A stretch of DNA of 38,006 bases from a virus. How positions within the stretch are numbered: the stretch's first letter is position 1; each line of letters begins with the position of its first letter. Made by a program: the position numbers and the translations under genes. Positions 1-38,006 of the stretch are shown here, piece after piece. The notes under the pieces are model-generated. The model was not told where the DNA came from. It did no database searches and saw only the letters and a program-made list of their open reading frames with translations. The DNA lies in the IMG/VR virus record IMGVR_UViG_3300024975_000032, positions 1 through 38,006 of that record; one strand, written 5' to 3'.

Positions 1-14
1 TACGCCAGAACAGT

Positions 15-115
15 TGATGCGCCGCGCGATATTTGAAGGTTAGATTCTGCGATATTTGCCTTATGATTCTATTGCGGGACTGGATATTTAATTGCACATA
101 ATGAAAGTTGTAAAT
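15..115. other. Putative right terminus of the transposable prophage
   Basis: The terminal gene ends at 116 and no gene fits below it. Reading inward from nt 15 the sequence begins TGATGCGCCGCGCGA. The remembered right end of phage Mu begins TGAAGCGGCGCACGA, so 12 of 15 positions agree, including the terminal TG and a CGA at +13 to +15. This places the phage/host junction at nt 14/15 and makes nt 1-14 host DNA. If transposition duplicated 5 bp, the duplicate would be nt 10-14 (acagt). The other terminus is outside the window. The junction is an inference from similarity to Mu and from the position of the repeats. Confidence 0.65.
26..58. repeat. Direct repeats, probable transposase-binding sites at the phage end
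   Basis: GCGATATTTG occurs at 26-35 and again at 49-58, 23 bp apart, and both copies are followed by a related tail ending GATTCT. A weaker relative (GGATATTTA) lies at 82-90. Mu has 22-bp-spaced MuA sites at its right end, with the CGA of the first site at the same distance from the terminus. These are therefore the likely R1 and R2 sites for the transposase encoded at 36381-34267. Confidence 0.6.
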
Positions 116-1162
116 TTACACTACACCTGAAATCCGCAACTCGCCGCGCGCTCCCGCCCCGCTTCGCGTTCCAGTTTGGGTGGCTCCGCCTCCGCCACCA
201 GGGGCCTCCCCATCCACTCCGTTGCCGGATATTGATGCGGCTCCGCCGTCACCGCCAAATTGACTGGTGCCAGCCGCACGCAAATTGCCGCTGGCATCTA
301 CAGATCCACCCGCCGCCGCACCGAATATACTGCTACCCGATGCCGTAGAGGCATTGGTTGACGCGTTGGTTCCCGCGTATACAGTATCTGTGCCTGTTGC
401 AGCGGTTGCCGACCCGGTTGCCGCGAATCCCATGCCTACGCCATCGGTGAACGCCGCCGTAATACCTACAGCACCACCATACTGAGCGACGGTACCGGGG
501 AATACGGTAATTAATGAGCCAAATGATGAGCCAGTACCAAGGTTACCACCGCCCACCCCAGTGACCGCTGCGCCGCCAACCCCTATAGTTACCGCCTCAG
601 TCGCACCGACAGCGGATGCCAATATATCAAATGCCATACATCCTCCACCGCCCCCACCTGCCGATGCAACTGCCGTATTATTCGTTCTCTGCCCAGAGTT
701 TCCATCTCCAACTATCATCCCGGGAAAACGTTTGTACCCTGGCGGCTGGACGAACGTTGCAGATTCGGTGAATATTTTAGTGAATCCTGACAGCACTATT
801 GAGTGCAGAGCAGCACCATCAGAGACGAGCAACCTGGCTTCCCCAGGGTACATGATAAATGAGTTCAATAAATCAATTGTTTCGGAGCCATTTGCGGCTA
901 ATGTAATGTCGCCAGTACCTGAATTTCTGACATAGGCATGCCAGGAACTACCCAGCGTTGCTGATCGCTCGAGTGTTTGCGTGAATGTACCCGATAAATC
1001 AAACCACCGCGAACAGTCGTTTATTCCCAGGATGGCATTCTCCGACCGCTCTAATCGAGTTAATGACGGCACTAAAGATTTACGATCCATAAATGCCAGC
1101 TCCCCCAGCATTCCACACACCGGAACTTGGTCCGGGCGCCGTCCAATTAAGCTACTTGTCAT
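116..1162 (-). CDS. Glycine-rich tail fibre or adhesin protein
   Basis: This is the last gene of the phage, about 348 aa. Start ATG at 1162 is preferred: GGAG lies 7 nt upstream and the ATG overlaps the previous stop as ATGA. An in-frame ATG at 1192 has no such support. The N-terminal half is ordinary, while the C-terminal half carries poly-glycine runs (GGGGGG, GGGGG) among Ala, Ser, Thr and Asn, and ends RGELRISGVV. Gly-rich C-termini of this sort occur in phage tail fibres and adhesins that touch the host surface, and the distal position fits that role. Whether it is structural or a separate adhesin tip is not visible. Confidence 0.7.
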   Translation of the reverse strand: MTSSLIGRRPDQVPVCGMLGELAFMDRKSLVPSLTRLERSENAILGINDCSRWFDLSGTFTQTLERSATLGSSWHAYVRNSGTGDITLAANGSETIDLLNSFIMYPGEARLLVSDGAALHSIVLSGFTKIFTESATFVQPPGYKRFPGMIVGDGNSGQRTNNTAVASAGGGGGGCMAFDILASAVGATEAVTIGVGGAAVTGVGGGNLGTGSSFGSLITVFPGTVAQYGGAVGITAAFTDGVGMGFAATGSATAATGTDTVYAGTNASTNASTASGSSIFGAAAGGSVDASGNLRAAGTSQFGGDGGAASISGNGVDGEAPGGGGGATQTGTRSGAGARGELRISGVV

Positions 1163-1566
1163 GGGTATACTCCAAAAATAATTGCGGGCCATCCGTCTCT
1201 ACGATGAGGCTCATGTAATACAGGTGCAGTAGTTGATACTACGGCAAGCGTGATTGGATCGTAGGTGATTATATCCGGTAGATAATGGATGAACGATTCG
1301 TCCAGCGGATGAATTTCGGTCATCGAACCATGCCCGCCCCACTGCCATAGCCCAATCAGAGTGAATGGTAATGCTAAGTCAGCAAAAGAGTTAGGGTCGA
1401 GATTATCCCCCGTCACTGCCTCAATCAGAATTTTCCCTGAAAATTCCTGAGTACCTGGCATCGGCAGAGTATATTCGGTAAACACCCTGCGGATCGCCTC
1501 TTGCTGTACTTGCGATAATGAATCCAATGTAATGCCTGCGGGTGCTGCTACTATAATTCGTTTCAT
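1159..1566 (-). CDS. Tail-fibre-region phage protein of unknown function
   Basis: A 135-aa protein with no family I recognise. Start ATG 1566 has AAGGA about 7 nt upstream. It has no signal peptide, membrane segment or Cys-rich motif. Its stop overlaps the start of the glycine-rich fibre gene, so the two are probably translationally coupled. By position between two fibre genes it may be a fibre component or a fibre assembly factor, but this is position only. Confidence 0.6.
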   Translation of the reverse strand: MKRIIVAAPAGITLDSLSQVQQEAIRRVFTEYTLPMPGTQEFSGKILIEAVTGDNLDPNSFADLALPFTLIGLWQWGGHGSMTEIHPLDESFIHYLPDIITYDPITLAVVSTTAPVLHEPHRRDGWPAIIFGVYP

Positions 1567-1575
1567 GGCATATCC

Positions 1576-3213
1576 TTAAAGTGTTGAAAGAACTTGAAGA
1601 TCCGCATTAGCTAACCTCACAGGCCACCCGCTTATAGCCGCCATAGGTTTGCATAATACATCTGATCCAGAAAAACTAGACCCAATAGCCATTGCTGTGA
1701 CTGTTGGTAATGTAGCGCTAGTATCGGTACCAACAGTCCCCCCGTTAATACATGCGGCCACATCATTCAACTGGTAGGCTATGGCTATTTGATATTCAGT
1801 GCCAGAAACTAAAGTCCCAAAAGAAATGCTGCATTGCTCAACACCACCAGCAACTATTTTCAAAGCGGTCACCCCGGAGACGGACTGAATATAAATGCGT
1901 TCATTCGCAGAATTATCGCTAATGTCTAGAATTGTTCGTGTTCCGCTGGCATTAGCGATAAAATTTATTAAGAACGAAAATTCATCCTGCCTGTACCAAT
2001 CGCCGAAGTTAGGTTCAGCGATTGTCGCCGCTTCTGCTGACCTAGTTATTGCCGCTTCTGCTGGGACTGGAATGTAACTACTTGTAAATGCTTTATTTAA
2101 TTCAATCTGGGAACCTCCGAAGAATACTGTCCCAGTGTCGGATGCTATAACAGAGCTAGTTGGGTACAGGAGTAGTCGCAGAACAGTATTCCCGGTATTG
2201 TTATTCGTCGCAGTTACTGACAGCCTGTATACATCATGCCCTTGAGGGGAAAGCGCTAGGAGGACGCCGCCGGAACCTAGTACAGATACAGATAAAGTAT
2301 TCCAATCAATTGTAAAGTAAGCCGTGACTGTTGAACCACCGTACATCTGCACTACAAATCGTGAGGCTGGGTTTGGAGCGCACTTTTTCAAATAACAACT
2401 AACCGCATGCGTATTTCCATCATTACTAATTGCCATATCCTTATATATTGCCGATGAATCGGATATATTTGAATCTATAACCTCATGCAATGTAACACCA
2501 GTAGATGTATCCGTAGTACCTATAGTAGCACCAAAGAAAACAGGCCACGTATCAGGAGAATCCCCATATGGCATGGAGTTTATCCTCTCCTCTTCAATCA
2601 GCAATCCTAAGCATCGCCCCGTACTTGGATCATATTCAAATCGTGGGACATTTACTGGCAACAGTTCCAATGGACCAATTTTGCCAGTGACCCGCGCGGC
2701 AGAAGTTCTACCAAATGCGACTCTAGTGCCTATTTGCTGGGTATTTGCAAAATCCAAGTTCAGGACAGGCCGACTTAAAGGATGGCCTGTCACAATATCC
2801 AATAAAATCGGCCACCAATTATCGGGGTCTAAACTTGGATCCAGCGACCCGCCCCCTGCTATTTTCCGGCGATATGTGCGTCCATTAATAGGCGAATAAA
2901 CCAAAAAACCATCAATGTAGCTGGTTCCTGTTACCCACAATACCGCACCTGTTAATGCCGCAGTATTAATGGCGGATGCATTGGCAGCCGCTGCGCTATT
3001 AGCTGCGCTCGATGCAGATGATAGCGCTGATAGGGCATTGTAATAACAATCCACTGCATTGTTATAACAGTTGATTGCCAATGCAATCAACTGCACACGA
3101 AATGGAGCCAGCGCGGCTAAAAAGTTATCCATCAGCGTTTCAAACGTTGATGGCGTTCCGACGCTGGGCGTCGGCGGTAATTCGTCAGGACTAACGGGGG
3201 ATGTTTGTGCCAT
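1576..3213 (-). CDS. Tail fibre / receptor-binding protein with lectin-like fold
   Basis: A 545-aa protein. The N-terminal 90 residues are helical and Ala/Ser/Asn-rich, typical of a shaft or anchor. The middle contains LLIEEERIN and, further on, SSYIPVPAEAAITRSAE, motifs found in phage spike and fibre proteins. The last 120 residues look like a concanavalin-A/LamG-type beta sandwich (FSFLINFIAN, then ERIYIQ and ACINGG). Start ATG overlaps the upstream stop as TAATG. It likely binds the host surface. The family assignment rests on motif recall. Confidence 0.7.
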   Translation of the reverse strand: MAQTSPVSPDELPPTPSVGTPSTFETLMDNFLAALAPFRVQLIALAINCYNNAVDCYYNALSALSSASSAANSAAAANASAINTAALTGAVLWVTGTSYIDGFLVYSPINGRTYRRKIAGGGSLDPSLDPDNWWPILLDIVTGHPLSRPVLNLDFANTQQIGTRVAFGRTSAARVTGKIGPLELLPVNVPRFEYDPSTGRCLGLLIEEERINSMPYGDSPDTWPVFFGATIGTTDTSTGVTLHEVIDSNISDSSAIYKDMAISNDGNTHAVSCYLKKCAPNPASRFVVQMYGGSTVTAYFTIDWNTLSVSVLGSGGVLLALSPQGHDVYRLSVTATNNNTGNTVLRLLLYPTSSVIASDTGTVFFGGSQIELNKAFTSSYIPVPAEAAITRSAEAATIAEPNFGDWYRQDEFSFLINFIANASGTRTILDISDNSANERIYIQSVSGVTALKIVAGGVEQCSISFGTLVSGTEYQIAIAYQLNDVAACINGGTVGTDTSATLPTVTAMAIGSSFSGSDVLCKPMAAISGWPVRLANADLQVLSTL

Positions 3214-4268
3214 TATATTTCCTCTACGGTTAAGTTTATTTTTGCATGCTCAGGGTAAGCAAGATCAAATTCAAAACTGGTCCAAAATCCATCGACCAAC
3301 AATAAATCGAAATACCCGTCGGTATCCGTTAGCCAATACCACACCGCTATTTTTCCATTCAGCTGCGATTTTAGTTTTTTGACGGAATTTACTCGATTTT
3401 TTTTCAGAACTAACGTTTGCCTAGTTTCAGGAATTTCAAGCCTAGGGGTCATCTCATTAATGCTCCCGTCAAAATGCCGACTCACAGTCGAGTAGTTTTT
3501 TCCGCCTATTTTCGGGCTATACTCAATATCACCGATGTAATAATGGCGTCCAATAACACAGGGAGTAACTTCGACTAAACCTGATGTTGCCGTTAGAGTT
3601 ATCGTGATTACTCCATTAGTGTACGGCGGTAGGTTGTCGCGAACGATGGCCGGTTTTGTCGAAAATGGCGCAAAACAATAATCATAATAGCCAAATACCT
3701 CGCGCGTATTCAGGTTAATGCTTTCGCTGAATACCGTGTCTCCGCTGCTTGTTTCGGTAATTTCTACTGCATTGGCTACCATGCGCCGCAGCGCTAATGC
3801 ATCTATTCGCTCGCCAGCGGTTAGCACGATAGTAAGCGGGGATGGCGCAATCGTGCGCTGATCTGTTTGCAGGTAAAACATAGCCCAGCGATTTGTCCTG
3901 CCAATTCGTAACCAATGCACATCATCGGTTAACGCATTACCGATATTTCCAGCACTTTTTGACTCATACGCCCAGTGGGCAACAGGGTCAATAACCCGTT
4001 CTCCGACTACGTAAGTAGCTGCGCCAGAATACACCTGATACGTATCTCCCAGCCATTTCCACCATGTAGGCGAGCTGGCCGGGGCGTGACCGTTATTAGC
4101 CGCCTGCAAAGACTGATACTCGGATATTAATCCAAGAGTGCCTGCTACGCTGGCTGTTGCATCCACAGCATAAGTTGCGCCTGGGTCATAAGCGGGTGAG
4201 GCTACCTCAGGGACTGAGCTGTATGTCAGTATTGCGTCGGTTATTTCCAGCGGAACTATGACGCTCAT
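3213..4268 (-). CDS. Tail tip / baseplate protein with carbohydrate-binding-like module
   Basis: A 351-aa protein directly after the tape measure gene (ATGA overlap), the usual place for a distal tail or baseplate hub protein. Residues about 25-125 contain two short modules with conserved aromatics (a YDPGATYAV segment, then PTWWKWLGDTYQVY and DDVHWLRIG) that resemble the small CBM5/12-type carbohydrate-binding modules of phage tail proteins. The C-terminal part, rich in beta strands and Trp, is probably the structural core. Distal tail protein is the best guess, and a receptor-contacting role is inferred. Confidence 0.65.
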   Translation of the reverse strand: MSVIVPLEITDAILTYSSVPEVASPAYDPGATYAVDATASVAGTLGLISEYQSLQAANNGHAPASSPTWWKWLGDTYQVYSGAATYVVGERVIDPVAHWAYESKSAGNIGNALTDDVHWLRIGRTNRWAMFYLQTDQRTIAPSPLTIVLTAGERIDALALRRMVANAVEITETSSGDTVFSESINLNTREVFGYYDYCFAPFSTKPAIVRDNLPPYTNGVITITLTATSGLVEVTPCVIGRHYYIGDIEYSPKIGGKNYSTVSRHFDGSINEMTPRLEIPETRQTLVLKKNRVNSVKKLKSQLNGKIAVWYWLTDTDGYFDLLLVDGFWTSFEFDLAYPEHAKINLTVEEI

Positions 4269-7200
4269 GCTATGACCACTGTGCGTAATTCTGTTCCGCC
4301 CATCGTGACTTTGCCCAATATTGTTGCGGTATCCCTTGTGTTGTCCTTAGTATCGCCTGTGTTTCGTTCTATTTTTTCAAGCTTCGCCTCAAGCTTTGCT
4401 ACTATAGCGGTTAATGCTTTGATTTCGGACACCAGCTCATCATTATTTTGACCTCCCGACAACATAGCCTGTGTTTGCCGGGCATTAAATATCCGGCTAG
4501 GACCTGTTGCTTCGATTTCTGGACCGTCCTCTCCAACCAGTCGCAACCCACCTAAATGATCGCCACCGGCGGCGAATGCCGGTAATTTGTTTGCTAATGC
4601 CCAGGCATTTGACGCTCCTGCATTCCATCCCATCAGCGCATCCAGCGATTGAGCGCTAATACCCTCAGCTTTTGCGGTCGTGTAGACCAGCGCAGGGTTA
4701 CCGGCTGCCAGAGTGTCATTAACCCACTGCTGAGCGAACGGAATCGTGTAGTTGCCACCGGTCTTGCTATTGATGAGACCACTGGCCGCGTCATAAAACG
4801 CACCGCCGGATGATTGATAGCCATCCGGCGTCGCACCCTCATTGACGCGGAATGGCAGCGTAGGGGGTACGGACACTGTCGTTTGAGCAGCGACCGATTT
4901 GGCGGAATCAACACCGCGTAACGCGTCGGCCAGTGACAGTACTGAATTATCAATACCGCGCAACAGATCGATTTGGGTTTTCGCTGAAGATAATATGCCG
5001 TCGAGCCGATCAATATCGGCGTTGTACGTATCAGTTAGGATGGCGTACTGATCATCGTAATTTTTTTGCGCCGCCGTTGCTGCATCACCAATCGCGGTCA
5101 GCGTAAGTTGCGCGACACTAACCTGAGTATCCGCATGATCAGCTAAATCGGTAATGACAACCGCCGTGCGCCCTTGGTCGCGCTGGTATTCCAGGAATGT
5201 TGAAAATAGTTGCTCACTTGGCTTAGCTATATCAGTTAATGCGTGGTCGAGCCCTGTAAAATTGACCAATGAGCCACCGGATCGAGCCATATCAAGAGCA
5301 GATTGCAATACAGACTGAGCCGATACCCGTCGCTGACGTGTCAGTTCTGCTGTATCAACGACAGTTGATCCTAATGCCGCTCTGATTTTTCCAGCAACTG
5401 ATGTCAACGTATTTAATAAATCGGATGCTGATTGCTTTTGCGTTTCGTTTGATTTTAGCGCGGCATCGAGCTGTTTTTTTAACGCCATTGAATCATCTTT
5501 ATATTTTTTGCTGGCAATATCCTTTTCGGCAGCCACCGACGCGGTCAAACGTTGCAGCGACTTATCTAATGCAGCGTTAGCCGCATCGGCCGCGGATTTT
5601 TGCGCCGCAGCCAGATCTTGCGTAGCGTAGATCATGTATTGCGTCGCCCGCAAACTGATGTCCATCGCTGCGATTTCGTCTTTGCGCTTCGCGGCGAGAG
5701 CTGCTGATACATTACCTTGCGCTTCCATTAACGCAATATCTAACCCGCGCCGCTGTTGCGCCAGCTGCGCCGCAGCAGCAGCATCTTGAGCAACATAAAT
5801 CATTTGCTGATAGTTAACCGCGATAGCATCGCCGGTGAGTCGCAACGCCGCTATCTCATCAGCGCGCCGGGTATTTAGCGCATCGACAGACCGCCCGGAC
5901 GCCTCATAATAGGAAACCTCTAAAGCCCGCTGTCTTGCGGCCACCGCAGCAGCATCCTGGGCCGCATAGATCATGCGTTTATAGTTAACTGCGATTACAT
6001 CGCCTGTTAGCTGCAACGCCGCTATCTCATCAGCACGCTGAGCGGCCAGCGCATCGGCGGCGCGTCCTGCAGCGCTGTAGTAATCGATCTCTAACGAGCG
6101 GCGAGTATTAGTCGCATCTTCGACACCTTTATAATAGGTGTCGGCCGCATCGCTCAACTTGAGCAACATGGAATATTGATGCTGCCCGGCCTCAGTCGAT
6201 AAATCGACCGCTTCGACTTGTTGGCGATAGCCCTCGCGACTGGCCGCCAAACTTAATGCCACATCGCCTAATTGACTGTTCAGCTGAGCGTTGTTGCGAG
6301 ACTGCTTTTCATTGTTGGAGAAAAATTTATCGTAATAAGCATCGAATTGTTTCTGAAATTCCTTAATGCCACCGGCCGCCTGGGCCAGTCCATCGCTGAT
6401 AGCGATCGCGTCCCTTGAGATGCTCAAACCGCTGGTCGCGAGCGCATCTTGGACGATAGCGATTTCCGACACGATCCGGACTGTTGTCTCCAGCATCCCT
6501 TCGCCCAGCTGTTGATACTGACCGAGGATGTCTCCAAACACGGACGTCGACATAGTATCGAGAGCAGCACCAATAACCCCATCGAGCTTTTTAGCAGCAT
6601 CTTCGCCGGATAACCCTTTCAAGTCGACCGTTAGCGCCGGGATGACGTAGTTTTTAACGCGGTCAGACAAGCCCATACCCAGGTTATCAGCGAGCCCATT
6701 CATAGTCTCGCCCATGCTCTTGAAAACGCTGTTAAGCGCTTTTTGGGTAGCGTCGTCTATCGCTGCATATTGCGTGCTGTATGATGTTTTGTCACTGCTA
6801 AACAGCCCGCCCTTGGTTTTGGTTTCAATTGTCGCAAACTGTTGAGCTGACAGATTCCCGCCTGCCATAATGCTACTGATTGATGTCGGATTAGTTGAAA
6901 TGCCCTGATTGACAACTGTGCTGGTTTGCTTTCCGCCGAACAAAAATCCGAGCACAGCTTTTCCAATCGGATCGAAACCAGCCATGTTAATCGGGTCTAT
7001 TGATGTCAAGAAACCAGACATACCCGTTAATTTAGAACCAGGAAGAGCAGCAAAGTCTTTTAATCCGCCCGCTTGGTATAGCCGGGTAATAACGTCAGTT
7101 ATTCCCGAGTGCAGATCGGCAATACCACGATCAATACTCCGCAATGTCGCATATTCTTCAGCATGTATATCTCTCAACAGCTGATAGGTTTTATCAATCG

Positions 7201-9745
7201 ACTGGGATTTGGCTGTTGGGTCACCTAACACGGTGCCTGTGTCGGATGACATTTTAGGCGATTCGCTACTGGCACCCGAATTAGACATCATGCCGTAACC
7301 CAGCGCCGCCATAACAGCGCCCATAGCCGCAACGCCAGCAAAGCCGCCCCAGCCGCTTTGCGCAAACATAGTCGCGGCACCAGACGCCAGCTTAGGAATA
7401 ATACTGGCCACGTAAACAGCCACCTTTTTCGCTTCCATCGCCATCGAAGCCACACCCAAAGCTATTTCGATGCCATGAAAGGCTTGCGCAGCGGCGGTTT
7501 TTTCACCAAACATTTTGCTCGCAGCGCCGGCGACCTGTCTGGCGCTGCTTAAAGATGTCTGTAATTGTTTTTCCTCATGTTGCTGGACGTCCCGATACCA
7601 CTTTTCATCAGCAGCCACCTTAGTCTTAACATTTTTTATATATTCGTCGGTAAATCCCTTGCTGGCATCCGGCTGTATTGCATCTATTTCAGCTCGGCGC
7701 TTCGCAAGATCTTCCATGTCTTTGACATTGTCCTTAATAGTCTGGCCCATTTTTTCCAGGGCACCGACCATTAACGAAAAACCGCCCAACGCTCCATCAA
7801 ACACCGCCGAAGATACTTTGCCAAGCTCTCCCATGCTGTCTTTTGTGTTATCGATAGTGCTGTTGTAGTTCTCCAAAGATTTCCAGGCGCTATCAATTGC
7901 TTTTTGTTGCTTTTCAATGTCATCGCTGGCGCTGGATTTAGCGACAACCTCAACGGCAGTACCGGGGCTAACGCCCTTTAACAGCAATTGCGTGTACATA
8001 TATTGCTGTGCCGACATAGTCAACTTGTCATATCTGTCGCGCTCAGCATCCATAGCCGATGCGCCAGCATCAATACCTTTTTTCTGCGCTTCCAGCGCTT
8101 GAATGGAATCCCAAATGGCGATTGACGATGTCTGAACCGCATCGCTCATACCCAGCGCTGCAAGCTTCGACAACTCATAATCGCGCTCTGACAGCGAAAG
8201 TTTTAAATGCTGGTCGTTTAAAGCATCAATTGCATTACGGATAGCATCGGCATGCTTTTTCGCCTCTGCCGCCGCTTTCTTGGTGGCTTCGGTAGATAGC
8301 CCAGCAGCGGAACCCACCGCATTATGCGATGCCGCCAGTTGCAAGTTCTTTGCTGTAGATTGTTCGGCTTCTGCCGTGGCTTTTTTCTGCTCATCGGTTA
8401 GATTTTGATGAGCCACGGCAGCGCCTTCAATACTTGCCACATAAGTGCCGATCCAATCCGTGCTGAGGTCTTGCTTTAATTGCTTGCCGACATCGGCAAA
8501 GCCGTTAACCAGCGGCTTATCGACTACGGCCTTTGAGGAGGAAAAGCTAAAGTCGCCCACGCCCATACGGGCAACATCACCCGCCGCTGCGCTTGCCCTA
8601 GCGGTTGCATTATCGAGGGTATTGCCGACATTGATTGCGAGAGCGCCAAAAATGATCCCAACCGAATGACCCAGACCAACAAACAAGCCGATCATATCGT
8701 TGACCACGAATTTAACATTGCTCTGCATTTGGTCGCCGGAAACAATCCAGCCTGAAGCGGTATCTGCTGCGGCACCCAGCCCGGCCTCTTTTAATGTTGC
8801 CCAACCACTGCTGATAATTTGAGTGGTGACATCCCAAGCGCCTTTAGCCAAATTGCTGGCCGATACATTGGTATCGCCAACGGTGATGGCCGCTTCGTTA
8901 AACTCTCTGATGCTATCGAGCGCATTTTTAGCGCCGGTTAAAAAGCCGCCCCAAATAGCCGAGGTCGGCTGTTCGATCGATTTGATCAACCGCGTCCAGG
9001 AATTACTCATGTCGGTTGTTTGTGCATTGATGTTTTGCGCCGTCGCAGCAGCAGCGCCATCAAAAGTATGCAGGGCTTTAGCCAGTGTATCGCTGAAAAA
9101 AGCAGTCGTTGCTTTGCCTTCATTGACCAGATTTTTAAACCCCCCGGCGGGTAAACCTGCGGCTTTATCCATTTCCTGGAGTAATCCTGGGATGGGTTCC
9201 ATGACTTGGTTAAAGTTTTCAGCATTGAGCATGCCCAATGATTGACTCAGGCCAAAAAACGTTTGCTTTAATTGATCGTTACCGACGCCCAAGGCGCTGG
9301 CGGCATCATTAAGGCCTTCGAAAAACTCCTTAGTGCGTTGGCTGGTGATTAATCCGGAGTTTTGCAAATTCCGCAGCGTGGTGTAGCTATCGGAAAGGTC
9401 ATTGATTTTTTTATGTTGGGCGTCGGCAACCGTATCAATGTACCCCAGCGTTTGCGCATAATCGCCGGCTGTCGCGGTCAGCGAGTGCAGCCGGGTATCC
9501 AAATCCTGAACAGTGGCGGTATCTTTGATGATCTTATCGCCAAAGTTAATCAGCTCATAAATGCCGACCAATGGCGCTATCGTCTTAACCAGGCCCGCCG
9601 CTGCCGACTCCATAGTCCGCAAATTGCGACTGGCATTGCTGGAGGCATTAGAAATACGGTTTATATTGTCGCCAGTTTGCCCCAGCACTTCAGCGCTGCC
9701 GTCGGCATTGACCCTAATCCGTAATCCTAACGTTAAATCGCTCAT
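4265..9745 (-). CDS. Tail tape measure protein
   Basis: An 1826-aa protein, the largest in the window, which sets tail length and is ejected with the DNA. The N-terminal 250 residues match the pattern of the tape-measure N-terminal domain (NAENFNQVMEPIPGLLQEM, then a conserved KTATAFFSDTLAKAL-like stretch). Long coiled-coil and Ala-rich regions follow, with a hydrophobic segment near 7280-7460 (VAVYVASIIPKLASG onward). Three tandem repeats lie at 5600-6105. The C-terminus carries a GGDHLGGLRLVGEDGPE motif seen in other tape measures. It overlaps the chaperone frame upstream (ATGA). At about 1.5 Angstrom per residue the tail would be near 270 nm. Confidence 0.93.
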   Translation of the reverse strand: MSDLTLGLRIRVNADGSAEVLGQTGDNINRISNASSNASRNLRTMESAAAGLVKTIAPLVGIYELINFGDKIIKDTATVQDLDTRLHSLTATAGDYAQTLGYIDTVADAQHKKINDLSDSYTTLRNLQNSGLITSQRTKEFFEGLNDAASALGVGNDQLKQTFFGLSQSLGMLNAENFNQVMEPIPGLLQEMDKAAGLPAGGFKNLVNEGKATTAFFSDTLAKALHTFDGAAAATAQNINAQTTDMSNSWTRLIKSIEQPTSAIWGGFLTGAKNALDSIREFNEAAITVGDTNVSASNLAKGAWDVTTQIISSGWATLKEAGLGAAADTASGWIVSGDQMQSNVKFVVNDMIGLFVGLGHSVGIIFGALAINVGNTLDNATARASAAAGDVARMGVGDFSFSSSKAVVDKPLVNGFADVGKQLKQDLSTDWIGTYVASIEGAAVAHQNLTDEQKKATAEAEQSTAKNLQLAASHNAVGSAAGLSTEATKKAAAEAKKHADAIRNAIDALNDQHLKLSLSERDYELSKLAALGMSDAVQTSSIAIWDSIQALEAQKKGIDAGASAMDAERDRYDKLTMSAQQYMYTQLLLKGVSPGTAVEVVAKSSASDDIEKQQKAIDSAWKSLENYNSTIDNTKDSMGELGKVSSAVFDGALGGFSLMVGALEKMGQTIKDNVKDMEDLAKRRAEIDAIQPDASKGFTDEYIKNVKTKVAADEKWYRDVQQHEEKQLQTSLSSARQVAGAASKMFGEKTAAAQAFHGIEIALGVASMAMEAKKVAVYVASIIPKLASGAATMFAQSGWGGFAGVAAMGAVMAALGYGMMSNSGASSESPKMSSDTGTVLGDPTAKSQSIDKTYQLLRDIHAEEYATLRSIDRGIADLHSGITDVITRLYQAGGLKDFAALPGSKLTGMSGFLTSIDPINMAGFDPIGKAVLGFLFGGKQTSTVVNQGISTNPTSISSIMAGGNLSAQQFATIETKTKGGLFSSDKTSYSTQYAAIDDATQKALNSVFKSMGETMNGLADNLGMGLSDRVKNYVIPALTVDLKGLSGEDAAKKLDGVIGAALDTMSTSVFGDILGQYQQLGEGMLETTVRIVSEIAIVQDALATSGLSISRDAIAISDGLAQAAGGIKEFQKQFDAYYDKFFSNNEKQSRNNAQLNSQLGDVALSLAASREGYRQQVEAVDLSTEAGQHQYSMLLKLSDAADTYYKGVEDATNTRRSLEIDYYSAAGRAADALAAQRADEIAALQLTGDVIAVNYKRMIYAAQDAAAVAARQRALEVSYYEASGRSVDALNTRRADEIAALRLTGDAIAVNYQQMIYVAQDAAAAAQLAQQRRGLDIALMEAQGNVSAALAAKRKDEIAAMDISLRATQYMIYATQDLAAAQKSAADAANAALDKSLQRLTASVAAEKDIASKKYKDDSMALKKQLDAALKSNETQKQSASDLLNTLTSVAGKIRAALGSTVVDTAELTRQRRVSAQSVLQSALDMARSGGSLVNFTGLDHALTDIAKPSEQLFSTFLEYQRDQGRTAVVITDLADHADTQVSVAQLTLTAIGDAATAAQKNYDDQYAILTDTYNADIDRLDGILSSAKTQIDLLRGIDNSVLSLADALRGVDSAKSVAAQTTVSVPPTLPFRVNEGATPDGYQSSGGAFYDAASGLINSKTGGNYTIPFAQQWVNDTLAAGNPALVYTTAKAEGISAQSLDALMGWNAGASNAWALANKLPAFAAGGDHLGGLRLVGEDGPEIEATGPSRIFNARQTQAMLSGGQNNDELVSEIKALTAIVAKLEAKLEKIERNTGDTKDNTRDTATILGKVTMGGTELRTVVIA
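5600..6105 (-). repeat. Three tandem ~57-residue repeats inside the tape measure
   Basis: Three consecutive units begin RSLEIDYYSAAG, RALEVSYYEASG and RGLDIALMEAQG. Each is followed by a RADEIAAL- or KDEIAAM-type segment and then by MIYAAQD, MIYVAQD or MIYATQD. Spacing is about 171-177 nt. The third unit has lost the LTGD-IAVNY stretch. This is unit duplication within a coiled-coil region, a known way for tape measures to change tail length. Confidence 0.85.
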
Positions 9746-10179
9746 CGTTGTTTAGCTCGTTCCCGTTCCGCCTCGGCTTTATCCTCGGCGATTTTGCGTA
9801 ACTCATTAAATGCCGTCATTGCGCCACGCTCGAATAAGTGGATGTCGTCCATTATTTCGACCTGCTCCGGAGGATAAGGATAACGTGGCGCAATAACTGC
9901 CATCACTGCGGTGTAATCCAGACCGGTCACGCCGTTATAGCCGTGCCGCCACTGGGTTTGACAAAACAAAAAAATATCCAGCGCCGGACCGGCATCATGC
10001 CAAACCCGAAAATCCTCTTTTAAGCGGCCGTTGCTCAAATACGCCTGATACCACTCCGGCCGGTCTGTCTCATCCCCAGGAGCAACCGATACCTTGCGAT
10101 CCGGCACGCCGAAAAACTCGGCATCGGTCATTTTGCGCGGCTCAGCTGCTGTAGATGATGCAGTAGGCTCCTGCATCAC
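9742..10179 (-). CDS. Tail assembly chaperone, T-part (made as a -1 frameshift extension)
   Basis: An open frame of 145 codons between the tail chaperone G gene and the tape measure, which is the place of the T part of the G/GT pair in long-tailed phages. It begins at a GTG/ATG with no clear ribosome site. The -1 frame stays open from the slippery sites at 10203-10224 into this frame, so the natural product is probably a G-T fusion of about 300 aa. The sequence is acidic, then basic and Lys/Arg/Glu-rich at the C-terminus (EDKAEAERERAKQR). Its stop overlaps the tape measure start. Confidence 0.75.
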   Translation of the reverse strand: MMQEPTASSTAAEPRKMTDAEFFGVPDRKVSVAPGDETDRPEWYQAYLSNGRLKEDFRVWHDAGPALDIFLFCQTQWRHGYNGVTGLDYTAVMAVIAPRYPYPPEQVEIMDDIHLFERGAMTAFNELRKIAEDKAEAERERAKQR

Positions 10180-10199
10180 CCAGTAGTAACCGGCCGCGA

Positions 10200-10652
10200 T
10201 TAGTTTTTTGCGCGCGTCTTTTTTTGTTCGGCTACGGTGATGCCTTTTTGCACCGCCAAAAACGCATCCTGGATGCCGGGTTGTATCCAGGGCTTTTTCA
10301 TCAGCGCCGCTTTAACAACCTCTGAAAACGCAATAACATTGCCAGATTCATCGGTTATCGGCCCGATCTCCTTGATGTAAGGCTCTGCATACTCATGAAT
10401 GGGTTTGCGCGCTTCTGCCGCGTCATCATCATCCATGACGAAATCTTTTTCACGCTCCATTTTGGCTGCAAGATGGCTTAGGCGCGCCCATTTTGCCGTT
10501 AATTTCCCCCAGTCTTCGCGATCCATGACTTCAACGGTGATGTCTAATTTGTGGGGGATAATTTTATCCCCAGGACCCGGTTCCTTAACGTCTACCGATA
10601 CGGTACGTGTAACTTCATCTTGTAAATCTTCTGTGCTTACTACTAATGCCAT
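10200..10652 (-). CDS. Tail assembly chaperone, G-part
   Basis: A 150-aa protein between the tail tube and tape measure genes. The N-terminus is a beta-rich segment (TVSVDVKEPGPGDKIIP), followed by a helical, Lys/Glu-rich body, as in tail chaperones of this class. It would bind the tape measure while the tail tube assembles. The frame ends in two A-rich slippery sites that give a longer fusion with the following frame. Start ATG 10652 has GGA about 9 nt upstream. The sequence family is not recognised by name; the call rests on position plus the frameshift signal. Confidence 0.75.
   Translation of the reverse strand: MALVVSTEDLQDEVTRTVSVDVKEPGPGDKIIPHKLDITVEVMDREDWGKLTAKWARLSHLAAKMEREKDFVMDDDDAAEARKPIHEYAEPYIKEIGPITDESGNVIAFSEVVKAALMKKPWIQPGIQDAFLAVQKGITVAEQKKTRAKN
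10203..10224 (-). promoter_or_regulatory. Programmed -1 ribosomal frameshift site (two slippery heptamers)
   Basis: On the minus strand the last codons of the upstream frame are CAA AAA AAG ACG CGC GCA AAA AAC TAA. They contain A AAA AAG (10224-10218) and A AAA AAC (10209-10203), both in the correct register for tandem -1 slippage, the second directly before the stop. After either slip the reading continues CTA ATC GCG GCC and runs, without a stop, into the GTG at 10179. This matches the G to GT arrangement established in lambda and many other long-tailed phages. Confidence 0.8.
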
Positions 10653-10673
10653 GACTATTTCCAGTTAAAAAGG

Positions 10674-12500
10674 TTACTGCAAAATAAAAATAACTTCGTT
10701 ATTACCTGTGCCGTGTGGCGGTATGTTGAGCTCAAGCGTCGTCATCTTTACACCATCTTTTTCTGAATCGCTCGGATTCAGCAGTTGGACTGCTTTTTGG
10801 AACAACGCGCTTTGCTCGCCGATCGGACCATGCGTAAATAACATCGGCCCGATAACCGCATTTCTCACGTCCGAATAAATATCGAACTCAGATTGCAAAG
10901 GCGAGCGGATCATGATCGAGCCTTTCGCCTTACGGTCTTTGATATAAACGCTCTCGTCGCCGATGTCGTTCGAATGCACCAGTTCGTTACCTAAATCAAC
11001 GCTAATCTTATTGGCGACCGCGTCGGCATAGCCGTGCAAAATCAGGTTCTTGGTGTTGGCGTAATTGACCGGCAACGGCTCAACCCAGGCTGTTAAGTCA
11101 AACGCCGGAAAAGCCGCATCCTCGTAGCGATCCACCAGACCTTGGTAGCTGAATTTAATCAGCGGGATGGCGCCGGACGAATAGTCGAACGAGACATTGC
11201 CGCGCGCGTAGGTAAACGAATGCAGCGCGCCATCATCGAAATAGTAAAACGTGTTGCTGAGGTGGTTGTCAGAAACCGGCGCATATTTAACATAAGGATT
11301 CATCCGGTACGTAGTCGTTGCGGTCGGCCTGCGCGGCAGAGCCGGCGTAATCGAGGCCATTTTGCTAGTGCCGTTGTAAGCGTAAATTAACCGGTCAACC
11401 GTCAGCGTATATAACGTGGCCGAGGTGGTAACAAACTTTAACGGCGATTTCAGCGTCAGCAGACGCGTCGTGCCGTTGAAGGCAATCACATCGCGCTGCT
11501 CCGATACGACAAAGGTGCTGGCATCGGTCGGCGCTGTGCCGATTTTGGTCTGTAGCGTTGCCCGGCGAGTGCCGACGTCGTAAAGAACAATCTTGCGCAA
11601 TTCCGGAGCCGCCGCGCCGGTGGTGATCTCGATATCGCAGCCTTGGACGTTGCTGGTGCCGACCTCGCTCAACGGCAGATAAATGTCGTTGACAGTGGAA
11701 ACAGAGAAACCGGCGCTGACAATCGTGCCGGCAAAATGCTCGATCCTTGCCGACATGCCGACATAATAATCATTGACATGCTGCACGGTGTACGTCACCA
11801 ACAGCGGAGCCTCCGCAAACGGTGTCGTCACCGTCGCTATTTTTGTGGTGCCGTCATAGGCACTGATCACCGACGATTCGGCACCGACTACAACGGTCAT
11901 GCCGACATAATAATCATCTTCCGCCGATGCGGTCGTGGCGAAATTAAGATCGGTCGTGGTCGATCCGGCTTGCAAGGTGCCGGTATGCTCGGCATCGGTC
12001 GCGGCCAATTTGACCAGCGCTTTATCGGCCGATCCGGGCGCTTGCGCGGTGCCGGACGCCATGCCGACCTGCACCGATAACCCGGCATAGGCGTCATCGG
12101 TCGCCGAGGCGCCGCCCGCCAGTTTCAACAGATTGACGGTGCCGCCCTGGGCCGTACCGGTCACCGCCGTGGCCGAGGTGGTTCTTGCCATAGCGCAACC
12201 GCGCACCAGCGGATCATAAGCGGGAGTTGCGCCCGGCTTTGGCACGCCTTCCGCATCGCCGCCCATCGCCAGGGCGACATCGATGTCGATTTGCGCATCG
12301 AAACTGGCCACTATTTTGATACTGCCGCCCATGAAAGGACGGATCGGGTTGCGGTCGATGGTTTTAGCTTTCAGCGGCTCGACTTTCAGCGTTTCGGCAT
12401 AAATGCCGATGGCCGTCTCCAGCGATCCTGCAAGGCCCGGCGTTGATTCGGGTTGAACCAGGATAAAGCGTTTCGAGTCTAATCTTGGGTTAGTTGGCAT
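10674..12500 (-). CDS. Major tail tube protein with inserted repeat domains
   Basis: A 608-aa protein, about twice the length of ordinary tail tube proteins. Residues 1-105 and about 400-608 form the probable tube core; similar proteins occur in B3/D3112-like siphophages. Residues about 110-400 are a repeat-rich insertion: DDAYAGLSVQVG, DDYYVGMTVVVG and NDYYVGMSARIE recur, as do AYDGTTKIATV, AFNGTTRLLTL and AYNGTSKMASI. These look like beta-sandwich decoration modules on the tail surface. Start ATG has AGGAG 9 nt upstream, and it overlaps the preceding small gene by 11 nt. Confidence 0.85.
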   Translation of the reverse strand: MPTNPRLDSKRFILVQPESTPGLAGSLETAIGIYAETLKVEPLKAKTIDRNPIRPFMGGSIKIVASFDAQIDIDVALAMGGDAEGVPKPGATPAYDPLVRGCAMARTTSATAVTGTAQGGTVNLLKLAGGASATDDAYAGLSVQVGMASGTAQAPGSADKALVKLAATDAEHTGTLQAGSTTTDLNFATTASAEDDYYVGMTVVVGAESSVISAYDGTTKIATVTTPFAEAPLLVTYTVQHVNDYYVGMSARIEHFAGTIVSAGFSVSTVNDIYLPLSEVGTSNVQGCDIEITTGAAAPELRKIVLYDVGTRRATLQTKIGTAPTDASTFVVSEQRDVIAFNGTTRLLTLKSPLKFVTTSATLYTLTVDRLIYAYNGTSKMASITPALPRRPTATTTYRMNPYVKYAPVSDNHLSNTFYYFDDGALHSFTYARGNVSFDYSSGAIPLIKFSYQGLVDRYEDAAFPAFDLTAWVEPLPVNYANTKNLILHGYADAVANKISVDLGNELVHSNDIGDESVYIKDRKAKGSIMIRSPLQSEFDIYSDVRNAVIGPMLFTHGPIGEQSALFQKAVQLLNPSDSEKDGVKMTTLELNIPPHGTGNNEVIFILQ

Positions 12501-12699
12501 GGTGCTTGGCTCCTTTGCTGGTTTTTAGTGCCGCTTCAGGTGCTGCGGGCTCTGGTTTTAATTCGGGTTCCGGCGCTGGAGCGGCGGCTTTAACCGGCTT
12601 AGTAAGTGGCGGCGGTGTTTCACCGTCTAAAAACCACTCGTCGCGTTCGGCGCAATACCAGCCGGACTTGCCGGATTGTTTATAGTCATCAAAGGTCAT
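12490..12699 (-). CDS. Small Pro/Ala/Glu-rich phage protein
   Basis: A 69-aa protein. Start ATG 12699 overlaps the previous stop as TGATG. The N-terminus contains a short folded-looking part (SGKSGWYCAERDEWFLDGE), followed by a low-complexity tail of alternating Pro, Ala, Glu and Lys. It lies between the tail terminator candidate and the tail tube gene. No function is recognised; a linker or minor structural role is possible. Confidence 0.6.
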   Translation of the reverse strand: MTFDDYKQSGKSGWYCAERDEWFLDGETPPPLTKPVKAAAPAPEPELKPEPAAPEAALKTSKGAKHHAN

Positions 12700-13121
12700 C
12701 ACTGTCTCCGTGATAATTTAAAAATCAATTCAGTTTCGTAAAAAGGGTGGCGTTCGCCCATGTCGGGGAAAGTTTCGTAATCGTCAAAAATGATCGTGTT
12801 ATTGCCGATCAGGCCTTCTTTAATGATCGGGACCAGCAACTCGGCCGCTTCGGCAACGCGCAAATGCCCCAGCATCACATCATTGACAATCGCTTTTTCG
12901 TTGACGCCGATAATGACGCTAATCAGTTCTTGATTGGCGATATCCTTGTTTTTAGACTTAACCGGCACATAGCAAATGCAGGGATAATCGTTAGCATTGG
13001 GACTGCGCTTATAGCCGATGAGGTGTTTGGCCGGCTTGTCGTAATGGGCGATAAAAAAATCTTCCAGGGGCACGTCGCTTTTAATGCGGTTGCGTAGATC
13101 CAACAGGGCATCGAGAGCCAT
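12699..13121 (-). CDS. Probable tail terminator / tail completion protein
   Basis: A 140-aa alpha/beta protein just before the tail tube gene, the usual position of the tail terminator in siphophages. It starts with a helix (LDALLDLRNRIK) and has several short strands ending in ETELIFKLSRR. The upstream gene overlaps by one base (stop and start share 13121). The assignment is from position and size; the family is not recognised directly. Confidence 0.6.
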   Translation of the reverse strand: MALDALLDLRNRIKSDVPLEDFFIAHYDKPAKHLIGYKRSPNANDYPCICYVPVKSKNKDIANQELISVIIGVNEKAIVNDVMLGHLRVAEAAELLVPIIKEGLIGNNTIIFDDYETFPDMGERHPFYETELIFKLSRRQ

Positions 13122-13474
13122 CAGCCGCGCCCCAGCATTACCGTACCGTAACCGCCGGAACCGGCGACAGCGGCTAAACCTAACGACTCACGGGTGATCT
13201 GTTTCGCCAACAGCTCGGCAGTTTTCTGGTATTCCTTGGCTTTATCCATCAGCAACGAGTTATCGCTCATCGCGCCTTGGATCCCCGCTAAGCGGATCGC
13301 CCAGGTTGCCGCCAGTGTTTTCAAGCGGTCATTGGGCAAGGTCACATCGGCGGGATCGATGCCGCGCTCCCACAGCACGCCGTCCACATAGACATCGGCG
13401 TCTTCAACATTGGCTTGTGTCACCGTTACAGCGGGATCGACGCAATCGGTTGTTTGTGCGTATTTACTGGCCAT
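13121..13474 (-). CDS. Probable head-tail connector protein
   Basis: About 117 aa from ATG 13474, which has AGGA 9 nt upstream; an upstream TTG at 13480 is less likely. The sequence has an N-terminal all-helical part (NDRLKTLAATWAIRLAGIQG, then KAKEYQKTAELLAKQI), as in connector adaptors that join portal and tail, and a Gly-rich C-terminus. Position among head-completion genes supports the call. Exact family not recognised. Confidence 0.6.
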   Translation of the reverse strand: MASKYAQTTDCVDPAVTVTQANVEDADVYVDGVLWERGIDPADVTLPNDRLKTLAATWAIRLAGIQGAMSDNSLLMDKAKEYQKTAELLAKQITRESLGLAAVAGSGGYGTVMLGRG

Positions 13475-13925
13475 TGGCAATAATCCTCGCTAAAACAGAC
13501 AGGGCGGCGGCTTGCAGGTGCTCGCCACGCGCAGCGCTATCGGCAAAAAAGAACGGGTGCGGTCGACTGCCGGGATGATTGATTACCCTGGCAAAACCAA
13601 ACCCAGCACCGCCGCCCACGGGGAAACGCAACGCTTGCCGGTTTCTAGGGCGAATCACATGCGGCTGAGTGCCCTGTTCGACAAATCCGGCATACGCCGC
13701 ATTGGCATAAACGTCAGCACTATCATTGCCGGCAGGTCGCCAACCGATCGATTGCGCCAATTGACCGCTACGGCCGGTAAAGCTCCGGCCGGATTGAATC
13801 AGGTCCAGGGTGTCGTCAACATAACTCTCAGCCATCGCATTAGCGACAAGCTGAGCGTTTCGTGGATTACGCAACGCGGCCAATACCGACGGCGCATTAC
13901 CCAGGTCGAAAGTGATGCTGCTCAT
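13464..13925 (-). CDS. HK97 gp10-like tail completion protein
   Basis: A 153-aa protein. The pattern YANAAYAGFVEQGTQPHVIR, then a Gly-rich loop and HPGSRPHPFFFADSA, is typical of the HK97 gp10 / phage morphogenesis family that completes the head-tail joint. An RS-F-T-GRSGQLAQSIGWR segment precedes it, also usual in this family. It overlaps the next gene by 11 nt. The start ATG lies one base after the stop of the upstream gene. Confidence 0.8.
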   Translation of the reverse strand: MSSITFDLGNAPSVLAALRNPRNAQLVANAMAESYVDDTLDLIQSGRSFTGRSGQLAQSIGWRPAGNDSADVYANAAYAGFVEQGTQPHVIRPRNRQALRFPVGGGAGFGFARVINHPGSRPHPFFFADSAARGEHLQAAALSVLARIIANGQ

Positions 13926-14276
13926 CTAGCCCCTGGCCTCATTTGAATCCGAGGCCGTCCCATTGGCGGCGTCCCCGTTAGCCACTGCCGCTGATGATGC
14001 ATCATCAGCGGCAGCAGCAGAGCCATCAGTAGTTTCCGCATGTTCGCCCTCGCTTTGCTGTTCCCGATCAACGACCCAACCGCCGACCTTCCAGTTTTCG
14101 ACTTCAGACGAATGCACATCGGCAGTGGTCGGACCGGCATAACCTTCAGGCGCATCATTGAGGCACATACATACCAACCCAGAACCTTCCTTTTCCGGTG
14201 GGGTTTTATCCTGGTCAACGGTCGATGTTTCTGCTTGCGAACCACCAACCGGTTTATCTTTCTTAGTAGCAGCCAT
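13926..14276 (-). CDS. Acidic low-complexity phage protein between coat and connector genes
   Basis: A 116-aa protein, Lys-rich at the N-terminus with a central folded-looking part (LVCMCLNDAPEGYAGP, then VENWKVGGWVVD) and an Ala/Asp/Ser-rich disordered C-terminal 45 residues. It lies 5 nt after the coat gene. A small head accessory or decoration protein would fit, but nothing in the sequence proves it. No clear ribosome site is visible, which suggests translational coupling. Confidence 0.55.
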   Translation of the reverse strand: MAATKKDKPVGGSQAETSTVDQDKTPPEKEGSGLVCMCLNDAPEGYAGPTTADVHSSEVENWKVGGWVVDREQQSEGEHAETTDGSAAAADDASSAAVANGDAANGTASDSNEARG

Positions 14277-14281
14277 GACGA

Positions 14282-15427
14282 TTAACCCAACAACAGCGTA
14301 ATATGCTCTGACTTGATGGCTTTCCAGCCCCAGGCAAGCCGCACATGAATAACGTTTTGCAAAAATTGCTTATAAAGCGCGATTTCAAACGTTAAACCGG
14401 TGACCGGATCGGTCAGCATAAAAGTATCGACTGCCACGTCGCCGCCTCCGGGCAAAGCGGGCGCGCGTGTCGCCAACACAATCGCATTGCGATGGAAAGC
14501 CAAATTAGCCCGATAACCATTACCCAGCGCCATGGCGACATCGTCGGCCAACGCTTTACGTAAGCCGGGCTTGTTCAGCGCCAGCGATCCGGCCGCTAAA
14601 GCCGTGCCGACAACGTACTTATCGGTATCGCCGGTAAACGTCACCACATCGCCCGCCAACACCGTACCGGTTCCGGTATCGACAGCGATACCGGTATCGC
14701 CGACCGCGTAACCGGCAAGTAAATTAGTCTGGTAGGCTGCGCCGGTGCCTTTGGTGTGAGCCAGCACTTGCGCCGAATTATGCAAGGCCAGCCCCTCAAC
14801 CTCGGTCAACGTGCCTTTACGCAACAGCTCATCAGTACCGGCCTCATTAGCCTTGAATAGCCCTGACTGCTTGCCGCGAATATTGAACATGCCGGACGAT
14901 CCAATGACCAAATGCCGGTCACCTTTAGGTGCGCCGTTGTCATCCAGGATTTGCTGCACCCCGGCGAAGTCGGTCAAGTCGCCCGCTGTAGCGAACGGCG
15001 TGGTTCCGGCTGTACCATAGGCGCGAGATGCAAACTTATAAGCGCCAGCCAGATCGGTTTCGATTTCGTTAGCCAGTTGTCGGAATGCCTGTTCGAACTG
15101 TTGCTTTAGGGTATCGTCAAAAGTACCGGCATTTTTCATGCCCAACGTTTGCTCGCCGTTCCATCGAATCGGGATATGCTTGGATTTAGTAATCTTAATA
15201 CCGACATTACCGACAGTTTGATCCCCGGTGTCGGGCGGAGCAGCCCCCGGCGTATTATCGGCAGCCGTACCGATGCCGGCGACCGGAACCAGAACCTCCT
15301 GATCCAACGCCGCGCGCTCAACCATGGAGTTTCGTGATACCGCAGGAATAAAACCGACCAATTCGCGCGATACTACGTTCAGCGCGGCGTACATAGTCGG
15401 GATAAGATTGGTTAACGTATTAGCCAT
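14282..15427 (-). CDS. Major capsid protein, P22 coat family
   Basis: A 381-aa protein that forms the capsid shell. The start (MANTLTNLIPTMYAALNVVSRELVGFIPAV) is characteristic of the P22 gp5-type coat family (split here by motif: NLIPTMYAAL and VSRELVGFIPAV). The middle has KITKSKHIPIRWNGEQ and the N-terminal and C-terminal HK97-fold parts, and residues about 240-300 form a Thr/Asp/Gly-rich inserted domain. AGGA lies upstream of ATG 15427. It follows the scaffold gene by 32 nt. P22-like coat proteins are not those of Mu itself, so the head genes are mosaic relative to Mu. Confidence 0.9.
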   Translation of the reverse strand: MANTLTNLIPTMYAALNVVSRELVGFIPAVSRNSMVERAALDQEVLVPVAGIGTAADNTPGAAPPDTGDQTVGNVGIKITKSKHIPIRWNGEQTLGMKNAGTFDDTLKQQFEQAFRQLANEIETDLAGAYKFASRAYGTAGTTPFATAGDLTDFAGVQQILDDNGAPKGDRHLVIGSSGMFNIRGKQSGLFKANEAGTDELLRKGTLTEVEGLALHNSAQVLAHTKGTGAAYQTNLLAGYAVGDTGIAVDTGTGTVLAGDVVTFTGDTDKYVVGTALAAGSLALNKPGLRKALADDVAMALGNGYRANLAFHRNAIVLATRAPALPGGGDVAVDTFMLTDPVTGLTFEIALYKQFLQNVIHVRLAWGWKAIKSEHITLLLG

Positions 15428-15458
15428 GGGTTTTTCCTATCTGTTTGAGTAATGGAGA

Positions 15459-16064
15459 TTAAACGACGGCGCCGCCGTCTTTAATGAATTTGTTTCTAGC
15501 GGCAGCGTCCAGCTTTTCGAACTCTGCTCTGGCAAGCTGCTTGCCGCCGTCTATGTTTTGAGGAGTCCCTGAACCCGTGTCGCCCTGGGCCTTGGCCAGA
15601 AATGGTTTTTCTGTCAGCAATGCTTTAACGGCATCAGCGACAGGTTTGCCGTCGATAGTAACGTTGTCTTTATCGTCAACCACGGCCTTGCCGGCCAACA
15701 GGTCTTTAATAATCGCCGGATCAAGCGCTTCCGTAGACGCCGCCAATAATGCGTTACCAATCGCCGCCTGCTCATACTTGGTTTTGTATTTTTGCTCTCC
15801 GGCCTTATGACTGTCCGCCAGTTCCTGCAACTTACCCTGCTGTTGTAGTTGAGCCTCGGTAAACGCTTTTAAGTCACCGTGACCGGTCGCCTCTTTAAAC
15901 TGAGCATTGAATTGCTCTTGCTGTTTCGTGAGGGCTTGATTGATTTGTGCCTGCACATCCGCAGCCGGAACACCGGCTGCGGGGGTGATAGTGGAGGTTG
16001 GGTTATTCGCGCCGCCTGTCCCGGCATTTTCGGGATTGGCGTTTGGATCGGTAGGTTCTGCCAT
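15459..16064 (-). CDS. Capsid scaffolding protein
   Basis: A 201-aa, highly charged, helical protein immediately before the coat gene. It has a Pro/Asn/Thr-rich disordered N-terminus, then a Gln-rich coiled-coil segment (QINQALTKQQEQFNAQFKEA), and a Lys-rich C-terminus (DAAARNKFIKDGG). These are typical of internal scaffolds that shape the procapsid and then leave. No protease domain is visible. GGAG lies 8 nt upstream of the ATG. It is the first gene after antirepressor module 1 and its terminator. Confidence 0.75.
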   Translation of the reverse strand: MAEPTDPNANPENAGTGGANNPTSTITPAAGVPAADVQAQINQALTKQQEQFNAQFKEATGHGDLKAFTEAQLQQQGKLQELADSHKAGEQKYKTKYEQAAIGNALLAASTEALDPAIIKDLLAGKAVVDDKDNVTIDGKPVADAVKALLTEKPFLAKAQGDTGSGTPQNIDGGKQLARAEFEKLDAAARNKFIKDGGAVV

Positions 16065-16123
16065 TTTTCGGACTCCGGCTTAGGGTAAATTCAAATGTCC
16101 GGTACAGAATAAACAACGCGCAT

Positions 16124-16165
16124 AAAAAAGCCCCGACGGAACAAGTTCCGCGGAGCTCTTCGGGC
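16124..16165 (-). terminator. Rho-independent terminator closing antirepressor module 1
   Basis: Read on the minus strand, a GC-rich stem (GCCCGA with TCGGGGC) encloses an inner palindrome GGAACTTGTTCC and is followed by six T. The core GGAACAAGTTCC (16138-16149) is shared exactly with the terminator closing module 2 at 24538-24549. It sits between the small paralog gene and the scaffold gene, inside the late gene run. Confidence 0.75.
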
Positions 16166-16334
16166 ATTAAGAATTAGATCAGCAATAAAGTTAAGTAATA
16201 ATACCTAGTCAACATCGACAGGAACCCATTTAAATTGCACTTAATTTTAACGATAATAAAAAAGTACTACCGTAGGCTGGCTTAGGTATTTTTTGCGCCT
16301 GTAACGCGTTATTTTTTGGGGAGTATAAACCCAA
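16166..16334 (-). promoter_or_regulatory. AT-rich non-coding gap with a possible promoter
   Basis: A 169-nt AT-rich stretch between the small paralog gene and the terminator. On the minus strand TTGACT (16212-16207) and TTTATT (16189-16184) are separated by 17 nt, a possible sigma-70-type promoter. It lies directly before the terminator at 16165-16124, so it would give only a short transcript unless the terminator leaks. A weaker hairpin with flanking A and T runs lies near 16258-16292. No gene is seen. Confidence 0.35.
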
Positions 16335-16565
16335 TCACCTGGCCGAGCGAATATTAACGATTTTGCCTGATTTCAGCACCACTTCCAGCTGTTCGCGGGC
16401 GAGCTGGCTCTCAGCATTCAAAAACGCTAACAGCCCGGCCAGACGGTCGCGGTTGACCGCATGCAAATCGGTCTCGGGTATCAGCAGATCGCTAACCGCT
16501 TGCTGACATGAGGCAATATGATTAAGCCGGTCCAGGGCTTCAATCAATGGATTTTGCGGGCTCAT
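16335..16565 (-). CDS. Small conserved protein of antirepressor module 1 (paralog of 24686-24910)
   Basis: A 76-aa helical protein whose start overlaps the antirepressor stop (ATGA), so the two are probably coupled. It shares about 70 percent identity with the 74-aa protein of module 2, including SDLLIPETDLH/TDLLIPETDLH and VNRDRLAGLLAFL. No membrane segment or known domain is seen. Its repeated linkage to an antirepressor suggests a joint role in induction or host take-over. The 73-aa Icd protein of the P1 ant operon is a functional comparison only; no sequence relation is claimed. Confidence 0.75.
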   Translation of the reverse strand: MSPQNPLIEALDRLNHIASCQQAVSDLLIPETDLHAVNRDRLAGLLAFLNAESQLAREQLEVVLKSGKIVNIRSAR

Positions 16566-17365
16566 TGTTCGCCATCCAGTTGCGCTAAACGGGACAGCAG
16601 CGCAGAGCGTTCGGCCTCTACCAGGGTTTCCAGGGCTTCCTCGACCGACTCACGCGGCAAGGCCGTCTGTGACGCGGACAGTGGGTACTTACCGTTGATC
16701 AATAAACTCACTGCCGTCGTTGAAATGCGCAGTGTCCGGGCGATGTCGCCCATGCTCATGCCTTGTGCCCTGAGCGCCAACACCTGAGCCTCTATCGCAC
16801 GGGTTACCTTGATCTTGCCTTTCTGGTTAATTTCCAGCAGGCCGATATAGCGGGCGGTGACTTCGAGTTTTTGCGCTTGCTGCACTGATACTTCGGCCAA
16901 AGTGCCCATGTGGGTTGCCATCGTGGTCATCACGCTTTCAAGACGATCCAGGCGAGCTTCAACGCTGGCGGGTGCGGCTGGCGTAGCTTGGGGCGCGGGC
17001 TGGCGACCTTTGACTAAAGCTGCATAGGCGCGGATGACCTGCAAATGGAAGGTTGGACTGACCCACATCGCATAAGGGTAAACCAGTTCCTCGACCACAT
17101 AAGTCCCCTGGTCCATGAAGAAGCTTTTGACGATATTGACAGGTTCAATATGGACTTTATCGGTTTCAGGATTTCCTGAATCCGATAAAATCAATGAGTT
17201 ACGCAATTCTGTGATAAATTCTTGGGTTTGCTGATTACGTAACCAGTAACTTGGAGAATGACGGCTTGCGCCGCCTGATGCTTTATGCAAATCAACAAGG
17301 TTAAAACGGCCTTGCTTATCCTGACGGATGGTGATGTTAGCTATGACGGGTGTTAATTGGTTCAT
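16562..17365 (-). CDS. KilA-N domain antirepressor (module 1)
   Basis: A 267-aa protein. Residues about 5-115 match the KilA-N DNA-binding domain (GRFNLVDLHKASGG, RHSPSYWLRNQQTQEFI, GTYVVEELVYPYAMWVSP). A Pro/Ala linker and a coiled coil follow. The C-terminus has a helix-turn-helix (ALRAQGMSMGDIARTLRIS, then AVSLLINGKY). Such proteins relieve repression or act as regulators in phages. Start ATG 17365 has AAGGAGA upstream. It is preceded by a c4-like RNA and leader and followed by the small paralog gene. The lytic-switch role is from family knowledge; the target repressor is not in the window. Confidence 0.85.
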   Translation of the reverse strand: MNQLTPVIANITIRQDKQGRFNLVDLHKASGGASRHSPSYWLRNQQTQEFITELRNSLILSDSGNPETDKVHIEPVNIVKSFFMDQGTYVVEELVYPYAMWVSPTFHLQVIRAYAALVKGRQPAPQATPAAPASVEARLDRLESVMTTMATHMGTLAEVSVQQAQKLEVTARYIGLLEINQKGKIKVTRAIEAQVLALRAQGMSMGDIARTLRISTTAVSLLINGKYPLSASQTALPRESVEEALETLVEAERSALLSRLAQLDGEQ

Positions 17366-17513
17366 GATAGTTCTCCTTGTGAAAAATTAAGAAGACCATC
17401 GCTTAGTTGCTTGGGCGATGGACTGACACAGGTTGCAACAACCGCCCACAAGGAAGCGGCCCGCGCGAACGCGGCCTGTGCCAGCCCACCATAAACTGAA
17501 AAACGGTAGACAT
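17366..17513 (-). promoter_or_regulatory. Antirepressor leader, target of the c4-like RNA (module 1)
   Basis: A 148-nt untranslated stretch between the RNA terminator and the antirepressor start. On the minus strand TTGCAACCTG (17438-17429) can pair with GGATTGCAA of the c4-like RNA (17568-17560), 8 of 9 positions including one G-U. A second possible pairing joins GCTGGCACAGG of the leader (near 17482-17472) with CCAGTGCCGG of the RNA. The leader also has hairpins of its own. Pairing would be expected to control ribosome access or continued transcription, as in P1. Confidence 0.6.
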
Positions 17514-17591
17514 AAAAAAAGCGCTGTGATGCGCTGGCATCTTGTGGTTATAAACGGGGTTGCAATCCCGGCACTGGATTTTGCCAGAGCG
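17514..17591 (-). ncRNA. c4-like antisense RNA upstream of antirepressor (module 1)
   Basis: About 78 nt from the predicted start near 17590 to a T7 run ending at 17514. It begins with a hairpin GCTCTGG-CAAAAT-CCAGTGC, has a conserved GGATTGCAACC segment, and ends with a terminator (AGCGC-ATCACA-GCGCT then T7). The hairpin with loop CAAAAT and the GGGATTG segment are also in the module 2 RNA. Length and position match the 77-nt P1 c4 RNA, which is cotranscribed with, and antisense to, the ant leader. Rfam has a C4 family (RF01695, as I recall it). Not checked by search. Confidence 0.75.
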
Positions 17592-17596
17592 GGATC

Positions 17597-17625
17597 AGGT
17601 TAAATCTTCGTTTGGGTTTTGTCAA
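17597..17625 (-). promoter_or_regulatory. Promoter of antirepressor module 1
   Basis: TTGACA (17625-17620) and TAACCT (17602-17597) are separated by 17 nt. The -35 is consensus and the -10 is weaker. The promoter starts 2 nt beyond the stop codon of the minor head protein gene. It gives a start near 17590, just at the c4-like RNA hairpin. Confidence 0.75.
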
Positions 17626-17627
17626 AA

Positions 17628-18779
17628 CTATTTCATAAACACCTCCTGGGTCATCAAGCCCAAGCCATCTGCTCTAATCAAATCCTCCAGCTTCGCACCG
17701 TCCTTGATGGCCGTTTGCGCCCAGTTCGGCAATAACCGGTTGCGCCGATCCGGCGGACTGTTCCTGACAAACTCGACGTAATTCGTTGAGCCGTTTTGCT
17801 TGATCGGCGTAACGCGAGGGATCAGCAAACACATGCAATGCGGGTGGGCTTTATGACGTGGCACGGCCTCTTTAGTCCATACGCCTTTACCCAGGCCCAT
17901 CTCAATCGATGCGTAATAATCGCAAATGTCGGTGACCGGGTGACTGGACGATAAGCGCCATTGATAGCCGATGATGGTATCGTCGCCTTCAGTCGAAGCA
18001 ATCACCGCCCGATGCGCGGCGGTCGCCATTTCGGTGCGGGCAATACGCTTCAGGTTGTACAGCTGCTTGTCGTACAGCCACCACTTGACCGCCTTATCGA
18101 CCAGCTCCTCGGAACCTTTATCAACCGCCTTCTTGATTTGATCGAGCACCCGTTCGGCGGCATGACGGGAACCGGTGCTCTTGAGCATCGAAATACGCTC
18201 TTCTGCCTCGCCGACTACGACCTTCCAGGAAGATTTGGCTTCCGGTTCATGAATCAGCGCCGTGGCCGATGCGTGCAGTTCCGTGACCCAGTCATCGGCG
18301 TGATCGGTGACAATTTTAAAGCGGTTGCCGCCGCGCTCAATAGCCCGCTGCATATCATACAGCACGGCGTTAACGGCTTTGCCCTGCCGGATACCGGCCT
18401 GCAACTGTTGTTGCACACCGGTACGGGTGTCTTTTTTCCAGCGCCAAAGCCGGTCGGATAAGGTCAATCCATCCGGCCAAGCCTCGACAAAGGCTTGCTC
18501 GGCCAGCTTTAACACCGTTTCGGATTGCAGGCTCACAGCGGTCAACGGCAAACCGGCAGCTACAGCAACAGCGCTGCCGATGGCGTCCTTAATAACATGA
18601 TTAATGCCGCTTAAATGGCTATTCAGGGCGGCTTCAGCGTCGCCTGACAGCTGCCAGCCTTCGGCCTGTAACTTTGCTACAAATTGCTTGATAAAAGCGC
18701 TGGTGTCAGCGGTTATCTGACCGTCGCGCTTGAGGATTTCTTGTGCGAGGCGTTTGTAGAGCTGCTCGTAGTCGGTCAT
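17628..18779 (-). CDS. Minor head protein, Mu F / SPP1 gp7-like
   Basis: A 383-aa protein. The C-terminal part (residues about 240-345) matches the phage Mu F-like head morphogenesis domain: RIARTEMATAAHRAVIAST, then a Cys/Asp/His pattern ending RHKAHPHCMCLLIPRVTP. The N-terminal 200 residues are helical. The family acts in head assembly and DNA ejection, usually next to the portal gene, and here it follows the portal after one small gene. The antirepressor module 1 promoter begins directly after its stop. Confidence 0.85.
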   Translation of the reverse strand: MTDYEQLYKRLAQEILKRDGQITADTSAFIKQFVAKLQAEGWQLSGDAEAALNSHLSGINHVIKDAIGSAVAVAAGLPLTAVSLQSETVLKLAEQAFVEAWPDGLTLSDRLWRWKKDTRTGVQQQLQAGIRQGKAVNAVLYDMQRAIERGGNRFKIVTDHADDWVTELHASATALIHEPEAKSSWKVVVGEAEERISMLKSTGSRHAAERVLDQIKKAVDKGSEELVDKAVKWWLYDKQLYNLKRIARTEMATAAHRAVIASTEGDDTIIGYQWRLSSSHPVTDICDYYASIEMGLGKGVWTKEAVPRHKAHPHCMCLLIPRVTPIKQNGSTNYVEFVRNSPPDRRNRLLPNWAQTAIKDGAKLEDLIRADGLGLMTQEVFMK

Positions 18780-18787
18780 AGCTTAAT

Positions 18788-18837
18788 CTGGAGTTCAAAG
18801 CTTGCTTTGAATGTCCAAAGCAAGCTTTGAACTCCAG
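18788..18837. repeat. Perfect 22-bp inverted repeat between head genes
   Basis: The arm 18788-18809 (CTGGAGTTCAAAGCTTGCTT plus TG) is an exact reverse complement of 18816-18837, with a 6-nt spacer aatgtc. It fills most of the gap between the 71-aa gene and the minor head protein gene. There is no T run, so it is not an ordinary terminator. In RNA it would form a stem of 22 pairs that could be an RNase processing site or protect mRNA ends. It may also be a mobile palindromic repeat. Confidence 0.85.
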
Positions 18838-18846
18838 CGCAAGGCA

Positions 18847-19062
18847 TTAGGCCGTCGCCTGGGCATTCATCGCCTCTTCAATTTGTTTCTTTACATCGTA
18901 TAAGTAGCCATCAATGTTCACGGCCTTACCTGTATCCAATTGAATTTCAACACCAGTTATGCCGTTGTAATTAATTGGACGAAAATGCGTAATACGGTCA
19001 GCTACGATAAATACCTCGCCAGCACCGACCCCATAACCTCTAAAAGTGATAACCTTACTCAT
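18847..19062 (-). CDS. Small phage protein between portal and minor head genes
   Basis: A 71-aa protein, beta-rich followed by a C-terminal helix. The pattern VADRITHFRPINYNGITGVEIQLDTGKAVNI resembles small single-strand-rich proteins of the FlbD/KTSC-like kind, but I do not claim membership. It overlaps the portal gene by 4 nt (ATGA), so it is translationally coupled. Function unknown. Confidence 0.6.
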   Translation of the reverse strand: MSKVITFRGYGVGAGEVFIVADRITHFRPINYNGITGVEIQLDTGKAVNIDGYLYDVKKQIEEAMNAQATA

Positions 19063-20390
19063 GCCCCGGCCTGCTGCGCTAACCGATCCCCGTAAGTATC
19101 CCCCTGGGCGTCAATCTCCTTATCAATCGCCGTCATCACCGACGGCGAGGTATCGTTACCCAAAATCTGCTTGGCCAGGCGTTTTTTCAGCGCCTTGTCA
19201 AACTCGCTCCCCATACCCAGACTGACCGAATCCATTGCGGTGGCTATCGCCTGTTGCAAATCTGTCAAATTAAAATCGTTCGGATAAGCGATATTGCCGC
19301 TAAAAGTCTGACCCTGCCACAAATACACCAGGTCGGCGATTTCATTCTCAGCGGTCTCTGCCATCTCGCTCATACCGCGCAAAGAGCTGTTGGCTTCCTG
19401 GAAATGGAATGACAGCGCGACACCGCTTTGCTGCACGCCGCCGACAAACTCCAGATTGGCAACCCGGTAAATATCCTCAATCGTCGCGGCGATCTGCTTC
19501 ATGTACAAATCAACCGGATCGGGCGGCGGCGCGACAAATCCGGGTTTACCGCCGCCTGCCGGATTATACGAAATCGCATTTTCAGTACCGACGGTCATGT
19601 CATTCAGCTTCTGGGCTTCGGCCGGATCATTAACCGGTATGGCGAGTATCGCAAACGTTTGCGACCGGAACAGCTCGCGCAGCTCAGAACGCTGGTTGTA
19701 TAAATCCCAGTTCAGGTTGGCCAGATCATAAACCCAGCTTTGTGATTTGCTGTCAGTCGGATTCAGCGGTTTAGCGATATGCAGCCGCACCACCGGCACC
19801 CGGCCCAGCTTGTAATCGCCTTGTTCGGCTTTGCCATCCTTGATAACTACCTCATTACCCTCAAGATCTTTGGTTAACTTCCAGCCGGTACGGGTAAAGG
19901 TGCGATAAACCGTATCGGAGCCGTTCTGCTCGCTAAACGTCACCGAGGTCCAAGCGCCGACGTTATCCTTTTGCTCGCCGACCAATTGACCGGGCAAGCG
20001 CAAGGCCAGATAAGGCAGGGACTGGTTAGCCTTGGTCGGGCCTTGGGTTTTGGGTTTATCGACAATGATATACACAGTGCCAAGGATCATCGCCAAGCGT
20101 TGATAGGTAAACAGCAAACTATCCAGCTTGGTGCCTGCGCCGTTGGCGTTGCCTGTAAATTGGGTATACAGTTCGTCAACCTCGCGGCTTGGCGCTTGTT
20201 TCCACAAAAATCCCATCATCACATCGACGATTTTTCGGGTGAAATTGGGATAAACGGCCAGCTCTTTGCGCCGATCCAGCTTTGCGGTCGATTCGCGCGG
20301 GTGTGCAATCAGGTATTCGCCGGTCGCAAAGCCGCCCTGGCCGGAGTAGGCGTCGAGTAAAAATTGATCGGAAGTGCGGTTTACAGCCAC
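19059..20390 (-). CDS. Portal protein
   Basis: A 443-aa protein forming the dodecameric ring through which DNA enters and leaves the head. It lies between the terminase large subunit and the minor head protein, as expected. Portal-type features include an early YPNFTRKIVDVMMGFLW helix, the aromatic-rich VYDLANLNWDLYNQRSELRE stretch and a long helical part (AATIEDIYRVANLEF, MSEMAETAENEIADL). It looks like the siphophage-type portal and not the Mu gp29 family. Overlaps the terminase stop by 10 nt. Confidence 0.85.
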   Translation of the reverse strand: MAVNRTSDQFLLDAYSGQGGFATGEYLIAHPRESTAKLDRRKELAVYPNFTRKIVDVMMGFLWKQAPSREVDELYTQFTGNANGAGTKLDSLLFTYQRLAMILGTVYIIVDKPKTQGPTKANQSLPYLALRLPGQLVGEQKDNVGAWTSVTFSEQNGSDTVYRTFTRTGWKLTKDLEGNEVVIKDGKAEQGDYKLGRVPVVRLHIAKPLNPTDSKSQSWVYDLANLNWDLYNQRSELRELFRSQTFAILAIPVNDPAEAQKLNDMTVGTENAISYNPAGGGKPGFVAPPPDPVDLYMKQIAATIEDIYRVANLEFVGGVQQSGVALSFHFQEANSSLRGMSEMAETAENEIADLVYLWQGQTFSGNIAYPNDFNLTDLQQAIATAMDSVSLGMGSEFDKALKKRLAKQILGNDTSPSVMTAIDKEIDAQGDTYGDRLAQQAGA

Positions 20391-21835
20391 GGCAAACTCC
20401 AGGCCCGATAATCGGCCTTTTTCTTGTTAGGGTTACGTTTCCAAAACAGGTACTGCGACATCGAGTCAACCTGATCGTCATGTTTAACGGCCGGAAAATT
20501 GGTGCATTCGTTCTCGAACTCGGCCGACCAAGGCACGGTATGCTCGTCAGGCAGCCAGACTCGGCCAGACTCAATAGCCGATGATTCCACGCTCATCCGT
20601 GTGACTTTGTCGCCTTCCGGTTCGATCATAATCACGCTGTATCCGGGCAACTCTTTCAATTCCTGGCCTAAAGCCGTGCCGTGTCCTTTGTCCTCGATCA
20701 GAATCGCACTCGGGTTCCAGCGCTTCTTTTGTTCGATTGCAGCCCGCTTGAGCTTTGGGTATTCCAGCTTTTCCCGGTACACATCCAGTAAATAATCATC
20801 GCCTTCTTCAGTCTCGCCCCAGGTCGTGCAAACGTTGTAATCGTTTTTCAGCGCCGCTTTTTGCGCGGTGTCCCAACTCTGCACAATCCGGGTAAAGCGC
20901 GGCTTGTAGCGGTAGCGCTTAAACCAAGTAATATTGATAATATCGCCTTCAACCGCCGCCGGACGGCCCTGGTACAGCGAGTAATAACTGCGGCCCAGGA
21001 TCGTCCTCAGCTTAGCCAGCGCGGCTTCGTTAAACCGGGCCGGACATAAAGCCGCGCCGACCGGTCGCCCCAACGGATCACCGTATTCGGCTTCAGCGGC
21101 CAGGTTAATAACTTCAAAATCATCGGCAAAGTCGCTCTTCAGGATGCGGCCGACCAGGTCGTCTTCGTGCCAGCGGGTCATAATGATGATCATCACGCCA
21201 CCGGGTTCCAGCCGGGTAAAAATGTCGTCGGTAAACCAGTCCCATATTTTTTCCCGATAGGTTTCCGAGTTGGCTTCTTCGCGGGACTTGACCGGATCGT
21301 CAATAATGATCAGGTTGGCACCGTGACCGGTAACCCCGCCGCCAGCACCGACCGCACGCAGACCGCCGCCTTCTGAGGTTTCCCATTCGCTGGTAGTATT
21401 GGCATCTTTCGCTAAGGCCATGCGCGGTGCAGCAATGCGCCGAGTCTTCCTGCTGAACTTTAACGATAAAGCGGCGTTATAGGCCCCAACAATGGTGCGC
21501 AACTTCGGCCAGCGTTCCATCAAATACGCGGGATAACGCACCGTCACCTGTTCGGATTTACCGTGCCTCGGCGGCACCGATAAGATCAAATGACGGGGCT
21601 TGTGGTCCGAAACCTCGCCTCGTAGTGACTGCTCCAGCATATCGTTGATCGGCTCAAGCCGGGATCGGATATAAGCCAAATGCGGCCAATCCCACCGGAA
21701 CTCGGGACTGGCCTGACGGCACCACTCGCCAAAAGACAGCGCTGTACTGTTTTCGCCGTTCTCGGCCTCGGCCAGGACAGCTTCGGCGATATCCGAAACT
21801 TCGCCTAAAAACTCTTTGCGGACGCGTTTAGCCAT
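20381..21835 (-). CDS. Terminase large subunit
   Basis: The packaging motor, about 484 aa. ATG 21835 is preferred over an upstream TTG at 21853; it overlaps the small subunit by 8 nt. Walker A is LSVPPRHGKSEQV (near residues 83-95), Walker B is LIIIDDP (near 175), and a coupling motif MIIIMTRWHEDD follows. The C-terminal half has RNase-H-like nuclease features (QSWDTAQKAA, ILIEDKGHGTALGQ, DDQVDSMSQYL). Transposable phages use such motors for headful packaging from replicated copies inside host DNA. Confidence 0.92.
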   Translation of the reverse strand: MAKRVRKEFLGEVSDIAEAVLAEAENGENSTALSFGEWCRQASPEFRWDWPHLAYIRSRLEPINDMLEQSLRGEVSDHKPRHLILSVPPRHGKSEQVTVRYPAYLMERWPKLRTIVGAYNAALSLKFSRKTRRIAAPRMALAKDANTTSEWETSEGGGLRAVGAGGGVTGHGANLIIIDDPVKSREEANSETYREKIWDWFTDDIFTRLEPGGVMIIIMTRWHEDDLVGRILKSDFADDFEVINLAAEAEYGDPLGRPVGAALCPARFNEAALAKLRTILGRSYYSLYQGRPAAVEGDIINITWFKRYRYKPRFTRIVQSWDTAQKAALKNDYNVCTTWGETEEGDDYLLDVYREKLEYPKLKRAAIEQKKRWNPSAILIEDKGHGTALGQELKELPGYSVIMIEPEGDKVTRMSVESSAIESGRVWLPDEHTVPWSAEFENECTNFPAVKHDDQVDSMSQYLFWKRNPNKKKADYRAWSLPWL

Positions 21836-22427
21836 TGGCCAACATTTCAGCAAACGGCTTTAAAACCACGGCGAAGGCTTTTTTCATATCCGGGAACTTC
21901 TCGGCAATAAAATCCCGCAGGCGTTTAATCACGTCCATCCGGGCCTTGTACACGGCCTCTTCGAGTTCGGCCTTGTATTTTTGCGAGGCAATCTCAACCC
22001 GGCCCAGATCGGCCAGCGCTTTGGCGATCTTCGCGGTCGTCTCAGCCATCTGGTAAGGATTGTCGTCAGACTCTTCCGCTTCCCTCAATGCGGATGACAA
22101 GCGCAACAGCCGGGTTTGCAAGGTGCGGATGGTCGCATCGCGCACCACGCCTTCGGTATCTTCGTTATTAGCCATCGCGATCTTGGCAATGCGATAAGTC
22201 TGATTCGCCTCAGCCATATCGCGCTCGAAGCTTTCCTGAAACGATTTGCCGTAGCGGTTGGCCGCCATCACCGACACTTTCATGTCGATACCTTCAGCCT
22301 TCAACCGATCATTAAGCCAATCGGTCAGCCCCTGGTAATCGCTAAAGCCGCCCGCGACAAGCTCGGCCTCGAACTCTTCGCGGATTTTGGCCGGGACCTG
22401 GGTTTTAATCTTGGATCGGCGGCCCAT
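21828..22427 (-). CDS. DUF3486 family protein, terminase small subunit (Mu gp27-like)
   Basis: A 199-aa protein matching the Mu gp27 / DUF3486 pattern: MGRRSKIKTQVPAKIREEFE at the start, then an HTH-like part (DYQGLTDWLNDRLKAEG), and a long helical C-terminal half. The family is the likely small terminase subunit of Mu-like phages. It lies between gp26-like and large terminase genes, the same order as in Mu. Confidence 0.9.
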   Translation of the reverse strand: MGRRSKIKTQVPAKIREEFEAELVAGGFSDYQGLTDWLNDRLKAEGIDMKVSVMAANRYGKSFQESFERDMAEANQTYRIAKIAMANNEDTEGVVRDATIRTLQTRLLRLSSALREAEESDDNPYQMAETTAKIAKALADLGRVEIASQKYKAELEEAVYKARMDVIKRLRDFIAEKFPDMKKAFAVVLKPFAEMLANG

Positions 22428-22429
22428 GA

Positions 22430-22726
22430 CTACCCGCCAAACGGCAACGGCCGCGCGATGCCCGGCACCTCAACCACGCCTTGCGCAATCTCCAATCCGG
22501 CAGGCGTCAGCACGGCAATATGCACACCGCCGGAGGTCCGGTCAACAATCGCATCCGCATTGTTTTCCAGCCAGGCCAGCTCGATATGCAGGTTATCCCG
22601 ACTCAAAGTAAACCCTTGTTCGCGCAACGCTTTCAGCACCGTTTCCTGGTGGGCTTGATATTGCGCTTGCCGCTCTAAGATCAGCAAAATCAGCAGCCGG
22701 ACTTGGGCGCGTTCATAAGTAGCCAT
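22430..22726 (-). CDS. Mu gp26-like small winged-helix protein
   Basis: A 98-aa protein between DUF2730 and DUF3486 genes, the position of Mu gp26. It has the pattern LLILLILERQAQYQAHQETVL, then ALREQGFTLSRDNLHIELAWLE and a beta-hairpin, consistent with a winged-helix fold. AAGG lies upstream of the ATG. Function in Mu-like phages is not established; a packaging or transcription role is possible. Confidence 0.75.
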   Translation of the reverse strand: MATYERAQVRLLILLILERQAQYQAHQETVLKALREQGFTLSRDNLHIELAWLENNADAIVDRTSGGVHIAVLTPAGLEIAQGVVEVPGIARPLPFGG

Positions 22727-22731
22727 TGTTT

Positions 22732-23121
22732 TTACCTTTTCTGCAATAATTGAATCAAATGCTGATCGATGCGGCTCATGTTCTTGGAGATTTCATCAAG
22801 ACGGCCTTCCAACGGCCCGACGGTCTCCAGCACTTTGTCCATGCGCCGATGTACAACGCTTAAATCTTCTTTTGAAATGCCGTTTTCGACGTCGGTCTCA
22901 ATCGCCGACAGCCGTTGCCCTTGCTCGCTGACTTGTTGGCTGATAGTCTTGACATCGTCCTGCACGTCTTTAATGTCATTCCGCAGGCTGTCTTTAACCG
23001 CCTTCAGTTCATCGGCCGCCGCTTTGTGCCGATTGCTAAACGCCACAAACAGCGCCAGGCCGAAATTCAACAGCAGCAACGACAACGTCCAAAAGTTAAA
23101 GTCGAAATTAATTGTTCCCAT
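22732..23121 (-). CDS. DUF2730 membrane-anchored coiled-coil protein (Mu gp25-like)
   Basis: A 129-aa protein with one N-terminal membrane segment (FWTLSLLLLNFGLALFVAFS) and a long coiled coil, as in the Mu gp25 / DUF2730 family. It lies between the spanin genes and the gp26-like gene, the same as in Mu-like phages. The role is unknown; the anchor and coiled coil suggest an envelope-associated role. Confidence 0.85.
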   Translation of the reverse strand: MGTINFDFNFWTLSLLLLNFGLALFVAFSNRHKAAADELKAVKDSLRNDIKDVQDDVKTISQQVSEQGQRLSAIETDVENGISKEDLSVVHRRMDKVLETVGPLEGRLDEISKNMSRIDQHLIQLLQKR

Positions 23122-23171
23122 CAGGCACCTGTATTATTTTTGTTAAAGTGTATTAAGGCTTATTGCCTGAC

Positions 23172-23480
23172 TTAAGGAGGCTTGCTGTCGCCAGCTGCCG
23201 TTGATGGCTCCCTGGGGCTATGGGTCGATTTAATAACCACTTCCAGCCGTTCTGCATACTGCCTTAGCATCCGGTTCCGCTCGGCGACACGCTCATAAAC
23301 GGCATCGTTTAAGCAGCGTAATTCGGCGGAATTAATCGCCGGTAAAGCCGGTCGAACCGGCAGCGGCAGCGCTGTAGTGATCATCAGCGGTTGCGGCGGC
23401 GTTGCCGTGCAGCCCTGTATCATCAGACCAATCATTATCAAGATCAGTGCGAACAGCCAAATGTTGCGGGTTAGTATCAC
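23172..23480 (-). CDS. o-spanin (Rz1-like lipoprotein)
   Basis: A 102-aa protein from GTG 23480. Signal sequence with membrane-spanning core (IWLFALILIMIGLMIQGC) and lipobox ending at Cys24 (MIQGC). A Pro-rich stretch (TPPQPL, LPLPVRPALP) follows, as in Rz1 outer-membrane spanins. The first 150 nt lie inside the Rz gene in another frame, a known overlap of spanin pairs. Works with Rz to fuse inner and outer membranes at lysis. Confidence 0.8.
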   Translation of the reverse strand: MILTRNIWLFALILIMIGLMIQGCTATPPQPLMITTALPLPVRPALPAINSAELRCLNDAVYERVAERNRMLRQYAERLEVVIKSTHSPREPSTAAGDSKPP

Positions 23481-23688
23481 GGATAGTCTCCTGGCGTTGA
23501 CGGGTTTCTAAAGCGGTTAGCGATTGATCCAGCTGAGTGCGGTGCTGTACTTGACCCTGCGCCGCCTCACTGATGGTTTTTTGCAAGGCGGCGTAGTGTT
23601 CGGCTTGCTGGGCTTTGTGTTTGTACGACAACGCGACAACGACCAGGATCAAAACGGCCACCAGCACGATTAACATAAAGACCATCAT
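23332..23688 (-). CDS. i-spanin (Rz-like)
   Basis: A 118-aa protein with an N-terminal membrane segment (MLIVLVAVLILVVVALSY) and a helical periplasmic body (QQAEHYAALQKTISEAA...). Its 3' part overlaps the o-spanin gene in a different frame. Start ATG 23688 overlaps the holin stop (ATGA). Its pair is the lipoprotein at 23480-23172. Together they complete lysis by disrupting the outer membrane. Confidence 0.8.
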   Translation of the reverse strand: MMVFMLIVLVAVLILVVVALSYKHKAQQAEHYAALQKTISEAAQGQVQHRTQLDQSLTALETRQRQETIRDTNPQHLAVRTDLDNDWSDDTGLHGNAAATADDHYSAAAAGSTGFTGD

Positions 23689-23885
23689 TTCAGGCGCACC
23701 CCGGTGGTTGTTAAGGTACGCAGGTAGATATTGCCCGATGACACCAGCATCATTAAGGCTAAATAGCTGCCGTCAGACAGATAGCTACGCAGTAAATCGG
23801 TATGGTCGACCAGCACAGCGAAAGCCGCTATAGCTAAGTTGAACCATAAGGTTTTGCTCTGTGCGATAGGCTTTGTTTCTTCCAT
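23685..23885 (-). CDS. Putative holin
   Basis: A 66-aa protein from ATG 23885, which has GGAG 6 nt upstream; the longer frame from 23948 lies within the endolysin gene and is less likely. It has hydrophobic segments (LWFNLAIAAFAVLV and YLALMMLVSSGNIYL) separated by a charged loop, and a basic tail, the size and layout of a small holin. It lies between endolysin and spanin genes, supporting the assignment. Confidence 0.75.
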   Translation of the reverse strand: MEETKPIAQSKTLWFNLAIAAFAVLVDHTDLLRSYLSDGSYLALMMLVSSGNIYLRTLTTTGVRLK

Positions 23886-23899
23886 TACGGGCTCCTGAA

Positions 23900-24319
23900 T
23901 TAAATAATGTTGGCCAACTGAAAATGCATGCCGTCCGGCTTGGCCCACGTACCGCCCCAGTCAAAGCCGTTATCGGTAAAGCAGGCCACAAAACGAGGAC
24001 TTAAATTAGGCGGCTTACCAAACTGGTTCCAGGCCGCATTGACATCGATCGCCAGTCCCCAGCTATGCAGACTCAGACTAGCTGCACCGCGCTTTCTACG
24101 GATATTGAAACAGCCGTCCCAAGTCTTCAGCTCCTTAACGCAGCCGGTCTCAATCAACGCCAAAAAGGCGGCGCTTAACGGCCCGACCATCCGTTTGTTG
24201 CAATAAATGCGTTTGGGTATGCAGCCGGTTTCTAACCACGTCGGCACATCAAACATCACCATGTCCTTTTCTTTAATAGGGTCGCCAAGGATTTGTTGGC
24301 ATTGTTTTGCGCTTAACAT
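23900..24319 (-). CDS. Endolysin, M15-type peptidase
   Basis: A 139-aa protein with the M15/VanY-like zinc peptidase signature: SLHSWGLAIDVN (His85 and Asp92) and DGMHFQ (His132). The family cuts peptide links in cell-wall peptidoglycan. It has no signal peptide, so it depends on the holin downstream. AGGAGA lies upstream of ATG 24319. It is followed by holin and spanin genes, together a complete lysis set. Confidence 0.88.
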   Translation of the reverse strand: MLSAKQCQQILGDPIKEKDMVMFDVPTWLETGCIPKRIYCNKRMVGPLSAAFLALIETGCVKELKTWDGCFNIRRKRGAASLSLHSWGLAIDVNAAWNQFGKPPNLSPRFVACFTDNGFDWGGTWAKPDGMHFQLANII

Positions 24320-24348
24320 CGTCTCTCCTGGTCTGGTCTGGTGCGCTT

Positions 24349-24498
24349 TTAACAGCGCCGCCTATGAAAATAATTGATCACGTAGTCGCGAACCCATTCA
24401 CGCCAGATCGGCGGCACCTGTTCGACGGCGGCACGGCGTTGGTCCGCTGTAGTCAAAGCGATAATGGCGGCAGCGTAATGGCGAGGACGCGTCAACAT
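24349..24498 (-). CDS. Small 49-aa phage protein upstream of the endolysin
   Basis: A short ORF read directly: it begins MLTRPRHYAAAIIALTTADQ and ends VINYFHRRRC (49 aa). An in-frame ATG at 24510 would add four residues. Small Arg-rich proteins of the form RPRHYA...WVRDYV are familiar from lysis regions of other proteobacterial phages. Neither start has a good ribosome site. It lies just after the terminator that closes module 2, so a separate promoter or readthrough would be needed. Function unknown. Confidence 0.7.
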   Translation of the reverse strand: MLTRPRHYAAAIIALTTADQRRAAVEQVPPIWREWVRDYVINYFHRRRC

Positions 24499-24521
24499 GG
24501 GGGAGAGCATAAACGGCGAGC

Positions 24522-24558
24522 AAAAAAAAACGCCCTCGGAACAAGTTCCAGGGGCGTT
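24522..24558 (-). terminator. Rho-independent terminator closing antirepressor module 2
   Basis: Minus strand: stem ACGCCC(C) with (G)GGCGT around the inner palindrome GGAACTTGTTCC, then a run of nine T. The core GGAACAAGTTCC (24538-24549) is identical to the one in the module 1 terminator. It lies between the small paralog gene and the lysis genes. Confidence 0.85.
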
Positions 24559-24610
24559 TCAATTTGATTTATTTGATATTAAAACAGTAGTTTAGATCAA
24601 CGTCAAATCC

Positions 24611-24680
24611 GTAGGGGCAATCCCTTGTGGTTGCCCTGATACACCACGAATTCAGGGCAACCACAAGGGATTGCCCCTAC
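24611..24680. repeat. Perfect 29-bp inverted repeat (GTAGGGGC-type palindromic element)
   Basis: The arm 24611-24639 begins GTAGGGGCAATCCC and is the exact reverse complement of 24652-24680; the spacer is 12 nt. Flanking ATCAACG (24597-24603 region) and CGTTGAT extend the symmetry with a gap. Related GTAGGGGC hairpins occur before the MuB gene (33824). This looks like a non-coding palindromic repeat or MITE-like element inserted between the small paralog gene and its terminator. On the minus strand a poor promoter-like pair (TTGACG 24606-24601, TAATAT 24581-24576, spacing 19) lies just beyond it. Confidence 0.85.
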
Positions 24681-24685
24681 GTTGA

Positions 24686-24910
24686 TTATTTCACCGGGCG
24701 AAGACTGACGACAACCTGACCCGAAGCCAGCGCCACCGTCAGCTGCTCCCTGGCCAGCTGGCGCTCGGCATCCAAAAACGCCAGCAGTCCGGCCAGCCGG
24801 TCGCGGTTGACGACATGCAGATCCGTTTCGGGTATCAGCAAATCAGTGACCGCTTCTTGGCAGGTGGCAATATGGTCGAGCCGGTCCAGGGCGTCGATAA
24901 CCGGATTCAT
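24686..24910 (-). CDS. Small conserved protein of antirepressor module 2 (paralog of 16335-16565)
   Basis: A 74-aa helical protein, about 70 percent identical to the 76-aa protein of module 1, with the shared core DLLIPETDLH and VNRDRLAGLLAFL. DNA similarity is also strong across the whole gene. Start ATG overlaps the stop of the 63-aa gene (ATGA). The two proteins are the most conserved coding part of the two modules. Function unknown. Confidence 0.75.
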   Translation of the reverse strand: MNPVIDALDRLDHIATCQEAVTDLLIPETDLHVVNRDRLAGLLAFLDAERQLAREQLTVALASGQVVVSLRPVK

Positions 24911-25098
24911 GCCGCCACCTCAATCACCTCGGCATCCGCATTATCGACCGCGGTTTTGCCGTCGGGCTTGGTCACCCAGCTATACAGCAGGTCGGCGACC
25001 TTTTGCGCGGCCCGATAGGTCTTCCAGCGCCGGTGAACGATGCGCGTCCAATACTCGCCGGTCTGGTAGTGGGTGTAGGTTTGGCGAATGGCGTACAT
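24907..25098 (-). CDS. Small protein present only in antirepressor module 2
   Basis: A 63-aa protein with a basic, aromatic N-terminus (YTHYQTGEYWTRIVHRRWKTY), then a helix and an acidic tail. It lies between the antirepressor and the small paralog gene, overlapping the first by TAATG and the second by ATGA. Module 1 lacks it. No family recognised. Confidence 0.6.
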   Translation of the reverse strand: MYAIRQTYTHYQTGEYWTRIVHRRWKTYRAAQKVADLLYSWVTKPDGKTAVDNADAEVIEVAA

Positions 25099-25802
25099 TA
25101 CACACCGCCTTGTTTATCTGCAATAGCCTTCTTGTAACGGAGATGATCTACACGCCCTTTAACGGCTTGATTAGTACGGCCTAACTGCCGTCCGATTTCG
25201 GTATGGTTAAAGCCTTGCGCTCTCATGGTTTCCGCAGTCTCATCTTCTTCTGGAGTCCAGGGACGGTACGGTTTTAACGGAACTGGCTGAGTTACCGGTT
25301 TTGCTGGGTCGCGTAAAGACAGATAATCTGCGCCACTGATAATCACTGGAACCGTCCTCAGGGCGTTTTCCGCTAAGGCATTAAGGCTATCGTATAAAGC
25401 CGTTCGATGCTGCTCAAATTCTGCCAGAGTTAACGGTTTAGAGACCGGTGCAAGTAATGGATGTAGGTAATTTCCTTCGCGCAACTGCCTTTCACAGTCC
25501 ATGAAGTAACGACGGGCTTGCTTACCCTTGTCGTTGTGCTCGACCATTGCCAGCTCTTTTGCCATGCCCAAAGAGAGGTGGTATTCCTTAGTCGGACGGC
25601 CGCCTTGAGGTTTCGCCCCATTTTGGGCGAAACTGATAAAGTCTTGGTTTTCTTGAAAATCGTATTGATTAATGCGCTCTATAATCCATGATCGAAAATG
25701 TTTACCAACCTCTAAAAACGAATGCAATAACTTAGCATCGACCAGTTGAGCAGGTACGCCAGCGATTTCGCCAGCCAAGACGGGGATTAATTGATTATTC
25801 AT
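25098..25802 (-). CDS. AntA/AntB domain antirepressor (module 2)
   Basis: A 234-aa protein. Residues about 14-110 match the AntA/AntB antirepressor domain (DAKLLHSFLEVGKHFRSWI, then YHLSLGMAKELAMVEHNDKG, and ARRYFMDCERQL). The C-terminus has a Myb/SANT-like or GcrA-like helix-turn-helix (PWTPEEDETAETMRAQGF, then IGRQLGRTNQAVKGRVDHLR). P1 Ant proteins bind and inactivate the phage repressor; the target here is not in view. AAGGA lies upstream of the ATG. Preceded by a c4-like RNA and leader, as in module 1. Confidence 0.88.
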   Translation of the reverse strand: MNNQLIPVLAGEIAGVPAQLVDAKLLHSFLEVGKHFRSWIIERINQYDFQENQDFISFAQNGAKPQGGRPTKEYHLSLGMAKELAMVEHNDKGKQARRYFMDCERQLREGNYLHPLLAPVSKPLTLAEFEQHRTALYDSLNALAENALRTVPVIISGADYLSLRDPAKPVTQPVPLKPYRPWTPEEDETAETMRAQGFNHTEIGRQLGRTNQAVKGRVDHLRYKKAIADKQGGV

Positions 25803-25954
25803 GCTGAATTCCTTAGGGTAAATTAATATCCCGGCAACATGACGCCAATCATGGGTGCCGGACTGGACAGGTTGGCGTACCGGTTACCCACCGGCCAGCC
25901 TTTTTAGGGGCTGCCTGCCCAGCCCGACATAATGAAGAGCTGATGCAATGGCAC
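25803..25954 (-). promoter_or_regulatory. Antirepressor leader, target of the c4-like RNA (module 2)
   Basis: A 152-nt leader. CGCCAACCTG on the minus strand (25877-25868) can pair with GGATTGGCG of the RNA (26007-25999) at 8 of 9 positions. Module 1 has TTGCAACCTG against GGATTGCAA, so both sides change together between copies. A second pairing is possible between GTCCGGCAC of the leader and GTGCGGGAT of the RNA. Hairpins such as GGTGGGTAACC lie in between. Confidence 0.6.
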
Positions 25955-26030
25955 AAAAAAACCGCATGAAGCGGCCATATGCCGGGTAAAAACCGAGACG
26001 CCAATCCCGCACGCTGGATTTTGCCAGCGC
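25955..26030 (-). ncRNA. c4-like antisense RNA upstream of antirepressor (module 2)
   Basis: About 76 nt from the predicted start near 26030 to a T7 run ending at 25955. It starts with a strong hairpin GCGCTGG-CAAAAT-CCAGCG, has GGGATTGGCG, and ends with a terminator (CCGC-TTCAT-GCGG then T7). The hairpin loop CAAAAT and the GGGATTG are the same as in module 1. The outer segment CCGAGA before the start and TCTCGG inside the RNA are also complementary. Length matches P1 c4. A c4-type (RF01695) covariance search would test it. Confidence 0.75.
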
Positions 26031-26036
26031 ACGAAC

Positions 26037-26066
26037 AGATTAGCCTCTCGGCCTGGGGTTTGTCAA
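26037..26066 (-). promoter_or_regulatory. Promoter of antirepressor module 2
   Basis: TTGACA (26066-26061) and TAATCT (26042-26037) are separated by 18 nt. It begins 12 nt beyond the stop codon of the 169-aa gene, and gives a start near 26030, at the first base of the conserved RNA hairpin. Confidence 0.7.
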
Positions 26067-26078
26067 ATACTAAGTTTT

Positions 26079-26588
26079 TCAATCAGTCGGCAATCTCACG
26101 CCATCTGCAAACAGACTTGGCCAACCCGCTTTTAAAGCATTCGGACTGATGGCCTCTGAAACAAGTTGATAGGCGTTGTAACGGCCCTCCTTATGTTTTT
26201 CTAATACGCCTAGATTCGACATAATGTAAAAAAAGATATCGGCAGTGCGTTTTTCGAGGTTTAGGTCTTTGACGATGTCAACGCTTCGCGCACTACCCTT
26301 TTCAATCAAAATCGCTTTGATTGCTGTCCAATGTTGTAATCCATAGATGAGGCATTGCACATCAAATCTTGTCATTTCCCATCCCTGGATTGGATTATAG
26401 ATTTCCTTTCCGTCTACTTGTTCGGCCAGGCCCAATAAGTATTCGAGACCAGGCTGCAAGGATTCGAGCGTTCCGCATTTCAATATCTCGTCAAGCATTT
26501 GATAAAACAATCGCTTGATCGTCCAGTCTTTTTGAAACCTGTCCCGGCGTTTTTGCTGAGAACGCTGGTAAATTTCGTCTGCATCCAT
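26079..26588 (-). CDS. Accessory phage protein with winged-helix-like C-terminus
   Basis: A 169-aa protein. The N-terminus is basic and helical (QRSQQKRRDRFQKDWTIKR). The C-terminal third (ARSVDIVKDLNLEKRTADIF, then MSNLGVLEKHKEGRYNAYQL) looks like a winged helix-turn-helix. AGGAGG lies 6 nt upstream of ATG 26588. It is more AT-rich than the surrounding structural genes and lies between a palindromic repeat cluster and module 2, so it may be acquired. Regulatory function is a guess from the fold. Confidence 0.6.
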   Translation of the reverse strand: MDADEIYQRSQQKRRDRFQKDWTIKRLFYQMLDEILKCGTLESLQPGLEYLLGLAEQVDGKEIYNPIQGWEMTRFDVQCLIYGLQHWTAIKAILIEKGSARSVDIVKDLNLEKRTADIFFYIMSNLGVLEKHKEGRYNAYQLVSEAISPNALKAGWPSLFADGVRLPTD

Positions 26589-26610
26589 TTCCCCTCCTAG
26601 TTTTCTCTAG

Positions 26611-26749
26611 TTCCCACGCGCCGCGTGGGAATTCAGGTTGCCCCGCGTTGCGGGGTGTATCTCAGTCATGTAGTCCCGTAGGGGGCGCATTGCGCCCCTT
26701 TCCGATACCGCCGGCCTCCCGAGCGGGACGTGGTTTGCAACCACGTCCC
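26611..26749. repeat. Cluster of four GC-rich palindromic repeats
   Basis: Four near-perfect hairpins lie in 139 bp: 26611-26631 (TTCCCACGC...GCGTGGGAA), 26641-26655 (CCCCGC...GCGGGG), 26682-26698 (GGGGCGC...GCGCCCC) and 26725-26749 (GGGACGTGGTT...AACCACGTCCC). The first two, with the linker ATTCAGGTTG, recur at 27353-27396. The 280-nt gap 26589-26868 holds no convincing gene; a short ORF there encodes repeat-derived sequence. These look like chromosomal REP-type elements inside a phage. Confidence 0.85.
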
Positions 26750-26868
26750 TAACGTTTCTGTGATGTCTAATCGTTTCCTGTGCTCTGTAGGGAGCATTAG
26801 CTAGGTAGGCCGGAATAAGACTACCCAAGCGTAGCGCGTGGTAGCGTTTCCGGCTGATTCGGGTGGTG

Positions 26869-27210
26869 CTATGGTTTGGGGTTTATATTCTTAGGGCCAT
26901 TACAGTAATAATACTCAGCAACTGAACTCGGCTTGTCATATTGACTAGCTATCGATATTTCTATTGAAATGTCCTTTTGGCTTACTGGCGGCAATAAAAC
27001 AACAGTATTAGCATTGAACTTTGTCGCACGCTGCTTATACCAGTCATGGCATTCATTGGCATCTACACTACATGCTTCCTGCATTTTATAAACACAACCC
27101 GATGCCGGGACACTGCTTTCAATTCGAACATATTGCCAGTTCGGGTATTTTAAATTTGTACATCCGAAAAGCTGAATACACGCCACTGCAATAAAGACTT
27201 TGTTGTTCAT
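26869..27210 (-). CDS. Small lipoprotein, accessory gene
   Basis: A 113-aa protein with a short signal peptide and lipobox (LFGC, lipid-modified Cys17). The mature part has five further Cys and the pattern CHDWYKQRATKFNANTVVLLPP, reminiscent of DUF4156-type small lipoproteins, though membership is not certain. AGGAGA lies 8 nt upstream of the ATG. It is AT-rich relative to the phage genes and flanked on both sides by palindromic repeat clusters, so it looks like inserted cargo. As an envelope lipoprotein it might act in the lysogen, for example in surface exclusion. Confidence 0.7.
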   Translation of the reverse strand: MNNKVFIAVACIQLFGCTNLKYPNWQYVRIESSVPASGCVYKMQEACSVDANECHDWYKQRATKFNANTVVLLPPVSQKDISIEISIASQYDKPSSVAEYYYCNGPKNINPKP

Positions 27211-27352
27211 ATCATTTCTCTCCTATTTCATCTAAAAAACTCGCCACCATACTGCAAAACTCAGCCGATGAATATCAGCCAAGGCTTACATCGCGCTGCC
27301 CAGTCTGCCTGTAATTAGGTGTGTTTGTTGAAATAGACACCGATTTTTCTAG

Positions 27353-27449
27353 TTCCCACGCGCTGCGTGGGAATTCAGGTTGTCCCGCGCTGCGGGCTGT
27401 TTCTCAGCGCAGCGCGCTATGACTGCGTTCCCACGCGGCGCGTGGGAAC
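27353..27449. repeat. Second cluster of GC-rich palindromic repeats
   Basis: Three hairpins: 27353-27373 (TTCCCACGCGCTGCGTGGGAA), 27384-27396 (CCCGC...GCGGG) and 27427-27449 (GTTCCCACGCG-G-CGCGTGGGAAC, 11-bp arms). The first two repeat the unit at 26611-26655, in the same orientation. They lie between the Mor gene and the lipoprotein gene. The remainder of the gap (27211-27352) shows no gene. Confidence 0.85.
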
Positions 27450-27465
27450 GAGGCTGGCGCTGGCG

Positions 27466-27924
27466 CTACAACAAATCCACAAACAAATCCAAGTTAGCCG
27501 ATGGCTGGGCCTGTTCCACCCGCTTACGCAATTTGCGGATGCCGCGCTCGGTGTAGTGGTACTTCTCGGCCAGTTGGGCGTTCGAGGCACCGTTTGCATA
27601 CTCGGTCACGATGGCCTTTTCTTTGGCCTGTTCTTTGAGCGCCCGGATCACGTAGGCGCAACGGTCGATCTCGATGCGCTCTTCGCCGTAGTAAGCGACC
27701 AGTTTAGTCAAGGCCTCCAGGCCGATATGTTCAACCAGCCAATGACCGGGTTTAACGTATTTGGGCACTTCCAGCCGCCTGCCGCCGCGCAACTCAACCA
27801 ACTTCAGCGCCGCCGTCACGCCGACGACTTTGACCAATTCCGCGACGCGCTGCGGCAACAGGGCCAACGATGCGTCATCGATGTCCTGGGCCGCGAAGAA
27901 GCCGGTGTTGGGCGTGGCGCTCAT
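27466..27924 (-). CDS. mor: Mor-type transcription activator of late genes
   Basis: A 152-aa protein matching the Mor/C family of Mu: a dimerisation part (AALKLVELRGGRRLEVPKYV, then HWLVEHIG), a YYGEERIEIDRC segment and a C-terminal helix-turn-helix (VTEYANGASNAQLAEKYHY, then RGIRKLRKRV). In Mu, Mor turns on middle transcription and C the late genes; here one Mor-like protein at the end of the early genes may do both. Its target promoters were not located. The downstream region is filled by accessory DNA. Confidence 0.88.
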   Translation of the reverse strand: MSATPNTGFFAAQDIDDASLALLPQRVAELVKVVGVTAALKLVELRGGRRLEVPKYVKPGHWLVEHIGLEALTKLVAYYGEERIEIDRCAYVIRALKEQAKEKAIVTEYANGASNAQLAEKYHYTERGIRKLRKRVEQAQPSANLDLFVDLL

Positions 27925-27925
27925 C

Positions 27926-28633
27926 TCAGCCCTTATGCGCCAAGGCTTGGCCGCGTTTGCTTTGGACGGGTTTATGGATCGATACGTCGCTGGCTGCCGT
28001 AAGCCCGGCGGTGATTGCTTGCCAATCGGAGTCTTTTTTAGGTTGCGCGGCTTTGCGTTCGTCTTTGGTCAGAATGCCTCCCCAACGTTTGTCTTTGTAG
28101 GCTTCGATGGCGGTTTTATCCTGTTCGGTGCCGGCAAACTCGCGCACTTGATAGGCGATACGCCTAACCCAAGCATGGCAAAAGAGGTCGGTCATGCGCA
28201 TTTTGTTTGCGCGTTTATAACGCTTTAACGTGGCGGCGTAGGCGGTACGGTCGTTGTTGATCTGACGGCGCAGTACGTCGAAGGTGTAGGCGGCGAGTTC
28301 CGGCTTTATTCCGAGGCCGATAAAATACATGTGGCTGTCTTGGTATCCCTGTCCCGATCCAAATACGGTGCCGCAGCCGAAGGCATCGGCTATCACGGCG
28401 CTGAGCTGTCCCAGATATTTTGGCGGGTTGTATTTGCCGCCGGCTTTGCTGGTTTTTTCATGGACTTGGCTGGCGGCCACGTCGCCGCTGGTCAGGTTGT
28501 ATTTAGCCATTAACGCGTCAGCTTGGCGTTTGGCCGCTTCGGCTTCAGCAGGATTATCGGATGCGGCCAGCGCCAGGCATTTGGCTATTTTCCCGGCGAT
28601 TTTTTTAAGTTCTTCGTCAGTCATTTGGGTCAT
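27926..28633 (-). CDS. DUF2786 family phage protein
   Basis: A 235-aa protein. The N-terminus (KIAGKIAKCLALAASDNPAE, then AAKRQADALMAKYNLTSGDV) is the signature of DUF2786, which is common in Mu-like phages. A second conserved part has YFIGLGIKPELAAYTFDVL and RKRANKMR-like basic residues. It lies before Mor. Function unknown; a DNA-related role is often suspected. Confidence 0.85.
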   Translation of the reverse strand: MTQMTDEELKKIAGKIAKCLALAASDNPAEAEAAKRQADALMAKYNLTSGDVAASQVHEKTSKAGGKYNPPKYLGQLSAVIADAFGCGTVFGSGQGYQDSHMYFIGLGIKPELAAYTFDVLRRQINNDRTAYAATLKRYKRANKMRMTDLFCHAWVRRIAYQVREFAGTEQDKTAIEAYKDKRWGGILTKDERKAAQPKKDSDWQAITAGLTAASDVSIHKPVQSKRGQALAHKG

Positions 28634-28634
28634 G

Positions 28635-29216
28635 TCAGTTTCCGGTTGGTTTCGGGTTATCGCGTGCGGCCTTCACCGCCGCTTCAAGCTTTTCGATCTG
28701 CGGCAACAAGGCTTCGTCTTTGCTGCTGTCGTACAGTTTTTTGACGCCGAACAGGTCGTTCTGCAATCGCGTTAAAACGTGGTTTTGCAGGGATTTTGCC
28801 GCCGTTTTGGTCGGGGTAAAATCCAGGTATCTTTTTTCATGCAGCCAGCCTTGGGCCATTTTCCGCGCTTGCCCTTGCGGCAGTTCGCGCTTGGCTTCCT
28901 TGGCGGCGGCATCAATGATTTGCTGATACTCGGCATCGCTGAGGTTGCCTAACTGGCTCCAGCGCATGGCGGCTTCGTTGCGGCCTTGCCTCAGACCAAA
29001 GGCGAGCCAAAAGCCGTCAAACCAACGCTTTTGCCGAGCATCCATTTTCTGGTACCAGTCTTTGCCGTCACGCGGCTGGCTGGGCTTGTCGTCGCCGTAG
29101 CCTTTTTCGGTCAGGAAGTTATGCAGTTTCAGCGCATAATCCAGCGCCGCCTGGAATTTATCCTCGGGCGGCTGGCTGCGAACCATTACCGCCTGTACAA
29201 AGCGTTTTTTGCTCAT
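28635..29216 (-). CDS. Conserved early phage protein of unknown function
   Basis: A 193-aa basic, helical protein with many Lys, Arg and Gln residues and the segment KDWYQKMDARQKRWFDGFWL. No known domain recognised. Its start overlaps the stop of the HNH gene (ATGA) and its stop is one base before the DUF2786 start, so it belongs to the early operon. Possibly DNA-binding by its composition. Confidence 0.7.
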   Translation of the reverse strand: MSKKRFVQAVMVRSQPPEDKFQAALDYALKLHNFLTEKGYGDDKPSQPRDGKDWYQKMDARQKRWFDGFWLAFGLRQGRNEAAMRWSQLGNLSDAEYQQIIDAAAKEAKRELPQGQARKMAQGWLHEKRYLDFTPTKTAAKSLQNHVLTRLQNDLFGVKKLYDSSKDEALLPQIEKLEAAVKAARDNPKPTGN

Positions 29217-29812
29217 TAATCAGCCTTCGCCTGGCTTTGTGCGGAAAAAATGGCAACTTCGACTTTGGATAACGCCAGTATTGTCGGCTTTAGCTCCGGC
29301 GGCATGTGTGTATATTTATTGCGGTTGAGCTGCAATAACTCTCGCCGCGTTATCAGTTGCAGGTTATCCGGCTCAAAGTTCAAGCGGTCACCATCCAGGA
29401 AAATAACTGTTGTCCCTTTGGGTTGTGGGCCGTGGACGGACTCCCGGGTCAGCCGGTGCTTTTGATGCCATACATTAGGATCTGCAATCTTTTTCCAAAT
29501 ATAGTTATCATCTCGCTTTATCTCGGTTCCGATAGGCAAGTGTGAATGCGGCATTTGTCCTTTTTTAAATTCGGTTCCTATTGATCTCCTGGGTGTTTTT
29601 ACCCCGGTATTCCAGCTGACGTGCCCGGCAACAAACCGACCGCTATTTCCCGCTGCGATGCCATTACGTTGACACGCCTGCTTTATGGCAACGCCGCTAA
29701 GCTGGGTGTTAAAGCATTCGTTGAATGCAGTAACCAGTTCAGCCTGCACCATAATTGGCCGGTATTTACGTAGCCAGTCTATCTGCTGCACGGTGTAGCT
29801 ATGCGACGCCAT
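29216..29812 (-). CDS. HNH endonuclease family protein
   Basis: A 198-aa protein. The C-terminal half has the HNH-type pattern KHRLTRESVHGPQPKGTTVI, then LDGDRLNFEPDNLQLITRRE. The N-terminal half is basic and likely binds DNA (helical part near QQIDWLRKYRPI; LSGVAIKQACQRNGIAAG). Similar proteins occur in early regions of Mu-like phages. It overlaps the 79-aa gene by 14 nt. Whether it is a homing nuclease or a phage nuclease in replication or packaging cannot be told. Confidence 0.8.
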   Translation of the reverse strand: MASHSYTVQQIDWLRKYRPIMVQAELVTAFNECFNTQLSGVAIKQACQRNGIAAGNSGRFVAGHVSWNTGVKTPRRSIGTEFKKGQMPHSHLPIGTEIKRDDNYIWKKIADPNVWHQKHRLTRESVHGPQPKGTTVIFLDGDRLNFEPDNLQLITRRELLQLNRNKYTHMPPELKPTILALSKVEVAIFSAQSQAKAD

Positions 29813-30038
29813 TGTCCATGCCTAGCATCTTGGGGATTTCTTTAATGGTTTGATCGCTTAATGCAATTTGCGCGTCCAAAGCTAATTTGCCGTTGGCTAT
29901 GACTTGCGGGGCTACGCCGGTAATGGCCTTGGCTCGGCTGATTTCTATCGCCAGTTGATCTGGCTTTAAACTTTCATCACCCAGCCGCTCTAGCTGGGCA
30001 AATAAGTGGTTGTTTAAATCGGACAGTTTATTTTTCAT
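29799..30038 (-). CDS. Small early phage protein
   Basis: A 79-aa helical protein (LSDLNNHLFAQLERLGDESL, then AIEISRAKAITGVAPQVI). Homologous small genes are familiar from early regions of transposable phages, but no function is known to me. GGAG lies 5 nt upstream of the ATG. Confidence 0.65.
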   Translation of the reverse strand: MKNKLSDLNNHLFAQLERLGDESLKPDQLAIEISRAKAITGVAPQVIANGKLALDAQIALSDQTIKEIPKMLGMDNGVA

Positions 30039-30068
30039 ATTTTCTCCGGATTAATCGAGGCTAAATGC

Positions 30069-30257
30069 CTAGTTGTTTTCGAGTTCCCAGTCATCCCGAC
30101 ACGCCGCATCGCACCAGCGCCGACCCTCGGCAACCGGCTCTTCGCAAAACAGGCAGGTTCCGATCGCAATGGCTTGCGGCTCGTCTTTACGGCTGGCATA
30201 CAGGCTGGTTTTTATATTCAGTTCGTCAAAGCGACCGGCTAAATCTGCGTCATCCAT
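30069..30257 (-). CDS. Small zinc-finger phage protein
   Basis: A 62-aa protein. The C-terminal part CLFCEEPVAEGRRWCDAACR holds a four-Cys zinc site (CxxC then CxxxC). Similar to the TraR/DksA-type or zinc-ribbon small proteins of Mu-like phages. Start overlaps the previous stop as TAATG. Possible role: binding RNA polymerase or nucleic acid, from family resemblance only. Confidence 0.75.
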   Translation of the reverse strand: MDDADLAGRFDELNIKTSLYASRKDEPQAIAIGTCLFCEEPVAEGRRWCDAACRDDWELENN

Positions 30258-30490
30258 TAGTGTATGGCTCCTGTTTTTATTTCTTTCATTTTTATTAAAG
30301 GCTTGTCACCGGCCTTGATGCTGTTGATAGCGCCTTGCAAGAAGCCCTGGCAAAATTCATCACCTTCTATTTGGCGCAACATGTCGATCAGTAATGTTAT
30401 GACCATGCGTAGGTAGTTTTTGAATGGCTGCTCGCCCAAGCCAACATTCAATAACTCCTCAATACGTTGTAATATTTGTTGCATATCCAT
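30257..30490 (-). CDS. Small early phage protein
   Basis: About 77 aa from ATG 30490, which follows the gp16-like stop and has AAGGA 7 nt upstream; an ATG at 30505 is also in frame. Helical, with a hydrophobic central part (YLRMVITLLIDMLRQIEGDEF). No family recognised. Confidence 0.65.
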   Translation of the reverse strand: MDMQQILQRIEELLNVGLGEQPFKNYLRMVITLLIDMLRQIEGDEFCQGFLQGAINSIKAGDKPLIKMKEIKTGAIH

Positions 30491-30491
30491 G

Positions 30492-30950
30492 CTACTTTCC
30501 TTCATTCAGTTTCTTTTGATGGATGGCCAGCGCGGCAATCACCTTGCTTAAATCGGCTTTAGTACACCATTCCAGGCGTTTTTTGCCGGTTAACCGCTCC
30601 AGCATTGACAGGGTCTTATCGTCTTTGCCTTGCTGCCGCGCTATCAGATATTCCCAGGGCAGTTTCATATCTGCCAACAGCGCTTCGATTTTTAATATCT
30701 GCGCTTTGTTGTCAGCGCTATGAGGGCGCTTGGCATAGGTCTTTTTGCCTTTAAAGCCTTTGCTTTTAAGGTATTCAAGCACCTTGGCCCGGCCGGTCGC
30801 TGACAGATCGGCCGCCGATGATACTTTAGCGATCTGCATCAGCATGTCCCGGTAAGTGTCGTCATCCATGCCAAGCTCTTTCTTGGCGATATGAATCTTG
30901 GCGAGTTCACTGGTCTTGTAGTCGGGCTTGCCCTTTGTTGGCGTAGCCAT
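30492..30950 (-). CDS. gemA: GemA / Mu gp16-like regulatory protein
   Basis: A 152-aa protein from ATG 30950 (the ATG overlaps the DUF3164 stop as TGATG). It shows the DUF1018/GemA pattern: LAKIHIAKKELGMDDDTYRD, then AKVLEYLKSKGFKGKK and LEWCTKADLSKVIAAL near the C-terminus. In Mu, GemA (gp16) affects host gene expression and DNA supercoiling. It lies beside the DUF3164 gene, the usual pairing. Confidence 0.88.
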   Translation of the reverse strand: MATPTKGKPDYKTSELAKIHIAKKELGMDDDTYRDMLMQIAKVSSAADLSATGRAKVLEYLKSKGFKGKKTYAKRPHSADNKAQILKIEALLADMKLPWEYLIARQQGKDDKTLSMLERLTGKKRLEWCTKADLSKVIAALAIHQKKLNEGK

Positions 30951-31660
30951 CACAACCTCGCAATATCCAACGGAATACCTTGCCACTCTGCTTCCGGGGT
31001 TTCGCGCTGGAAAAACTGCAAGTAGGATCGGCTGCCGACGATCTGGATGCTTTCGGCAATGTCATCCATAGCCGACTTCCACACCGGATGATCGATCTTG
31101 TAACGGCGCAGCTCCAGCACTTTTTGGGTATCGATAAACCCCGTTTTATCAACCCTAAATGCTTCATTAATCAGCACTTTGATGATGTCGTCAATGTCGC
31201 TGCTATGCGCTTTAATCAAGCCCTGCAATTTCTCCATGGCGTTATTGAGTTTTTCATTAAAAGCAATCTTGTCATTGATTTTTAGGCAGACTTTTTGGGT
31301 CGCGTTGTAGTTAATCAGCTGCAAGTTGCCTTTCCAGGCTTTACGCTTGGCGTTTTCCGAGACAATGCCGATCTTGGCTTGATGCTCGTTGTTGCTGACT
31401 TCGATGAAGGCGTCGATGTCGGCAAAGGTTTCTTGCTTAAAATCCTCTATCATTTTTGATAGCGCTTGCGCCCTGGCGATGCGGTTATTAACCAGTTTGT
31501 CGCGCGCTAAATCGGTCAGGTTGATGATGTCGATCGGACAAAACCGGCCTTTGGCGTCGGCCATCATCGGGGTTGCCGGGTCTTTTTTTATTTCGGCCAC
31601 ATTTTCGTATAAGTCTCTGATTTTAAGCAGACTGTTTGTCACAAATTCTTTAGGGGTCAT
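30950..31660 (-). CDS. DUF3164 family protein
   Basis: A 236-aa protein matching DUF3164, a common early protein in Mu-like phages: CPIDIINLTDLARDKLVNN, then a helical core (NATQKVCLKINDKIAFNEKL), and near the C-terminus DDIAESIQIVGSRSYLQFFQ. The role is unknown. It is followed by gemA. Confidence 0.88.
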   Translation of the reverse strand: MTPKEFVTNSLLKIRDLYENVAEIKKDPATPMMADAKGRFCPIDIINLTDLARDKLVNNRIARAQALSKMIEDFKQETFADIDAFIEVSNNEHQAKIGIVSENAKRKAWKGNLQLINYNATQKVCLKINDKIAFNEKLNNAMEKLQGLIKAHSSDIDDIIKVLINEAFRVDKTGFIDTQKVLELRRYKIDHPVWKSAMDDIAESIQIVGSRSYLQFFQRETPEAEWQGIPLDIARL

Positions 31661-31662
31661 CG

Positions 31663-31824
31663 TTAGTCCTCAAGTTTCAGTAAATCGTCAATTAATTGGT
31701 TACAAATTTGAGCGGCGGTGATCGTGATGGCCTGCCACCAGTCGTCTCTGACTGCCGTCAACAGCGCCACCACAACCAGGAACACCCAACTCAACTGCCA
31801 TACCACGACAATGGCGTCATTCAT
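31663..31824 (-). CDS. Small membrane protein, 53 aa
   Basis: Read directly: MNDAIVVVWQLSWVFLVVVA at the N-terminus, then a Trp-rich turn and an amphipathic tail ending LIDDLLKLED. One membrane segment near residues 4-24. The ATG overlaps the stop of the upstream gene (ATGA) and its stop is 2 nt before the DUF3164 start, so it belongs to the early operon. No family recognised. Confidence 0.7.
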   Translation of the reverse strand: MNDAIVVVWQLSWVFLVVVALLTAVRDDWWQAITITAAQICNQLIDDLLKLED

Positions 31825-31967
31825 AACATCCCCAGCCGTTCCAGTTTTTTGGCATCAGCCCGGTTTCTTGCCTGCCGGTAGGCTAATTTTTTATCCAACA
31901 GCCATTGCCGGACCCGTTCCCACAATTCCGCCCGTTCGGCCGCTCTTAATAACTCGCTCTTTTTCAT
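31821..31967 (-). CDS. Small basic protein, 48 aa
   Basis: Read directly: it begins MKKSELLRAAERAELWERVR and ends KKLERLGML. Highly charged, helical, many Arg and Lys. Overlaps both neighbouring genes by a few bases, consistent with coupled translation in the early operon. Could bind nucleic acid by composition. Confidence 0.65.
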   Translation of the reverse strand: MKKSELLRAAERAELWERVRQWLLDKKLAYRQARNRADAKKLERLGML

Positions 31968-32245
31968 ACCGCCTCGCTCCAAACAACCTGACAGCCGCAC
32001 ACATGGGCTGATTTTTTAATATGCAATTCATCTTCGCTGTGCCGGGTCTGACCGATAGCTACCCCGCGCAAGCTACGGGTGCTCGGGCAGTTAGCGACAT
32101 CAATGACCGGCGTAGCGGTTTTAAAGTTAATCAGCTGCACTTCAATGCCTTGCTCAACCAGCATTTGCACAGCCTGGCACACTAACTTGGACTTGCGCCG
32201 GATCAGCGCCATGTCGGCATAATGTTTATTGGTTTTATGAATCAT
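31964..32245 (-). CDS. Early phage protein of unknown function
   Basis: A 93-aa protein with a helical N-terminus and a C-terminal part with Cys and His residues (ANCPSTRSL, ELHIKKSAHVCGCQVVW). Three Cys and nearby His could form a metal site, but no family is recognised. It overlaps both neighbours by a few bases. Confidence 0.6.
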   Translation of the reverse strand: MIHKTNKHYADMALIRRKSKLVCQAVQMLVEQGIEVQLINFKTATPVIDVANCPSTRSLRGVAIGQTRHSEDELHIKKSAHVCGCQVVWSEAV

Positions 32246-32660
32246 GATGCTCTCCCTTCATATTAAGAGCGGGACGACGAATAAAATCCTGAGCCATGTC
32301 CATGTCAATACGCCGCGGATAATGAGTGCGTACCCAGGTCAACACGGCTTGACGACTCCAGCGTCGCGGTTCTTTTGCTACCGGCTGCGGAAAATCGGTC
32401 AGGTACGGACCTATCGATAACCACACTAGCCATGCCGCTTCACTTAATTCAATCAACCTGTCGCCTATCTCCGGTTTTTCGGGTTGGTCCAAAAGCTCAA
32501 TCTCTACCGCGATGTGCTGCAAGGTTTGGGTTAGCGAATGCACCAAATATCCGGCATCGGTAATGCCGTCGTCGGTGGCTTCTTTGCTATAACGTACGGA
32601 AAAACCGATTTTTGCAGCGCCGTTTAACGGCAAATCGGCAATGGTAATGACCGCTCTCAT
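32235..32660 (-). CDS. Early phage protein of unknown function
   Basis: A 141-aa protein. It starts with a beta-strand-like part (MRAVITIADLPLNGAAKIGF) and has a central helical segment (YLVHSLTQTLQHIAVEIELL). No family recognised. The stop overlaps the next start by 11 nt and its own start overlaps the preceding gene (ATGA). Confidence 0.65.
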   Translation of the reverse strand: MRAVITIADLPLNGAAKIGFSVRYSKEATDDGITDAGYLVHSLTQTLQHIAVEIELLDQPEKPEIGDRLIELSEAAWLVWLSIGPYLTDFPQPVAKEPRRWSRQAVLTWVRTHYPRRIDMDMAQDFIRRPALNMKGEHHDS

Positions 32661-32845
32661 GACTGCTTACCGTTGAGTTGATCCAGCACGGCCTTATTTT
32701 TACTGCTCAACGTTATTTCAAACGCTTTGCCGTCGCCATCGGTAATGATCAGGTTCATGTAGTAATAACCAGGCTGAGCCTCAATGCTGCCAACCGGAAT
32801 GGCGGTAATGCTTTTAATGTCCTCAAGAACCAGTAACGCCGCCAT
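32657..32845 (-). CDS. Small early phage protein
   Basis: About 62 aa from ATG 32845, which overlaps the MuB stop as TGATG. A beta-rich protein (YYYMNLIITDGDGKAFEITL) of small size. No family recognised. Confidence 0.65.
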   Translation of the reverse strand: MAALLVLEDIKSITAIPVGSIEAQPGYYYMNLIITDGDGKAFEITLSSKNKAVLDQLNGKQS

Positions 32846-33798
32846 CACTCACCCCCTAAGCTTTGATAAGCCTGCTTAATCGCGCCCAATTGCAACGCCT
32901 CACCGGCACCCAGTGCCAACATGGAAGCCAGTCGCAATGTTTCTGTGACCATGCCTAGCGCTCCGGGTTTCGAGGCAATCTTGGCGCAATAATCAACCAG
33001 GGATCGACCGGCGCTACCGTCAATCGTCAGCCCCCACGCCCACAAAATGACCGTGACATCCTCGCGGGTCGGCTGTTTTAAGGCTTGTTTCTTGCTGATC
33101 CGTCTAAATAGCGGTGCATTCAGCTCTGATCTACGCCCGGCCAGGTTGCTGTAGGCTTGTTCTGAGCCGACATAGGCCACGCCGATCTTGGCGACGTCGA
33201 AAATGTTCTTGATGCCCCACAAGGCATCGGTAGACAGCAATTGGGATTCATCCAGGATCAACAGCCCTTGGGTGCCTTTTAGCCGGGCAATCACTTCATC
33301 CTCTAAATCAGCCGTGCGGTGGCTAAAACCGCGCAAGCCAACGGCTGACGCAATCCGTCGTAAACAGGCCGGATAAGACGCGGCGGATGGCGAACAGGTC
33401 ACCACGAAGACATTAGGATGTTGTGTGGCGAAAGCTTCGCAGGTACTGGTCTTGCCAACACCGGCGCCGCCGAAGACACACACCGACACTTTAGCCATCC
33501 GCGCATAGGCCAGGGTGGAGAAAATCTTCTCCGCGGTCGGTGTTTTCACCCAATCCGGAGCATTGGGCATTTCCGCCCGCTGCATGGCTGAGTCTTTGCG
33601 GGTTTCCAGCCAGATTGTCAGCTGTTGCTCGATCTTGTCATTGTCGCCCTGGTATTTGTCCTGCAACCATTGGTTGAGTTTGCTGCCGCCCGATGATTCA
33701 ATCCCTGCTTCTTTACTGGCTTGGGCTTGGCTTAGGCCTGCTGTCGCTATCTCTTTTCTCACTCGCTCACGCAAGTCGTTTTGTTTTTCCATAGTCAT
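32845..33798 (-). CDS. B: MuB-like AAA+ ATPase, target DNA selector for transposition
   Basis: 317 aa from ATG 33798, which has GGAG 10 nt upstream; the longer in-frame ORF from 33900 lies in the structured leader. Length matches Mu B (312 aa). N-terminal HTH (SQAQASKEAGIE), then Walker A (GGAGVGKTS near residues 110-118) and Walker B (LLILDESQ near 179-186). MuB forms ATP filaments on target DNA and brings it to the transposase. Preceded by a structured leader that separates it from A and a 118-aa gene. Confidence 0.93.
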   Translation of the reverse strand: MTMEKQNDLRERVRKEIATAGLSQAQASKEAGIESSGGSKLNQWLQDKYQGDNDKIEQQLTIWLETRKDSAMQRAEMPNAPDWVKTPTAEKIFSTLAYARMAKVSVCVFGGAGVGKTSTCEAFATQHPNVFVVTCSPSAASYPACLRRIASAVGLRGFSHRTADLEDEVIARLKGTQGLLILDESQLLSTDALWGIKNIFDVAKIGVAYVGSEQAYSNLAGRRSELNAPLFRRISKKQALKQPTREDVTVILWAWGLTIDGSAGRSLVDYCAKIASKPGALGMVTETLRLASMLALGAGEALQLGAIKQAYQSLGGE

Positions 33799-33906
33799 TT
33801 TTGCTATACTCCAGTTTCTTGTTGTAGGGGCAAATTGATTCGCCCTTGTTGTAAAACGGCTGTTAAGCCGCGTTTTAAAAGGGCTTTTGGTTGCAGCCAA
33901 AGGCCT
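33799..33906 (-). promoter_or_regulatory. Structured leader before the B gene
   Basis: This 108-nt gap holds three hairpins. One, on the minus strand, is near 33903-33878 (GGC-TTTGG ... CCAAA-GCC then CTTTT), terminator-like. One is 33853-33876 (AAAACGGCT with AGCCG-CG-TTTT). One is the GTAGGGGC type at 33824-33848 (GGGC...GCCC), related to the larger palindrome at 24611. It may reduce or time B expression relative to A. No promoter stands out. Confidence 0.55.
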
Positions 33907-34263
33907 TTATTTATTATCTGATTCAGCTTTTTTAAGCATTTCCCCTTGCTGCCAACGCATCCCCAATACCTGCTGAATTTCGTTGAATGCCCGGTCTTGA
34001 GCAAGACCGCCATGCTCACGCCTATCCAGAGCTAAGTAATATTGATTTATCGCCACATGCACCTTAAGCAATCTTACTGATGATTTTTCCCAAAATTCGT
34101 TAAGAACACCCGCATCATCAGGCTTTGCTATCTCATTACAGATTAAGTCAATAGCCATACCGATCATGATCCAATCGCCGCAATTCAATTCCTGATTTGA
34201 TGCGGCCTTGCTTTCTAAGTGTTCAAAGGCTTTCTTCAGATGAACCAATACTTCTCTGTCCAT
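33907..34263 (-). CDS. Early phage protein between A and B
   Basis: A 118-aa helical protein (LVHLKKAFEHLESKAASNQE, then IMIGMAIDLICNEIAKPDDA). GGAGGG precedes ATG 34263, 3 nt after the transposase stop. No family recognised. Its place between transposase and ATPase genes is unusual, as Mu has A directly followed by B. Confidence 0.65.
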   Translation of the reverse strand: MDREVLVHLKKAFEHLESKAASNQELNCGDWIMIGMAIDLICNEIAKPDDAGVLNEFWEKSSVRLLKVHVAINQYYLALDRREHGGLAQDRAFNEIQQVLGMRWQQGEMLKKAESDNK

Positions 34264-34266
34264 TTT

Positions 34267-36381
34267 CTACCCTCCCATCATCGCAATCGCTTTACTAAAC
34301 ACCGCGTCAGCATCAATCACCTGACCCGATTCCCCATCAAACCCTTGATCCAGCGGTTTGTTAAACAACCCCGTGACCACCTTGCTCTCGGGCTTATCAG
34401 GCTCACTCAATGCCGGTAACTTATCGTTATGCAGCTTTTGAATCGCCTTCACTTCGCCCGCCTGTTTCTTAACCAGCTTGTTAATCCGCTTGGTCCGTTT
34501 CATGTACTCGGCTCCGGCCTCTTTGTCGGTAAAGCCGACCGACGCCTCATGCTGCGCGGTCATCAGATACTTACCTTCCAAACTGTAAATATCGACGTCA
34601 TTGGTCAGATCGTCCGGGTCGTAAAACACGCCGACATCATGCCCCCGGTATTCGTTCAGCCCTTCGCACCAATAGCGGTTGCTGCCCAGCTGGCTTTTGC
34701 CCGCCTTGATCGACACCATGCCGTTATTACTGTTGGCCTTGACCACTTCGATCGACAACATCAACAATCGCCGCTGTGCTTCGGTGGCTTTACGCGGTGC
34801 CCAGCTGACAAACGATTTCTCATAAGCCTGATCAAAACTCATCACCCCGCCGCAGACCGGCGACCGGCGCTTTTCCTGGGCGTTATGCCGGATCACTTCA
34901 TACTCAATGGCTTCCCGCAATTCGACTGACGTAATCGCGGTCGCCTTGCTAAAACCCCGGTCGCGGATTTTTGGGTTAGTCGCCACCTTGTCATGGATGC
35001 CGCCGATGCCAAACGCCCGTTCTACGGGCTTGCTGCCCGGCGAGGCGATGGTATGATCGGGATCGGTAAAATGCACATCCATGCCCAGCATTAACAGCAT
35101 GCCCAGCGGGTCGTTCGGCTGGTTGCCGAACCGGTGCCGACCTTGAGCGCCGCCGGTCATCATCTTGTTAGCCGCCACGCGGGTGTTATCCACCTGCAAA
35201 TAGCTGGGCAAAAAATGCCCGGTCATGTCGTAGGTAGCCAGCCTAAATAAATCGGTGCTTTCGGTCTTGCCCAGCCTCCAGGCAATAATCTTGCCGCTAT
35301 ATAAATCCTGCCAAACCCACGCCGTTGACGTGTTGATGATTTCGCCGTCCGGCCATTCGACCCACAGCTTGTCAAACTTCAAGCCGTCGCCCGATACCGC
35401 CTCACCGGCGCGGAATACGGTTTTGTCACGCATTTGGAACGGTGTCAGCAAGCGGAAGGCTTCCGGGCCTTGACGCATATAGGTAATGATGCCGACCGAA
35501 TATTCGGCCTCCAGACGCCGCCGTAACGTGGCTTCGCCGGGGATGGTCCAACCGTTTGCTTTCGCCATGTCTTCGGTGCGCCGATGGCAATCCTTAAAAG
35601 ACGGTTGCCGCCGGTGCAGGTACAGCTGCACGTAATATTCAAACGCCTCCGGCGAGCAGTCGGCCAGTTTGGTGCGGCCGGTATAGCAACCGGACAGCGC
35701 CGGGGCGTAATCGGCCACATCGAAGTTAATGCATCCAGGCTTGCCCGGTTTTCCCAGCCACCAGTTTTGCAAGGTGCGCCAAGAGGGACACACCGCAGGA
35801 TTAGCGGCGGCAACCTGTCGCATCAAGGTATTCAACGGTACTTTTTTTGCTCGCAGCGGCGAGTTTTCAGCGCGGCGGTCATTTGTAATACCATCACCAT
35901 CAGGGATAGGGCTTCCATGTTTCCGTTCGCCCTGAGCTTGTCGAAGGGCAAACATCCGACGTTTGTCTTCGTCGATCAGTTTTTTAAGTTGCACCACCAC
36001 TTCGGCCTGCCGATAGGCTTTGCCTTGAACCTTGGCTGTCTTGCGGCGAAAGTGCTCCCAATCAATGTAAAACTCAGGCTTATCCGGCATTTCGGCGTGG
36101 GCTTGGTCGACTAATACCTGTATTTCAGGGCTAGCCTTGGGTAACTGGTCTTTGTACAGTTCGGCGAATTCGTTTTTTCCGGCTTGCAAGGTCAGATAAA
36201 TTCGCGTTTCTTTAGGCAACGCCGACAGCGGGTATTCCTTGCCGCCGCCTTTGCCGGTGCGAGGACGACTAGCCCAATTATTGTCACTTGCTAACCTATT
36301 AACTGAGCGCTTTGTACTTGGCATTCCGGCTAAGCCAGCTAACTCCTGAGCGCTGTAATAAGTTTCTGAATCCTGACTCAT
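34267..36381 (-). CDS. A: MuA-like DDE transposase
   Basis: 704 aa. It cuts and joins the phage ends and drives replicative transposition. N-terminal Mu-type HTH (residues about 8-65, SAQELAGLAGMPSTKRSVNR). The catalytic acids are assigned as D332 (GDGLKFD), D398 (LQVDNTR) and E454 (KPVERAFG). The spacings of 66 and 56 match MuA (D269, D336, E392: 67 and 56). The C-terminus is rich in Lys, as in MuA beta and gamma domains. About 40 residues (about 143-180) around MFALRQAQGER are extra, made by a palindromic repeat in the gene. AGGA lies upstream of the ATG. Confidence 0.95.
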   Translation of the reverse strand: MSQDSETYYSAQELAGLAGMPSTKRSVNRLASDNNWASRPRTGKGGGKEYPLSALPKETRIYLTLQAGKNEFAELYKDQLPKASPEIQVLVDQAHAEMPDKPEFYIDWEHFRRKTAKVQGKAYRQAEVVVQLKKLIDEDKRRMFALRQAQGERKHGSPIPDGDGITNDRRAENSPLRAKKVPLNTLMRQVAAANPAVCPSWRTLQNWWLGKPGKPGCINFDVADYAPALSGCYTGRTKLADCSPEAFEYYVQLYLHRRQPSFKDCHRRTEDMAKANGWTIPGEATLRRRLEAEYSVGIITYMRQGPEAFRLLTPFQMRDKTVFRAGEAVSGDGLKFDKLWVEWPDGEIINTSTAWVWQDLYSGKIIAWRLGKTESTDLFRLATYDMTGHFLPSYLQVDNTRVAANKMMTGGAQGRHRFGNQPNDPLGMLLMLGMDVHFTDPDHTIASPGSKPVERAFGIGGIHDKVATNPKIRDRGFSKATAITSVELREAIEYEVIRHNAQEKRRSPVCGGVMSFDQAYEKSFVSWAPRKATEAQRRLLMLSIEVVKANSNNGMVSIKAGKSQLGSNRYWCEGLNEYRGHDVGVFYDPDDLTNDVDIYSLEGKYLMTAQHEASVGFTDKEAGAEYMKRTKRINKLVKKQAGEVKAIQKLHNDKLPALSEPDKPESKVVTGLFNKPLDQGFDGESGQVIDADAVFSKAIAMMGG
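35925..35953. repeat. Palindromic repeat inside the transposase gene
   Basis: GTTCGCCCTGAGCTTGTCGA then AGGGCAAAC forms a stem of 9 bp (one mismatch) around a GAGCTTGTCGA loop. The CCTGAGCTTGTCGAAGG core is a widespread proteobacterial REP-type repeat. Here it is read in frame as FALRQAQGER, a peptide that turns up in many unrelated proteins because of this repeat. It encodes about residues 143-153 of MuA, between the N-terminal DNA-binding part and the catalytic core. Confidence 0.85.
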
Positions 36382-36464
36382 TCTACTGTCCTAACGTTTG
36401 GGCGGAGGCCATTGACCGTGCTAAGCTTTGATTTCCACAACCTTACCCAAACCGGATGACCTCC

Positions 36465-36941
36465 ATGAAACTTGATAGAACCCTTCAAAAACAGCTGCTT
36501 GAGCAAATGGCAGAAGCCTACCCAGAACAAATAAATGTTGGCAGTAAAAGAGAGCTCGGCGATCCTGTTACGATTAATCTTTGGTATTTGGAGCAGCACG
36601 GGCTGATCGAGGCTACAAAGTCCAAGGCGATTAATGCTCCGCCCTACGTTGCTTCGGCTGCAATTACCCATCGAGGCCTTGATTTTCTCGCCGATGACGG
36701 TGGTCTCTCGGCCATTCTTGACACGGTTACTGTCAAATTGCATGCCGACACTATTCGCGATCTTCTGGAAGCCAGAATCACCAATTCTGATATGCCGGAA
36801 ATCGACAAAAAGCGCCTTATTGACCACATCCGTTCCCTGCCATCTGAGGGGCTGAAGACGGCAACAGCACATCTTGTTGAGCTGGGGCTGGATCATTTGA
36901 CCGACGCCATTCCGCTGCTGCAAAAATTGCTTGGTTTTTGA
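36465..36941 (+). CDS. Plus-strand accessory gene, winged-helix-like protein
   Basis: About 158 aa, the only convincing plus-strand gene. ATG 36465 is preferred (CGGA 8 nt upstream); an ATG at 36456 adds three residues. The N-terminal half (LQKQLLEQMAEAYPEQINVG, then INLWYLEQHGLIEATKSKAI) looks like a winged helix. The C-terminal half is helical, with a conserved-looking ITHRGLDFLADDGGLSAILD. I recall such proteins as scattered accessory genes in proteobacteria. It lies against the phage direction between an early gene and A, typical of a moron. Confidence 0.75.
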   Translation: MKLDRTLQKQLLEQMAEAYPEQINVGSKRELGDPVTINLWYLEQHGLIEATKSKAINAPPYVASAAITHRGLDFLADDGGLSAILDTVTVKLHADTIRDLLEARITNSDMPEIDKKRLIDHIRSLPSEGLKTATAHLVELGLDHLTDAIPLLQKLLGF

Positions 36942-37146
36942 CGTTACTCAAATGAGTAAATCGCATCCACCCCATAAAGTCCCCGGTGGGTGCGGTAAAT
37001 TCCAGCCAAAAGCCGTTCTCCAACGCGCTTCTAGTCGGACGATCAATAGAAATCATCAACTCAAAACAAGCGTCTTTCGTTCTGCCGTTGTCTATCCAGG
37101 CGTCATATCCTGTTATAGATGGAAATCCGTTCTGCTCCTGATTCAT
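36817..37146 (-). CDS. Early phage gene with replaced 3' end
   Basis: A 109-codon frame from ATG 37146 with a strong ribosome site (GGGAG, 8 nt). Residues 1-68 (for example CFELMISIDRPTRSALENGF, WLEFTAPTGDFMGWMRF) look like a real protein. The last 41 codons run antisense over the 3' end of the plus-strand gene and end in low-quality sequence. The natural C-terminus was probably replaced when the plus-strand gene was inserted. Confidence 0.6.
   Translation of the reverse strand: MNQEQNGFPSITGYDAWIDNGRTKDACFELMISIDRPTRSALENGFWLEFTAPTGDFMGWMRFTHLSNVKNQAIFAAAEWRRSNDPAPAQQDVLLPSSAPQMAGNGCGQ
36944..36959. other. Small palindrome after the plus-strand gene
   Basis: TTACTCA-AA-TGAGTAA lies 3 nt beyond the stop of the plus-strand gene. 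It has 7-bp arms and a 2-nt spacer, too short and AT-rich for a typical terminator. It could be an operator half-site pair or part of an insertion junction. Confidence 0.5.
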
Positions 37147-37174
37147 TTCTGTTCTCCCAATACTTTATTAATCA

Positions 37175-37627
37175 TTAACCCACATTACTTTTCATCCGCT
37201 TCAAATCTTTCAAGCGGCCATTCATCTCCTTCAACATCTCGTCCCTCATCAACTGAATCTTGCCGATTTCGGCATCCAAAGCATCCGCCCCATAAGCCAC
37301 CCGCCCGCCGCGCTTAGCCACCAACCAATTGGTTAAATGATGTCCGGCGCAAACCGTTTCCAAGATCGGCGCTAACCAAAACGGCAACGCATGATCCAGC
37401 CGCGCCGGTGAGCAATACGCATCCAGCATGTGCTTTGAAACGTCCTTGTCTGCCAACCGGCTAACCTCGGCGCTGAGCAGATAGCGGTCTTTGATGCCCG
37501 ATTCAGCGAGCAATAAACTGACAATTTCTGAGACCTCTCTCGCATATTGAGACTCGCCGGGAACAACCACATCAACGGTTGGAATCTCGAAAATGTCTAA
37601 CGTCTGCGTATCTTTTACCTTGGCCAT
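37175..37627 (-). CDS. Conserved early phage protein after Ner
   Basis: A 150-aa protein. The central part (RYLLSAEVSRLADKDVSKHM, then LDAYCSPARLDHALPFWLAP) resembles a short family found near ner in Mu-like phages (a VSK-LDAY core). A helical C-terminus (LDAEIGKIQLMRDEMLKEMN) follows. Function not known. The start lies 1 nt after the Ner stop, so it is cotranscribed with it. Confidence 0.7.
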   Translation of the reverse strand: MAKVKDTQTLDIFEIPTVDVVVPGESQYAREVSEIVSLLLAESGIKDRYLLSAEVSRLADKDVSKHMLDAYCSPARLDHALPFWLAPILETVCAGHHLTNWLVAKRGGRVAYGADALDAEIGKIQLMRDEMLKEMNGRLKDLKRMKSNVG

Positions 37628-37628
37628 G

Positions 37629-38006
37629 TCAAGCCGCCTTGCGTTTTTTTACGTTGCGGTGTTTTGATAAATCCGTATCATTAACAACAGCTTTTCGCCC
37701 AGGACCGCCCCGGTTAGGTACGCCAATCTCATGACCGTCGGCGTCAATACTGACGTTGTAACGGCTAGGCCAGAGCAGCCAGGGCGTAACATTGCTAAGG
37801 GCTCCATCCTCGGCGATAGCTTCGGCAATCAAGCGTTCAGCCTTGGGCCAGGGTTTGACCAGCGCATTCTTCAGCGCGGTCGGACAGAGCCCGTGGTGGA
37901 CGGATAACCGACGCAACGACCAACCTGCTATACGCAAAGCCGCCACGACATGGGCAGGGTGCCAGTCTTTAGGACTGGCTTTTTTTGGGGTGTTTAATGT
38001 CTTCAT
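37629..38006 (-). CDS. ner: Ner/Nlp-like early transcription regulator
   Basis: A 125-aa protein whose ATG is the last base triplet of the window, so its ribosome site is not visible. It matches the Ner/Nlp family: DWHPAHVVAALRIAGWSLRR, then LSVHHGLCPTALKNALVKPW, a cro-like helix-turn-helix. Mu Ner (75 aa) negatively regulates early and repressor promoters. The longer C-terminus here is basic. The repressor and left terminus lie beyond it. Confidence 0.88.
   Translation of the reverse strand: MKTLNTPKKASPKDWHPAHVVAALRIAGWSLRRLSVHHGLCPTALKNALVKPWPKAERLIAEAIAEDGALSNVTPWLLWPSRYNVSIDADGHEIGVPNRGGPGRKAVVNDTDLSKHRNVKKRKAA

Follow-up and report, generated by a model that had tools for sequence, protein, structure and literature searches.

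In the Salmonella prophage Gifsy-1, the short RNA IsrK turns on translation of anrP in a locus that drives prophage induction (PMC4825925). IsrK acts there as a trans-acting short RNA on the read-through transcript (PMC4825925), and the intervening orf45/STnc1160 was likened by its authors to the CI RNA of satellite P4, which is processed from its own transcript and pairs with the up- and downstream sites seqA and seqC (PMC4825925). In Rfam terms, Gifsy-1 has isrK (RF01394) at 34240-34316 and C4 (RF01695) at 34131-34214, followed by an antirepressor-like gene; the C4 position coincides with orf45/STnc1160. A second described system is immI (c4-icd-ant) of phages P1 and P7, in which the P1 c4 RNA represses Ant synthesis (PMC8546580) and for which heteroimmunity has been described (PMC12197685).

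We find that a Mu-like phage carries two modules of this known kind. They resemble the Gifsy-1 locus in having the order isrK, C4, antirepressor, a single promoter and an isrK terminator with read-through; they differ from it in their antirepressor families, in a small partner gene 3' of the antirepressor, in the presence of two apparently differently keyed copies and in lying in a Mu-like phage. With P1/P7 immI they share an antirepressor operon under predicted repression by a C4 antisense RNA. Unlike immI, neither module has an icd gene: the antirepressor ATG directly follows C4, with one C4 target site (b2) directly at the antirepressor start, and an isrK-type RNA with its own terminator lies upstream. 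The predicted antisense RNA logic is also that of P4, although the predicted target here is antirepressor translation whereas that of P4 is replication-gene transcription. A further parallel is that the small protein is also encoded in C4-led operons containing DUF3987 or VapE-like genes. What is new here is the small partner protein family, together with a duplicate in another Mu-like contig (L069) whose pairing sites appear to have changed in concert.

The window, that is, the whole 38,006-base viral record analyzed, encodes a MuA-type transposase (34267-36381, PF02914) and MuB (32845-33900, PF09077), as expected of a Mu-like transposable phage, and has a terminase gene at 20381-21853. The left end of the phage is missing from these 38,006 bases, and a phage repressor is absent from them, a point against the switch explanation given below. 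One relative of the phage is a prophage from a Methylobacter MAG (L014). Both modules are also present, with proteins identical to those of the window, in a second viral contig (IMGVR_UViG_3300024902_000001); thus, the pair is not an assembly artefact. Very probably, this is a Mu-like phage of Methylomonadaceae whose two modules are isrK-C4-antirepressor switches differing in antisense specificity. The observations behind this reading are the RNA families, the complementarity of each C4 to its own and to the other module, the gene order, the linkage of the small protein and the occupancy of the insertion slots. The isrK-C4 immunity logic is thereby extended to transposable phages of methanotrophs.

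Features of the two modules in the 38,006-base window, with the match or motif on which each assignment rests
Feature	Coordinates	Strand	Evidence or detail
Module 1 promoter, TTGACA-N17-TAACCT	17597..17625	-	motif conserved 5' of 67/97 C4 loci
Module 1 isrK RNA and terminator	17514..17590	-	RF01394, 57.5 bits (cutoff 50)
Putative C4-target sites in module 1 isrK	a1 17559-17565, b1 17541-17547	-	complementarity
Module 1 C4 antisense RNA	17411..17496	-	RF01695, 72.0 bits (cutoff 45)
Putative pairing sites in module 1 C4	b' 17447-17455, a' 17433-17439	-	
Module 1 antirepressor leader	17373..17410	-	a2 GCAAC 17406-17410; b2 CACAAGGA 17374-17381, over ribosome-binding site
KilA-N antirepressor-like gene, 267 aa	16562..17365	-	PF04383, E 2e-19; PHROG 129/2812/2127
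Small partner gene 1, 76 aa	16335..16565	-	start overlaps antirepressor stop (ATGA)
Module 1 terminator, core GGAACTTGTTCC	about 16124..16165	-	
Module 2 promoter, TTGACA-N18-TAATCT	26037..26066	-	
Module 2 isrK RNA and terminator	25955..26030	-	RF01394, 57.7 bits (cutoff 50)
Putative C4-target sites in module 2 isrK	a1 25998-26004, b1 25983-25989	-	complementarity
Module 2 C4 antisense RNA	25851..25934	-	RF01695, 53.5 bits (cutoff 45)
Putative pairing sites in module 2 C4	b' 25884-25889, a' 25872-25878	-	
Module 2 antirepressor leader	25816..25850	-	a2 TTGGCGT 25842-25848; b2 TTACCC 25816-25821, adjoining ribosome-binding site
AntA/AntB-type antirepressor gene, 234 aa	25098..25802	-	PF08346, E 5e-25; PHROG 5817/377 anti-repressor Ant
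Extra gene of module 2, 63 aa	24907..25098	-	start overlaps antirepressor stop (TAATG)
Small partner gene 2, 74 aa	24686..24910	-	start overlaps stop of 63 aa gene (ATGA)
Module 2 terminator, core GGAACTTGTTCC	about 24522..24557	-	

A sequence-only reading of this DNA had described one cassette occurring twice with common order and parts, and all the parts it named are present in both modules. These are minus-strand operons consisting of promoter, isrK, C4, antirepressor, the 63 aa gene in module 2 only, small gene and terminator. Both TTGACA boxes follow a stop codon, as it had stated: that of module 1 directly past a head-morphogenesis gene (17628-18779) and that of module 2 past a gene at 26079-26588. 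The promoter motif, searched as TTGAC[ACT]-N15..19-TA[ATC]NNT, precedes 67 of the 97 host-family C4 loci, as against a mean of 0.9 and a maximum of 3 in shuffles. The predicted difference in antirepressor family also held, with KilA-N and AntA domains both above cutoff, as did the extra gene of module 2, which has a 59% homolog at the equivalent position in L005.

The naming of the RNAs had to be revised. The Rfam search places two RNAs in each module, isrK and then C4. The terminator-bearing RNA of 76-77 nt with a CAAAAT loop, which had been called c4-like, does exist, but in both modules it is isrK, above the gathering cutoff; its match overlaps that of the C4-target family c4-a1b1 (RF03163), which here stays below its own cutoff. 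The stretch noted as the antirepressor leader is likewise present, but it holds the true C4, where the covariance model exceeds its gathering cutoff in both modules. Within Methylomonadaceae, the host family, C4 matches above cutoff occur in 107 of 237 genomes. Rfam matches to mir-624, PyrR, greA and His_leader at 24523-24687 lie far below cutoff, overlap a palindromic repeat and the terminator, and were rejected.

Each C4 appears to be keyed to its own module. In module 1, the C4 loop UUCCUUGUG is complementary to CACAAGGA at the antirepressor ribosome-binding site and to CCACAAG in isrK, and GUUGCAA of C4 is complementary to UUGCAAC in isrK and to GCAAC just 3' of C4. In module 2, ACGCCAA of C4 is complementary to UUGGCGU both in isrK and before the antirepressor, and GGGUAA to UUACCC both in isrK and in the antirepressor leader. 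Seed matches are 7 to 8 nt at both targets within a module and 4 to 6 nt between modules; the seeds of module 2 are short (6 to 7 nt), which counts against our main explanation, as do the duplex energies given below. The same preference is seen among 38 distinct C4 loci, in which own matches average 7.2 nt on the isrK side and 7.4 nt on the antirepressor side, and swapped pairs give 5.4 and 5.3 nt, respectively (permutation test, P = 5e-5, the floor of the test; 0 of 20,000 relabellings as good). Among the 97 host-family C4 loci, strong complementarity (at least 7 nt at both targets) was found in 91% of own pairs and 8% of non-own pairs, a comparison that favors the latter because a non-own pair was counted if either direction matched. 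Seed specificity is thus a property of the whole family. We consider it unlikely that the modules are not independent, with either C4 or isrK acting on both antirepressors and the second copy adding dosage only: the modules resemble each other in promoter and 5' isrK and whole-RNA duplex energies do not separate own from cross pairs of the two modules, yet the seeds do, here and across the family. The complementarity of each C4 to its own isrK and leader only thus points to two differently keyed switches, which can share one phage.

On this evidence, we propose that a constitutive-looking promoter would make isrK, and that read-through past it would extend the transcript across C4 and the antirepressor operon; C4 would be released from this longer RNA by processing. 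Upstream of the antirepressor start, sites a' and b' of C4 would pair with a2 and b2, blocking translation, so that the lysogen would stay quiet. isrK, bearing the same two sites as a1 and b1, would compete for C4; when C4 runs short, the antirepressor would be made and presumably inactivate a phage repressor. In both modules, start codons share bases with the stops before them (ATGA or TAATG). Translation should therefore be coupled to that of the antirepressor, and the small protein, whose gene overlaps the preceding one, should be made only together with it. Note that isrK may not act precisely by simple competition, since Gifsy-1 IsrK works by cis/trans refolding.

At the DNA level the two modules are similar in three patches: promoter and 5' isrK (76% over 71 nt, E 1e-6), small gene (79% over 180 nt, E 7e-42) and terminator, whose common core had been noticed before (80% over 44 nt, E 5e-6). 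No similarity was found outside these patches, the antirepressors included. Mosaic exchange is supported, in that the antirepressor domain (KilA-N, AntA, ORF6N or Bro-N) is swapped while the RNAs and small gene are kept. The modules occupy two sites, slot 1 running from the head-morphogenesis to the scaffold gene and slot 2 lying after a Mor-like gene and before the lysis genes. A KilA-N module fills slot 1 in the window, L010, L011 and probably L007; in L020, L022 and L027 this slot is merely 283-347 nt, and in L021, L026 and L029 it contains other sequence. C4 modules lie in slot 2 of L005, L014, L029 and probably L205, and L217 has a C4-antirepressor-small gene module 5' of a lysozyme-like gene. 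Slot 2 is the usual site and slot 1 an accessory one, and we regard module 1 as an accessory addition on account of this occupancy. That slot 1 is empty or otherwise filled in relatives would also suit a module 1 that is a decaying or inert recombination leftover, with module 2 alone active. This is very unlikely, given that every part of module 1 is intact, that its C4 outscores that of module 2 and that L011 and L007 keep diverged, intact slot-1 modules with changed seeds.

The sequence-only reading had further seen in the cassette a mobile regulatory unit. Its mosaic exchange and the empty slot 1 of relatives bear this out in part. An element that moves itself as a unit between phage sites is an extremely improbable explanation, even though the window has two mosaic copies and L069 has tandem ones sharing a flank: neither a mobility gene nor end repeats common to both copies were found in the modules, the alignment meant to define the unit's edges gave only patchy similarity, and ordinary recombination between phages is enough to account for it.

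The small proteins of the two modules, proposed to be paralogs, are 73% identical to each other and belong to no family in Pfam, NCBIfam, PHROG or PADLOC. Searches started from the small protein, not from C4, and its homologs were found in viral contigs, in 12 of 237 genomes of the family and a few of 369 of the class, in a Methylobacter prophage and in one sequenced phage. Among 22 evaluable independent small-gene loci (the incomplete L004 excluded), 18 have a C4 RNA upstream on the same strand, 0.3-1.4 kb away; the loci outside this linkage are L206, with a Bro-N gene and no C4 found, L218, L219, where the match is weak, and phage B23. What lies between C4 and the small gene differs from locus to locus: it may be a KilA-N, AntA, ORF6N or Bro-N antirepressor, and other C4-led loci are satellite-like, with short genes in between and a DUF3987 or VapE-like replication gene 3' of the small gene. 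An undescribed protein family thus travels with C4-controlled operons in both phages and satellite-like elements. The sequence-only reading had named two results that would speak against it, the lack of a C4 match and small-protein homologs lying mostly away from antirepressor genes; with C4 above cutoff and the homologs mainly in C4-controlled operons, neither arose. The AlphaFold model (mean pLDDT 81) shows the small protein as a hairpin of two helices, for which comparison with the PDB gave no match below E 0.4 and none that was informative. The hairpin suggests a Rop-like RNA-binding role, a weak idea given that the proteins are acidic (pI 4.9 and 6.0). The small protein probably assists or tunes the antirepressor.

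The contig L069 (IMGVR_UViG_3300003177_000099) resembles the window in having two modules with different seeds on one Mu-like contig and a related small gene (58 aa, between the modules). It differs in that its isrK-C4-Bro-N modules are in tandem and share about 90% identity across promoter, isrK, C4 and leader, and that both antirepressors belong to one family. Of 45 differences between these copies, 25 fall inside the six pairing sites, which make up 68 of 230 columns (Fisher's exact test, P = 4e-5; seed columns named by hand). This indicates that the pairing sites changed in concert, and the tandem pair can be read as a natural experiment on how antisense specificity changes after duplication. 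We tentatively suggest that the small protein could be a regulator with two helices, dedicated to C4-controlled operons and common to the Mu-like phages and the satellite-like elements of one set of hosts, where it would tune either the antirepressor or the pairing of C4 with its targets. C4 modules may, in addition, undergo duplication followed by concerted change at all six pairing sites, which would allow one phage to hold two independently keyed induction switches.

Two C4s per viral record are uncommon but not unique. Among 100 records (99 viral contigs picked by isrK pattern and phage B23), 76 have C4 and eight of these, L069 among them, have two, for which reason uniqueness of the double module was rejected. 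Eight of the nine double records examined, which include the window and L069, show no full cross-matching; G714 has one seed in common. This rate is about that expected by chance. A general selection for different seeds in co-resident C4s is unsupported: in 37 genomes with 97 loci, cross-reactivity was as frequent in co-resident pairs (11 of 90) as in other pairs (8.2%), and identical co-resident pairs exist. The first copy in G672, one of the eight, seems decayed, and the two C4s of L199 (G045) look like those of two adjacent or nested prophages rather than one phage.

Downstream of the small partner gene of module 2, whose family-less product resembles that of module 1, lies a near-perfect palindrome with arms of about 30 nt. 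We found dozens of copies of it in two of the 41 Methylomonadaceae genomes searched, and it is a dispersed repeat. Elements resembling it occupy the equivalent position in two compared loci, L004 and L005. Module 2 also carries a 63 aa gene, for which a search for a known family returned none; a homolog of it occupies the equivalent position in L005, next to an ORF6N-type antirepressor instead.

Additional features of module 2 in the window
Feature	Position	Location	Sequence
Near-perfect palindrome	24606-24687	Between small gene 2 and the module 2 terminator	GTAGGGGCAATCCCTTGTGGTTGCCC
63 aa gene	24907-25098	Module 2	

The small partner protein is also encoded outside antirepressor modules. Five loci (L208, L209, L212, L213 and L215) share the gene order C4, short gene, small partner gene and replication-type gene, the last being DUF3987 or VapE-like where tested. 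These operons are satellite-like, with the small partner protein in common. A distant homolog is encoded at 5992-6195 of L166, from the Mu-like Alteromonadaceae phage B23 (KY939598), in the slot 2 position (after the Mor-like gene, before the lysis genes), with neither C4 nor antirepressor there.

In Gifsy-1 (NC_010392), the C4 antisense RNA match at 34131-34214 (69 bits) falls on the stretch that the IsrK paper (PMC4825925) calls orf45/STnc1160.

Paired C4 modules with altered pairing stretches (seeds) were observed elsewhere. The Mu-like contig L069 (IMGVR_UViG_3300003177_000099) carries tandem isrK-C4-Bro-N modules at 221-1460. The two copies share about 90% identity, and the isrK sites (a1, b1), the C4 arms (a', b') and the sites preceding the antirepressor start (a2, b2) have changed in concert. 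Locus L198 (G179) has two similar C4 leaders in opposite orientation (4621-4705 and 15095-15179), separated by 10 kb and near an int-alpA RNA; their scaffold is nearly constant and the seeds are swapped (GTGAGAA versus GTAGGAA).

In L199 (positions 1-19001; G045:C48), a Mu-like prophage that has a C4 module in slot 2 adjoins the structural genes of a second Mu-like element, which carries a KilA-N module in slot 1 (head-morphogenesis to scaffold gene) in the opposite orientation; perhaps one element inserted into the other.
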